A stretch of DNA of 64,000 bases from Pseudisothecium myosuroides (Eukaryota; Streptophyta; Bryopsida; Hypnales; Lembophyllaceae): assembly GCA_951799445.1 (NCBI GenBank), contig OX637289.1:372001-436000 (forward strand), written 5' to 3'. Position numbers and translations under genes: made by a program. This document shows positions 1-64,000 of the stretch, piece by piece. The notes beneath the pieces were generated by a model. It saw only the letters and a list, made by a program, of their open reading frames with translations. It did not search any database and had not been told where the DNA came from. Within the stretch, counting starts at the first letter, position 1. Every line of letters starts with the position of its first letter.

Positions 1-305
1 AATGCCACTTCAATCAGCCGCTTCTTGAGGGCCGCGTGTTGACACATGTCAAAATTTACCACGCCTGAATTCACGTGCACCTGATATCGATCTTGGTCCC
101 AATGGCGATTGATGTGGGCCCAATCTACATACTTCGCACATGTCGTTCTTGTCCATGGCTCACGCTCATCCATCCACCCTTCGTTTGCCAAAATATTCCG
201 GTCATTGAATGTGTCCCAATCCAGCGTTGACCTATTCCCCCTCTTCTTTCTATTTGGGGGTTGACCTTCATGTCCTGAACCACCTGCTCCACCCTCAACG
301 TCCAT
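1..305 (-). CDS. Unrecognised gene, partial (runs off the window start)
   Basis: On the minus strand an open frame starts at an ATG at 305 and stays open to base 1, about 101 codons. It is preceded by a plausible splice acceptor (TGTGCAG just upstream of the ATG), so the ATG may lie in a second exon. The N-terminus is Gly-rich, followed by a basic patch (RKKRGNR). A Trp/Asp-rich stretch follows (LDWDTF, WMDEREPW, YVDWAHINRHWDQ) that looks like a folded protein rather than random translation. I do not recognise the family. A GACGG-rich island with a TATA-like box lies about 250-550 bp upstream (558-860), the same arrangement seen at the kinase and hAT genes, so it may be a further cargo gene of the large hAT element. 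No homologous segment can be seen in arm 2 because a retrotransposon interrupts it. Confidence 0.45.
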   Translation of the reverse strand, partial: MDVEGGAGGSGHEGQPPNRKKRGNRSTLDWDTFNDRNILANEGWMDEREPWTRTTCAKYVDWAHINRHWDQDRYQVHVNSGVVNFDMCQHAALKKRLIEVA

Positions 306-557
306 CCTTGATACCTGCACAATGACACACAAAAGTCTGTATGCGAATACACTGACAAATTGTTTTGCCTTCTGTTGCGTGAAGGCAACTGAAATGTGGC
401 AAAACAAATGCCAAATGTATAACACTTCCTCTCAAATTGCAATGCAAAGCTTTCTCAAGCAAGGACAATGCAACTCAAAAGAGGAAGCGCTCAACAATGA
501 ATCCTTAATCTCACTTATACCCCCCAATTACCGAGCCGGTTAGGGGGGTAATTAAGG
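306..557. other. Intergenic or 5' intron segment of the partial gene
   Basis: The segment has no credible ORF. It contains the putative acceptor for the partial minus-strand gene and a short hairpin around 515-555 (CCCCCC...GGGGGG, either side of AATTACCGAGCCGGTTA). Confidence 0.3.
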
Positions 558-860
558 TCAAATCAGCCGTTTTAATCTGTAATCCAGACCGTCCAAGGCG
601 CCGGGCGGCCCGACGATCAACGGTCTGAACGTCCACTTAGGTTCGGCACAGGTTCGGGGCGCCGTCAAGAGGTTCGGGGGCGCCGTCAACAGGTTCAGCT
701 TATAAAAAAAATCATTGCGCCGTCCGCGAGTTGGACGGACGCGGCGACGGACATTAATTACGGCTCGACGGCCTGTCCGTCCCCTCGACGGCCTGCCCGT
801 CCCCTCCACGGAATGCCCATCCCTTCGACGGCTTGACCGTCCCCTCGACGGCCTGTCCGT
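558..860 (-). promoter_or_regulatory. GACGG/CCGTC-rich island upstream of the partial gene
   Basis: The segment contains many copies of CGACGGCCTGTCCGTC-like units, about 16 bp apart in 760-860. A looser GC-rich part with GGTTCGGGGCGCCGTCAA repeats lies at 640-695. Read on the minus strand, a TATA-like TTTATAAG lies near 700-708, pointing at the gene that starts at 305. The same motif occurs upstream of the kinase genes and next to the hAT terminus, so it could be a shared promoter module or a subterminal transposase-binding array. Confidence 0.5.
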
Positions 861-2263
861 CCTCTTCATTCAGCTAGATATGTATAAAAAAATTTATATT
901 TATTTTTCAGAGACAAAATTACATGTCTTCTTCACTTCTAATAAAAAATTTTAGACTTTTTTGTGGAAAATTGTTTTTTTTGAGAATTTTTGAAGAAAAA
1001 ATGAAGAAAAATTACATCAAATAGAAAATTATTTCAAAAAATCTGAAAATTTCACCATGTGGGTATATTACAATGACAAACATCATGGTGTAAACTCAAT
1101 TTCCGTGTCATTCTATATTTAGAAAATAATAGACATTGAAAATACATCCAATGTTCAAATTGCACTAAAATATTCAATATTAGGAATTTTTTCAAAATTC
1201 AAATTGGAGTAAAAACTAGAGTAGATGCCCTTCATTTTGTTAGTTGGGCTCAAACTCAAAAGATATCATTTTTGTGGAGAAATTTTTCAGATTTAGAGCA
1301 AGGAGCAAGAACTTCCCAAAGTAGACTAAAATAGCATATTTTGTGATCCGTTTTTTTTAATAACTTCTCATTTAAGTGAAGACAATCACTATCAAGACTA
1401 CAAACTCAATTGGATACTCTTCATAACCCGACACAAAAGATCAACAAAGAATATGTGGATGAAAAAGTGCTTCCAATCACTCTCCAGCTTGTTGGATAGT
1501 CATCCAAGCGCCACAAAATGGCGCCTTCGGCGTTCCAGGGTTAGAAATTGAATGCACCGCCAGGACTTCCCTAACTTTCATGGACACAACCCATTCCTGA
1601 TCGACGCCTTATGGTGGGATTGGTGGCTATGTAGGCTGTTCTGTTTCTGTGAAGCAGGAGATGAGCAGTGATTTATTACGGTGTGGTTCCCAAGGTAGTT
1701 GGGGCACATCACGATTGCCTCCAGTACTCTCAATGATGCAACCAACCTTGAATGGATTTTGCAATCAGCCCTTGGTTGGAAATAGGAAAGTCTATATGAC
1801 TAGAATGGTTTGAATAGAATCTTCGACAGAAAAATTCATAGTAATTACGTTTTGAGAAATAAAAATCTGAAAAATTATGGCAACCTTCCGAACTCTATTT
1901 TTGTACATATTTTGTCCAAAAATTAAAATTTCAGTTGCTTTCTTCATTTCTCACATGTGTCTTTGTATGAAAAAAAAATTGATTATTCTTGCTAATGGCA
2001 ACAGACCAAATCAATCATTCTGCTTGTCATAGGCTGGCTTACCTTAGTTATTCATCCAATAGCCCAGTATTCATCCATACATCCAAATTTACACATATAT
2101 ACAATTATTCATCCAAACATAACTTTGCCAATCTACAAATAAATTTATTCATTTAAGTTTATAAGTTGAAATGTGGTCCAAAAGATTCCAAACACAATCC
2201 GAAATCCTAAATTGAATGCATTTTTTCTATTTGTTTAGGATTAAAAAAAAATTCTTGAAGGAT

Positions 2264-2676
2264 TTAAGGGTTTAGGGCGTGGGTTTAGGGTTTAGGGTTT
2301 AGGATTTAGGATTTAGGGATTCAAGGATTTAGGGGTTTAGGGATTTAGGATATTCATCCATTCATCCATTTATTCATCCAACATCCCTTTGTTCATCCAT
2401 ATCCCATTATCCCCTTTATTCATCCGTCCGCATATTTATTTAATCCTACACCGATTATTCATCCCATTATTCATCCCCATTATATGTTGAAATGCCCATT
2501 TATGATTTATCCATACACATATAAATTTTTTCATCCATATATGCAATTATCAATCCCGAACCTACTTGGAAATCTAATCCTAATCCAATGAATTGCTATG
2601 AGAAGTATAGAATAACAACAATTGCAAATGAATGTCAACCCTAACCTCTAAACCCTAAACCCTAAACCCTAAACCC
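2264..2676. repeat. Interstitial telomere-like repeats in inverted orientation with ATTCATCC runs
   Basis: TTTAGGG-type repeats (some degenerated to GGATTTA) occupy about 2264-2350, and CCCTAAA repeats occupy about 2640-2676. ATTCATCC-like runs lie between them. The two telomere-like blocks face each other. The mirror copy lies at about 49574-49986. Confidence 0.75.
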
Positions 2677-3208
2677 AACTAAATTAAAAAATATATTCCG
2701 GGAAAGCTTGTAAGTTTTTCTATCTTATTAGAAAGTTTCAAAAAATTTATGAGCCTGTCCAAAATCCATGTTGTCCCCCATAGGGACAATGTGACTTTAG
2801 GCATTAAACGCATGTATATAGTTGTTTATATAGTCAAAGTTTGTGAAATTTTTGGAACACATTCCTACACTATTCTTGTACAAGATCCTACTATTAGAAA
2901 TTCCAATTTTTTTTTTCTATATTAGCGGTAAAAATGGCGGATTTGAGTGGTTTAGAATGGAAAAGAGGCCATGGGACTTTAGAGGTTAAACATAAGGTAT
3001 TACATAATAATCAATCCATAAGAAAAAACTATAGCACTTAATGGATCGTCGCATTATAATTTATAAACTATCAGGAAAAACATATAAATCACAAAAATGT
3101 AGAGTTAATATACTCAGTTCACAATTTTGGGTTTAGGCATCAAAATGAAACGTAATAATTTTTGGATTTCCTTGATCCATTTTTTTGAAACCACTACTAT
3201 TAAAACAA

Positions 3209-3428
3209 AGGGCCCCCAAATCATGCACTTTGCAATTTTTTTAAATTTATGCACCCTTAAAACAAATAAATAATCGGTGCAGTGCATGATTTTATTTCAA
3301 TTTGTTCTAAGACCCTTAAAATCCAATACAACATCGCCGTCATCGCGGAATGCATGATTTTAAGGGTGTTTGTTCTAACACACTTAAAATCAATTTTTTT
3401 TTTGTAGAGTGTACTATTTAGGGGCCCT
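3209..3428. mobile_element. MITE-like element with AGGGCCCC termini
   Basis: A 220-bp segment begins AGGGCCCCCAAATCATGCAC and ends in an imperfect reverse complement of that (GTAGAGTGTACTATTTAGGGGCCCT). It is AT-rich, has no ORF, and contains inner inverted copies of GCATGATTTTA. A fragment with a similar end lies near 4265-4320. The mirror copy in arm 2 is at 48822-49041. Confidence 0.6.
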
Positions 3429-4529
3429 ATATAAAATGACATTAAGAAGCTTAAAGTCAATCTTACTTCTCATTTAGAATGGAATTCTATTCAGTTGCAC
3501 ACTTGCACGTACATAAAGGAACAAACATAGGAAAAAATCATCCAAGGTCAAACACAAAACTTCTTAATTGGGGTCCTAGACTACTATATTTTTATGTACA
3601 TCCAAACATTTGATGCATTTTATTTGCACCCATTGCCAAGAAAGTTGTTGGCAATGCATGTGTTCTAGCAATCAAAGCATCTCTTAACCCTTAAAGTTCT
3701 TTGTAGGGCTCAATTTTGAATGCAACTGAATCTTCAAATTCCTCGTAGATGAATTTCACCTTTGGGATTATTGTATTTCAATTCCATCCTTTCATGTAAA
3801 TGCATCCTGAAATATAGCGTTTTGTTGAATTTTCAACCTATCTATATTTCAGAGTTCAGAATGTTCTAAAGACATTGTGCTAAAGTTTAGGGTGTCTTCA
3901 TTATGGTTTTTAAAAGTTGAAACTTTAAATTTAATTCCTCAACCTATAAATTTTTTAATTCAAAGTCTACATTTCAACGGTTCAACCGCATTTTGCACTT
4001 TTGATCCCAACTCAAAAATTGATGTCATCTACTCTAGTTTCCACTCCAACTTATGCTTCAAAGTAAGCCCTAAACCCTAAACCCTCCTTTTTGTTGCAAT
4101 TTTTTGTGACTATTCACTATTTGATATTGGGGAAGTTTATGTAAGTATGTAACTTTTGCAAATAAGAGAGGATTGGGTTAAGAGAAAAAAAAAATTTAGA
4201 AGGGATTCCATATCTTATGAAAGGGTTACCGCATCATGTAGTCCACAAGTATTTTATATATTTTAAGGTTGTTACTAAAAAAATTGTAGAGTGCATGATT
4301 TGGTGGCTTTTTGTTAATAAAAGTATTAATTTGTTTGGCATTTATTTGTCCTGTAATTGAAACAAACAAGAACACTGAATTAGCACTCCAGAAATTCCCG
4401 CCACCGTAGAGTACTGTAGTATTTCAAAATTCAAACCCCTGACAAGTCCGAGAGTGGCAAACGAGGTAAATGAATAATTCTACGAACAAGGATTCAGCAT
4501 TTAAGCCCGCATGCGACTTCCAGCAGTGT

Positions 4530-4640
4530 TGGGGACGGCCCGCTCGACGGCCTTCCCGTCCTGGAGATGGAATGTCCGTCCCCTCGACGGCCTGCCCGTC
4601 CCCCCGACGGCCTGTCCGTCCCCGCAAATGGGTATATAAC
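4530..4640 (+). promoter_or_regulatory. Promoter of the kinase-like gene: GACGG array plus TATA box
   Basis: About six CGACGGCCTGTCCGTCC-type units sit at 4535-4625. A good TATA box (TATATAA, 4633-4639) follows about 195 bp before the start codon. The downstream leader contains GCTTGGGAGCGCGGG, which is conserved in the leader of the diverged paralogue at 23541-23561 on the opposite strand. Conservation of array, TATA and leader between the two copies supports a promoter role. Confidence 0.65.
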
Positions 4641-4834
4641 CCGCCTTTTCATTAAGTTCCGCACCAGTCTCTCCTGCTCTAACGGTGCTCTCTTGTCCTG
4701 GATTGGTTGCAGTCCTTGCTTGGGAGCGCGGGCGCTTGGATTGAGGCTGGTTTGAGGAATAAGGGGGGCGGTTTTTCACATTGTGGAACCCGAAACCCTA
4801 ATTCCTTTCATTTTGATAATCTGTTTCTGTCTCG

Positions 4835-6499
4835 ATGGCTAGTCGCGATTTCTCGAAGAGGAAGGTTGATGCCTGGTTTACAGGCGTTGGAGATGAACAT
4901 GATTTCAAATCAACGGATTGCGTTTCAGAGGCCGTAGTTGCAGAAGGGGTCAATGCTATGGTTGGTGGAGAGTCTGTGGCTGCTGGAGAGTCTTCGAAGG
5001 CAAAGAAAAAGCAACGGAACAGGCACAAGTCCGCAAATCCAGAAAAGTGGCCAAGGAAGGTAGCAACGAGAAAATTGCATGAAGTGGCATTGGATTTTTT
5101 GGATCAATATACGATTGCGCAATTGAACACAACATATGTCTCACGCGGATCCGAGGGAGTGGATGCCATTAAAAACAAGTTCCGCCACTTGTTTTGGACA
5201 GCAATGAGCAAGGATGAGTGGTTGGAAGACCGCACAAAGGAATCATTCGAACATTGGTTGGATTCACAAGTTTCAACGTGTGTCTTCAACATTGCCCAAG
5301 TTGCTGAACACATTAAAGGCTTTCAAAGGACTGTGCCGCCCAAACAACAAGCTTTGAATTTGTTGCACAAGAAGGTGTATTGGTGGCATGATGCAATGCG
5401 ACCACTGTCTTCACACAACGTTCGTTCAGCTCCGTGGTTTCAACGAAGTCATAACTTGGCCTTCGGTCAAGTGGCTGCGGGAGGAGTGGTTTTCCTGGAA
5501 AGAGGAGTGGTGGTGGTTCCTTTGTCCGGCCATAGCAAACGAGGGGGCCACGGCAGGGTGCGCAAGGTTTGTCTTCAAAACTCAAAATATGTTCCCGAGA
5601 AGATGGTATTAGCTGGGAAGTCAGCCTTGGACGTTGGTCAATTGAAGAAGTCAAGGGAAAAGTTGTCCATCGAGGCACTGGCTTGTCCATGCAATCATCC
5701 AGGGGTCATTAAATTCTTTGCTATAAATGACATGACCATGGAATGCTATTCTCAATGGTGGAATGGAGGTACTCTCGGCGCCATGTTTACTCTTGATGAG
5801 AAGAATCGAGATCCGGATGAAATTGGGGAGCTGGCTTACTATGCAACTGCACAAACAATGCAAGAAGCCAAACGACTCATGGCGTATAGGCGCAAGCGCA
5901 CCGAACTTGCGTGGGCGTTGATCTGCATTGTGGATGCAGTGCAACAGTGTTCTGTACTCCACAACGACATCACACCCGAGAACATTATGCTTCACTTTCC
6001 AAATGATGATGGAAGAACTATATGGATTGGTCTATGTGATTGGGGAATGGGTAGCCGCATCAATGAAGAAACACCTTCTCTGTACCAATTTGATTGTTCA
6101 CGGGCATTGCAGACCACTCGATCTAAACGTTGGTGGATGGCTCCTGAGTTGATGTACTTGATTGGACAGACCGGAACTTCAACATCTCCAAGTCGCATGG
6201 TGAAGCCACCGTGTGTTAGTATACACACGGACGGATACTCCATAGGAAAATTGGCTATGAAGGTATGGAAAAAGGATCACGGAAATGTAGAGATGATTCC
6301 AGACCATACGGCATTTGGTACATTTCAAGCAACACTAGGCGAATTGTGCAAGGTGGAGCCACTACAACGACGCTCGGTGACATATGCCGTGCAACGATTA
6401 AGTGGTGCTCCAACGTTTTGGATACCACCCATGGATTGCTACCGCGAGGCATGCAAAGAACAAGAACTTGAAGACCAACAGGCAAGAAATGAAGATTAG
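4835..6499 (+). CDS. Protein kinase-like cargo protein, copy A
   Basis: This intact, intronless ORF of 554 residues starts at an ATG downstream of a TATA box. The N-terminus has a KRKVDAWFTGV motif, an acidic stretch, then a Lys-rich patch (KAKKKQRNRHK, about 55-66). The middle holds a conserved helical region. The second half is a protein-kinase fold: Gly-rich loop SKRGGHGRVRKV (about 235-246), a VAIK-like lysine (LAGK), an HRD-like loop HNDITPENIM (about 380) that keeps the catalytic Asp and Asn but replaces Arg and Lys, a DFG-like DWG, and an APE-type WMAPELMY (about 434-441). It may be an atypical kinase or a weakened one. No membrane segment or signal peptide is seen. It lies inside the large hAT element, convergent with the transposase, so I infer cargo; its role is unknown. 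A diverged, broken relative lies at 18323-23459. Confidence 0.85.
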   Translation: MASRDFSKRKVDAWFTGVGDEHDFKSTDCVSEAVVAEGVNAMVGGESVAAGESSKAKKKQRNRHKSANPEKWPRKVATRKLHEVALDFLDQYTIAQLNTTYVSRGSEGVDAIKNKFRHLFWTAMSKDEWLEDRTKESFEHWLDSQVSTCVFNIAQVAEHIKGFQRTVPPKQQALNLLHKKVYWWHDAMRPLSSHNVRSAPWFQRSHNLAFGQVAAGGVVFLERGVVVVPLSGHSKRGGHGRVRKVCLQNSKYVPEKMVLAGKSALDVGQLKKSREKLSIEALACPCNHPGVIKFFAINDMTMECYSQWWNGGTLGAMFTLDEKNRDPDEIGELAYYATAQTMQEAKRLMAYRRKRTELAWALICIVDAVQQCSVLHNDITPENIMLHFPNDDGRTIWIGLCDWGMGSRINEETPSLYQFDCSRALQTTRSKRWWMAPELMYLIGQTGTSTSPSRMVKPPCVSIHTDGYSIGKLAMKVWKKDHGNVEMIPDHTAFGTFQATLGELCKVEPLQRRSVTYAVQRLSGAPTFWIPPMDCYREACKEQELEDQQARNED

Positions 6500-8825
6500 A
6501 GAAAACAATATTAATATATATTATTATAGTTGCAAAATTAGTGTTTACTTAGCACAAGCAGGTCTTATAGTGTAGGCTTGAGGACATCCGTAGCATTGTA
6601 GCACACTTTGTGGCCTCAATCCATTTTGTACAAATTTCTTTTTAATATAAACTTCTTTTATCTAAACAATGAGTGTAATCTTTGTTCCGTTCCTTGCAAG
6701 TTTTTTGTAAATGAATGGTCTTGCGCTACTTGGTTTGTGTTGTCTACAAATCCTAATTCCAAACATTTATACAATAGTGGGTACTGAATGAATTGATGAT
6801 TTGATGTGGTCATGTAGACTACCAAATATAATTTGAAATTAGAGACTTCAAGCTCTAAAGTCCTACTACCTTTTTTCCATCCAAAATCCCTTTAAATTTT
6901 TGAGTCACTCCATGTTTGATTAACCCCTAAAGGACCGTCTGTCCCTACGGGGGACAATTTGGGTCCAGGCAGGTTCCTGTAGCTTTAATTCTTAGAGAAA
7001 TTTTTTGGGATTTTTTGAGGTTCTGCAATTGTGCAAGAGCTTTGTGGACATATAAATTTTATTTCAATTGGTGCCTAGAAGCAAAAGTTACAGGGAGGTG
7101 AAGCAAAATTAGATTTTGGCGGGCAGCACAAAAAAAATCACAAAAACTCAAAATATTTTTTAAAATATTTTTTTTCTAAGAGATTATATTTTTGCCTACA
7201 TGTGAAGCTTTGATTCATTCTAATTGGACTAAATATGAGAAAGTTATGGACAATCATAGTTTTTCGGGCAATCTAAGCATCTTCTTGAAAAAATAACTTA
7301 TAGAACTCATTTTTGAATGCAATTTTAACAATTTTTCCCAAAAAATTGTTAGATAGGGTTTAGTTTGCATATTAGAATAATCTAGCCATTGGGATTATTG
7401 TGTTTCAATTTCCTCTTAAAGCTATTAATAATATAGTGTTTCTTTCAATCTTGAACCTACTATTACGTAACAATTTTTTAATGAATGAAAATTAAGTGTT
7501 TTTTTCCTAATTTTTTTTTCTTAGATTCTCAACTCAACTATTCAACATAAAATATTATGAAAATCTCATGTGTAGTGCAAAAATATTAAGTTAGAAAGAT
7601 TCAAAGCCAAAAAGTCTAGTTGAACAAGGTGCAAATTTTTTTGTTTTTTTCACTTTAAATGCAAATATCTTGCAATGTACTTGGTGAAAGTTTCTGAAAT
7701 TTCTTCCACATATTCTTGTACTAGTCTAGTAGAAGATCCTATGGTTAGATATGCAAAAAACAACAATTTGTAAAGTTTTTTTCTCTTTGCAATAGAAATG
7801 GCAGTTTTGAGTGTCTTTTGACGGAAGAAATGCCTTAGTCCTTTAGGGATTAATGAGATGAAAGTAATGAGGAGTTTTAGTTTGACGGTAGTTATGGAAT
7901 ATTGAATTTGTACTTCAATGACACTTTGAAGTCTTTTTTTAATTCATCTTTCTACTATTTTTGCAAGAAAATAACATCATGACGGCATGACGCATGAGGT
8001 GTAGATTATTTGTTAGAATAGTACACTTGTTGGTTTGGCCTGGCTTGACCACTTTTTATTCTATAACTACATAATTAATAATTTTAGGCTCTTAGGCTCT
8101 ATTCAATCTCATGCCTATTCCTACAGTTGAGTTGACAATGTTACACTTCTATTGCGCAATTTTTGTAAATGATGAAAATCAAGTATTTATCTCCCAACGT
8201 TTTTCCTATATTTTCAACTCAATTCTTGAATATAAAAAATTTTAAATTCAAATTGAATAGTGACAAATTTTTTTGCAAATTGCGGTCAAAATGAATCTAA
8301 AATTGCAAAGACAACATTCCAAAAACCTTTTGTTCCAACTTCAAACGCTAATATCTTTCAATCCATCCTTTCAACTCCTTATGAAAATTTTACTACATGG
8401 TAAAAAAACAAGTGAAGTATTGAAATACAAGATCTTACGGTTAGATTTTGTAAAAAACAATTTTTTTGTAATTTGAGGCAAATGTAGCAGAAATGACAAT
8501 TTTGAGTGTTTTTTTGATAGTCTAATGATCTTGGGAGTTGACATTTTAGGGGTTAATAGTTCCGAGATGGAATCAAAACACAAAAATTCCAAAGACCGAA
8601 AGACGGGCAATTACCATTCCTAAAGGTATGTTTTATATATACATTGAAGGGTACAAATTGCCAAATCGTATCCTTCACGAGAATGAAAGGAAGAAATGTA
8701 ATATTTATTAATGCCGAATACAATATGCAAGGCATTGAGCCTCAAAATCGGAAAAAATGAAAAACCATTGCATTTGCCAATTGCCATTTGGAAACATGAA
8801 GACACTCTGGTCTTTTTCAAAATAC
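6500..8825. other. Spacer between the convergent kinase-like and hAT genes
   Basis: This AT-rich segment has no credible gene. It carries at least two copies (about 7720-7860 and 8420-8560) of a diffuse repeat with a GATCCTA/GATCTTA...GGTTAGA start and an AAATGGCAGTTTTGAGTG-like core ending in TTTAGGG(G)TTAAT. A third copy lies at about 2880-2995, and an inverted relative at about 6840-6990. They look like old MITE-type insertions. Short polyadenylation-type AATAAA/TTTATT words follow both genes. Confidence 0.55.
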
Positions 8826-11800
8826 TCAACGTCTTCCATGCCTAAGATTATGCACAGAAGTGTTTGCATTTGCTTCTCCTTGATTTTGTTGGTTACCACC
8901 AGCTCCCACAAGTGGACCTTGTCGAGGCGCCCTGTAATCACTATCTCCTGGAACCTCACCATCTTCACCTATACTACCACCGATGGATTCACCATCATCA
9001 TTAGATATTGCACTACCACTTTCGCTGGACGCATTTGAATTGCGGTTTCGCTGTGGACGAACTATAGAAGACATTGTCCGAAGAGGTCGTTGGCCCGTTG
9101 CATCTAGAAGACCATCTGTACTGGGTGCTCCTACAATAACTTCTCTTGCAAAAGGCTGGGTTGCTGCTTCTTCCCTCTTCATCCTTCTACGAGTTCTGAG
9201 ACCCCTTCTTTCACCAGTAGTACCTTCTTGTTGTGGACGCTTAGATCGAGTATTCGGACAGGTGGGAGGGCGCACTGAAGTCTGGTTTGGAGTCGTCCGC
9301 TCAGACATATTCAAAGTTTGGACAATACTAGCCAATCGTGTACCTATCGATGAAGTTGGTTCGCGGAGATGAACTTCGGAAGTCGACGGCCTTGATGCAC
9401 TTTGGGTTCGTGGATTATCCAGTACTGGCATTTGACGTTGTAGTGCATCCGAGACTTGATTTGGAGGGGGCATATCCGATTCTCCACCATGAGGGGATCC
9501 TTCTCCATGGGTGCTCCTCATGGGCAATGCCTGTGGTACTACTACGTCTTGTTCACGTCCTCTTTCAACGTCAGTACCATCTCTTTCTGTAGTGGCATCA
9601 ACTTGTACATCTGTAGGGTTTGGACATAGTGGTCTCGGTGCCACAACGTCCTCATTCGTATTTCCCCCACTTGGCCCAGCATTCCACGTTTGTGGCATTT
9701 GTGGTGGACTTCTTTCATGTCCCTCGTGGTCATTGTTGTTATTATCCTCTTCTTGAAAGTCAAATACAGATGCATCAATTAGAGGATCCACTCTTCTCAT
9801 CCCACCAAATCTGTCGTTTGGTGGGTCATCGCCATTATTGGAACCATCATTTGAATCATCATCATCGGGGTCAAAGAGAACCGAACCACGGTCTAAACCA
9901 TCAGACTCATCTGTCATGGAATCTTCTGACATCATATTCTCGGTGTACCACCTTGTCGGATTTGCTGCAGCCCTTTCTCTAAGAGTCTTGGAATTGGTAT
10001 AAATGTAAACCAATTCCTCAGCACGCTTCGATGTCAATCTGTTGCGGGATTTGTTGTGCACAAACAAATACATGCTCCAATTGCGTTCACACGACGATGC
10101 AGAACACACTTGTGCGAGGATCTTTTTGGCAATCGGTGAAAGTATACGAGCACCGGCTCCGAGAAGGTCCCACCATTCGTGAGGCTCCAAATTTAAGGTG
10201 TGTACATCAGGAAGTCCACCAAAGATGCCTCGACGATCTCGAAATGCTTGGTACTCAGACAAAGCAGAAGCAAATGCTTGATCTCCAATTGTCAATTGGC
10301 GCAATATTCTCAATATGGCTTCTCTTGCCTCATCGTCATCCATTAGCATGACTTCATCAAGTAAAAAGGGATTCAATAAAGCCCCTGCGTAATGCAAATC
10401 TGTCCTAAGCATGTTCCACCGATCGTAGAAGGCATCGACGGCGGGAACTTCATACCGTGGTTCCAATGAAAATGGTGGATCTTTCAAAGATAAAACATGC
10501 TTTTCCACGTTCTTCATCACAAGCCATGCCTTGGCCATGCACGGGTGCTTGCCATCAAACTCTCGAAGAGCAACCAAGACGGGCTCCACCATGTGCACAA
10601 AGTTCAAACATTTCCTCCAAAATTCATCTGTTCGCACATATCGTCGCACATTGTTAGCCTTTTCTTGCTTTTGACGTGATGTCAATTTCCTTGTGTACTC
10701 ATTCCACTGCGCATCATGGACTGTCGATTCCACCGCTTGCCTCACTTCCACCAAACGCTCAATCATGAGGAATGTGGTCGCAAAACGTGTCTCAACGGGA
10801 TTTTTCAAAATTTGATTTGGAGAATGTCGTCGAAAAATTGCAAGTGGCATGTGATGCATGCAAATGTATTTCACAATTGTCTTTGCCTTCTTGACCATAC
10901 TTGTTATCCAGTCTTGCTTTCCCCAATCTTCAAGTAGAAGATCAAGTGCATGTGCTGAACAACCTTGAAAATATATGTGTGGAAATCGACCAAGTAACAA
11001 AGTGCCAGCGGCCAACATGTTTGCTGCATTGTCTGTACAAACTTGTACCACATTCTGTGCCCCTACCTCGTCAATGTAATCACCCACACAATTAGCCACG
11101 TAAGTAGCATCTTTGCATTCGCCTGTTGTGTCTATTGATCCAAGAAATACCTCTCCACTTGTACATGCCAACATGACATTCATCAATGGTCGATGTGTGA
11201 CATTGTCCCATCCATTAGAGCATATTGTCACGCCGTATTTGTGGATTGATGCCCTTGTCTTCTCTGCTACCGTTGCAGCCACTTCGTCTTTTGTGGATTT
11301 CATGAGCTTTGTACGAAGTGCATGGTAAGCTGGAGGTTTGTAGGCAACTCTCGATTCAGATGTTGATTTCACTGCATCCAAAAAAGCAGGGTTCCTCGCT
11401 ACATTGAATGGTATATTGGCTTCATAGAAAAATCTAGCCCACTTCTTGTCAAGTACTTGCTTGTTTGATGTGTTCATTCCTTCTTGTACAGACAATTGCC
11501 TCATCGATCGATTGTGGGTCGAACTAGGGTTGGGCGCCTCCGATGATCGTACTTGAGAGCTTTGGCCTCCAGTGTTTTCCCCTCCCTCATTTGCTGAAAC
11601 TGAGGCATCACGTTGTTGCTCACCACGTACTGCACTTGGTTGTATCGTTGATGGTGATGTCACTTCCACGTCGCCTACAGTTCCATCCGGAGCGACTGCA
11701 GGTATATTTCCTCCACAATTAAAAAACACCACTTTCACAGCTGCACTGGCTTTGTTGCACGCTCTCACTCCAGGGAGGTTGTCATTTTGTCTGTATCCCA

Positions 11801-11918
11801 AATGGAAAAGCAATCGATCCTTTCGATAACTTAACAAAGTTTGGCAAAATTTGCATGAAACTTTTCCATCCGATCTTAGGGTGTACCAAGGTTCCCAATG
11901 TGACCTTCCTCCTCCCAT
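8826..11918 (-). CDS. hAT transposase with BED finger, DUF659 and hAT dimerisation domains, copy A
   Basis: The intact ORF is 1030 residues from the ATG at 11918. An upstream in-frame extension to 12032 starts at GTG and crosses a good splice acceptor (TTTTTTATGCAG, exon start about 11947), so I prefer the inner ATG, with a 5' exon upstream. Domains in order: a BED-type zinc finger (SCKFC, then the FHLGYRQ region), a polar linker, and a DUF659/RNase H-like core with ICSNGWD and CTDNAANM acidic residues and the GCSAHALDLLLEDW motif. The hAT C-terminal dimerisation domain follows (CSASSCERNWSMY, NRLTSKRAEELVYIYTN). A C-terminal extension of about 330 residues is unusual: Asp/Asn-rich runs, then a basic segment (RTRRRMKREE). 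It would cut and join the ends of the element in the nucleus. Both copies are open, so activity is possible. Confidence 0.93.
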   Translation of the reverse strand: MGGGRSHWEPWYTLRSDGKVSCKFCQTLLSYRKDRLLFHLGYRQNDNLPGVRACNKASAAVKVVFFNCGGNIPAVAPDGTVGDVEVTSPSTIQPSAVRGEQQRDASVSANEGGENTGGQSSQVRSSEAPNPSSTHNRSMRQLSVQEGMNTSNKQVLDKKWARFFYEANIPFNVARNPAFLDAVKSTSESRVAYKPPAYHALRTKLMKSTKDEVAATVAEKTRASIHKYGVTICSNGWDNVTHRPLMNVMLACTSGEVFLGSIDTTGECKDATYVANCVGDYIDEVGAQNVVQVCTDNAANMLAAGTLLLGRFPHIYFQGCSAHALDLLLEDWGKQDWITSMVKKAKTIVKYICMHHMPLAIFRRHSPNQILKNPVETRFATTFLMIERLVEVRQAVESTVHDAQWNEYTRKLTSRQKQEKANNVRRYVRTDEFWRKCLNFVHMVEPVLVALREFDGKHPCMAKAWLVMKNVEKHVLSLKDPPFSLEPRYEVPAVDAFYDRWNMLRTDLHYAGALLNPFLLDEVMLMDDDEAREAILRILRQLTIGDQAFASALSEYQAFRDRRGIFGGLPDVHTLNLEPHEWWDLLGAGARILSPIAKKILAQVCSASSCERNWSMYLFVHNKSRNRLTSKRAEELVYIYTNSKTLRERAAANPTRWYTENMMSEDSMTDESDGLDRGSVLFDPDDDDSNDGSNNGDDPPNDRFGGMRRVDPLIDASVFDFQEEDNNNNDHEGHERSPPQMPQTWNAGPSGGNTNEDVVAPRPLCPNPTDVQVDATTERDGTDVERGREQDVVVPQALPMRSTHGEGSPHGGESDMPPPNQVSDALQRQMPVLDNPRTQSASRPSTSEVHLREPTSSIGTRLASIVQTLNMSERTTPNQTSVRPPTCPNTRSKRPQQEGTTGERRGLRTRRRMKREEAATQPFAREVIVGAPSTDGLLDATGQRPLRTMSSIVRPQRNRNSNASSESGSAISNDDGESIGGSIGEDGEVPGDSDYRAPRQGPLVGAGGNQQNQGEANANTSVHNLRHGRR

Positions 11919-12221
11919 CGCTCTTATATGTTCTCCTCCACCTCCACCTGCATAAAAAACAATAAGATTAGTATTCTGTTTGAAATGTGATGTAGAAACA
12001 ACACTTGTTGCTCTCACAACAAGTGCCACCACATCACACTCTTCTTGGACTTCGCTCTAGAGCAATGGTTGTACTCCAACCAAGTCACGAGAGGCAAAAT
12101 CAGCAAGGAAAAGTAATCTTGAATAGGCGTAAGTCCTAAATATGCACCATGAAGCCGCTCCTAAAACCCTAAATCCGAAACCCTAAAATAACCCAGGTAG
12201 ACGAACATTCTGACGCAACGG

Positions 12222-12440
12222 ACATCCGTCCAGCGTCGGCCTGTCCGTCCTGGCGACGGTCTCCCGTCCAGCGTCGGCCTGTCCGTCCTGGCGACGGTCT
12301 CCCGTCCGGCGTCGGCCTGTCCGTCCAGGAGACGGTCTCCCGGCCAGCATCGGCCTGTCCGTCCAGGAGACGGTCTCCCGTCCAGCGTCGGCCTGTCTGT
12401 CCAGGAGACGGTTGCCCGTCCAACGACGGCCTGGACAGAC
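12222..12440 (-). repeat. 38-bp GACGG tandem array beside the hAT terminus (about five units)
   Basis: Units of 38 bp repeat with CGGCCTGTCCGTCC at about 12236, 12274, 12312, 12350 and 12388, followed by a degenerate sixth. Arm 2 has two more units, which accounts for the 76-bp offset between arms. The array lies between the hAT terminus and the transposase, so it could be a promoter module, a transposase-binding subterminal array, or both. Confidence 0.85.
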
Positions 12441-12474
12441 TTCATCCGCGCCGTCGACGGTCCCGTCAGCATTG

Positions 12475-12568
12475 GCGACGGGTCCTGACGCGTCAGGACG
12501 CGTCAGGACGGACGTGTCATGACATCCGGACGTGAAAAGCCCACGTCACGTCCGGATAGACAACCCTG
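12475..12568 (-). other. hAT element terminus and subterminal palindromes, copy A
   Basis: Read inward on the minus strand, the end is CAGGGTTGTCTATCCGGACG. Subterminal palindromes follow (GGACGTG...CACGTCC around an AAAGCCC centre, and CCTGACGCGTCAGG repeats). CAGGG is a classical start for hAT terminal repeats. The 8 bp outside are CTTTGGAA, the expected target duplication. The opposite end of the element is not in the window, so this cannot be confirmed here. Confidence 0.75.
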
Positions 12569-13060
12569 CTTTGGAAGATGGAGCATGTTGTTGAAGAAGG
12601 AAAATTTCCTGACAATTCCTGCGCTTATGAAATCGTTCATGGATGTAGAAACCATTCCCACTATCCCCCACCTTATAGAAGAAGTGCCTGATTTCAAGGC
12701 TTTCATTGCAGGCAAATTTTTGGCCGGTAGCCATATCATGATTGGGCACACAAAGCCCCAACAAGTGAAGTTCTACCTTGATTCGACGGGTTGTCCTGTC
12801 ATGAAGTACAAATTGTTGTGCACTGACCTAGATTGGTTGCCCTCAGGCGTAGGTGGCGGAATTAAATTATGGCATGAGGATTCGGAGGGGCAAAGTTTAT
12901 GGCCCCGTGGAGTACCACAGGCAGTTCTGCCAATCCCAATGAAAGCTGAGGCAGACATTGTGAAGGGTATATCCGCGTTTATTAAGTATTGGGAGAACTT
13001 GTGCAACCAAGACCGCACCGGGGAATGCCGAAGACAACTGGAGCATATAGTGCACTATTG

Positions 13061-13065
13061 GCGTG
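13061..13065. other. Target-site duplication, left (GCGTG)
   Basis: GCGTG precedes the TG end of the insertion. ACGTG follows the other end at 16950-16954, a 4 of 5 match. Confidence 0.6.
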
Positions 13066-16000
13066 TGTCGTAACACGTGAAAGCACAAATCCCCCTTTAA
13101 GTGTTAATCTAGTGCAAAAACACCTAAGATGACTCGTGTACTGTTCCCACAGGATTTCAACTAGTAGTATCCTCAAAATAACTGGAACAGGATCCGGAAC
13201 TTAAAACCAAAGACAAATAGAATCCAGGAATAAAAACGTAGAACTAGACTTCCCAATCTGTGTTCATTTAACTTTCTCCTGTATCAACCTTGCTTTCAAA
13301 CATATTACCAATCAACAAGAACCAGGTTTGCATCTCTTCACGAAAATGATAGTAACTTAATATCCTACTTGACTAAATAAGGAATTAGGATGAGTGTCTT
13401 GATCCTGTACCTTTCCCGGATCCGGATCTAGCAAGCAAATGTAAACAATGGTATAGTTTAACCTCTACATCAGAGGATTCCGCTCTTGGACTTAAGGAAG
13501 GACACGTAAATCCTACCCTCCACTGGATTAAAGTGGCTGAAGTTCCACTAAAAGATAAACACAAAGAAAAACCAAGAAAACCCGGAAAGCAAGTATTTCC
13601 TCACAACTGATCCGGGAAGTTACTCCAGACAAGAAGGTCACTCAGGAAACCCCTACAATCCCCACATTGCTACAACGACAGTCCTATCCAGATAGATTCC
13701 CAAGAGCAGGATCAAATAAACCGATAACTAAGAGATCCCATCTACTTTCCCGTCCCTATCTTCCGGATACAGCAGGACCTCATCAGACGTCAGCTAGCGC
13801 TCAAACTCCAATCTGAAGTAATCACCTAACCTAGGAAAGGCTATCCCACTCAAAAGACACTCCAGAAACATCAGTAGTGGAAACTCCCTCTTAGTACACA
13901 AGATGTCTATTACCAATCCCAAATACTCCCAGAACCAGATCCAGATAGAATCTGGGGGCTACTTCTTCTGCTCCAACACCTGCAAACCAGCTATCCGCAC
14001 TACCAATGCTCAACACACTGACGGCATACCAACACAGACTGAGACTTTTCAGACCAGTACTTGCGAAGTGGAAATCTGAAATTAATTTGCAAAGTACTGA
14101 AAAATACACATAAGAATACCCGGGGCTTCAAACCAAAATCAGCCCCCTAAATACCAAACACCCAGAGAACTCTAAAGGTCCCTGGGAATCAAAAGCAAAG
14201 AACCAGAGAATGACACCTGTCATTCCCCTTATCCCCCCCACGTTGACTTTCCTACCACACACAGCCGATCCGCAAAATGTGGATCTCAGATCCTAAAAAC
14301 CCGGAAAGTGAAGTCCAGGTTCATCCAACTGAAAAGCAGCTAACTGACTGCTTCCTACCTATCAAAAACTTGAGTTTTAATACTAACCATGCTGGGGTCA
14401 ACTCAAGAAACTACCTAACTACTTCTTCTGCCGCTTCGGAGAAGGTTCCTCCAACTTGACAGCTCCTTTCCGGGCTGGCTGTTTCCTGCTTGGAGATGGC
14501 TTAAGCGGTTTTGAAGACTTTGCCTTAGTCGCTGAGGCAGACTTACCCTTGAATCGTGAAGGAGAGATGGCTTCCAGCTCTGATTCTTCTTCTGATTCCG
14601 TGCCCGGATGTGACTTGGACTCGGAACCGGATTCAGACTGGCTGCCCTCCTTCGCTGAGTTACTCGGCGACTCATCTTCCTCGGAATGGTAACTCACAGG
14701 GGCCTCCTCCCTTCCTCGTTTTGGTGTTGTCTTCTTTCTTGTTGTGCTGGGCATTGTTGGAGACGGCTTCGAATCCTTGCTCTGAGGTGTCCCAAGTTCG
14801 GATCCGGACTTCCGGGCCTTCTCCTTGGATCCGGACCCATGCAATGATCCTTCTCCCCCTTCTAACTTTCGCTTGGAAACATCCTCGGCGGGTGTCTTTT
14901 CTTCCTTGGGCTTACTCTTTGGCTTCACATTTGCTGGCGGCGACATTGGTACCTTTTTAGAGCCCTTAAACAATCCCGATTCTTGAAGAACGTCCCGGAT
15001 CTTGTACATGAACTTCTCCATAACATCGGAATACTTAGCCAGGACCTCTACTGACTTTACTACTGCCTCAGCCCCGGACTTAAGGATTCCCTCATCAAAC
15101 AGTTTGGCTTTGTTGATTACATTCCCTGAATTGGATACAAAAGCCCTAACTCTACAGAGAGTCTCCTCAGCCTCTGGGGAAAGTTTCCTTCCCCCCTTAC
15201 TCTCCTTAAGTTCCCGGGTTAGTTCCTGGTTCTGATCAGTCAATTCCCTAACCCGGGATTCCCACTTCCGGTTCTCTCTGTCCCGGAGTAAGCCCTTAAT
15301 TCTCTCCGTGAGTTTAGATGCTTCAATCCCACCCAGAAGCCCACATGCACTCCTGACTGCACCTCTCTCAACATCTAAGTAACTCTTCTCTGACCCTCTC
15401 TAGTTCCTCAATGATTCTTCCTAGTGAGTCATCCCGGGTCTCTTTCGGTTCCGGGGATGCTCGACTCTCACTCTTGGTCCCTTTCTTCTTCTCTGAGGCT
15501 GGAATTTTCTCTAGGTTTCCTCTTTCCCCTCTGAGGATTCTCTCTCTGATTCCTTCTCTTTCTCTTCCTCTACTTCTTCCTCTACTTCCTCCTCTCCCTT
15601 TGGAGTGATATTCAGTTTCATGAGCGTGGCAGCAGCCTTATAGGCAGTCCTTTCCGGACCTCTCAAGGTTTCTAGAAACTCATATAAGTGAAAGATGAAT
15701 GGCCCTATCGCTGTTGCCTTGGTATTTCCTAAAGATGAGACCATCTTTGCTACTCTCTCCTTCACAATACCAGCCCAAAACACTTTCCTTTCTCCACTCA
15801 GTGCTCCGAATATCGTGTTGGCCCAAGTCACTGTAATCCGGGTTGGCCACTCCGGATACAGGATTGGAAGTAGGAATTCTAGCACTCTTTTCTCTCTCGC
15901 ATCCTTACAGTGTGATACGGTGTACCCATCATTGCCATGAGGAGCTTCAGAGAACTTACCCTCATGAAACTTGAGTGTTCGGGAAGCCATACCCTCTCCC

Positions 16001-16949
16001 GGTCTTGAAAAATCGTAAACCTGTTTCTAGGTATCGATAGTCCAACTGCTAGGAAGCGCCCGGGAAGTCTTGTCCCATTCATTTGACTGGTCCCTTATTA
16101 ACTCCCGGATCATGTCCTCGTTCCTCAGCTGCCAGAGTCGGCAAAGAAAACCCGCACATCCCATCTGCCCGAGGTCCTCCTCCAACTGCTTCCGGTAACC
16201 AGGATCTGTTGGGATGATCGGGAGGACATTCTTGAACTTCAGGGTAGCAACTCTGCTCCCTTCGCCCTTCACCATTGTGCTCCAAAGTTCTATCAATCTC
16301 CCTCAAAAACAATCCTCACACAGTCCCTCACTAATGCAAAACTACAGAGTTTCCGTCCTAGCACTGGTCCTATCTCTCTCTCTCGGGTCCGGAAAACTCG
16401 GAGTTCTCTCTTTCCTTGCAACCTGACTCTCAACACAATGACTCCAAGCGCTCCAAGGTCTCCACAATCCTCAAACTGAGAAGTGAGGGAAGAAAATCCA
16501 ACCCCTGGGTCTTCTCCCGTCCAGCCGCTTTCCAGCCATTAGGGTTTCCCGTTCCCGCTAAAATCCTGGAAGACTGTGACCGTTAAACGGTCTTCTTTAT
16601 CTTCCGGTAGAGCCGTTGGATCGCAGAATTGCCCTAACAGCTTCCTCTGGGATCTCCGGTATCCTCTGGTACCCTCCGGTACATGTTCATACCCGGCCCC
16701 GGTATATTGAACAAGTCCAGATTCAACCCCCGGTTCCGTATCCGGTTCCGGACATCTGGTTAAATCAGGAAACTTTAATTCCCTTTCTTAACCTATTTAT
16801 CTATGTACGATTATCCTATACTGAAGATGTCTTAATTTTGGTAAATCTCATATGTAAGCCTTGCAAAAAGCTAAAATTTTTACCATTTCTCACTCCTTCT
16901 TTCATATTACTAGCTAACTAACCTTATCCTTACATTTTGTGCTCCCACA
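13066..16949 (-). mobile_element. Element 1: 3.9-kb TG...CA insertion with one degenerate ORF
   Basis: Bounded by TGTCGTAAC at the left and GTGCTCCCACA at the right, with near-identical 5-bp flanks, it interrupts gene Y in frame. TG...CA ends plus a 5-bp duplication are the mark of LTR-retrotransposon integration. I see no pair of long direct repeats, no reverse transcriptase and no clear primer site, so it may be a solo LTR carrying an ORF, or a non-autonomous element. Its left side shares scattered blocks with element 2 (for example AGTGGCTGAAG after a CATCAGAGG block), and its protein is homologous to that of element 2. CCGG and GGATCCGG words are frequent. Confidence 0.75.
14419..16296 (-). 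pseudogene. Transposon-associated protein of element 1, broken
   Basis: Three ORF pieces on the minus strand (16296-16027, 15990-15511, 15243-14419) align in order with the intact protein of element 2. Shared blocks are an N-terminal EDLGQMGCAGF...MIREL region, then TRITVTWANTIFGALSGERKV, and finally KAKLFDEGILKSG before a long Ser/Lys/Glu-rich tail. The first two pieces are in the same frame, separated by one TAG (16027-16029); this falls next to the tryptophan position of element 2. Frame changes interrupt the Glu-rich linker near 15250-15510. This is a decayed copy. Confidence 0.75.
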
Positions 16950-16954
16950 ACGTG
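16950..16954. other. Target-site duplication, right (ACGTG)
   Basis: It pairs with GCGTG at 13061-13065. Removing the insertion plus one duplicate restores the gene Y frame, which independently supports these borders. Confidence 0.6.
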
Positions 16955-17325
16955 GTGTGAAGGTAGCACTTGAAGAACCACTACCTGACTCTACTGTTTT
17001 AAAGGATGACTTCTGGCCGACTACTCGTATTCAGGCGACTCGGGTTGATCAATTAGACAACGATGGAGAGGATCGTGAAGAGTTTGGGGAAGATGATGTG
17101 TACGTCGGGCCATTGAGTGGTCGCCCACAACCGTCCTTCAGGGTGGGTCGAGATCTCTTCGAAGGCTATTTTGTTGCGATTACTCCCGCGGAAAATGAGT
17201 TGCAACTAGTGTGGATTGCAAGGGCGTTGTCTGATCCTTTTGTTGATCCACTACATCCAAATTCTGTGCGCATTCAATACTTTCGTCCAACAGCAGTAGA
17301 TGACGATATTCGAATATCTTATTAA

Positions 17326-17600
17326 AGTATTTGCTATTGTATTTTATTTTTACTTTGTTTCTTGAACACGTGGAATGTTTGACATGGAACATAACAACAT
17401 TTGTTGGAAGGCGTTCATTGTTTGCATGACTCTCATTTTAATGGAAATTGCTACTTTAGACCAATTAATTGAGTGATTTTTGAACTAAAGTAGAGCCCAT
17501 GCAATTCACTAGTTCTGCCTTCAAATACCTAAGACTATTTTGAGAGGGCGGCCACCCTCCATTTTAATGAATATAATGTTGTTAGTATTATGAGTGAAGT
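17326..17600. other. 3' flank of gene Y
   Basis: This AT-rich segment has no credible ORF. It lies between the TAA of gene Y and the hAT-type promoter remnant. Confidence 0.5.
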
Positions 17601-18125
17601 ATAGCATGGAGGAAGCACTTGTTGTTCACACGGCACGTGCTCTTCCAACACGGTCATCTTGAACTCCGTTCTAGCGCAATGGTTGTACACCAACCAAGTC
17701 AACAGACCAGAGAGCAACAGGAAAAGGTGTTCCGAGAAAAACAGAAACACGATTATATACCAGCCCGCTGTGGAAGGACACTATTTCCACCGGAACAGTG
17801 TCAGGCGACGGACCCCTGTAGAGTGTGGACGGACTACTCTGGATCCGTCCTCCAACGGTTTTACCACTGTGGACAGACGCCGTCTGGGCCTGTCTTCGTC
17901 TAGACGGACCCAAGGCGACGGTTTAGGCTAACACAGACTTCCCGACCTACAACGACGCTGACCCCAGGGACGGACCGTCAGGACGGCTTCACGTAGTGGA
18001 CGACATCTTCTGCTAGTTTACGGAAGTGGTGCCGTCGACGGCCTCCGACGTTGGGAGGAAACGGCACTTCAGACCGTCCGCTAGGGGACGGGATGGTGAC
18101 GAACATGGACGGACCCCTGTGCATC
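17600..18125 (-). promoter_or_regulatory. Orphan hAT-type promoter and leader with GACGG array
   Basis: The stretch at 17606-17710 is a diverged copy of the leader upstream of the hAT gene in arm 1 (12005-12110). Shared words include GCACTTGTTGT/ACACTTGTTGC, GCGCAATGGTTGTAC and CCAACCAAGTCA, in the same orientation. Read on the minus strand, a TATA box (GTATATAATC, about 17752-17761) follows a CCGTC/GACGG-rich block at 17810-18125. No transposase ORF follows to the left. This is a hAT promoter without its gene, a remnant of an older related element. Confidence 0.65.
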
Positions 18126-18322
18126 GGTCATCCAGAAAAAGGCAAAGGTTAGTGCTGCAGTTTAAGAGGAAATTGAAGATTTATTCATATTTAGAGGGGG
18201 GGAAAAAGTGAGTACAAAGAGAATGTGAAGCAGGTTCATAGTCTGTAAACTACTCCCGCCCAGAAGTACCCCAAAATACTGAAACTAACTGTGGCACTAC
18301 TGAGGTGTGTCACTATCTGTTT
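18126..18322. other. Spacer between the promoter remnant and kinase pseudogene
   Basis: No gene or clear repeat is seen here. Confidence 0.4.
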
Positions 18323-19917
18323 TTACGTTTCAGGATGTGCTTGCTTGAGCTCTTGTTCTACGCGGGCGTCACGGTAGCATTCCACGGGAGGTGCCCAGAA
18401 CGTTGGAGCACCACTAAGGCGTTTCACTGCAGTTGTCAACAAATGTCAGTGTTGAGCCTCCTCCTTGCATAACTCTCCCAACGTCGCCTTGAAGGCGCCG
18501 AATGCCGAAGTGTCCGGAATCATGTACTCATTGCGTCTGTCCTCCTTCCATATCTTCTGTGCAAGTTTTCCAACTGAATACCCGTCCGTGTGTATGTTGA
18601 CACAATGGTCTTCTCCAACACGAGTTGGAGACATTTATGTTCCATGGGCGCCAATAACATACATTAACTCAGGTGCGACCCACCAACGGTGGGTTGCGCA
18701 GCTTCTTCAAGTCAGTCCCGATCTTAGATGTGTACCGGGAAGGGACTGCTTCCTGTATGCGGGTAGCCATTCCCCAATCCGTGAGCCCAATCCACACAAT
18801 TCGGCTGTCATCGTTGGAGAAGTGAAACATAATGTTTGCCAGTGTGATGTCATTATGGAGGATAGAGGCTTGTTGGACTGCTTCGATGATGCAGATCAAC
18901 GCCCACGCGAGAGCGGTGCGATTACGTCGGTACGCAATAATTCGCTTGGCCTGTTGCTTGTCCTATTTGCTGGCGTAGTATGCAAGCTCTTCATACTCCC
19001 CGTAGTCCTTGGCACAGTCGTCCGCATTTATCATGTCGGCCAACGTGCTTCCATTCCACTAGTGGGAAAAACACTCCATTGTCTCCCCTTGAACTGCAAA
19101 GAACTTAATGACCCCCGGATGGTCAATGGGACATACCATGGCCTCGATGGACAACTTCTCCCGGCTTCTCTGCAAGTTATCCCCAGGCAGGGACATCTTC
19201 CCAGCTCGATGCATCGTTTCCGGAATTTGGGGACACTTCTGGAGGAACACCTTCCGCACCCGACCATGCCCTCCCCGTGCGGTGTGGCCCAACAAGGGAT
19301 ACACAACCACCGTAGATGGCAAGAAGAGTATAGTGCCTGCTTGCCCTACTCCAATTGCATGCTCTTGATTTTTTTGAAACCAGGGGGCCTTGCTCACATT
19401 GCTGTTGGACAGTGGACGTACTGCTTTTGCCCACCACTCCACCTTCTGATGCCACACGGCGGCATCTCCTCGCTTCGGTGGTGCGTTTTGATCGAAGCCA
19501 CTAAGTTTTGCAGTGACGTGAGGGAGGTTCGTGATGCAGGTTTGAACTTGATCCTCCAACCACTGGTCAAAGCCTTCCTTCAGGCGATCATTGTGCCATT
19601 TTTCCTTGTTCATGAGCACCCCAAACATACAGCGCAGCTTGTTCCTGATTCGATCCATTCTAGCGGACCCAAGCGGGACGTACGTTCTGTTCAGTTGGTC
19701 CACCATATATTTCCCAAAAAAATCTAACGCACTCCTGTGCACGGCCGTAGTTGCTTCCTTCGACGGCCACTTCCCCTGCCGATCAGTTTTTCGTCGGTTC
19801 TTTTTCTTCTTCCTCTTCTCTTTCTTTGACTCCGCGGCGCCAGGAGGAGTCACTTGTCCCGGCTCTGACGCGCAATCTAGGCTGTTGGGCGATGAAACCA
19901 CTTCATGGGTGGCAGTG

Positions 19918-19922
19918 GCATC
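19918..19922. other. Target-site duplication, left (GCATC)
   Basis: GCATC here and at 23410-23414 flank element 2 exactly. Confidence 0.85.
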
Positions 19923-22900
19923 TGTCGCAGCACAGAGTAAGCGAATTCCCTGTTATACTCCCAAAAACCACTTTAAAGCATAACAAAATGACTCTAAAGA
20001 TCAAACCCACGAGATTCTGTGAAGTGTCTAGCCTTATTCCCAACTTAAGCTCAGCCAGTATCCAATTTCTCCTTTCCGGTCCTAGATCTAAAACCGGAAA
20101 CAACAACACACCGAAAACGACGACCAGACCTCTCTCTATTTCTTCCGGTCTGTCAAGCTATTCGGTCTCGTAAAACTTCCACGACCCAGGATCCTAACAC
20201 TTCTGATCCTGGAACTCCTCTGGACCGATCCGATCCGGTCCTCACACACGTACTCTCACTCCACTCCGGTTTAGTTTAGCCTCTGTTTCACCATCAGAGG
20301 GTTCGCCGCTTGCTTTTGAGAGTGGCAGGCCCGCCACTCCTTCCGTGACTTATAGTGGCTGAAGACCCACTTCTCTAATCCACTACTTCCTACACTAGCG
20401 CGGATCCGGTTTGATCTCTCACAGCCCCCCGGACAGCGATCCGGTTTGCAGGTCACACAAAGACCCCCCCGTACGATCCTCTCATACTACAACGACCTTG
20501 ATGCCAAGTTCCCTCCGTGCAGAGTTAGGTGGTTACAAGCGAACTCGTCCGTTCCAACATCAACTAAAGTTCTTCCGTTTACCAACTAGGGCGGCGAGAC
20601 CTCACGGGAGATCGGGCACTCAACCGGATTTCCTATCCAGGAGTTCTAGCGCGTTTAAGGACTCCTTCCCTATCCGCCTAGCCTAACAACGGTTTTCTCG
20701 CCCGGAATCGTGAACTGTAGAGGCGCTGAGGAACTGAAACCTGCTCCCAACACTTAGAAAACCCACTCACTTGCACATAAGAGCAAAACAAACACGCCAA
20801 GGGGAGAAATCTCTCTAGAATCTGCACACATTTTCCTAACTCCTCATCAAAACAGCTCTGCCACGCGCGGGAGAGACGTACAACAAGCAATCAATAGAAA
20901 ATGCACAAAAACTCAAGGGAAAAGACTCCCAGTCTCCTTCGCAGAGACTGACTATATACATTTTAAAACTCAAAAAGTCAACATAAAGCGGCCCGGAAAG
21001 TCCGCGCGGAACTTTCGGTCCCCGCCGAGCCGGCCAGACCGGAAAACATCCGATCCAGACCAGACACATCCGGATCAAATCCGGTCCGGTCCTAACTAAC
21101 AAATATTTACAACTAAAATCCTAACTACCCTATCATAACCGGATCTACTCCTTGATCCGTTCCTTTGTCCATGACTTCGTCTTCGCCTTGGTCCACGCTC
21201 TGTTCTTGGTCCTCACCCTGATCTGGGGTCAGATCCATACTTTGATCTTTCCCCGGGTTCAGAGTGGGACTTTTGGGTGGGTCCGTTCCAAGCTGCTCGA
21301 AAACGTCCGTCAGGTTCCGGTTCCGCTCCCCTGTTTCACGTTCTGGGAGATCCGGTGACGAATCCAGGTTGATGGTGTGCGCGAGTTTCCTCCCACTCTT
21401 CTTCGACTGGGGAGTCCAATCCTTTCCTTCCGTTGGAATGCCCACGTTCGGAAAAGATCCGGGCATTGAAAGGTCGGACAGATGGAACGACCGTGACAAC
21501 GTCACTCCGTTCAGCTTCTTGCTGCTCTCCTCCATCCGGTTTGCAGCCTCTCGCGCGTCCATCATGACTAACTCCACCTTTTCGGAGTAGTCTGTCAAAA
21601 TCCGGACCAACCTGGTCCCGGATATCTTTTTCTCCTTCAGGACTCCCTCGTCAAACAACTTTGACTTGGTGAAAGCCTCTCCGGTCGCTCCGAATGTGGC
21701 CTTCACATCCTCCGCTACTTTCCGGGTAGCCTCTGCCATCTCCCGGGTGGTAGCCATGTCCTCCTTGAGGAGCAACATTTCCGTCTTCAACGACTCGTTC
21801 TCCTCCTGGAGTCGTCGGATCTCCACCTCTTGCTTCCGGATCTCATTCGGGCTGGAGATAAAATCTGCAACCACTCCTGCCAGGTTGCTGTTTACTGGTG
21901 CTCCCACCAGCTCGCTGATCTGATTCAGAATCAGCTTCTTCACCGTCCAGTCTGCTCGCACATCACTCAGAATGTTGACCAGCTGGTTGAACGGATCCGT
22001 CGGATCCGATCCGGAAGGACCCGGTTCTTCAGAAATCGGTTTCTTCCCTGGACTGGAGGTCTCAACCGGAGGGGTTGGGGTTCCTCTCCGGTTAGGAGGT
22101 GTCGTCTTCTGCCGCTTGTGCTGCGGCCGGTGTAGCTCCTCCTCTTCCTCTTCTTCCTCCTCGGAACCGGATACTTCTTCCTGTTCTTCTTCTTCCGATT
22201 CCGATTCCCCATATTTCAGGAGTGACTCCTGCATCTTCCACTCCTTCTCCTCCGTATCCGTGAGGAGTTGATTGTGCTTGTACACATGGACGAGGTAGGG
22301 ACTCAACGGAGTCGGTCTACTTCCTCCGATCTTCGGAATGAGCCGGTTGACCAGGTCGAACAAAACCCTGGCCCAGTCCACTTTCCGTTCCCCGCTCAGG
22401 GCTCCGAAAATGAGGTTCCCGATGGCGATGGTCACCCTCGTCGGCTTCTCCGGGTGGATGATCGGAACCAGGAACTGGAGAAGGTTCCGATGCCGGTCGT
22501 CCAGACAGTCTGCCACCGCGTGCCCATCCTTGGAGTCCACGTCGCACCGGAATTTCCCCCGAGTGTAACCCTCCTTCGAGGAGGCCATCCCTCGACCTCC
22601 AGACCGGAATTCATACACGGCCTTCCACATCTCCTCCGTCCAGTTGCCCGGACTTCCGCGGAGAGTTCTCTCAAACTGGTTGGAGAGCTTTCCGAGTAAC
22701 TCTCGAATCATCTGCTCCTCCCGAAACCCCCAGGGTTTATTGATCAGTCCTCCGCAGCCCATTTTGGCCAAATCCTCCATCAGGTTGTCCTTTTCCTTCT
22801 CGTCCGTTGGAATAACCGGACACACCTTCCGGAGTTTTACTTCTGCTGCGGAGGAACTGGACGGCCCTGCTCTACTCTTACGGAGCTGAGGCATGGACAC

Positions 22901-23409
22901 GAACTGTGCTAACCGGATCCTGACTGTGGCTACCTTTCCCTCTCCTAGCCGCACGTCCCGTTTCTCACCTTCGCTCTTCCGATCTCAACCGGAATACCTC
23001 TAAACCTGCAACGCACACTAAAGCGCTGCGCGCTCTAACACACTAACACGCACACACAAACAAACTCAAAATAAGAAAGCAAAACGCTGGGAAGAGAGGC
23101 TAAGTACGCGCTGGAGCGAGATTTCCGCAAATGAAGATTGAAAAAGAGTGGCCACTGGATTGGTCAGCCCATATATAGTCTAATCTGTCATCATGACCAA
23201 ATCCGTTCCTGACCCATTCCGATCCAACTCAGATCCGTTCTAGCTCTAATCCGGTTCAGATTCAGATCAAATCCGGATTGTCATCTATTCCGTTCCATTA
23301 GTTAATTTCCGGTTATCGGTTACCTCCTACTTGAATCCGGATCCCAGATCACAGTTTCCGTTCCAAGATTTAGATAACTTACAAAAAACCAAAAATTTAC
23401 CTTGCGACA
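19923..23409 (-). mobile_element. Element 2: 3.5-kb TG...CA insertion with one intact ORF
   Basis: The ends are TGTCGCA and TGCGACA, a perfect 7-bp inverted pair, flanked by a perfect 5-bp duplication GCATC. It sits in the first exon of the kinase pseudogene, and ignoring it restores the reading frame. Read on the minus strand, an internal TATA box (ACTATATATGGG, about 23170-23181) precedes a leader and the ORF, as in an LTR-type promoter. No long terminal direct repeats, reverse transcriptase or integrase are seen. It is rich in CCGG/GGATCCGG words and CpG. It belongs to the same family as element 1. Candidates are a solo LTR containing an ORF or a novel non-autonomous retroelement. Confidence 0.85.
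21125..22894 (-). CDS. Transposon-associated protein of element 2, intact
   Basis: The protein has 589 residues from the ATG at 22894; an in-frame extension to 22954 begins at GTG. The N-terminal half is globular: EDLAKMGCGGLINKPWGFREEQMIREL, then TRVTIAIGNLIFGALSGERKV and PYLVHVYKH. This is reminiscent of the 'putative plant transposon protein' type of domain found beside plant Ty3 elements, by layout rather than by a proven match. A Glu-rich linker (about residues 255-275) follows, then a basic/Pro segment, a coiled-coil-like region (about 355-430) and a KLFDEGVLK motif shared with element 1. The C-terminal tail has imperfect repeats of DQGED/DQGVD type. No catalytic motif is recognisable. 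It may be a structural or DNA-binding accessory protein. Confidence 0.75.
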   Translation of the reverse strand: MPQLRKSRAGPSSSSAAEVKLRKVCPVIPTDEKEKDNLMEDLAKMGCGGLINKPWGFREEQMIRELLGKLSNQFERTLRGSPGNWTEEMWKAVYEFRSGGRGMASSKEGYTRGKFRCDVDSKDGHAVADCLDDRHRNLLQFLVPIIHPEKPTRVTIAIGNLIFGALSGERKVDWARVLFDLVNRLIPKIGGSRPTPLSPYLVHVYKHNQLLTDTEEKEWKMQESLLKYGESESEEEEQEEVSGSEEEEEEEEELHRPQHKRQKTTPPNRRGTPTPPVETSSPGKKPISEEPGPSGSDPTDPFNQLVNILSDVRADWTVKKLILNQISELVGAPVNSNLAGVVADFISSPNEIRKQEVEIRRLQEENESLKTEMLLLKEDMATTREMAEATRKVAEDVKATFGATGEAFTKSKLFDEGVLKEKKISGTRLVRILTDYSEKVELVMMDAREAANRMEESSKKLNGVTLSRSFHLSDLSMPGSFPNVGIPTEGKDWTPQSKKSGRKLAHTINLDSSPDLPERETGERNRNLTDVFEQLGTDPPKSPTLNPGKDQSMDLTPDQGEDQEQSVDQGEDEVMDKGTDQGVDPVMIG

Positions 23410-23414
23410 GCATC
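23410..23414. other. Target-site duplication, right (GCATC)
   Basis: It is identical to 19918-19922. Confidence 0.85.
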
Positions 23415-23499
23415 CAACCAGTCCGACACCTTCCTCTTCCCGGACGGTCTTTCCGTCATGACTGCAGCTAGTTCGTTGGGCCCCCCCTCTGACACAATT

Positions 23500-23835
23500 A
23501 GGGTATTCCAGTGAACAAAAACCAAGTGTCCTTCAATGAGTCCCTCTGCAAGCACCCGCGCTCCCAAGCAAGGACTATCTCCAATCTAGGACCCAGGAGC
23601 ACCATCAACACAAGAGAGACTAGAAATGCAAGTAAAGCCTCAGGGCCATATAAATTCACTGAGCAGGGACGCACAGTCCGTTGAGGTGGACGGTCTTCCC
23701 GTCCCTTGGACGCGAAGTACGTCCCCGAGACGTTCGTCTCGTCTAGAAGGACGGCCGGACCAGTAACAATCCCGGGCCTGGGACGGAAAGGCCCGTCCAG
23801 AGGGAAGTGATGGGCGTCGCAGACGCTCTCCACGT
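23500..23835 (-). promoter_or_regulatory. Promoter of the kinase-like pseudogene
   Basis: On the minus strand, a GACGG/CCGTC-rich block (23670-23835) is followed by a TATA-like TTTATAT (23648-23654). The leader contains GTCCTTGCTTGGGAGCGCGGG, near 23541-23561, which is the same as in the leader of the intact gene. The order array, TATA, leader, start codon matches the intact copies. Confidence 0.65.
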
Positions 23836-24540
23836 GACGGGAAGACCATCGAAAGCGTTTACTCCAGAGGCAGCACGTCCATGAATCCATCCTACATGCC
23901 GTCCTTGGTGGGCTGATTTGTTCACCTGCGCAGCCTCCCAAAAGGGAAGCGACCCCTCGTTGGGAGAATCACCCATTTACCCTGGCAACCATCTGCCAGA
24001 CCAATTTGGAGCAGGTTGTTTAATGATGTAAGCGAAACGAGCCAGCTTGGAGGACGAATACTAAGCTCCCCAGGTAGATTGGTAGAGGATAATATGCACA
24101 TTTTGGGCTTCCATTCAATTGCCCTTCCCTGCACGGAACATCGTGTAGGGTTCAGGCACCCTAAACCCTAAAACCCTAAACCCTAAGGTGGAAGAAGGTC
24201 ACACACTCGGTTCTGTGATATTTTGGTCTTCAATGTAGAAATGGAGGTAAGCTGAAAGTAAGTCCATATCAGAATTTGGGTGAACAAATTCAATTTGCCT
24301 ATCAAGTATTTGCTAACTACAGGATTTTTTCCATATCTTCATTAGAAAAAATTGAAATGTTCTTTAATTCTGTGCGTGGGTGTACTGGTGTAGGGTATAG
24401 CCCTAAACCCACCATATTGTCCATACCACATCTCTACTATTTCTTTCGTTACATTTAAGTAATTACCATTTCCAACAGTAATAAAGGATTAAAGGCTACC
24501 ACATATCCAATTTTTTTCACATCCATTTGGTTCTATTTTC
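23836..24540. other. Non-coding stretch with a telomere-like motif
   Basis: CCCTAAA-type repeats occur at about 24160-24187. Otherwise no gene or repeat is recognised. Confidence 0.5.
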
Positions 24541-24965
24541 TACCACACATCCAATCTCTTCATTTTTTTGGTTTAAGTTAAACTTAAAGGCTACCACACA
24601 TCCACTGTCTGTTTTAAGTTTGGGTTATCTCCCGAATTTGAAGTCGTAAAGGCTACCACACATCCAATTTTTATTTATTTAAGTTTGGGTTATCACCCCA
24701 ACTTAAAGGCTACCACACATCCAATTTTTTTTTTTTTAAGTTCGGGTTATCACCCCAACTTAAAGGATACCACACATCCATTTTTTTTTGTTTAACTTCG
24801 GATTATCACTCATCACCCCAACTTAAAGGAGTACACACATTTAATTTTTTTTTGGTTAAGTTTGGGTTATCACCCCAGCTTAAAGGATACCACACATCCA
24901 ATTTTTTTTGTTTAAGTTCGGGTTATCAATTATCACCCCAACTTAAAGGAATACACACATTTAAT

Positions 24966-25279
24966 CATTAGAGAAAATCTGGGGCCGCCGGAGGGCTGCT
25001 CCACAGCCTTCCAGAGGACCCTGAAATTTATTTATTTTTTGCAAAAAAATCAGTTTTTCCCCTATTTCTGTGCAGCAGTTTCTGCTGCGACAGTGGCGCA
25101 GGAAACGAAATATACGAGTAAAAAAAATAAAATAAAAAAAAAAAATTCCGATTTCGGCGAGTAGTCAGCCAAGCTGACTGCTCACCGAGGGCCAGTTCTG
25201 CAGTGACAGGCCAAGCATTTTAATAGCTTGGCATGTCACTGCGGAGCAGCCCTCTGAAGGGCTGATTTTTTCTCTAATG
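24966..25279. mobile_element. MITE-like element inside the tandem array, copy 1
   Basis: The ends are CATTAGAGAAAATC and GATTTTTTCTCTAATG, with longer inner complementarity (GAGGGCTGCTCC / GGAGCAGCCCTC). It is about 314 bp, has no ORF, and is GC-richer than the surrounding array. Confidence 0.7.
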
Positions 25280-25400
25280 TTTTTTTTTGTTTAAGTTCGG
25301 GTTATCACCCCAACTTAAAGGATACCACACATCCAATTTTTTTTGTTTAAGTTCGGGTTATCAGTTATCACCCCAACTTAAAGGAGTACACACATTTAAT

Positions 25401-25717
25401 CATTAGAGAAAATCTGGGGCCGCCGGAGGGCTGCTCCACAGCCTTTCGGAGGACCCTGAAATTTAATTTTTTTTTTGCAAAAAAATCAGTTTTTCCCCTA
25501 TTTCCGCGCAGCAGTTTCTGCTGCGACAATGGCGCAGGAAACGAAATATACGAGTAAAAAAAATAAAATAAAAAATAAAAAAATTCCGATTTCGGCGAGC
25601 AGTCAGCCAAGCTGACTGCTCACCGAGGGCCAGTTCTGCAGTGACAGGCCAAGCATTTTAATAGCTTGGCATGTCACTGCGGAGCAGCCCTCCAAAGGGC
25701 TGATTTTTTCTCTAATG
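25401..25717. mobile_element. MITE-like element inside the tandem array, copy 2
   Basis: It is nearly identical to copy 1, with a 435-bp offset and the same flanking array units. It was therefore multiplied by array duplication rather than by a second insertion. Confidence 0.7.
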
Positions 25718-25965
25718 TTTTTTTTGTTTAAGTTCGGGTTATCACCCCAACTTAAAGGATACCACACATCCAATTTCTTTTGTTTAAGTTCGGGTTATCA
25801 CTTATCACCCCAACTTAAAGGAGTACACACATCCAATTTTTTTTAATTTAAATTTGGGTTATCACCCAAACTTAAAGGTTACACACATCCAATTTTTTTT
25901 TGGTTAAGTTCGGGTTATGACCCCAACTTAAAGTCTTAAAGGCTACCACACATCCAATGTTACTT

Positions 25966-27500
25966 ATGGTTACTTAGGCAACCCGGGTGGGTGGGAGGGA
26001 CATCCCCAAACGGGGCTTTTCCTACTAATTCAATAAAATTCATAACCTAACCAATACTGACAAGTTTCACACTAAACTGACCATGATAGAAGAATCTCAA
26101 ATCATGTCAACTAGGCCATCAATACCATTAGTACCCATCAACTCAGCATAATAATTCAATTAACTTTGCAGAGCAGTCTGTCCAATTCACCAATATAGAT
26201 TGAAACCAAATAACTACATGGTAAAAATGTCCACTAAATAAATTGTTTCTGAGCTATAGACTACAAGTCTAATCATGCCTACAATCTAAATCTTGCCATC
26301 AAATTGATTTAGACACCCCCAACAATTAGGTTTGTCAAAGTGTTGGATGAGCTGCAAAGTAGAATAATTCTAAAGAGGCTGTGAACCTCACCTGCACCCA
26401 TACAATCCAGCGAATACGAAATTAGTTAGAATGCGCATGCGAGGTGTCTTCAGTTCACAGTAGCATGTTATTGCAATCACAGTAGAAACATAAACCAGCA
26501 AGCTCAAAACATCCCACAAGACAAAAAACCATCAAATCATAGTGTAACATCTTGTCATTCACACGAAACCTGTGAAGAAGCCATCTCTAACCACACTCCA
26601 ACTCTCCAAGCTCCCAAATTGCAAGAAAAACCTACCAGCAAACACAACTTGTGTAGGTTTTGGAATGGCCATGGCCACACATATATAGGTTTCAAATATC
26701 ATCCATTACCATAGGATTGTTCATCCATGTGAGTTCATCAAGCATGGTTGATTTTTGTGGTATCCAATGAGAGAAGAATTCAAATCTCCCAAGCTTGGGC
26801 CACAAGTTATCAAAATGGCGGGACTATAGTCAAATTTCCTACCAACCGAATAAATTAGGACCACAAATTCAAATTCTAAGCCCCCATTGTGAAATGGTGG
26901 GAAATTAGAAATGGCGGCTAATAATGGAGTTGGTACAGGTCAAGTCAAAAAGTTTTGTACCAAACCATGTCCCAAGTGGAAGGTTTCAACTCAAGTGCCA
27001 TCACTTTAGAAATTCCACCAAGTCCACAAATTCAGATTCTAAATCAACATGTCACCTAACATGGCTGGAAAATCTAAAATAATCTAGCTTTCAACAATAT
27101 TGGACAAGTGACAGACTTAATACCAACATTTGCCTTAAATAATTAATCCAAGGATGTCTATGACCCAGCCTTGCACCATAAGACAAGGACAAGTAAAGTA
27201 AATATATATGTATATATGTGAAGTATCATGAAGCCTATTTCAATACATTACTAAAAAGGAAGGGAGGGTGGGAGGGGCATTTCTTTTACAAATGCAAATA
27301 TTTAGCTCCTAGAATATTTTGCATTTCTCTAAGTAATTGCAATAGATATGGATAACTTCTTTATCTATTAAATTACCTAAATATTTATAAAGAGTAAACC
27401 TCTATTATAAATATTACTTAAAGTTTTTCTAAAGAGGTGTAACTACCCTAACCCTTATAGAAACATAGAATTTCATAAAAGTAACAAGACTAAAATTTAG
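25966..27500. other. Non-coding stretch
   Basis: No credible gene, RNA gene or clear repeat is seen. A short TATATGTATATATG run lies near 27205. Confidence 0.5.
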
Positions 27501-28200
27501 ACTAGGGTTTAGGGTTTAGGGTTCAAAGGTTACAGGTCAGGGGGCTGCGTGTTGGGTTCTTAGAGTTATGGGTTCAGGGTCCTTCCAAACAACGGATGCT
27601 TCAGTGTAGACGATCGACCGTCCACCAGTCAGCGTGATTTCGAAGTGCCTTTGATCCGTCTCCTAGACGGACAAGCCGTCCAGTAGACGCACGGACCGTC
27701 CAGAGGAGGGATGGCCCAACCCCTAAACCGTACAGGCCACCTTCCTGAAACTCAAGGACGGACTCCGTCTACTAGATGGAAAAGCCGCACAGGCGACGGC
27801 ATTCATTTCATTCTAACATACAAGCCGTCTGGAGGACGTTGAAGCCGTCGGCACGTTTGGACTTGAGTGCAAGCGCGTGGGACGGCAGGCCGTCCAGGAG
27901 ACGCGCTTTCCGTCCACTGCCCGGACCTAAACCGCGGAGGCCACCTAATCCAAACTTGTGGACGGAGTCCGTCTATTGGACGGTGAAGCCGCACAGGGCG
28001 ACGGCATTCATTTGATTTTGACATACAAGACGTCTGGAGGACGTTCATGCCGTCATCAGGTTTGGACTTGAGGGCGTCGCGCGTGGGAACATCTGTCGTG
28101 ACGGCTTAGGAACTCAGGACAGGAATGACATTAATTTTTAGGGTCGTCGAGTCGACGGCCCTCAGGGACGGCCAACGGGCTGCTGTGTAGACGGACCTTC
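27500..28200. repeat. Telomere-like motif followed by GACGG/CCGTC-rich block
   Basis: TTTAGGG repeats occur at 27505-27523. Irregular units of CCGTC(C/T)A and GACGG follow at 27600-28190. There is an approximate 190-bp duplication: GCGACGGCATTCATTT...ACATACAAG.CGTCTGGAGGACGTT recurs at about 27795-27840 and 28000-28045. Confidence 0.65.
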
Positions 28201-28384
28201 GACGTAAGTAATGTGGCGTTGCATTCGCGCATGCACATTCTTTCACATTGACGTTGTTTCCGTCGCCATTCATTGCTTCCGGAGGTTGTCGTGGACTCCA
28301 TTGTGAACCAGGGCGTCATCCCGACCCTCAATGGCGAGGCATCAATGGCAACCAAGTGGGTAACCCGCAGAGCATCTCGAACTC

Positions 28385-28648
28385 ATGTTCTACGCCGAGT
28401 GGGCGCTAGCTCGATCCCGGTTCACTTTCGCCGAGTTGCAGTTTTGGAATCCGATGATGTGGAGGCTTCTGCGAGATGGGCGGATGATGCTGAATTGGAC
28501 GAAGCCGAAGAAGCGGATTGCGCTAGCTCGGTTCAAATTGCACACGAGCCACTCCTTCACTGCTTGGCGGACGGAGCAGCGAGAGCAACGACGTCACGAT
28601 GCGGAGGCCGCGCGACGAGCTCACAGGGACGGGCGAGCGCGCCCTTGA
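28385..28648 (+). CDS. Small hypothetical ORF next to a GACGG block
   Basis: An 87-codon ORF starts at an ATG. The translation is Arg- and aromatic-rich (LQFWNPMMWRLLRDG, then EQREQRRHDAEAARRAHRDGRARP). The surrounding stretch is GC-rich and coding-like, but an overlapping 146-codon frame (28273-28713) is also open, so neither frame is secure. It lies downstream of a GACGG block, as the other genes here do, and a short CCGTCCGT block follows it. No family is recognised. It could be a chance ORF in GC-rich sequence. Confidence 0.25.
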   Translation: MFYAEWALARSRFTFAELQFWNPMMWRLLRDGRMMLNWTKPKKRIALARFKLHTSHSFTAWRTEQREQRRHDAEAARRAHRDGRARP

Positions 28649-28713
28649 CGGACCATCCGTCCGTAATCCGTATCTTTCATTTCTGTAGAGTGGCGAGGAA
28701 CATGAGCTTGTAG

Positions 28714-30745
28714 TATACCAGTCTAATTGACAGTCTTGGTGGATTCCAAAGTGTCGCTGTTAGCTTAAATCCGGTTAGTTTTCACAGGAGATCTTCGCGT
28801 TTGCAGCGTCGAGTACAGCTTGTAATGTTTTGTTGTTCGCTTCCACTGCTTCCATGATGGATTTCTGGCTCCTTTGAAGCCGTGCAAGCATTGTAATATC
28901 ATTCACTCATTTTCATAAAACTTGTCTTACCCTCTACTTTCGTGCATTCTCCTTCCAATGGGGTGTTGGTGTTTTCCTGGTATGTAAATATGTTGAATTG
29001 TGCGGTGGGTGTTATCCTATAAATGACACTATAACGGTCCCGTGTGAGCTCCCAATTTGTCACTTGGGACTCGTAGAATTATTTTTTTGGAAATTTGCAA
29101 TTTAAAGTTGATAAAAGTATAGAAAAATCCATAAAAAGAGTGTAGAACTGAAATAGGGTTGTGTCATACCCATTATAGTATTTGGTCTAGATTTGTGTTT
29201 TTTACTTAGAATCCCCCAAACCTTGCCTAAAAATAGTATAGAAATAACAAAAAGGTTAGATTTGGAGGATTCGAGTCACACAGCCCCAAAACGGCTAAAT
29301 CCCACCATAAATGTGGCAATTCATGGCTAGGTCGGTCCGAGGGATCCACAGCGAGGCCACTAGGTCGGGTCCTAGAGTTAGATTCAGAATTCCCCATTAG
29401 ATCGACGAATTCCCAAAATCCCGATTGTTAGCATGCAGAAGCCACTCACGCAAGACCGGGCCTGTGGAGGAATCTACAACCCAAGGATGGTGTTCTAGGG
29501 TGAATCCCATGCCAGGAGTCCAACGGCGAAATCAGTTTGCCAAGATTCTTCCACCTGCAGAAGATTCCCGCACCGTCGCTAATTCCAGGAGATGTCCAGT
29601 TTAAATCTCCATTGACCAATCGTGCTAGGTACGGAAACACACCCGCACGTCTTTCATGCGACTCCCTGAGAGGTCACGTGAAAAATCCCGGCATCTTCCG
29701 ACTTGCAGAAGAACCTTTTTCCGGATGGTCAACCCTCCTAACCTCCAACGGGAATTTCATGGAAATTACCCAGGTTACAATAAAATCTCACTAAAAATTA
29801 GACTAGCTTGTTTTATGTTGATAATGCGCTTCGTGAAGTTTCACGACATTCCGATAGCGGCAAGTACCCGAACCGGCGAGATTCCTCGGGAATTAACCAC
29901 GTGGCGGGGTCCCCACCACGTTGACCGGCATTCCGGGACCATACGATGGCGAAACGAAGTCAACCAAAAGTCCTTCCCAACTCTCTCGCACCTACCGGAG
30001 ACCCTAGGCTATTCACATTTCTCAAAATAGGAGACCCCCAAGATCTAGGATTTTACCACGATTTGGTTTTTAAACTAAATTAGTCTACGATGGGTTTTTG
30101 GCCTTGGTACAGGGAGACAGGGGGGTCTAGGACTAAACACGGCGATCTGGATCTAACGGCGCAATCTGTTCGGCGATTGGAGCTAATCTCCAAAAGTTAG
30201 GATGTTGGTCCAGCATAGATGGTAGAAGTAGAAATTTAGGATGTAGGATGAAAATCTTTGAGGATGAAGATGAAAATCTCCATTGATAAGGTTACCTTAG
30301 AGCTTTAGAGAGAGGGGTGAGCCCTTGGGAAACCTATATAAGGGCCCCATTTCTCTCTCTAAAACACCCCCTTACTTTTGTTTGGGTCCGTGGGTCCAAT
30401 TTGCTTTGGATATTTTGGCGTTTGAAGCCAAAAACCTCTACGGTGTTTTTGGAGCACTTTTTGCTTCGTTGTTGCTAGATTTCAAGCTTTGAAGGTCCTT
30501 AGGGGGTCCTTCTATTTTGCCTTGTGTACTTCTCGTGCGTTTGTTATACCTTTGTTACGAGTTAAGAGTCCTCGTTTCTCTCTTGTAGTTCCTTTGTGAT
30601 CTAACGTGTGAGTTTAGGAGTCTTTTGGTGTCTTGTCCAAATCCTAAAGTCACCCCCACCGTACCTTGGCGATGCCGCTTTAGGGGGCCTTTAGCTTGTG
30701 AAGTTGTGTGTTTTTACGTGTCCTAACCGTGTTGTTTTCCCTCAC
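28714..30745. other. Non-coding stretch with a promoter-like TATA box
   Basis: No convincing gene is seen. A strong plus-strand TATA box (CCTATATAAGGG) lies at about 30336-30347, followed by a CT-rich start-like region. This could be the U3/R part of an undetermined retroelement or the promoter of the downstream RING gene. Confidence 0.4.
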
Positions 30746-30759
30746 TTGTGTATTCTCAT

Positions 30760-31310
30760 CTTCTTCTAATCTTCCCTTTGTTGTGTGGACCCCCCCTCGG
30801 GACGGCAAAGCTTTGGCTTTGTCACGGGTATTCCTTAACTTTGTCTTTTCTACCTTCTTCTAATCTTCCCCTTGTTGTGTGGACCCCCCCTCGGGACGGC
30901 GAAGCTTTGGCTTTATCACGGGTGTTTCTCAAGTCTGTCTTTTCTACCTTCTTCTAATATTCCCCTTGTTGTGTGAAACTCCCCCACGGCGGCGAAGCTT
31001 TGAACTAGTGACCACGTCAAGTCCTATAGTGTGTGTTAAAATAGTCTTAGACGGCGGAGCTTTGAACCCGTGGAGTGTTACAAGTCCTAAAGTTGGTGTT
31101 AAAACCAATTTTACGGCGAAGCCTTGAACCTCCATAGCCTTAGATTCCAAAGTCTATTTTCCAAGACCTTCTTGGAAAAGTCCAGAGTTTAGCTTCCAAG
31201 ATTGGTCACAAGTTTCTAGGAAGAGAGTGACCATTCCGTAATACTTAGCTTAGGTAACCGTTCTAAAAATTTGGGGCCTAACTCCCCAGACGGCAAAGCT
31301 TTGATCCTAG
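30760..31310 (+). repeat. 94-bp tandem repeat with ACGGCRAAGCTTTG motifs
   Basis: Copies begin with CTTCTTCTAAT at 30760, 30854 and 30948, exactly 94 bp apart. Each contains CCCCCCTCGGGACGGCRAAGCTTTGGCTTT; the third is diverged. ACGGCGAAGC/ACGGCAAAGC-type motifs recur to about 31300 with looser spacing. Chance ORFs across it are artefacts of the repeat. Confidence 0.85.
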
Positions 31311-31394
31311 CCCTAACCCCTTACTAAAAATCCAATTTAAGTTGTGTTAGTGGGTTCCCCTAAGGGAACCCGATTGTGTGGATTTTTTGGGGAA

Positions 31395-31640
31395 GGATAG
31401 CTAGTGCCCCGGACCAGTATACAGCCAGCATACCGGACCAGCCTACCGGCCAGCATACAGCCAGCCATACCGGACCGGCATACCAGACCAGCCGGCAGCT
31501 AGCCATACAGCCAGCATACATCGGGCAGTCTGTTGACTGAACTGAACATCAGCATCGGGACTGGTCGGTTGACTGAACTGAACATCAGCCATCGGGCTAG
31601 TCGGCTTGGCTAACTGAACTAAATTTCTGGATTTCCAAAA
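31395..31640 (+). repeat. Short GC-rich tandem repeats (CCGGACCAG / GACTGAACTGAACATCAGC)
   Basis: Irregular repeats of CATACCGGACCAGC/CATACAGCCAGC (31400-31535) are followed by two copies of GTTGACTGAACTGAACATCA. It has no ORF of interest. Confidence 0.7.
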
Positions 31641-32283
31641 CTAAACGGGACGATGCCCTGCGGGGCCCCAACCACCCTTTTTTTTTATTTTTTGATCTTT
31701 TAAAGTCTAAAATTTTGGAATCCAGTTGGGGAGAGGAAAAAACTCAACTTGGAACTTCAAAAACACAAGAGAAAGGGGGGGAGAAATAGAAGCTGCCGCT
31801 CCACGCGCGACCTGCACAAAAACATCCAATCTTACCTGCATCACCACTCACACCTACACACAATGGAAGGAAATTAGGGAGAAGGATGTGTTATAGGAGT
31901 GGAAAGGAGAGAGATGATAAATAGTGCCTAGCTAGGAGATTAGGTAGGAAATCTAGAAGAACTCCTTGCAACCGTTGGGAGGAGGATTAGGATGACACAA
32001 AGCAAAGTTGCGTAAGAGGGTAGGAGGCTCATTAAAACTTCACGAAGTTTGAGACTAGAAGCGTAAGACCACCATCAGCACGGTTGGTGGAATAGTTCAA
32101 GAGTAGAAGGAAGAGGAGTAGAGAAAGAAAAAGAGAAGGAAATGGAGGGAAAGGGTTAGACCATCATACTTGTAACGTTTTCTTTTCTACAACTTAAGCT
32201 GTGGGCCTTGAAAAATAAAAATAAAAATAAAAAAATAAAGACCATAATACAAAAATAAAAGAAGACAATCGCGAGTGGCCACC

Positions 32284-35200
32284 ATGGAGCACGAGGACGC
32301 GCATGTGGACGGGGATGACGTCATTTCCGACACTAGCAGTAACGAGGTGGGTCATTAAACTAATCCTAGTCGTTTCTCCCTAATTAGCACTTATTTTCCT
32401 AATCAGCCCTTAGAGCGTGATTAGCATCCGAGATTAGCGTGAATTAGAAGTTTAGAGTCAAAAGTTGATAGATTAGGAATCAAGGTTTCCGAAAACATCT
32501 TATAATTAAGATTTGACCGTAAACTGACCGCGTTAGGCTAAGTTAAGCGGTAGGGGGTAGAATGGAGGAATTTTAATTAAAAGGGAACCACAAGAAACAA
32601 TGGACGGAAATTAGGATTAGATTAGAGGGAGGATTTAGGATAAAAAATTAAAGATCAAATAGCGAGTTAAAAACCTAGGATTAAATTAAGATTTTAATTA
32701 GGGAAGTTAAAATTCAAAAGCCAAAAGTGAGAGTTAACTTTGGGAAGTAAAAAGTAGAGTAGGAAGTAGAAGTCAAAAGTAGAATCCACTTAGGAAGTAG
32801 ATTGTTGAGTTAAAAATAGAGCTAAAATTAGAAGTCAAAATCCTAGAGTTAAAAGTTGGAATTAAATTTAGGAGGATAACATTTAGAGCTAATCTTGGAT
32901 TAAAACGATAGGATTAAATTTGGAAGTAGAAGTCAAAAGTCAAAAGTCAAAAGTTTAGATTAAATTTAAAGGTTAAATTTTAGAGTCAATTAAGGGAGTA
33001 AAAAGTGAGAGTAAAAAGCTAAAAGTAGAAGTTAAAAGTTAGAAGTAGAAGTAAAATTTTAGAGTTAGTAGAAATCTAGAGTCAAAGTGAAAACTTAGAG
33101 TCAAACCTAGAGGTTAAAATTGGGGATTGATTTTAGAAGTAAAAATTTAGGATTAAAAGTAAAAAACCTAGAGTTAAATTAGGAGTAAAAAATCTACAGT
33201 AAAAAGTGAAAAGTTAGAGTTAACTTTAGAGGGTAAATCTTAGAGTAGTTTAGAGGTAATGACATAGAATTAGAAGTGAAACTTAGAATTACCCTAGAAG
33301 GTTAAAACTTGGAAGTTAGGAGTCGAAGTTGATTTAGAAGTAAAAACTTAGAGTTAAAAGTTAAACCTAGGGTTAAATTCCGAGGATAAATTTCAGAGTT
33401 AAATTAGGCGTAAAAACCTAGAGTTTCATTTAGAGGTTGAAGATTAGAGTAAGAGTTAAACTTTAGAGTTAGTCTTTAGAGTAGAACTTCTAGGTGGAGT
33501 CTTAAAATCCCACGATAGTCTTAGAGGTTCATGGAAGGAACATAGGGGTTCCTCTTTTTACATAGTTAGGGACGTTAGAAATGACGCCAACTACTCAGTC
33601 TATCCTCGACATAGGATAGATAGTTAGGAAATTAGAATTTTACCATTACCCCTGAGCATTGCAGTTACCTTGTGAGTTGCTACATGCATTCTAATTATTC
33701 GCTGCCATCCACGACACTTAGGAAACGTTAGCAAAAAAGATCCATTGCTTGGAAGGCACAGTGGACCGCGCTCACATCACCCCCATATATTAAAAAATGT
33801 GGATAAAGGCATAGAACCTGGTCGGTGTTCGCTCGATTACCAAGGGTGGCTAATCCAGTGCCCATAGCATCCTGAATTGAAGAAGAGGCTGAAAGAGGTG
33901 TCGTTGGCGCTTTGGGGGGAGCTCACGAAAGGAGATGGAACCCTGTCCCTGTGTCAGATGGCATATGCAGAAGTATTTTTGAAGAAGGACGTGGATTGGA
34001 CAACTTTTTTGGCAAAGCAACGGAAGGGGCGATTTCCGGCAAAAATTCGAACCATTCCTGCGAATGCTGATGTGTCGTTGGAGAACATTCATTTCGATAC
34101 GACAATGGACATGGAAGATGTTGAAGAGCGTGCGGATGACATGGAAATTGACGCTGAAAATGCAATTGGACAGCAAGATTTCGTGGAATCCGTGAGGGTG
34201 GCCGTCGAGGTTCTTTGAGAAGCGTCATTGACCGTCCGCTCTACACCCCATGAACTTTTTCCTTTGCCGCACACCACTGCAAACGGAACCCCATCCATTC
34301 AATCTATGAATGGATCCTTTGGAATGGTTGTTGGTAGTCTAGAGGTTGAGCGCCTACGAGGTGTGGTGATAGTATTGGAGCTTGAAAAGGTTGAAATGTC
34401 TAGGAGGCACACAGAAAATATGAAGCTTGAGCAAGAGAAGGCTAAAGCTCTTGTTGATGAAAATGGGAGATTGAAGGTTCGTCTAGATGAAGCTTTAAAT
34501 CTAGGACGTCGCTTGAGTACAGATGACACGCCCTCCTTAGATGACGTAGTAGCAATCGCTACATATGGTGTGGTTGAGGAGGTTCACGTGGGCCCCAATT
34601 CACAAGATGGCTTCGTACGGCGACCTCGACCCATTCTTTTCAATTCAGCGTTCGGAGTACCAAGCTCAAGTAGTCAAAGCATATTGGAGGACAACCCACG
34701 TTCGGGCCTGATTGAGCAACCCACTCTCGAGGCCATGCAGACACGAGCAATGCAAGCGGAGACAGAGGTACAACGAACAAAGGCCGCGTTGTCTGAAATG
34801 TCAACTGCCACCCGTGTTATGGAAAGTCGCGCCCGCATAGCTGAAGCAAATGTGGAGTGATTAAACTCAAGAAAGGTTGAAATGGAGCGGGAACAGACCG
34901 CATTGCATGCACAGATTGTTGAATTGCAATTATTGAATGCTAAAATGCTTGAAGATCCTGAGAAGGAGAGGAAGATGTTAGCCATGTGCAATATGAAGCT
35001 CGCTTGTACGTTGGCGATGAACGAATCACAACAACTTCAACGTGAATTGAAGAAAGTGGCTACTCAATTTGGTGACCATGGCCAGCACTATTTTGGCTTG
35101 ACGTCATGGCCTGTTCTACAAGACATGTTTCCTGAGACGTTACCGGCGCATGACGGTGTTGTGAACAAGAGCATTGATTGGAACCATGATCCATCCCTTG

Positions 35201-35688
35201 AGTTCCAGTACAACACGGCCCGTTACACCTATGTGGGTGAGGGTCACTGTGGCCCTCACCCTCTCTTGTGGCCCTCGGTACCAAACTTCGTCCACGATGG
35301 GACGACATGTATAATTTGTCTTGAGCCTTTCGGCCCCGAGGGCGGATGGAGCTTAGGTACATGTCCCCATGTGTACCACCCCGGATGCCTCATTTTGCAC
35401 ATGGTCACAAGAAGAAGGTGTGCGCAATGCAAGGCCCCATTTCATCAACGATTGTACAAGATGTTTGGATTAGAGGACCACATGCCGGAACACTACGAAT
35501 ACAACGAGGCAAACTTACCGGGCCCTTCCAACTCGAGCCATTGGGGTGATGATATGGCTTGGATGTGGAAGTGGAAGCACTCCGAAAGACACCTCCCTTC
35601 TCTAACTGTATCTGAGATATCCTTGGGAAGTGATGAACAAGTTACAGAGGTCTTTAAAAAGGTCATTCCGGACAAAGAATTCTACTAG
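32284..35688 (+). pseudogene. Two-exon RING-H2/coiled-coil gene with two in-frame TGA codons
   Basis: Exon 1 (32284-32346) has an ideal GCCACCATGG start, 21 acidic codons and a GAG|GTGGGT donor. A CCATAG acceptor opens exon 2 at 33868, in the same phase. Exon 2 stays in one frame to TAG at 35688 but for two TGA codons, 34216-34218 and 34858-34860. The protein would be about 628 residues. Order: acidic N-terminus, a helical region (KKRLKEVSLALWGEL), two coiled-coil stretches (34380-34500 and 34730-35060), then a RING-H2 finger (CIICLEPF, CPHVYHPGC, CAQC; about 35308-35430) and a short C-terminal tail. RING-H2 proteins are usually E3 ubiquitin ligases. The two stops suggest a recent pseudogene; both could come from CGA by C-to-T change. 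Confidence 0.72.
32347..33867 (+). repeat. Intron filled with degenerate AGAGTTAAAAGT repeats
   Basis: From about 32400 to 33480 the sequence is an irregular purine-rich run of AGAGTTAAA, AAAGTAGAAGTCAAAAGT and TTTAGAGTTA words on one strand. The strong T-poor/C-poor bias on one strand and absence of ORFs fit simple-sequence expansion inside an intron. Confidence 0.6.
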
Positions 35689-36245
35689 AGAATTCAATGT
35701 CCGATTCAACAAGAAAATCAAGAAATATATGTTAATTTGGACAGTGGATTAGGACATTTTGATTCGGACAAAAATCAACACTTCTATGTTGATTTTATAT
35801 CTTGATTCGGTCACAGTGAAAAAATTATTATTATTATTCAATAATTTGCCACGTAAGCTGCCACATAGGCTGAACGTGCCACGCAGGCAAGACTGCCACA
35901 TCACTAGAACGGCCAAACGGATTAGATTGCCATGTCAGCAATCAACAAATTGATATTAAATAATTAATTAAAGTTTCCAAATTAAATTCTTAAATTTTTA
36001 AATTTAACTTTAAAAAATCCAGTATTATATTCAAAATAATCCAATAAATATATACTACTATAGAGCTTCAAATGCCAAAATCCACCACTACATTCTAAAT
36101 AATTCAACATATATTCTAATTTAACTTTGAATGTAGCTTACCTTGGTGTTTGAAGAGAGGGAAAGACAAGGGCTTTATACAAGTGGGGTGGTAGGAGGTA
36201 AGACAACCCATATGGGATTTGTAAAGAGTGAGGAATAGTAGGAGC
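35689..36245. other. Non-coding stretch after the RING gene
   Basis: This AT-rich segment holds repeated GCCACRTAGGC-like words (35850-35940, CCACGTAAGCTGCCACATAGGC) and no gene. Confidence 0.45.
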
Positions 36246-36248
36246 TCA

Positions 36249-36675
36249 ACCGCTCATACTTAAGTCAAAAGTAGGAATTGTGGTTTAAGTAGAATTTCAG
36301 ACCTCATTTAGGCATTGTAGAATTACTTTTTTCAAAAAACTTTGAACTAAGTTATTGTAGAAAATGAATCTAAATTTCATCTCCAAAAATCCGTTTGAGA
36401 TTTGAAGTCTTCAATTAAAAGTTATGGACAAATTTGAGAGAGGGGTTAGAAGGGACATTTTTTTTAACAATTTCAAACACCCACTTTGAAATTTGTCCAT
36501 AACTTTTGATTGGAGGCTTGAAACATCAAACGGTTTTTTGGAAATGAAATTTGGCTTGATTTCACAACTTTTTTTAGTTCAAAAAGCTTTGAAAAAAGAT
36601 ATTCTACTATGACAAAATGAGGTTTGAAATTCTACTTTGCACACAATTCCTACATTTTGACAATGAGCGGTCAAG
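36249..36675. mobile_element. Foldback/MITE element A
   Basis: The left arm (ACCGCTCAT...about 36440) is mirrored by the right arm (about 36480 to ATGAGCGGT). Matching inner words include GTTATGGACAAATTT / AAATTTGTCCATAAC. Arms are about 190 bp around a short centre. No ORF. Confidence 0.75.
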
Positions 36676-36786
36676 CTTTCATCTTCAAATTATCCCATAT
36701 TCTTTGATAATTCATGATGAACAATGGATTTCATTGTAAAAACAACCTATCTACTATCATTTTTACTAAATGTCAATGAAAAACGG

Positions 36787-37546
36787 TGACTCCTAGTAAT
36801 AGTTGGGGCCACCATATAAATTTCTCTCATAAATTGAGAAACTAGAATTGTGAAGTGAAAATTGGGCATATTGTTGTACAAAAGGGATTCTACAATTTCA
36901 CTTAGAATGGACTATACTTAGACCTATTATTATTTGAATGAAATTTTTATGTAAAAATAACTTTTTTGTGAAAAGTCAAAATGTCTCATTTCTTTTTATA
37001 GGAAGAATATACATCTTGACTAGAATTACATATTATAAGTTCCATGAATTTTAAATTTTTATTGATTGAATTTTATGGATTGAAATCTTATTGATTAAAA
37101 TTTGACCTCAAAATTTTCATTTTTTTATTTTTCATTCCATAGATTGCAAAAAAATAAAATAAAAATTCAAAATAACATCAAATAACTATATATATCAAAA
37201 ACATATTTGCAATTTATGGAGTGAAAAATTAAAAAGTCAAATTTTAAGCAATAAGATATCAATCAATAAAAATCCAATATTCATGGATCTTGTAGTATGT
37301 GATTCTAGTCAAGATGCACATTCTTCCTATAAAAAGAAATGAGACATTTTGACTTTTCACTAAAAAATTATTTTTCCATAAAAATTTCATTCAAATAATA
37401 ATAAGTCTAAATATAATCCATTCTAAGTGAAATTGTACATAAAGGTAGAATCCCTTTTATACAACATGTCAAAATTTCTCTTAATATTTCCAATTTCTTA
37501 GTTTATTAAAACAATTTATATAGTAGCCAATTATTTTTGGGAGTCC
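36787..37546. mobile_element. Foldback/MITE element B with arms of about 360 bp
   Basis: The left arm begins TGACTCCTAGTAATAGTTGG. The right arm ends CCAATTATTTTTGGGAGTCCC. Long matched blocks include AGTCAAAATGTCTCATTTCT / AGAAATGAGACATTTTGACT and ATTATTATTTGAATGAAATTTT with its complement. It is AT-rich without ORFs and would form a very long hairpin if transcribed. Confidence 0.85.
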
Positions 37547-37944
37547 CATAAGTCCATCACCTTGCCATATAGAATATCTTGATTTTAGATGGTCATTGGA
37601 CTTTATTTTGGACTTTCCCGCTCATATTGGACATTTTTATTTTTTACAAAATTTTGATCATTTAATTTTTTGCTGAATTTGACATTTTTTTTTATTCATT
37701 TTATTTATTTTTTGGCATACTTTTAAATAATTATTTTTGGCTGGCCCTATCTTACTATTACAGTATGTAGGAAAATGAAAATGATGTTGAGAGGATTGCC
37801 GAATCAATTGAGCAAATTTTTTTTTTGTTCAAATCAACCAAATCATGTTGATTGATGTTTGGAGGACTGCCAAATCAACAGAGCCCAATTTTTTTTTTTT
37901 TGTAATCAACGTAAGTGCATTAATTTTCTGTTGATTAGGGCCCC
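37547..37944. other. AT-rich non-coding stretch
   Basis: Poly-T runs and a short duplicated motif (GGATTGCCGAATCAAT / GGACTGCCAAATCAAC) are visible; no gene. Confidence 0.4.
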
Positions 37945-39031
37945 CTTTTCTAGTAGTGGAAGCGGAGCATCAAAATTTCTATGCTCAACTTGCTGGTGGA
38001 CATTGGGACATGGATCACCAATACTTTGTGAGGGGACCGCATCCAGAGGGCTTCTTATATGACGGTAGTGGTGTTCGCATGGAAACCCTTGGACAACTAA
38101 CTTTTACAGAGGAGTCAACCTATGTGGGCAATTGCAAGACACCTGTCCTATTTTGTGTCACACGTCGTGGGCTGATTTGTTTTTTGGCCATAACTGTAGT
38201 GTTTTAACTCCAAATGACTTGAGATTTCTAGGGAAAGTACTCATGACTATCATACAACTTCTTTGATTTTTTGGTAATTTTTAAAAACAGTCTATTATCC
38301 AAAAATAGGCCCGAAATTGATGTCACACATGTGGTTTTGGAGGTTTTTAGTACTAATGAGTACGTTTTCTGAAAAGGTACATCAAGAAAATTATATGGAG
38401 TTGTTCCTTATATAGAAATATAACTTTTCACTGAAGGATTTTCAAAAATAATTAATTCTATGTGGTGTGGAAGTCTACAAAGTGAGCTTTCTTCTGCTTG
38501 CATTTTGAAACATATAAAATATTATTTTCATCGATTTTTTGTTGATTGAACATCTATATAAAGTTCTTAAGAATGGCCAATTTTTTTTTTGTATTTACTT
38601 ATTTTTACTATTTTTAAGTAATTTTTGAATCAAAGGTCCTAATTTCTTGAGATTTGGCACTTTTCAAGTTCTCCTACTTAGAGAATTTTTCTATGAATTT
38701 TCTTTGGTGAAAACCTTCATTTTAGAGGTATATACATAAGCCATATTTTTAAAATTTTAAAAAAATTAGTTTTCTATTTAAATAGTACTCCTAAAAAATT
38801 CATGAGTATTGTAGTAAAATGCAACAAATAGGACAGGTGTTTCTTGCAATCACCCATGTTGCCGAAACAACATTCCACAAGCCTCGTGTCCTGAACGAGA
38901 TCTATTCTTATTTGCACAATAGACATGATACTCACACAAAGGACCTACTGACACGTCTGCAATGCTCCGAAGAGTTGCAGAAGTTCTTGAAAGCTAGCAT
39001 ATCTAAAGTTAGCCTTGAACCAATGCAGTGA
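37945..39031 (+). pseudogene. Gene fragments split by a TIR insertion
   Basis: The first piece, about 37950-38130 (EHQNFYAQLAGGHWDMDHQYFVRGPHPEGFLYDG as spaced segments of one frame), and the second piece, about 38851-39031 (HVAETTFHKPR, LLTRLQCSEELQKFLKASI), look like ordinary protein sequence. They lie on either side of a 0.7-kb insertion. Joining them does not give one continuous frame, so at least one indel has occurred, or they are separate exons. I do not recognise the family. Confidence 0.4.
38131..38850. mobile_element. TIR-bounded MITE-like insertion
   Basis: The left end ATTGCAAGACACCTGTCCTA and right end AGGACAGGTGTTTCTTGCAAT are inverted repeats differing by a 2-bp indel. The interior is AT-rich and non-coding. 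GCAAT flanks both sides directly, possibly a duplicated target, but the exact border is ambiguous because it overlaps the inverted repeat. Confidence 0.7.
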
Positions 39032-39605
39032 GCGGTTTGAACATGAATATGTAGTGTAGTGGGTGAGGATGTAGCCATATAGCCATATAGCTCGATGGTC
39101 AGATAGCCATATAGCCATATCGGAAGTGAGTTAGTTATATGCAATCATGCTATAGGTAAAATCGCTGTTTGTAGAGGCCCTAAACCGTCGACAGGGTTCT
39201 CGGTTTAGGAATGCGTTCCCAAATGTACTATTTTGGATGAAATATAAAATCGGCTTTTCCTCCTTTGTGCCCTGGTCCGTTGCCAAAACCATTAAATTTT
39301 TTGGTTTTTGGAGTAGTGCTGAAGTGGCATCATACAAGAAAATAATGTAGCCAAATATTTTAGTATTCATCTATATTTTGGATAGAACTATCTTTTCATC
39401 CACATATTTGGATGAGTTTCATTTTAAATTGACAATTTCATCCAATTTTTTTAAAATATTGGAGCAATTTGGCATCATCATCCAATTTTGATTTAAATTT
39501 TTTCTAAAGGCTTGGTGCAGCCTTTTTTTTTGGAGGCATTTAGGCCTCATAAGGCCCAAAACAGAAACCCGGGCCAAAACCGTCCCATGCTGGGTCCATC
39601 CGCAC
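39032..39605. other. Flank of hAT copy B
   Basis: AGCCATATAGCCATAT microsatellite-like repeats occur at 39074-39120. The rest has no gene. The last 8 bp, ATCCGCAC (39598-39605), are the expected hAT target duplication for copy B. Confidence 0.5.
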
Positions 39606-39700
39606 CAGGGTTGTCTATCCGGACGTGACGTGGGCTTTTCACGTCCGGATGTCATGACACGTCCGTCCTGACGCGTCCTGACGCGTCAGGACCCGTCGCC
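39606..39700 (+). other. hAT element terminus and subterminal palindromes, copy B
   Basis: CAGGGTTGTCTATCCGGACG at the edge is followed by GACGTGGGCTTTTCACGTC and CCTGACGCGTCAGG palindromes, identical to copy A. Similarity to arm 1 begins exactly at the C of CAGGG. Confidence 0.78.
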
Positions 39701-39734
39701 AATGCTGACGGGACCGTCGACGGCGCGGATGAAG

Positions 39735-40032
39735 TCTGTCCAGGCCGTCGTTGGACGGGCAACCGTCTCCTGGACGGACAGGCCGACGCTGGACGGGAGA
39801 CCGTCTCCTGGACGGACAGGCCGACGCTGGACGGGAGACCGTCTCCTGGATGGACAGGCCGATGCTGGACGGGAGACCGTCTCCTGGACGGACAAGCCGA
39901 CGCTGGACGGGAGATCGTCTCTTGGACGGACAGGCCGACGCTGGACGGGAGACCGTCTCCTGGACGGACAGGCCGACGCTGGACGGGAGACCGTCGCCAG
40001 GACGGACAGGCCGACGCTGGACGGATGTCCGT
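39735..40032 (+). repeat. 38-bp GACGG tandem array, copy B (about seven units)
   Basis: GGACAGGCCGACGCTGGACG-type units recur every 38 bp, with seven clear copies against five in arm 1. Flanking sequence is otherwise colinear. Confidence 0.85.
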
Positions 40033-40331
40033 CGCGTCAGAATGTTCGTCTACCTGGGTTATTTTAGGGTTTCGGATTTAGGGTTTTAGGAGCGGCTTCA
40101 TGGTGCATATTTAGGACTTACGCCTATTCAAGATTACTTTTCCTTGCTGATTTTGCCTCTCGTGACTTGGTTGGAGTACAACCATTGCTCTAGAGCGAAG
40201 TCCAAGAAGAGTGTGATGTGGTGGCACTTGTTGTGAGAGCAACAAGTGTTGTTTCTACATCACATTTCAAACAGAATACTAATCTTATTGTTTTTTATGC
40301 AGGTGGAGGTGGAGGAGAACATATAAGAGCG

Positions 40332-43300
40332 ATGGGAGGAGGAAGGTCACATTGGGAACCTTGGTACACCCTAAGATCGGATGGAAAAGTTTCATGCAAA
40401 TTTTGCCAAACTTTGTTAAGTTATCGAAAGGATCGATTGCTTTTCCATTTGGGATACAGACAAAATGACAACCTCCCTGGAGTGAGAGCGTGCAACAAAG
40501 CCAGTGCAGCTGTGAAAGTGGTGTTTTTTAATTGTGGAGGAAATATACCTGCAGTCGCTCCGGATGGAACTGTAGGCGACGTGGAAGTGACATCACCATC
40601 AACGATACAACCAAGTGCAGTACGTGGTGAGCAACAACGTGATGCCTCAGTTTCAGCAAATGAGGGAGGGGAAAACACTGGAGGCCAAAGCTCTCAAGTA
40701 CGATCATCGGAGGCGCCCAACCCTAGTTCGACCCACAATCGATCGATGAGGCAATTGTCTGTACAAGAAGGAATGAACACATCAAACAAGCAAGTACTTG
40801 ACAAGAAGTGGGCTAGATTTTTCTATGAAGCCAATATACCATTCAATGTAGCGAGGAACCCTGCTTTTTTGGATGCAGTGAAATCAACATCTGAATCGAG
40901 AGTTGCCTACAAACCTCCAGCTTACCATGCACTTCGTACAAAGCTCATGAAATCCACAAAAGACGAAGTGGCTGCAACGGTAGCAGAGAAGACAAGGGCA
41001 TCAATCCACAAATACGGCGTGACAATATGCTCTAATGGATGGGACAATGTCACACATCGACCATTGATGAATGTCATGTTGGCATGTACAAGTGGAGAGG
41101 TATTTCTTGGATCAATAGACACAACAGGCGAATGCAAAGATGCTACTTACGTGGCTAATTGTGTGGGTGATTACATTGACGAGGTAGGGGCACAGAATGT
41201 GGTACAAGTTTGTACAGACAATGCAGCAAACATGTTGGCCGCTGGCACTTTGTTACTTGGTCGATTTCCACACATATATTTTCAAGGTTGTTCAGCACAT
41301 GCACTTGATCTTCTACTTGAAGATTGGGGAAAGCAAGACTGGATAACAAGTATGGTCAAGAAGGCAAAGACAATTGTGAAATACATTTGCATGCATCACA
41401 TGCCACTTGCAATTTTTCGACGACATTCTCCAAATCAAATTTTGAAAAATCCCGTTGAGACACGTTTTGCGACCACATTCCTCATGATTGAGCGTTTGGT
41501 GGAAGTGAGGCAAGCGGTGGAATCGACAGTCCATGATGCGCAGTGGAATGAGTACACAAGGAAATTGACATCACGTCAAAAGCAAAAAAAGGCTAACAAT
41601 GTGCGACGATATGTGCGAACAGATGAATTTTGGAGGAAATGTTTGAACTTTGTGCACATGGTGGAGCCCGTCTTGGTTGCTCTTCGAGAGTTTGATGGCA
41701 AGCACCCGTGCATGGCCAAGGCATGGCTTGTGATGAAGAACGTGGAAAAGCATGTTTTATCTTTGAAAGATCCACCATTTTCATTGGAACCACGGTATGA
41801 AGTTCCCGCCGTCGATGCCTTCTACGATCGGTGGAACATGCTTAGGACAGATTTGCATTACGCAGGGGCTTTATTGAATCCCTTTTTACTTGATGAAGTC
41901 ATGCTAATGGATGACGATGAGGCAAGAGAAGCCATATTGAGAATATTGCGCCAATTGACAATTGGAGATCAAGCATTTGCTTCTGCTTTGTCTGAGTACC
42001 AAGCATTTCGAGATCGTCGAGGCATCTTTGGTGGACTTCCTGATGTACACACCTTAAATTTGGAGCCTCACGAATGGTGGGACCTTCTCGGAGCCGGTGC
42101 TCGTATACTTTCACCGATTGCCAAAAAGATCCTCGCACAAGTGTGTTCTGCATCGTCGTGTGAACGCAATTGGAGCATGTATTTGTTTGTGCACAACAAA
42201 TCCCGCAACAGATTGACATCGAAGCGTGCTGAGGAATTGGTTTACATTTATACCAATTCCAAGACTCTTAGAGAAAGGGCTGCAGCAAATCCGACAAGGT
42301 GGTACACCGAGAATATGATGTCAGAAGATTCCATGACAGATGAGTCTGATGGTTTAGACCGTGGTTCGGTTCTCTTTGACCCCGATGATGATGATTCAAA
42401 TGATGGTTCCAATAATGGCGATGACCCACCAAACGACAGATTTGGTGGGATGAGAAGAGTGGATCCTCTAATTGATGCATCTGTATTTGACTTTCAAGAA
42501 GAGGATAATAACAACAATGACCACGAGGGACATGAAAGAAGTCCACCACAAATGCCACAAACGTGGAATGCTGGGCCAAGTGGGGGAAATACGAATGAGG
42601 ACGTTGTGGCACCGAGACCACTATGTCCAAACCCTACAGATGTACAAGTTGATGCCACTACAGAAAGAGATGGTACTGACGTTGAAAGAGGACGTGAACA
42701 AGACGTAGTAGTACCACAGGCATTGCCCATGAGGAGCACCCATGGAGAAGGATCCCCTCATGGTGGAGAATCGGATATGCCCCCTCCAAATCAAGTCTCG
42801 GATGCACTACAACGTCAAATGCCAGTACTGGATAATCCACGAACCCAAAGTGCATCAAGGCCGTCGACTTCCGAAGTTCATCTCCGCGAACCAACTTCAT
42901 CGATAGGTACACGATTGGCTAGTATTGTCCAAACTTTGAATATGTCTGAGCGGACGACTCCAAACCAGACTTCAGTGCGCCCTCCCACCTGTCCGAATAC
43001 TCGATCTAAGCGTCCACAACAAGAAGGTACTACTGGTGAAAGAAGGGGTCTCAGAACTCGTAGAAGGATGAAGAGGGAAGAAGCAGCAACCCAGCCTTTT
43101 GCAAGAGAAGTTATTGTAGGAGCACCCAGTACAGATGGTCTTCTAGATGCAACGGGCCAACGACCTCTTCGGACAATGTCTTCTATAGTTCGTCCACAGC
43201 GAAACCGCAATTCAAATGCGTCCAGCGAAAGTGGTAGTGCAATATCTAATGATGATGGTGAATCCATCGGTGGTAGTATAGGTGAAGATGGTGAGGTTCC

Positions 43301-43424
43301 AGGAGATAGTGATTACAGGGCGCCTCGACAAGGTCCACTTGTGGGAGCTGGTGGTAACCAACAAAATCAAGGAGAAGCAAATGCAAACACTTCTGTGCAT
43401 AATCTTAGGCATGGAAGACGTTGA
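40332..43424 (+). CDS. hAT transposase, copy B
   Basis: The protein has 1030 residues from the ATG at 40332 and is identical in domain layout to copy A: BED finger, DUF659 core with GCSAHALDLL, hAT dimerisation domain, and a long Asp/Asn-rich to basic tail. A splice acceptor (TTTTTTATGCAG, exon start 40303) precedes it, so a 5' exon likely carries leader sequence. One residue difference from copy A was seen: Lys at codon 41586-41588 where copy A has Glu. The frame is fully open, so both copies could supply transposase. Confidence 0.93.
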   Translation: MGGGRSHWEPWYTLRSDGKVSCKFCQTLLSYRKDRLLFHLGYRQNDNLPGVRACNKASAAVKVVFFNCGGNIPAVAPDGTVGDVEVTSPSTIQPSAVRGEQQRDASVSANEGGENTGGQSSQVRSSEAPNPSSTHNRSMRQLSVQEGMNTSNKQVLDKKWARFFYEANIPFNVARNPAFLDAVKSTSESRVAYKPPAYHALRTKLMKSTKDEVAATVAEKTRASIHKYGVTICSNGWDNVTHRPLMNVMLACTSGEVFLGSIDTTGECKDATYVANCVGDYIDEVGAQNVVQVCTDNAANMLAAGTLLLGRFPHIYFQGCSAHALDLLLEDWGKQDWITSMVKKAKTIVKYICMHHMPLAIFRRHSPNQILKNPVETRFATTFLMIERLVEVRQAVESTVHDAQWNEYTRKLTSRQKQKKANNVRRYVRTDEFWRKCLNFVHMVEPVLVALREFDGKHPCMAKAWLVMKNVEKHVLSLKDPPFSLEPRYEVPAVDAFYDRWNMLRTDLHYAGALLNPFLLDEVMLMDDDEAREAILRILRQLTIGDQAFASALSEYQAFRDRRGIFGGLPDVHTLNLEPHEWWDLLGAGARILSPIAKKILAQVCSASSCERNWSMYLFVHNKSRNRLTSKRAEELVYIYTNSKTLRERAAANPTRWYTENMMSEDSMTDESDGLDRGSVLFDPDDDDSNDGSNNGDDPPNDRFGGMRRVDPLIDASVFDFQEEDNNNNDHEGHERSPPQMPQTWNAGPSGGNTNEDVVAPRPLCPNPTDVQVDATTERDGTDVERGREQDVVVPQALPMRSTHGEGSPHGGESDMPPPNQVSDALQRQMPVLDNPRTQSASRPSTSEVHLREPTSSIGTRLASIVQTLNMSERTTPNQTSVRPPTCPNTRSKRPQQEGTTGERRGLRTRRRMKREEAATQPFAREVIVGAPSTDGLLDATGQRPLRTMSSIVRPQRNRNSNASSESGSAISNDDGESIGGSIGEDGEVPGDSDYRAPRQGPLVGAGGNQQNQGEANANTSVHNLRHGRR

Positions 43425-45750
43425 GTATTTTGAAAAAGACCAGAGTGTCTTCATGTTTCCAAATGGCAATTGGCAAATGCAATGGTTTTTCATTTTTTCC
43501 GATTTTGAGGCTCAATGCCTTGCATATTGTATTCGGCATTAATAAATATTACATTTCTTCCTTTCATTCTCGTGAAGGATACGATTTGGCAATTTGTACC
43601 CTTCAATGTATATATAAAACATACCTTTAGGAATGGTAATTGCCCGTCTTTCGGTCTTTGGAATTTTTGTGTTTTGATTCCATCTCGGAACTATTAACCC
43701 CTAAAATGTCAACTCCCAAGATCATTAGACTATCAAAAAAACACTCAAAATTGTCATTTCTGCTACATTTGCCTCAAATTACAAAAAAATTGTTTTTTAC
43801 AAAATCTAACCGTAAGATCTCGTATTTCAATACTTCACTTGTTTTTTTACCATGTAGTAAAATTTTCATAAGGAGTTGAAAGGATGGATTGAAAGATATT
43901 AGCGTTTGAAGTTGGAACAAAAGGTTTTTGGAATGTTGTCTTTGCAATTTTAGATTCATTTTGACCGCAATTTGCAAAAAAATTTGTCACTATTCAATTT
44001 GAATTTAAAATTTTTTATATTCAAGAATTGAGTTGAAAATATAGGAAAAACGTTGGGAGATAAATACTTGATTTTCATCATTTACAAAAATTGCGCAATA
44101 GAAGTGTAACATTGTCAACTCAACTGTAGGAATAGGCATGAGATTGAATAGAGCCTAAGAGCCTAAAATTATTAATTATGTAGTTATAGAATAAAAAGTG
44201 GTCAAGCCAGGCCAAACCAACAAGTGTACTATTCTAACAAATAATCTACACCTCATGCGTCATGCCGTCATGATGTTATTTTCTTGCAAAAATAGTAGAA
44301 AGATGAATTAAAAAAAGACTTCAAAGTGTCATTGAAGTACAAATTCAATATTCCATAACTACCGTCAAACTAAAACTCCTCATTACTTTCATCTCATTAA
44401 TCCCTAAAGGACTAAGGCATTTCTTCCGTCAAAAGACACTCAAAACTGCCATTTCTATTGCAAAGAGAAAAAAACTTTACAAATTGTTGTTTTTTGCATA
44501 TCTAACCATAGGATCTTCTACTAGACTAGTACAAGAATATGTGGAAGAAATTTCAGAAACTTTCACCAAGTACATTGCAAGATATTTGCATTTAAAGTGA
44601 AAAAAACAAAAAAATTTGCACCTTGTTCAACTAGACTTTTTGGCTTTGAATCTTTCTAACTTAATATTTTTGCACTACACATGAGATTTTCATAATATTT
44701 TATGTTGAATAGTTGAGTTGAGAATCTAAGAAAAAAAAATTAGGAAAAAAACACTTAATTTTCATTCATTAAAAAATTGTTACGTAATAGTAGGTTCAAG
44801 ATTGAAAGAAACACTATATTATTAATAGCTTTAAGAGGAAATTGAAACACAATAATCCCAATGGCTAGATTATTCTAATATGCAAACTAAACCCTATCTA
44901 ACAATTTTTTGGGAAAAATTGTTAAAATTGCATTCAAAAATGAGTTCTATAAGTTATTTTTTCAAGAAGATGCTTAGATTGCCCGAAAAACTATGATTGT
45001 CCATAACTTTCTCATATTTAGTCCAATTAGAATGAATCAAAGCTTCACATGTAGGCAAAAATATAATCTCTTAGAAAAAAAATATTTTAAAAAATATTTT
45101 GAGTTTTTGTGATTTTTTTTGTGCTGCCCGCCAAAATCTAATTTTGCTTCACCTCCCTGTAACTTTTGCTTCTAGGCACCAATTGAAATAAAATTTATAT
45201 GTCCACAAAGCTCTTGCACAATTGCAGAACCTCAAAAAATCCCAAAAAATTTCTCTAAGAATTAAAGCTACAGGAACCTGCCTGGACCCAAATTGTCCCC
45301 CGTAGGGACAGACGGTCCTTTAGGGGTTAATCAAACATGGAGTGACTCAAAAATTTAAAGGGATTTTGGATGGAAAAAAGGTAGTAGGACTTTAGAGCTT
45401 GAAGTCTCTAATTTCAAATTATATTTGGTAGTCTACATGACCACATCAAATCATCAATTCATTCAGTACCCACTATTGTATAAATGTTTGGAATTAGGAT
45501 TTGTAGACAACACAAACCAAGTAGCGCAAGACCATTCATTTACAAAAAACTTGCAAGGAACGGAACAAAGATTACACTCATTGTTTAGATAAAAGAAGTT
45601 TATATTAAAAAGAAATTTGTACAAAATGGATTGAGGCCACAAAGTGTGCTACAATGCTACGGATGTCCTCAAGCCTACACTATAAGACCTGCTTGTGCTA
45701 AGTAAACACTAATTTTGCAACTATAATAATATATATTAATATTGTTTTCT
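43425..45750. other. Spacer between the convergent genes in copy B
   Basis: This is the mirror of 6500-8825 and carries the same MITE-like repeats; no gene. Confidence 0.6.
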
Positions 45751-47415
45751 CTAATCTTCATTTCTTGCCTGTTGGTCTTCAAGTTCTTGTTCTTTGCATG
45801 CCTCGCGGTAGCAATCCATGGGTGGTATCCAAAACGTTGGAGCACCACTTAATCGTTGCACGGCATATGTCACCGAGCGTCGTTGTAGTGGCTCCACCTT
45901 GCACAATTCGCCTAGTGTTGCTTGAAATGTACCAAATGCCGTATGGTCTGGAATCATCTCTACATTTCCGTGATCCTTTTTCCATACCTTCATAGCCAAT
46001 TTTCCTATGGAGTATCCGTCCGTGTGTATACTAACACACGGTGGCTTCACCATGCGACTTGGAGATGTTGAAGTTCCGGTCTGTCCAATCAAGTACATCA
46101 ACTCAGGAGCCATCCACCAACGTTTAGATCGAGTGGTCTGCAATGCCCGTGAACAATCAAATTGGTACAGAGAAGGTGTTTCTTCATTGATGCGGCTACC
46201 CATTCCCCAATCACATAGACCAATCCATATAGTTCTTCCATCATCATTTGGAAAGTGAAGCATAATGTTCTCGGGTGTGATGTCGTTGTGGAGTACAGAA
46301 CACTGTTGCACTGCATCCACAATGCAGATCAACGCCCACGCAAGTTCGGTGCGCTTGCGCCTATACGCCATGAGTCGTTTGGCTTCTTGCATTGTTTGTG
46401 CAGTTGCATAGTAAGCCAGCTCCCCGATTTCATCCGGATCTCGATTCTTCTCATCAAGAGTAAACATGGCGCCGAGAGTACCTCCATTCCACCATTGAGA
46501 ATAGCATTCCATGGTCATGTCATTTATAGCAAAGAATTTAATGACCCCTGGATGATTGCATGGACAAGCCAGTGCCTTGATGGACAACTTTTCCCTTGAC
46601 TTCTTCAATTGACCAACGTCCAAGGCTGACTTCCCAGCTAATACCATCTTCTCGGGAACATATTTTGAGTTTTGAAGACAAACCTTGCGCACCCTGCCGT
46701 GGCCCCCTCGTTTGCTATGGCCGGACAAAGGAACCACCACCACTCCTCTTTCCAGGAAAACCACTCCTCCCGCAGCCACTTGACCGAAGGCCAAGTTATG
46801 ACTTCGTTGAAACCACGGAGCTGAACGAACGTTGTGTGAAGACAGTGGTCGCATTGCATCATGCCACCAATACACCTTCTTGTGCAACAAATTCAAAGCT
46901 TGTTGTTTGGGTGGCACAGTCCTTTGAAAGCCTTTAATGTGTTCAGCAACTTGGGCAATGTTGAAGACACACGTTGAAACTTGTGAATCCAACCAATGTT
47001 CGAATGATTCCTTTGTGCGGTCTTCCAACCACTCATCCTTGCTCATTGCTGTCCAAAACAAGTGGCGGAACTTGTTTTTAATGGCATCCACTCCCTCGGA
47101 TCCGCGTGAGACATATGTTGTGTTCAATTGCGCAATCGTATATTGATCCAAAAAATCCAATGCCACTTCATGCAATTTTCTCGTTGCTACCTTCCTTGGC
47201 CACTTTTCTGGATTTGCGGACTTGTGCCTGTTCCGTTGCTTTTTCTTTGCCTTCGAAGACTCTCCAGCAGCCACAGACTCTCCACCAACCATAGCATTGA
47301 CCCCTTCTGCAACTACGGCCTCTGAAACGCAATCCGTTGATTTGAAATCATGTTCATCTCCAACGCCTGTAAACCAGGCATCAACCTTCCTCTTCGAGAA
47401 ATCGCGACTAGCCAT
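45751..47415 (-). CDS. Protein kinase-like cargo protein, copy B
   Basis: An intact 554-residue ORF mirrors copy A. All the kinase-type motifs are kept: Gly loop, LAGK lysine, HNDITPENIM, DWG and WMAPELMY. The only residue difference noticed is Lys at position 280 where copy A has Glu (base 46578), in LSIKALACP, plus silent changes. It is convergent with the hAT gene. Conservation of an open frame in both copies is expected if they are recent duplicates, so it does not by itself prove selection. Confidence 0.85.
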   Translation of the reverse strand: MASRDFSKRKVDAWFTGVGDEHDFKSTDCVSEAVVAEGVNAMVGGESVAAGESSKAKKKQRNRHKSANPEKWPRKVATRKLHEVALDFLDQYTIAQLNTTYVSRGSEGVDAIKNKFRHLFWTAMSKDEWLEDRTKESFEHWLDSQVSTCVFNIAQVAEHIKGFQRTVPPKQQALNLLHKKVYWWHDAMRPLSSHNVRSAPWFQRSHNLAFGQVAAGGVVFLERGVVVVPLSGHSKRGGHGRVRKVCLQNSKYVPEKMVLAGKSALDVGQLKKSREKLSIKALACPCNHPGVIKFFAINDMTMECYSQWWNGGTLGAMFTLDEKNRDPDEIGELAYYATAQTMQEAKRLMAYRRKRTELAWALICIVDAVQQCSVLHNDITPENIMLHFPNDDGRTIWIGLCDWGMGSRINEETPSLYQFDCSRALQTTRSKRWWMAPELMYLIGQTGTSTSPSRMVKPPCVSIHTDGYSIGKLAMKVWKKDHGNVEMIPDHTAFGTFQATLGELCKVEPLQRRSVTYAVQRLSGAPTFWIPPMDCYREACKEQELEDQQARNED

Positions 47416-47604
47416 CGAGACAGAAACAGATTATCAAAATGAAAGGAATTAGGGTTTCGGGTTCCACAATGTGAAAAACCGCCCCCCTTATTCCTCAAAC
47501 CAGCCTCAATCCAAGCGCCCGCGCTCCCAAGCAAGGACTGCAACCAATCCAGGACAAGAGAGCACCGTCAGAGCAGGAGAGACTGGTGCGGAACTTAATG
47601 AAAA

Positions 47605-47722
47605 GGCGGGTTATATACCCATTTGCGGGGACGGACAGGCCGTCGGGGGGACGGGCAGGCCGTCGAGGGGACGGACATTCCGTCTCCAGGACGGGAAGGC
47701 CATCAAGCGGGCCGTCCCCAAC
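47605..47722 (-). promoter_or_regulatory. Promoter of kinase-like gene copy B
   Basis: This mirrors 4530-4640, with a TATA box (47611-47617) and a GACGGACAGGCCGTC array (47625-47720). Confidence 0.65.
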
Positions 47723-50700
47723 ACTGCTGGAAGTCGCATGCGGGCTTAAATGCTGAATCCTTGTTCGTAGAATTATTCATTTACCTCGTTTGCCACTCTC
47801 GGACTTGTCAGGGGTTTGAATTTTGAAATACTACAGTACTCTACGGTGGCGGGAATTTCTGGAGTGCTAATTCAATGTTCTTGTTTGTTTCAATTACAGG
47901 ACAAATAAATGCCAAACAAATTAATACTTTTATTAACAAAAAGCCACCAAATCATGCACTCTACAATTTTTTTAGTAACAACCTTAAAATATATAAAATA
48001 CTTGTGGACTACATGATGCGGTAACCCTTTCATAAGATATGGAATCCCTTCTAAATTTTTTTTTTCTCTTAACCCAATCCTCTCTTATTTGCAAAAGTTA
48101 CATACTTACATAAACTTCCCCAATATCAAATAGTGAATAGTCACAAAAAATTGCAACAAAAAGGAGGGTTTAGGGTTTAGGGCTTACTTTGAAGCATAAG
48201 TTGGAGTGGAAACTAGAGTAGATGACATCAATTTTTGAGTTGGGATCAAAAGTGCAAAATGCGGTTGAACCGTTGAAATGTAGACTTTGAATTAAAAAAT
48301 TTATAGGTTGAGGAATTAAATTTAAAGTTTCAACTTTTAAAAACCATAATGAAGACACCCTAAACTTTAGCACAATGTCTTTAGAACATTCTGAACTCTG
48401 AAATATAGATAGGTTGAAAATTCAACAAAACGCTATATTTCAGGATGCATTTACATGAAAGGATGGAATTGAAATACAATAATCCCAAAGGTGAAATTCA
48501 TCTACGAGGAATTTGAAGATTCAGTTGCATTCAAAATTGAGCCCTACAAAGAACTTTAAGGGTTAAGAGATGCTTTGATTGCTAGAACACATGCATTGCC
48601 AACAACTTTCTTGGCAATGGGTGCAAATAAAATGCATCAAATGTTTGGATGTACATAAAAATATAGTAGTCTAGGACCCCAATTAAGAAGTTTTGTGTTT
48701 GACCTTGGATGATTTTTTCCTATGTTTGTTCCTTTATGTACGTGCAAGTGTGCAACTGAATAGAATTCCATTCTAAATGAGAAGTAAGATTGACTTTAAG
48801 CTTCTTAATGTCATTTTATATAGGGCCCCTAAATAGTACACTCTACAAAAAAAAAATTGATTTTAAGTGTGTTAGAACAAACACCCTTAAAATCATGCAT
48901 TCCGCGATGACGGCGATGTTGTATTGGATTTTAAGGGTCTTAGAACAAATTGAAATAAAATCATGCACTGCACCGATTATTTATTTGTTTTAAGGGTGCA
49001 TAAATTTAAAAAAATTGCAAAGTGCATGATTTGGGGGCCCTTTGTTTTAATAGTAGTGGTTTCAAAAAAATGGATCAAGGAAATCCAAAAATTATTACGT
49101 TTCATTTTGATGCCTAAACCCAAAATTGTGAACTGAGTATATTAACTCTACATTTTTGTGATTTATATGTTTTTCCTGATAGTTTATAAATTATAATGCG
49201 ACGATCCATTAAGTGCTATAGTTTTTTCTTATGGATTGATTATTATGTAATACCTTATGTTTAACCTCTAAAGTCCCATGGCCTCTTTTCCATTCTAAAC
49301 CACTCAAATCCGCCATTTTTACCGCTAATATAGAAAAAAAAAATTGGAATTTCTAATAGTAGGATCTTGTACAAGAATAGTGTAGGAATGTGTTCCAAAA
49401 ATTTCACAAACTTTGACTATATAAACAACTATATACATGCGTTTAATGCCTAAAGTCACATTGTCCCTATGGGGGACAACATGGATTTTGGACAGGCTCA
49501 TAAATTTTTTGAAACTTTCTAATAAGATAGAAAAACTTACAAGCTTTCCCGGAATATATTTTTTAATTTAGTTGGGTTTAGGGTTTAGGGTTTAGGGTTT
49601 AGAGGTTAGGGTTGACATTCATTTGCAATTGTTGTTATTCTATACTTCTCATAGCAATTCATTGGATTAGGATTAGATTTCCAAGTAGGTTCGGGATTGA
49701 TAATTGCATATATGGATGAAAAAATTTATATGTGTATGGATAAATCATAAATGGGCATTTCAACATATAATGGGGATGAATAATGGGATGAATAATCGGT
49801 GTAGGATTAAATAAATATGCGGACGGATGAATAAAGGGGATAATGGGATATGGATGAACAAAGGGATGTTGGATGAATAAATGGATGAATGGATGAATAT
49901 CCTAAATCCCTAAACCCCTAAATCCTTGAATCCCTAAATCCTAAATCCTAAACCCTAAACCCTAAACCCACGCCCTAAACCCTTAAATCCTTCAAGAATT
50001 TTTTTTTAATCCTAAACAAATAGAAAAAATGCATTCAATTTAGGATTTCGGATTGTGTTTGGAATCTTTTGGACCACATTTCAACTTATAAACTTAAATG
50101 AATAAATTTATTTGTAGATTGGCAAAGTTATGTTTGGATGAATAATTGTATATATGTGTAAATTTGGATGTATGGATGAATACTGGGCTATTGGATGAAT
50201 AACTAAGGTAAGCCAGCCTATGACAAGCAGAATGATTGATTTGGTCTGTTGCCATTAGCAAGAATAATCAATTTTTTTTTCATACAAAGACACATGTGAG
50301 AAATGAAGAAAGCAACTGAAATTTTAATTTTTGGACAAAATATGTACAAAAATAGAGTTCGGAAGGTTGCCATAATTTTTCAGATTTTTATTTCTCAAAA
50401 CGTAATTACTATGAATTTTTCTGTCGAAGATTCTATTCAAACCATTCTAGTCATATAGACTTTCCTATTTCCAACCAAGGGCTGATTGCAAAATCCATTC
50501 AAGGTTGGTTGCATCATTGAGAGTACTGGAGGCAATCGTGATGTGCCCCAACTACCTTGGGAACCACACCGTAATAAATCACTGCTCATCTCCTGCTTCA
50601 CAGAAACAGAACAGCCTACATAGCCACCAATCCCACCATAAGGCGTCGATCAGGAATGGGTTGTGTCCATGAAAGTTAGGGAAGTCCTGGCGGTGCATTC

Positions 50701-51391
50701 AATTTCTAACCCTGGAACGCCGAAGGCGCCATTTTGTGGCGCTTGGATGACTATCCAACAAGCTGGAGAGTGATTGGAAGCACTTTTTCATCCACATATT
50801 CTTTGTTGATCTTTTGTGTCGGGTTATGAAGAGTATCCAATTGAGTTTGTAGTCTTGATAGTGATTGTCTTCACTTAAATGAGAAGTTATTAAAAAAAAC
50901 GGATCACAAAATATGCTATTTTAGTCTACTTTGGGAAGTTCTTGCTCCTTGCTCTAAATCTGAAAAATTTCTCCACAAAAATGATATCTTTTGAGTTTGA
51001 GCCCAACTAACAAAATGAAGGGCATCTACTCTAGTTTTTACTCCAATTTGAATTTTGAAAAAATTCCTAATATTGAATATTTTAGTGCAATTTGAACATT
51101 GGATGTATTTTCAATGTCTATTATTTTCTAAATATAGAATGACACGGAAATTGAGTTTACACCATGATGTTTGTCATTGTAATATACCCACATGGTGAAA
51201 TTTTCAGATTTTTTGAAATAATTTTCTATTTGATGTAATTTTTCTTCATTTTTTCTTCAAAAATTCTCAAAAAAAACAATTTTCCACAAAAAAGTCTAAA
51301 ATTTTTTATTAGAAGTGAAGAAGACATGTAATTTTGTCTCTGAAAAATAAATATAAATTTTTTTATACACATATCTAGCTGAATGAAGAGG
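47723..51391. other. AT-rich non-coding part of hAT copy B
   Basis: This mirrors 861-4529, including the MITE at 48822-49041 and telomere-like blocks at about 49574-49986. Confidence 0.65.
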
Positions 51392-51393
51392 AC

Positions 51394-53673
51394 TGTAGTT
51401 TAGCTTTTCTATTTTTATAGAACTTTTTCGATTTTCTATGACATTTCCTATATTATTTATATATATTTTGAGTATTTAGTGTTCAAGTAGTCCAAAGTAC
51501 ACTAAAAGTTCCAAAAAGTACAAAGATACTTTAGTGAGTAGCTACAAACTAATAGAAAAGGGCAAAAAGGCAAAGAAAAAGTTAAAGTAAAAGAAAAAGG
51601 AGAAAGATAAAGAAAAAGCTGAGGTTAAAGAAAAAGAAAATGCAAATTAGGGATTTGGAGGTGCAAGCAGGAACGTTGCGCCAGTCACGACGAGTTGCAA
51701 CCTTTCCAATCACCCCCGGATTTCTAATTTAATCCTTCTTTCTCCTTCCATTTTTTCCCCCCGTGCCGTGACAATCTCTTGCGCTATTGTTCTCGTCTTT
51801 CAAGCGCTGTATCGTAAACTGTGTTATTGTGCTGATTTTTGTGCTGGATATTTTCACGCAATTTGTGCAATAAATAAAATTACTGTACTTTGAATTGTGT
51901 GTAAATTGTGTACTTGTGATGTAATTGTACTGGAATGCTGTTGGGCCATTGCAATTGCGCGTAATAAACATGAGGTTTGGTGGAGCGTGGATGAATTGAA
52001 GGCGCTGGTTTAGTTCGGCCAGTTGCTTGAGGATTCAGCATCTTTCGAATTCAATGCTGCAACAGCACACACCACAAGGAGATTGTGAATCTCGTGAAGC
52101 GTGAAGAGTGGTGTCAGTACTGGTACTTGATAGATTGAAATTTTGCAGACGTTTGTGCAAGTGACAATTCAGTTGTATGGGAGTCATCTCAACACTTGGA
52201 AATTGTCATCCAGTGCGTGAATTGTAGACATATAGTCCCTGTGAACTGCTGATTTTTTTTGAAGCTTCAACCGGTTTGAAATGCATCTGTGAAGATTTCG
52301 TGTTCCAAAGTGAAGTTTGCTGGAAGTGTAAAAATTAGGGTATTTGATTGGATGTTTTAAATTATTATTAATAATTATTTGATTAAATTATCATGTCAAT
52401 TGATAGAACATAGAATATATTTTCGGTGAGTTTTTAAATCACTGAATTCGGACATCGCATGCATAAGTTGATAATTTCCAAACTTGTTTCATTGTTACAG
52501 TCGGAAAGTCCTCTTGTCACCATTGGAGTTAGGGATTCAGCTGAGAAATTAGGGTATTCGAACTTGAGTTCTAAAATTATTGTTATACATTATTTGATTA
52601 GAATTCAATTATTTAAAATACATTATAGAGTATTTTACTATTTGATCTTGGAATAATTGGAATGGGTGGCTTCATTATCAAGTTATTAATTTCCGAACTT
52701 GATCAATTTGTACAGCCTTAAAAGACTTATTGTCACAATTAAGATTAGGGAATTGGCTGTGAACTGAGGGTATTTGGTAATACATTTTCAAATTCTTATT
52801 ATAAATAATTTAATTAAATTTTGATCATTTATAATAAAACACAGAATACTTTGTTCATTAGCTTTGAAATTATTGTAATTAGGAATTTTATAAAAAAATT
52901 ATTAATTTTCAAATACCTCTAATTTATACAAAACTAAATGAACCTATTGACCAAACAATTAAGGGTTTGAGTTAGAGTTTTCAGTTTTGGATTAGGGTAT
53001 CTTAGGGTTTGGTAATAGATGTAAGGTTATAGGTTAAAGTTAATTGTGGGTGGTAATAAGGTTGTACTTGGAGACTTAGAAGAAACTTACTAGTTAATGG
53101 TACTAGTGTTTGATTGGGAATATTTATCGAGCACTTTTAGATACATGAAGCTTTATTACATATGTTGAAATAGTTTTTTTTTGAAATGATCTGTAGGTAG
53201 AGCATGCTAACTTTGCAAGTGATTGGCCCTATTGTCCTTGTGTGTTGCTTGTGACTGCAATTTTTTTTTGTAAGTATATCCTAAACTTTTAAACTCTAAA
53301 TCTTTTTGAAATATTAAAAAGAAAAGGTATATTTGTACTATGTTCAAAATACTATAGTGGGCTGTACTGAAGTTAAGTCCTGCACTACATCCATACACAA
53401 GTCAGTCCACATTGAACTATTGTCCCAGAACTATTGTCACAAGCCCTAGAACACTAGATAGGACTGAGACGTGCATGCTGAGTCTTTTATCTTATAATGG
53501 ACTGTTGAGTGTTTCTTGGGGTATTTAGTGGGAATAAAAATGAATTTTTATCCTATCTTCAAAACTTAAGTACATAGTGACATTTGAACACGCTACACTA
53601 ACCTTATATAGATCATTCCCTGGTGTTCGAACTTGGTAGCGTTTGGAATAGGGATTCCAAAAACCTAACTACA
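51394..53673 (+). repeat. 5' LTR, 2280 bp
   Basis: It starts TGTAGTT and ends AACTACA, a perfect 7-bp inverted pair with TG...CA ends. It starts exactly where homology with the hAT copy stops, and ends 3 bp before the PBS. No ORF of note lies inside. The 3' partner is not in the window. Confidence 0.92.
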
Positions 53674-53676
53674 TTT

Positions 53677-53694
53677 TGGCGCCGCTGCCGGGGA
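53677..53694 (+). other. Primer-binding site, tRNA-Asp type
   Basis: TGGCGCCGCTGCCGGGGA is complementary to the 3' end of plant tRNA-Asp, with one mismatch to the usual TGGCGCCGTTGCCGGGGA. It is separated from the LTR end by TTT. Confidence 0.88.
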
Positions 53695-53974
53695 ATGATC
53701 CTTGGTTAGTGGTGTTCAAAAGAGTATTTGAGTTTTTGTAAGTCTTTTTGATTTTTGAAAATAATTGGTTTTTAGGAAACCGGTAAACACATGGAATTTG
53801 TGAAAATCTGTATAAAAAGATTCACATACATGTATTTGCCATAAAGTTCTTTACAAGTCAATTGCTCAAAAGTTAAAAAGAATTTAAAAATCTTTTAGTA
53901 AGAACATTAGTAACAGATCTAAAATCTATATTCTTTGTTATGAAATGACAATCATAATCAAAAGATGATTTGTC

Positions 53975-54463
53975 ATGGAACCATGTACTAGAAAACTCAA
54001 TAGAGACATAATAGAAGATTTGTTGACAGACATATTTACAGTAGATAATACTTGCCCATTACAAAATCCTATACCTCAAAGAATAAGGCCAAGTAGTTCA
54101 CAAACATGTCATCCTAGACCTATTCCTAGACATAATAGAAATTCTAACTCTAGGCCCCACGTTGAGAACAATAGAAGAATCCTTTGTCACTTTTGTGGTG
54201 AAATAGGTCACATAAAGAAGTCTTGTTTTAAGAAACAAGCCTATGATAATACAAAAAGAACCCCTTTTCAACCTACAAAGAACCTTTTAACATCAATTTC
54301 GTTTGATCAAGAATTTTTAGAAACCGCCCAAGGTTTAATTCCATTACAAAACCCTGAAGTGCCTTTAGAAGAATTAATTAGAATAAGAACAATAGTCAAT
54401 ACCTTAATTTACTATTATCCCACACCGGGAAAACTTAGTGGACATTGTGGAAATACATACTAA
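53975..54463 (+). CDS. Small zinc-knuckle ORF upstream of gag
   Basis: A 162-residue ORF starts at an ATG. It has a classical CCHC knuckle (CHFCGEIGHIKKSC, about residues 70-83) preceded by an Arg/Asn/Pro-rich segment. It resembles the nucleic-acid-binding tail of a gag protein but lies about 600 bp before the main gag ORF, in a different ORF. It may be an extra gag-like accessory protein or a duplicated, truncated gag fragment. Confidence 0.65.
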   Translation: MEPCTRKLNRDIIEDLLTDIFTVDNTCPLQNPIPQRIRPSSSQTCHPRPIPRHNRNSNSRPHVENNRRILCHFCGEIGHIKKSCFKKQAYDNTKRTPFQPTKNLLTSISFDQEFLETAQGLIPLQNPEVPLEELIRIRTIVNTLIYYYPTPGKLSGHCGNTY

Positions 54464-54494
54464 ATTATGTATAAATTTGTACAAATGAGACAAA

Positions 54495-54989
54495 ATGAGT
54501 TGTCTATTTCCATGGGAAAATTTGGAAATAATAGAAGACTACTTTTCAGGACCATGTCTTTTTATGGCTTTATATCGATTGTATAAAATTGCTTATTTTG
54601 GAAAAGGTTACAAATTCTTAAAAGAAGAATTTTGTACTTTTGAACTAAAAGGCCAAATTGAAAAATTACCAATAGATGTAAAACGTATTATCTTTAGTAA
54701 AATTTGGAGAGAAGGAAAACCTTATCAAAAATTTTATGCAAAAGGAGAAGATCTCCTTATTCACCCATCTTTACACTATTTGTTAGGACAACACGGAAAA
54801 TTAAGAACTTATTCCTGTGTAGAAATTCCTAGTGGATATGCTGGTTGGCATGGTACTAGGTTAGATAGAAAATTATATGTTTTTAATTATGGACTAGTAA
54901 ATCCAAGATTAACACCTTTGATACCTGATTTTGTAAGTAGGGAAGAAAAGCATCCTATGAGCATTTCTTTTGGATTGTTATGCCTTTGA
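54495..54989 (+). CDS. Small ORF of unknown function upstream of gag
   Basis: A 164-residue ORF starts at an ATG. Features are CLFPWENLEIIEDYF at the start, LPIDVKRIIFSKIWREGKPYQ in the middle, and IPSGYAGWHGTRLDRKLYVFNYG. It looks like a folded protein with no motif I recognise. It sits 31 bp after the zinc-knuckle ORF and 86 bp before gag. Extra ORFs before gag are known in some large plant Ty3 elements (the Ogre type), but I cannot claim homology. Confidence 0.55.
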   Translation: MSCLFPWENLEIIEDYFSGPCLFMALYRLYKIAYFGKGYKFLKEEFCTFELKGQIEKLPIDVKRIIFSKIWREGKPYQKFYAKGEDLLIHPSLHYLLGQHGKLRTYSCVEIPSGYAGWHGTRLDRKLYVFNYGLVNPRLTPLIPDFVSREEKHPMSISFGLLCL

Positions 54990-55075
54990 AATCAACAGTA
55001 CATTAAAAAATTTAAAATACACTTGAATATATCTTTTAGAATACAAATGTTCAAATTTGTTAATGAATATATTAA

Positions 55076-58000
55076 ATGTTTCAAAATATTAGTGAACATG
55101 ACTTGAAAAAGGCATTACAAAAGAAACAAAGAAAGGATAGGGCTGATAAGTGGTCTAATCGTCGGATTATATCTTCCTATAAGAACCCAGTGTTTGCCCC
55201 AACACCGGCAAGACCACCTTCACCCCAAGATCCTAATTTGGACAATTTAAACATAGAACAAACTTTAAATTCACCTTTAGGAACTTATGCAAGAAAACAA
55301 GTAGATAATAATTTAGGCGAAGAATCAGTTGACATTATAAACCCCATTGTAGCAAATATTGTTGATAACCTTCTAGACCAAGAAGATAGGAATTTTCAAG
55401 AAATTCCTTATTCAACTTTTGAACGAGGACAATCTTCAAATTCTCCTACATTACATTCAACTCCTACAGAGTACTTGTTTTCAAGACCTAGGAACCTTAC
55501 TTTAGAACCTCTATTTACTAGTCCAGTTGCAGAATATTTACACAAATCTGGAGGTGAAGAGAGTCCCAGTGTACGAGAACGCTTGCAAAAGCTCCTGTAC
55601 AATGTGAATGAAAATTTTAATCCTATAACTTCTGAGTCAGAGCATTCTGATACACCTTCTCATTTTGAAATTTCTTCAGGTCAATTTTTACCACCATTTG
55701 AAGAAGAGAATAATAATCAAAATGGTTTGAGTACCTCAGAAGAGCGTTCTAATTCATCTTCATTAAATTTGACTTCCTCAAGTGATAATTCGAGTATTAG
55801 TTCACCATCTAGTGAGAATATCTCTGATATAAACATGGCGCAACCAAGACCTTTGAGTTTGGTTCCATTGCCACAATACTCGGGTCATCCAGGATCTGAT
55901 CCGGATTATCATGTCAATAGATTTTTGATGACATGTCAAGCAAACCTCATACCTCAGGCAAATTATTTGATAACCTTTCCTGCCACTTTAATGGGTGCTG
56001 CTCAGGAATGGCACCAAACACATGGACCTTATGCGACATGGGACGCATTGAAAGATGCCTTCCTGACCAGATTCCGCCCATTAGCTTTTATAGAAAATAT
56101 TCAAGACCGTTTGCGGAACTTGAGAATGGGACCTAGAGAAACCGTGGATTCCTATTATGGAAGAATGGAATATCTATTGAGACGTTGGCGAAATCATGGT
56201 ATGCCAGATGCTTACCTTACTAGTTTGTTTATAGGAGGATTACACCCTATTGAGTTCAAAATAGCTATGAGAGAAAAGAATCCTGCCGATTTAGCAGAAG
56301 CCCTACAAAATGCCAAAAGATATGAAGAAGCCAGAATTGGTGAAGTGGATTTGTCTTTGGCAGATCTTACACCTTATCCTACAACATCTCTAGAACCTTC
56401 CTATGTTCAAAATCCTATGTATCCAGCAGTTCAAGAACCAAATTATATAAAACCAGAAATACATAAACCAAAACAAAATTTAGATTCCAAAACTGGATTA
56501 GAAAATCAATTGAATAAATTGATTGAAGGAATGGCTGACTTAAGAGTCCAAGTGACCAATGCTCCAAATAAAAGAAATAAGCCTACTAATGTGCGAACTA
56601 ATGTTTGGTGTTCTAATTGTAAAGGGCATGGGCATTTGTCTTCAGAATGTTCATCACCTTTGATAGAAAATATGGCACAAAGCCCTATTTGTGGTTTTTG
56701 CGGTGGTAAACATTTTACAGACAAATGTTGGAATTTAAAAGCTGTTAGACAGGATATGGCAGCAGTTAAGCAAGTCATGCAAGTTGAAAACAATAGGCCA
56801 TGGGTTAATAAGTCTAACTTTAGTAAACGACCATTCACTAGACCAAATGAAGGACCTCCATATAATCCTAATCCTACCAAACAACAAAGTTGGAATAATA
56901 ATAATAATTACAATAATAACCAATCTTCACCCCAATTTGGCTCATCTAGACCAGAAGGGTCTGTTATCTATTATAGATGTGGTGAACCAGGCCACTATTC
57001 TCGAGAATGTCCTAATCCTAAAAAACAAGTTGGTTATGTTCCTTGGTGTGGGCGTTGTAGACAACGAGGTCATGTTGCAGAAGAATGTAATGCCCCACTT
57101 AGGAACTTTCCTCCTTCTGAAAGAGATTATCCTCAGAAAAACCAAGTCCAATTTAAGGACCAAGATAACTCTAGACCCTCAAATCATGTTTTCCACATTT
57201 TACATAGGAATGAACCCTTGCCAGCGAAGGTTTATGTAACTACTAGGGGAATGAAAACAAAACAAGACATTAAAAATAATGAATCCCAAGACTATTCAAG
57301 AAACAAAATAGTTCGACCATATTGGTCAAAAGAAGAAATATCTTCTGAACTAGATAAAGAAAAAGAGATTGCTAATCACATACCAGAATCTGAACACATA
57401 ACATTTTCAGAAAAAGAAATTACTTTAAAAGAAAGACAAGAAAGAGCCCTTAAGGCAGCTCTTAACCAAGAAAACCAGAACAAACCTCAACAAGTAATTC
57501 TACCACAAAAGGTATTACCTACAATCTCTTCAACTTTACCTAGTTTCTACCAACCTCCTTTTAAAAGGAATAAGTCCAAAAGTCATGAAAATGACTTAAT
57601 CAAACGAAAAGCAACACGTACAATGAAATTAGAAATGGGTATGCAGCCCTACAATGTGTTGGACAACTTAGACAGAATACAACCCCTTATTTCTATGAAA
57701 CAACTTTTGGCAATTTCACCCAAATGTAGGAGTGACCTTATTACTTCCCTAATAAGAAAAAGGGTTAAGTCAAACCAAATACATGAGATTTCAATAGATC
57801 CCGGGGCCCCAACAGTAGAAGTAATGATTGATGGATCATTAATCCACGGAGTCCAAATCGATAGTGGATCTAGTGTTAATCTCATGAACTTCGAAACCAT
57901 GGAAGAACTGGGATTAACTACTATGACACCAACACCTATCATTCTACGAATGGCGGACCAAAGTAGAGTCAAACCTCTTGGAATGTTGAATCAAATTACC

Positions 58001-59020
58001 ACCACTATAGGAGGGATCGATTATAAGGTAGACTATATAGTTTTCAAATTGGTGAACTCTATATCTTCTTATCCTATCCTATTAGGCAGACCTTGGCTGT
58101 TTTCAGCCAAAGCAAAAGATGATTGGGGTAAGGGAACCTTGACTATAGGAAAAGGCAAAAACCAAATTGTCTTTCCCCTTTATCCAACTCCTTATCATGG
58201 AGAAACCCAAGAGGAAGATTCTAATCAAACTTCTGCACTTTCTTCTGACATGGAGGAAGAAAGTGATGACGAGCAACCAACACAAAAAGTACATAAAGAA
58301 TTGACATATAAATGTGTTGGGTTGGGAGAATATTTTACTCTCATGAATAATATCGATGACTCGGATGATGCCATTCTGGCATGGGAAAATTCTGAGGTCT
58401 TAAATGTTAGTGTTGAAGAAAGCTCCGAGCTTGAACCTAAACAACCATCAGATATTGAAGAAACGGAGAATTTATTTGCCCATAAAGATCCAGCACCTTT
58501 GCAAAAAGAATCTTTGAAAACTCCTTTGCAACAAATGAATTTAGGAACAAAGGAAGACCCTAAACCTATTAGAGTCTATTCCAAAATGACGAAGATAGAG
58601 TTTAAATATTGGCATAACTTCTTCAAAAGACATAGCAAAGCTTTTGCTTGGAGTTATGCCGATCTTAAAGGAGTTCCTCCTGAAATATGCCAACACAATA
58701 TTGTATTAGAAGAAAATGCAAAACCTGTTAGGCAAAGACAATACCGAATGAATCCAAAATATTCATTAATGGTAAAAGAGGAAATTGACAAGCTGTTAGA
58801 ATGCGGATTCATTTTTTCCGTACCTTACAGTGAATGGGTCTCACCTATTGTGATAGTACCCAAGAAGAATGGCAAGTTGAGAATTTGCCAAGACTACCGC
58901 AAATTAAATAGTGTCACCAAGAAAGACCACTTCCCTTTACCATTTATCGATACCCTTTTAGACGGTGTTGCCGGACATGAATGTTATTCTTTTTTAGATG
59001 GATTCTCTGGTTATAACTAG
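55076..59020 (+). CDS. Gag-protease-RT (N-terminal part of the polyprotein), ended by a TAG in RT
   Basis: A 1314-codon ORF from ATG. The N-terminal 250 residues are Ser/Asn-rich. The gag core lies at about 253-420 (TLMGAAQEWHQ, LKDAFLTRFRP, ETVDSYYGRMEYLLRRW). Four zinc-knuckle-like motifs lie at about 511, 539, 632 and 657. The third has Tyr in place of the first Cys. The aspartic protease has DSGSS at about 927 and a later ILLGRPWL. RT starts at about 1215 with VPKKNGKLRICQDYRKLN and FLDGFSGYN, then a TAG at 59018-59020. The same frame continues on the other side, where Gln (CAG) is expected. The stop fits a C-to-T change and would cut RT before its catalytic aspartates. Confidence 0.93.
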   Translation: MFQNISEHDLKKALQKKQRKDRADKWSNRRIISSYKNPVFAPTPARPPSPQDPNLDNLNIEQTLNSPLGTYARKQVDNNLGEESVDIINPIVANIVDNLLDQEDRNFQEIPYSTFERGQSSNSPTLHSTPTEYLFSRPRNLTLEPLFTSPVAEYLHKSGGEESPSVRERLQKLLYNVNENFNPITSESEHSDTPSHFEISSGQFLPPFEEENNNQNGLSTSEERSNSSSLNLTSSSDNSSISSPSSENISDINMAQPRPLSLVPLPQYSGHPGSDPDYHVNRFLMTCQANLIPQANYLITFPATLMGAAQEWHQTHGPYATWDALKDAFLTRFRPLAFIENIQDRLRNLRMGPRETVDSYYGRMEYLLRRWRNHGMPDAYLTSLFIGGLHPIEFKIAMREKNPADLAEALQNAKRYEEARIGEVDLSLADLTPYPTTSLEPSYVQNPMYPAVQEPNYIKPEIHKPKQNLDSKTGLENQLNKLIEGMADLRVQVTNAPNKRNKPTNVRTNVWCSNCKGHGHLSSECSSPLIENMAQSPICGFCGGKHFTDKCWNLKAVRQDMAAVKQVMQVENNRPWVNKSNFSKRPFTRPNEGPPYNPNPTKQQSWNNNNNYNNNQSSPQFGSSRPEGSVIYYRCGEPGHYSRECPNPKKQVGYVPWCGRCRQRGHVAEECNAPLRNFPPSERDYPQKNQVQFKDQDNSRPSNHVFHILHRNEPLPAKVYVTTRGMKTKQDIKNNESQDYSRNKIVRPYWSKEEISSELDKEKEIANHIPESEHITFSEKEITLKERQERALKAALNQENQNKPQQVILPQKVLPTISSTLPSFYQPPFKRNKSKSHENDLIKRKATRTMKLEMGMQPYNVLDNLDRIQPLISMKQLLAISPKCRSDLITSLIRKRVKSNQIHEISIDPGAPTVEVMIDGSLIHGVQIDSGSSVNLMNFETMEELGLTTMTPTPIILRMADQSRVKPLGMLNQITTTIGGIDYKVDYIVFKLVNSISSYPILLGRPWLFSAKAKDDWGKGTLTIGKGKNQIVFPLYPTPYHGETQEEDSNQTSALSSDMEEESDDEQPTQKVHKELTYKCVGLGEYFTLMNNIDDSDDAILAWENSEVLNVSVEESSELEPKQPSDIEETENLFAHKDPAPLQKESLKTPLQQMNLGTKEDPKPIRVYSKMTKIEFKYWHNFFKRHSKAFAWSYADLKGVPPEICQHNIVLEENAKPVRQRQYRMNPKYSLMVKEEIDKLLECGFIFSVPYSEWVSPIVIVPKKNGKLRICQDYRKLNSVTKKDHFPLPFIDTLLDGVAGHECYSFLDGFSGYN

Positions 59021-61306
59021 ATCCAAATCGCAGAAATGTATAGGTTATTAACGGCCTTTACAACTGATTGGGGAATTTTTGCTTATACAGTTATGCCTTT
59101 TGGGCTATGTAACGCCCCTGCTACTTTTCAGAGGTTAATGACCATAGCCTTTCAAGAATATCTCAGAAAATTCATCGAAATATTCCTAGATGACTTTTGT
59201 GTGTTTAGCACAAAAGCCAATCATGCAGGATGCTTAGAAAAGTGTTTCGAACAATGTGAGAAGTTTGGCATTTCGATTAATGCAGCCAAATCCCAATTTG
59301 CTGTACCTTATGGCAAATTAGTGGAACACATTGTTTCTAACCAGGGCATTGCTACAGATCCTGATAAGGTAGCAATTATTAGTGAATTACCCCAACCTAA
59401 CACCATAACGGAAGTTAGGGCCTTTTTGGGACATGTTGGATACTATAGAAGATATATTCATAAGTATGCCAACGTTGCCTTACCTTTAACTGCGTTAACT
59501 AAAAAGACTGATAGTACACATGTATGGACCGAGGCCTGTACAGAAGCCTTTAATACCTTAAAACAAAAACTTATAACAGCCCCTGTCTTAATTCCACCAG
59601 ATTGGAATAAAGACTTCGAAGTTTATGTTGATGCTTCCAATGTTGCAATTGGAAGTGTCTTAAGCCAAAAAAATGAAAAAGGTCATGATAGACCTATTTA
59701 TTTTGCAAGCCGCCAATTGGCCGCTGCAGAAAAGAATTATACTGTAACAGAACGAGAAGCGTTAGGGATGATATTCTCAGTCCAAAAGTTCCGACACTAT
59801 TTGTTGGGATACAAATTTGTTTTCCATGTAGATCATGATGCCTTGAAATACATGATAAACAAACCCCAACTTAGTGGACGGATCGCTAGATGGGTGTTAT
59901 TACTCCAGGAATTCAATTTTACAATCCAAGTAAGACCTGGAAAGAGTCATGCGAATGCAGACCATCTATCTCGAATTAATCCAGAAGTTGGATTAGAACC
60001 TATTGACGATAGTTTCCCAGATGCCAACTTATTCCAAGTAGATGTCATTCCAACAGAATATGCAGATATCATCTATTACCTTTCCACTGGACAAATTCCT
60101 GCGGAATATACAGAAAAGCAAAAAAAACGATTAGTTTATAGAGCAATACCTTACACACTAATCGAAAACGTTCTCTACAAAAAGGGTAGAGATGAAGTGT
60201 TAAGACGTTGTATAAATCCAAGTGAAGTACCCATAATCCTAGAAGGATGCCACAGCGATGTCTGTGGAGGGCACTTTGCTGGGTTAGTCACTGCCCAAAA
60301 AGCGCTACAATCTGGCTATTGGTGGCCAACCATGTTTGCAGATGCTGCTAAATATACAAAGAAGTGTGATCCTTGTCAGAGAACAGGCAAACCCACACCT
60401 TCTACTTCTATGCCATTAACACCTATCTTGGCCCAAATACCTTTTGAGAAATGGGGTATTGACTTTGTAGGCCCAATCAAACCCCCAAGTCGAAATGGTA
60501 GGAAACAATATATTCTAGTCGCCACAGACTATGTCACTAAATGGGCAGAAGCTTCTGCCACTAAAACGGATGATGCCAAAACTGTTGCCAAATTCCTATA
60601 TGAAAATATCATCACACGGTTTGGCTGTCCAAAAGAGCTTGTGAGTGATAGAGGCACTCACTTTCTGAATGATACCATTGCTCAACTAACTGAAAAATAT
60701 TTGATCAAACATAGAAAAACAAGTCCTTATCACCCAAGAGCAAATGGTCAGACAGAAAAGACTAACGGAATACTTTGTAAAATCATTACCAAAACAGTCC
60801 AAGGCTCTAACACAGATTGGGACGCCCGAGTCTTAGATGCCTTATGGGCTTATAGGTGTGCGTACAAGGTAACTACCAAATGTACGCCTTTTCAACTAGT
60901 TTATGGCCAAGAGGCCATTTTGCCAATTGAACTAGAAATCCAATCCTTACGGATTGCAATTGAGCATAAATTAGGAGAAGAAGACTCCCTGAAAGAACGT
61001 TATTCAATGTTAGAAAAATTAGACGAGACTAGGCGTCAAGCCTACTTAAATATGCTAGTAATTCAAAATCGCAGGAAAAGTTATTATGATAGCAAACTCA
61101 AACCCAAAGAGTTGCATCCTAATGACTTAGTCCTTCTATTTGACAGTAGATTTCAAAAATTTCCAGGCAAATTCAAAATGCGCTGGTTCGGACCATACAA
61201 AATCTTGAATGTATATCCCAATGGGTCTGTAGAATTACAAGATTTTGCAGGGGTAATACATTCTACAAGATATAATGGCTATCGCCTAAAACCTTACATA
61301 ACTTGA
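59021..61306 (+). CDS. RT-RNase H-integrase (C-terminal part of the polyprotein)
   Basis: This continues the gag-pol frame after the TAG; the first ATG is at 59036. RT has MPFGLCNAPATFQ and the catalytic FLDD box (about 51 residues in, with Phe where Tyr is usual). RNase H begins around FEVYVDASNVAIGSVLSQ (about 195). The integrase HHCC zinc site follows (HSDVCGGHF ... CDPCQRTGK, about 405-445). The catalytic core has Asp in WGIDFVGP, Asp in VSDRGTHF and, exactly 35 residues later, Glu in ANGQTEKTNG: the DD35E pattern. The C-terminus (MRWFGPYKI, SVELQDF) lacks a chromodomain. All visible catalytic residues are present, so the upstream stop is the only defect seen. Confidence 0.93.
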   Translation: MQIAEMYRLLTAFTTDWGIFAYTVMPFGLCNAPATFQRLMTIAFQEYLRKFIEIFLDDFCVFSTKANHAGCLEKCFEQCEKFGISINAAKSQFAVPYGKLVEHIVSNQGIATDPDKVAIISELPQPNTITEVRAFLGHVGYYRRYIHKYANVALPLTALTKKTDSTHVWTEACTEAFNTLKQKLITAPVLIPPDWNKDFEVYVDASNVAIGSVLSQKNEKGHDRPIYFASRQLAAAEKNYTVTEREALGMIFSVQKFRHYLLGYKFVFHVDHDALKYMINKPQLSGRIARWVLLLQEFNFTIQVRPGKSHANADHLSRINPEVGLEPIDDSFPDANLFQVDVIPTEYADIIYYLSTGQIPAEYTEKQKKRLVYRAIPYTLIENVLYKKGRDEVLRRCINPSEVPIILEGCHSDVCGGHFAGLVTAQKALQSGYWWPTMFADAAKYTKKCDPCQRTGKPTPSTSMPLTPILAQIPFEKWGIDFVGPIKPPSRNGRKQYILVATDYVTKWAEASATKTDDAKTVAKFLYENIITRFGCPKELVSDRGTHFLNDTIAQLTEKYLIKHRKTSPYHPRANGQTEKTNGILCKIITKTVQGSNTDWDARVLDALWAYRCAYKVTTKCTPFQLVYGQEAILPIELEIQSLRIAIEHKLGEEDSLKERYSMLEKLDETRRQAYLNMLVIQNRRKSYYDSKLKPKELHPNDLVLLFDSRFQKFPGKFKMRWFGPYKILNVYPNGSVELQDFAGVIHSTRYNGYRLKPYIT

Positions 61307-62747
61307 GGACAAGTTATGGTTTAAGTAGAGGGCAGGCTAAAAATGTGTATAAATTTTCAAAATTAAAATAATAAAACAATAAAAATTTAAAAATTAAAAA
61401 AAAAAAAAAAAAAAAAAAAATATCAGCACATTTGTAATAGATTTCAAAACTGCCTAAGTAATTGTTATACTGAATAAAAGATATAGAAGAGAAATATCTC
61501 TGAATAGAAATGGTTACAGATAATGGAAATTGCACTAACGGTTAGTTTGTCTCAAATTTTTGAAATTTGTAGAATGCATTGCTGATAAACAAGTGCATCT
61601 CATTAGCAAACAACATACAGGTATTATTAGTGTAAAAGAATAATTTAACTATTTCAAGTTGGATAATGAATAAGTTATAAGAATAATGCCAATAAGGAGA
61701 AAAAATAAGAGAGAACATGATAAAGAAATCGGAGAGACCTCTTAAATAACTCTCATTTTTAAAATATTAGTTGGAGAGAAGAACAATTAGTTACTTTCCC
61801 TCATTTTCTTTTTATTCTTGAAGTTAACGTGAAAAATTAAGAAACCTGTAGTTATCTTGAAAAATTGTCTTGAGAGAAAATGAGCAAAACAGTGAGTAAT
61901 TGAGTGTGAGGCTTTCAGAAAAATAAAGAAAAAAAAAAAAATCAAAGTTGAAAAGAAGAAAAACATGATAAAATAGGATAAGAACAAGATAAAAGTAATA
62001 GTGTACCAACCTTCGGTTTATTTCCTTTCTTCTAGTACTTCAAATTGCTGAAACATGATAATAACTTGATGAGTGAAAGAAGTAAAAAATAAAAAAATAA
62101 AAAATTTTGACCTTGGTCCAAATTAAAGAATGAAATAAAGCAAGTTGAAAGAAAATGAGTGTAAAAGAAAGAGTGATTGCCCGAGAGTTTGAATGGAAAA
62201 ATTATATATAAGGTAAGAGTGATTCTCGGAAGTAGTAAGGTGGACTGACATATTAGTAAGAAAAAGGAAGAAAAATATATATGTGAAAAATGAGCAAGAG
62301 AGAAAAAGAGCGCAAAATTAGGATTGAGTGCTGCTAGTTTTCCAATTGTGAGAATTTGAAGCCTAGAAAGGAAGAAAGAAGATAGACAGCAGAATTGGAG
62401 GAATTAAAGAAAATCAAAATCTCAATTAAGTCCAGTCTGAGTCTTGTATTCTCCTTCTCAGTTAGAGTCAAACCTTAAATCTCGAATTAGGTTGTCTAAA
62501 AAGAAAGAACAATTAGGCAACGCCCTTTTCAAGAATCTATCTATTTTGAACTCTAGAGTCAATTTTAGTCGTTAAAAATCTGTTGTTGTCCAGAATATAA
62601 TATAATGGTAGATAATTAATTAAAAAAAAAAAAAAAACAACAACAACTTAGTAGTCCCATATCTTAGTATTTGAGTGTCTACTTGTTAAATGAGTTGGTC
62701 AAAATTTTTATAGTGTCTAATTGTGAAAAAAAAAAAACTTTGAAAAG
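61307..62747 (+). other. AT-rich region between integrase and the accessory ORF
   Basis: No ORF of interest. A long A-run lies at 61390-61421, with purine-rich (GAGAGAA, AAAGAAAA) stretches throughout. It could serve as a leader for a spliced or separate transcript of the downstream ORF. Confidence 0.5.
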
Positions 62748-64000
62748 ATGGAAAGAGGATTACCTATTCAAGCAACACCGCGTGGTATATTTCCTGTAGA
62801 GTTTTTGAGAGGATTTTCAGAATTGCAAAGAGACTTGTTCAAAAAAGCTGGTATTTGGGAGTTCTTACATTATAGTTGGAAGCCGATTAACAAAAAGTTG
62901 GTTAGAGAATTAATATATATGAGTGATTATGGGAGAAATAAAGAAATTGATATTGAAAATAGAAATTTATGTCTTTCTCCTGAGGAAATAGCAAAGATGT
63001 TGCATATGACCTCGGGAGGAATAAGATCTTGTGTATCTTGTCCTTTGACTTTGAAAGGGAAAACCGCGTTATTTGGAACCAATTATAGGGAGGCTTATGT
63101 TGAGAATGGTTTTGATTTGGCTTATATGATTGAAGAAGAAATGGCCTTATTCTTTGTATTTATAAATCAACATATTTTTGGAGCGTCAAATTTTACGATT
63201 ATGGATACAGAGTCTTTCTATATTGTATATATGGCATATATGGGCGAGAAAGTTGATTGGCCCTATCTAGCTTATCAAACTATGATAAAAGAGCTTCAAG
63301 CAAAGAAAAATGACAATACATTATATTTGGAGTCTGCTTACCTATTATCGGCTTTGTGTGAGCAGGTTATTACAGAGATGGATGTTTTCCCATACATTGG
63401 AGATGAGGAGCTGATTGTGAGTATTGATCCTGCCCAGTCCCATTATAGTCATCATGATGTGGAAGGAGTTACATTATCAGAGTCGTATTATTCTTCTATA
63501 CCCCCTGTTGAGAGTAATTTAACTTTAATTGAAGAGTTGAGAAAGGAGATTGAGACTTATAAAGAAAAAGTGAATCATTTGAGTTTGGAAGTTCATATTT
63601 TTAAAAATAAAGCAACCAAAGCACAAGAAAAGGTTAAAGTACTAGAATCTTTAAATAAAGAGTATAAAAATCATTTTAAGGAAAGACTAAAGGCAAAAGT
63701 TGATGAGTGTAATCTTTGGAGAGAAAAGTTTAACGAGATGCAAGGGGTCAGAAATGACATCGATGAAGCCTATACGAGAGCTTTAAGTCAAGTAGATTTC
63801 CTAGTGGAAGATAATGAGAGGCTGCAAGGTAAATTGAAGAAGAATGAAGAGTTAATAATTCCGAGTGTACCAGTTCCAGTATCCACTGTATGGACCCAAA
63901 CAGAAGAAGAAGTTAGATGTGAGAATTCTACCATATCAAAGTTACATGAGAGTATGTGGAGTTTTCAAAGAGAGTCATCACCTACCTTTTCTTTATACAG
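62748..64000 (+). CDS. Accessory ORF downstream of integrase, partial (runs off the window end)
   Basis: An ATG at 62748 opens a frame that stays open for 417 codons to the window edge. The N-terminal half is globular (LFKKAGIWEFLHYSW, KKLVRELIYM, LSPEEIAKMLHMTSGG, then VYMAYMGEKVDWPYLAYQTM). The next part, from about residue 260, is a long coiled coil (IEELRKEIETYKEKVNHL onward to about 375). The layout, a globular domain with a W...(K/R)xL(V/I)REL motif followed by coiled coil, matches the proteins of elements 1 and 2. It also resembles the transposon-associated proteins that accompany plant Ty3 elements. It is not an obvious envelope: no signal peptide or membrane segment is seen. Confidence 0.8.
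   Translation, partial: MERGLPIQATPRGIFPVEFLRGFSELQRDLFKKAGIWEFLHYSWKPINKKLVRELIYMSDYGRNKEIDIENRNLCLSPEEIAKMLHMTSGGIRSCVSCPLTLKGKTALFGTNYREAYVENGFDLAYMIEEEMALFFVFINQHIFGASNFTIMDTESFYIVYMAYMGEKVDWPYLAYQTMIKELQAKKNDNTLYLESAYLLSALCEQVITEMDVFPYIGDEELIVSIDPAQSHYSHHDVEGVTLSESYYSSIPPVESNLTLIEELRKEIETYKEKVNHLSLEVHIFKNKATKAQEKVKVLESLNKEYKNHFKERLKAKVDECNLWREKFNEMQGVRNDIDEAYTRALSQVDFLVEDNERLQGKLKKNEELIIPSVPVPVSTVWTQTEEEVRCENSTISKLHESMWSFQRESSPTFSLY

Follow-up and report, generated by a model that had tools for sequence, protein, structure and literature searches.

Few eukaryotic mobile elements have been studied as well as the hAT transposons. They are generally regarded as small units with a single gene, classical members being a few kb long and containing one gene. 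In excerpts of PMC12730594, the TET/JBP gene of fungal hAT7 elements is described as having moved between different superfamilies, and the section on Burro in PMC6431247 ascribes RING- and ubiquitination-related motifs to this element. The term hAT is absent from the main text of the latter review, which deals with giant eukaryotic transposons, and a term search in a 2026 review of plant gene capture (PMC13317346) gave no match for hAT or kinase. Judged by titles and the beginnings of abstracts, none of the open-access papers among the matches listed dealt with a hAT that carries both a kinase and a RING gene.

The locus described here lies in a stretch of 64,000 nucleotides from Pseudisothecium myosuroides (Bryopsida), referred to as the window. 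It harbors what is very probably a giant hAT DNA transposon with three conserved genes encoding a DUF659/hAT transposase, a kinase-like protein and a RING-H2-type protein, the two extra genes being presumed helpers.

Results

Copy A is a complete hAT element of 18,064 bp (G000:C3:366505-384568, + strand; window -5495 to 12568, with positions 1-12568 inside the window), as both its ends bear the predicted CTTTGGAA duplication. A first-pass annotation of this DNA had put the size at 11.7 kb or more and had predicted a second terminus and 8-bp duplications. The left end, CAGGGTTGTC, was located at G000:C3:366505, left of the window, and the right terminal inverted repeat, reading CAGGGTTGTC inward, at 12559-12568 (- strand); this 10-bp repeat is perfect in copy A. 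The target-site duplication CTTTGGAA occupies 12569-12576, and identical 8 bp precede the left end. The insertion site is an interrupted DUF7869-like ORF (12577-13073, +; Pfam match below the cut-off), and joining the flanks in silico minus one duplication gave one continuous DUF7869-like frame. Among unspliced ATG-to-stop frames above 129 aa, an inventory that would miss genes with introns, copy A contains only the RING, kinase and transposase genes.

The part of copy B ahead of a nested gypsy insertion lies at 39606-51393 (- strand). The arms 859-12568 (+) and 39606-51393 (inverted) match with 99.76% identity over a main block of 11,577 aligned bases; left of window position 12215, the differences between the copies amount to 10 substitutions and one 2-bp indel. 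Both arms were found to end at the same base with a CAGGG-type end, CAGGGTTGTC, in differing flanks, just as had been claimed. The end of arm B at 51393 is due solely to the insertion of a young gypsy LTR retrotransposon (51394-64000, +, continuing to C3:439731; 5' LTR 51394-53673). Its LTRs of 2,280 bp are 99.956% identical, and it is accompanied by a 5-bp duplication. The duplication of copy B, ATCCGCAC (39598-39605), was recovered beyond this nested element as identical 8 bp past B's other end (C3:446072). The description of both arms as intact holds for the kinase and hAT ORFs, which are open in both; copy B is less intact than A, with a kinase exchange, E280K, and a stop at codon 73 of the RING gene.

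The hAT transposase gene of copy A (8826-11918, -; 1030 aa) matched the Pfam families DUF659 (2.3e-41) and Dimer_Tnp_hAT (1.2e-9), both above the cut-offs, and its counterpart in copy B (40332-43424, +) carries E419K relative to A. The C-terminal tail is long and has a low-complexity appearance, which is at most suggestive with regard to control of the transposase.

The kinase-like gene of copy A (4835-6499, +; 554 aa) scored 35.4 bits with PF00069 (Pkinase; cut-off 31.7; 1e-8), and its relative P0010 scored 38.3 bits. Residues K262 and E280 are kept in all 14 aligned proteins, D378 in 12, and N383 and D402 (in D402-W-G) in 13 each, one of the 14 proteins being frameshifted ahead of the latter three positions. 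The motifs depart from HRD and DFG, reading HND and DWG instead. In copy B (45751-47415, -), the exchange at E280 affects a position that is glutamate in every aligned kinase. The structure model had a mean pLDDT of 67 and a pTM of 0.50, and a PDB sequence search returned only a weak match to yeast Fus3 (best 3.1e-4).

A possible third gene had been suspected at 1-305. It is a real ORF, of which the window holds the 5' part (1-305, -); the full gene (L029:159-2405, -) encodes a RING/coiled-coil-like protein of 748 aa. Its Pfam RING score is below the cut-off (17.8 vs 27.3 bits), a RING relic in the window scores 25.2 bits, and the relative P0084 bears a precomputed PF13639 assignment. The eight Cys/His ligands of the pattern C-x2-C ... 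C-x-H-x2-H-x2-C ... C-x2-C are identical in four of four proteins, including a relative with 33% identity. By its sequence, the protein appears to be RING-like (RING-H2-type), with a putative role as E3 ligase.

Degraded relatives of both extra genes occur in the window. A kinase relic (18344-19970, -; ~53% protein identity) covers kinase residues 71-430 with stops, the remainder lying in another frame. The RING relic (33868-39007, +; 43-52% identity) is interrupted, and its inverted order and orientation would be those of an old copy. With codons containing stops excluded, the comparison of the kinase with its relic gave Ka 0.38 and Ks 1.9 over 358 codons (Ka/Ks ~0.2, Ks near saturation), and a second kinase stretch Ka 0.33 and Ks 3.4. 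For the RING gene, pN was 0.34 and pS 0.75 (saturated) over 565 codons, and two short stretches showed Ka 0.37/Ks 3.5 and Ka 0.44/Ks 1.1.

Tandem repeats of 20 bp containing GACGG/CCGTC, built from one and the same unit, are located upstream of the RING gene (764-862) and of the kinase gene (4543-4623). Between the transposase gene and the right end, a 38-bp array comprises 5.5 units in copy A (12226-12433) and 7.5 units in copy B (39741-40024), a difference between otherwise near-identical copies. GACGG/CCGTC repeats concentrate at both element ends and at the kinase and RING promoters: with cluster borders chosen after inspection, 59 of 74 motif copies fall in four clusters of 2,230 bp, and the count in each of the four was reached by 0 of 500 shuffles.

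Twenty young copies were found on eight contigs, all of them matching kinase, transposase and RING. The kinase had been claimed to be regularly tied to the hAT gene, and indeed every young kinase copy has a young hAT gene in its vicinity; the distance, measured from the end of the 2-kb query, is 2.83 kb in 17 cases and 3.4, 7.9 and 15.8 kb in the others. The RING gene is likewise linked to both in 20 of 20. All three frames are open and full length in only two young copies; most are therefore decaying, and they acquire private non-synonymous changes and stops. In the seven copies with both ends read, exact 8-bp duplications were present in six and a match of 7/8 bp in one. Right ends were examined in 11 copies and not found in one (C3b), and single-base changes of the terminal repeat, at one end only, occurred in C6a, C3a, C4a and C2a. 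Recent movement is suggested by the young copies and by the two near-identical ones that lie 27 kb from each other, so that the question of how such an element might act on its host is testable.

The kinase-hAT association, proposed to be old, extends to relatives whose kinase is 27-39% and whose RING protein is 32-39% identical to those of the window. One relative, on C8, measures 35,350 bp and has 8-bp duplications (CTTGGAAG), 10-bp ends the same as CAGGGTTGTC and all three genes, partly broken (five stops in the kinase match, residues 51-476, and two in the transposase match). Its RING and kinase are 33% and 32% identical to the window's, and its transposase is 41% identical to the metagenome transposase P0022, which in turn is 41% identical to the window's transposase. 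The 35-kb length may include later insertions.

Linkage among diverged loci was counted from locus tables entered by hand. The P0022 search (42 rows, with identities to P0022 and not to the window transposase) added 15 loci that were new relative to the window-query list. Linkage was recorded for 21 of 58 diverged kinases, and two were dropped: the relic in the window, whose partner was copy A and hence another element, and a pair 27.8 kb apart. Gene order is not constant between lineages, with seven tandem pairs (one of them 11 kb apart) and 12 divergent pairs, whose transposases came from the window query in three cases (40-43%) and from the P0022 query in nine (41-44%). For 37 of the 58 kinases, there was no scored transposase within 40 kb in searches that scored part of the candidates. 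Manual merging reduced the 95 matches of the RING search to 59 loci. A kinase lies within 30 kb of 23 of 39 diverged RING loci, vs a random mean of 2.68 and a maximum of 9 in 2000; in this control, loci were placed uniformly per contig, so that it does not account for a concentration of old elements on C11, and the lengths of C8-C11 were guessed from the largest coordinate. Both partners accompany 17 of the 39 loci, two of which (C3:405865 and C3:446735) are paired solely with the young copy B, and 11 have neither partner in the partly scored searches. Ends of the distant family were located beyond RING and transposase; positions inward of the kinase or close to the transposase yielded none, and in the C10 copy, no right end was present where expected. 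Metagenome matches to kinase and transposase lie on contigs of the same size, 6480 (P0004, P0016) and 15563 (P0010, P0022), so each pair is probably on one contig.

No scored kinase lies within 40 kb of ten transposase loci that belong to a family with 1149-aa frames (40-42% identical); this related hAT may therefore dispense with the kinase. In a quick transposase tree (72 rows), three rows labelled as kinase-linked fell in two places (3 changes), with clustering no better than in shuffles; a single origin of the kinase linkage is thus not shown by the tree itself.

Discussion

The ends, the duplications and the linkage in all young copies bear out the giant hAT with a kinase gene that the first-pass annotation had proposed. 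Its term "cargo" is probably wrong, since the kinase and RING genes behave as conserved core genes. The evidence is best explained by giant hAT transposons of an ancient lineage, in which kinase and RING belong to the core genes, apparently in a helper role: far-diverged relatives bear the same trio, so the two genes look like working parts and not like accidental cargo. The whole unit would be cut and pasted by the transposase, which would bind the subterminal GACGG/CCGTC repeats as well as the ends. As the same repeats precede the kinase and RING genes, the three genes are probably switched or marked jointly by one DNA-binding protein that the element encodes. The products of the kinase and RING genes would promote transmission of the element itself; the most likely routes are modification or destruction of a host factor for silencing or repair, or control of the transposase.

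For this helper role, two ideas stand on an equal footing, and each is tentative. Transposases can be regulated by phosphorylation. The kinase might phosphorylate and the RING protein ubiquitinate the transposase, providing copy-number or cell-cycle control; the three genes are encoded together and have a promoter motif in common. This is less probable than not. With similar reserve, RING, kinase and motif arrays might act like VANC in keeping the element's DNA unsilenced. VANC targets are described in excerpts of PMC5735166 as short non-coding tandem motifs that change rapidly between copies, which resembles the 5.5 vs 7.5 array units of A and B and the related repeats at the promoters of the kinase and RING genes as well as at either end; however, end arrays are equally expected as subterminal repeats for transposase binding. 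The boldest version, an undescribed ancient giant-hAT clade in which a kinase-RING module disarms host silencing or repair and the motif array wires the ends and three promoters into a self-contained regulon, is speculative and rather doubtful as a whole.

A host kinase and RING gene captured once by chance and carried unused, as in Pack-type or Starship-like elements, would agree with the decay of the young copies through private non-synonymous changes and stops, and foreign genes do occur in hATs, such as the TET/JBP gene in fungal hAT7 families (excerpts of PMC12730594). This is improbable, as the same pair is retained at 27-39% (kinase) and 32-39% (RING) identity in differing gene orders, with purifying selection between lineages and with catalytic and zinc-ligand positions kept. 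That the long, near-identical and neighboring arms are an inverted segmental duplication, with kinase and RING as separate nested repeats, is next to inconceivable: A and B are bounded by different 8-bp duplications, which contradicts it, and 20 copies spread over eight contigs have equal internal spacing in 17. A Polinton/Maverick or virus-derived element (DNA polymerase, capsid, integrase) was rejected: among unspliced ATG-to-stop ORFs above 129 aa, copy A has none beyond the three genes. Pattern-based scans of IMG/VR contigs, limited in reach, showed no relative of kinase, RING or transposase.

The retention of two signalling-type genes through deep divergence and re-orderings means that cut-and-paste elements can become multi-gene units. 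The preferred reading, a three-gene hAT lineage, would open a direct way of studying how a plant-type host may be manipulated by transposons through phosphorylation and ubiquitination.

Neither a kinase nor a RING gene is known to us from VANDAL elements. Like the present element, Arabidopsis VANDAL with VANC is a DNA transposon of plants that has accessory genes as well as tandem motif arrays that change fast in non-coding regions (excerpts of PMC5735166), whereas it belongs to another, MuDR-like superfamily (excerpts of PMC12730594). Fungal hAT7, as described in parts of the latter paper, is likewise a hAT with an extra gene common to families and thought to serve the element, but has 7-bp duplications and a TET/JBP dioxygenase for DNA demethylation, and occurs in fungi. 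Polinton/Maverick, Teratorn, Helitron and Burro, according to sections of PMC6431247, similarly reach tens of kb and contain several genes. With the hAT superfamily (Ac/Tam3/hobo-like), the element shares the DUF659 and hAT C-terminal dimerisation domains, CAGGG-type ends, 8-bp target duplications and subterminal repeats; it differs in its length, which is 18 kb here and 35 kb in a relative, and in its three conserved genes, and thereby runs counter to the usual size expectation.

Ends and insertion sites of the element

The window corresponds to C3:372001-436000 of the 388 Mb assembly and holds parts of two copies of a giant hAT element, copy A and the inverted copy B. These were recovered as an inverted match of 859-12568 against 39606-51393, whose main block was 99.76% identical over 11,577 aligned bases. 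Left of position 12215, the two arms differed by 10 substitutions and one 2-bp indel, and to the right of it a 38-bp array comprised 5.5 units in A versus 7.5 in B. Both arms finish at CAGGGTTGTC with unlike flanks, bearing out the CAGGG-type stop proposed in the first-pass annotation. Across the window, the 17-bp terminal word occurred twice without mismatch and once more, at 29721, with three mismatches (shuffle expectation, 0.07 matches at ≤3 mismatches).

A second terminus had been predicted leftward of the window, together with 8-bp duplications for both copies, and all of these were found. Reading 20 kb leftward revealed CAGGGTTGTC at C3:366505, preceded by CTTTGGAA, identical to the 8 bp after the right end. 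Copy A is therefore complete, with 18,064 bp, a GC content of 0.40 and perfect 10-bp terminal inverted repeats. When its flanks were joined in silico minus one duplication, an uninterrupted DUF7869-like frame resulted; thus, copy A sits within a DUF7869-like ORF (12577-13073 and L009:3280-4623). Copy B is flanked on both sides by ATCCGCAC; its far end (C3:446071) lies past a very young gypsy LTR retrotransposon inserted within it (51394-64000 and C3:436001-439731; 2,280-bp LTRs with one difference between them, 5-bp duplication AGGAC). Near-identical, 27 kb apart and with different duplications, A and B look like the outcome of a recent local jump. Among further copies with both ends read, exact duplications were GTGGCACA, TGCTCACC, and ATAAAAAA, and one copy had duplications agreeing at 7 of 8 bases (TGCGGCAG versus CGCGGCAG).

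Gene content and shared repeats

Copy A carries a RING gene (element coordinates 3555-5801, minus strand, 748 aa), a kinase gene (10331-11995, plus strand, 554 aa), and a transposase gene (14322-17414, minus strand, 1030 aa). A scan of copy A for ATG-to-stop ORFs above 129 aa, blind to spliced genes, gave no others. The transposase contains DUF659 and hAT dimerisation domains (Pfam), the kinase scored above the PF00069 cut-off, and the RING protein fell under Pfam's cut-off. Of 14 kinase proteins aligned, 12 to 14 retained K262, E280, D378, N383, and D402-W-G, and the RING ligand pattern C-x2-C/C-x-H-x2-H-x2-C/C-x2-C was kept in all four RING proteins compared. Elsewhere in the window, ORFs of another repeat family (15511-15990 and 21125-22894) share the motif IFGALSGERKV and gave no Pfam matches above cut-off.

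Copy A contains 74 occurrences of GACGG/CCGTC, against a mean of 13.9 in shuffled sequence. Fifty-nine occurrences lay in four clusters of 2,230 bp, at the left end, the RING promoter, the kinase promoter, and the right end with the transposase promoter. The count of each cluster was matched by none of 500 shuffles, the borders having been drawn after inspection. The words GGACGGACA and GGACGGGCA were present in all four, on either strand.

Linkage in young copies

A genome search with a 2-kb kinase-region query identified 20 copies at 94-100%. The proposed kinase-hAT linkage held throughout: each of the 20 young kinase copies had a young transposase nearby (17 at 2.83 kb). The suspected third gene likewise belongs to the element, as 20/20 young RING loci were accompanied by kinase and transposase; these counts include some partial or split matches. 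Full-length open frames were retained for the kinase in 11 copies, the transposase in 10, RING in 8, and all three in 2/20. Transitions predominated among the differences in the eight kinase and six RING copies read, and several copies carried private stops; such a pattern would be expected if copies were silenced after insertion and then decayed. Two young copies 43 kb apart (C4:7960693 and C4:8004032) have the transposase gene split at the identical residue and seem to derive from a single insertion by segmental duplication.

Diverged families

The whole genome was searched with all three proteins, identities being given to the window's proteins or to the metagenome transposase P0022; candidates scored were 78/301 (kinase), 45/447 and 42/381 (transposase), and 60/721 (RING). 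Three kinase-transposase arrangements were found. The young family reads RING(-) kinase(+) transposase(-), with kinase and transposase convergent. In the middle family (transposase 57-65%, kinase 50-61% to the window's proteins) they are in tandem in seven pairs, six with gaps of 0.8-1.5 kb and one of 11 kb. A RING relative follows the transposase at six tandem loci; at 13.6 and 7.07 Mb on C11, RING relatives (about 50% and 41%) flank both sides; of these two, one appears to persist in the young family. In the distant family (kinase 27-39%, transposase 40-44%) all 12 pairs are divergent, with gaps of 8.8-18.2 kb. The order RING(+) kinase(-) transposase(+), with RING at 33-34%, is seen at three of these loci (C8, C10, and C11:981479); in the C1 pair, RING lies between the two. 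Overall, 23 of 39 diverged RING loci had a diverged kinase within 30 kb (random mean 2.68, maximum 9).

Distant-family ends, located where homology between copies breaks off, were CAGGGTTGTCTTCCCC ahead of RING and AAGACAACCCTG beyond the transposase. The C8 element spans 35,350 bp with CTTGGAAG on either side and may contain later insertions; it holds RING (33%), a kinase (32%, five stops), and a transposase (41% to P0022, two stops). Metagenome relatives hint at the same linkage: kinase P0004 and transposase P0016 lie on contigs both 6480 long, and kinase P0010 and P0022 on contigs both 15563 long.

No scored partner was found for 37/58 diverged kinases and 11/39 diverged RING loci, and a related transposase family with 1149-aa frames had ten loci lacking a scored kinase within 40 kb; these absences are not firm, because only part of the candidates was scored. 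Taken alone, a quick transposase tree did not demonstrate that the linkage arose once. Old relatives cluster on C11 (32/58 diverged kinase loci); this contig perhaps represents a chromosome that is repeat-rich or non-recombining.

Relics and selection

The kinase compared with its window relic (18344-19970, minus strand) gave Ka 0.38 and Ks 1.9, and RING with its own (33868-39007, plus strand) pN 0.34 and pS 0.75, saturated. With the caveat of saturation, these values point to long purifying selection on both genes. Beside the kinase relic, 17657-18110 is GACGG-rich, with 45 bp matching the region upstream of the transposase at 89%, and is perhaps the promoter remnant of the old copy. By tblastn, no transposase was detected in the window outside arms A and B. 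A second RING relic (43%, C3:446735-448840) adjoins the far end of copy B.

Putative function and known relatives

The transposase would bind the element ends and the arrays, and the shared arrays could couple the transposase, kinase, and RING genes, with the kinase and RING proteins presumably assisting the element. They may act against host silencing, as VANC is described to do for VANDAL elements (PMC5735166), or they may control the transposase; we regard the two roles as about equally probable.

Among papers found by literature searches, none appeared from its title and abstract beginning to concern a hAT with a kinase and a RING gene, and a review devoted to giant eukaryotic transposons (PMC6431247) does not use the term hAT in its main text. 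A known hAT with an extra gene is the fungal hAT7 (PMC12730594); there the extra gene is described as TET/JBP, whereas the element here carries a kinase and a RING gene.
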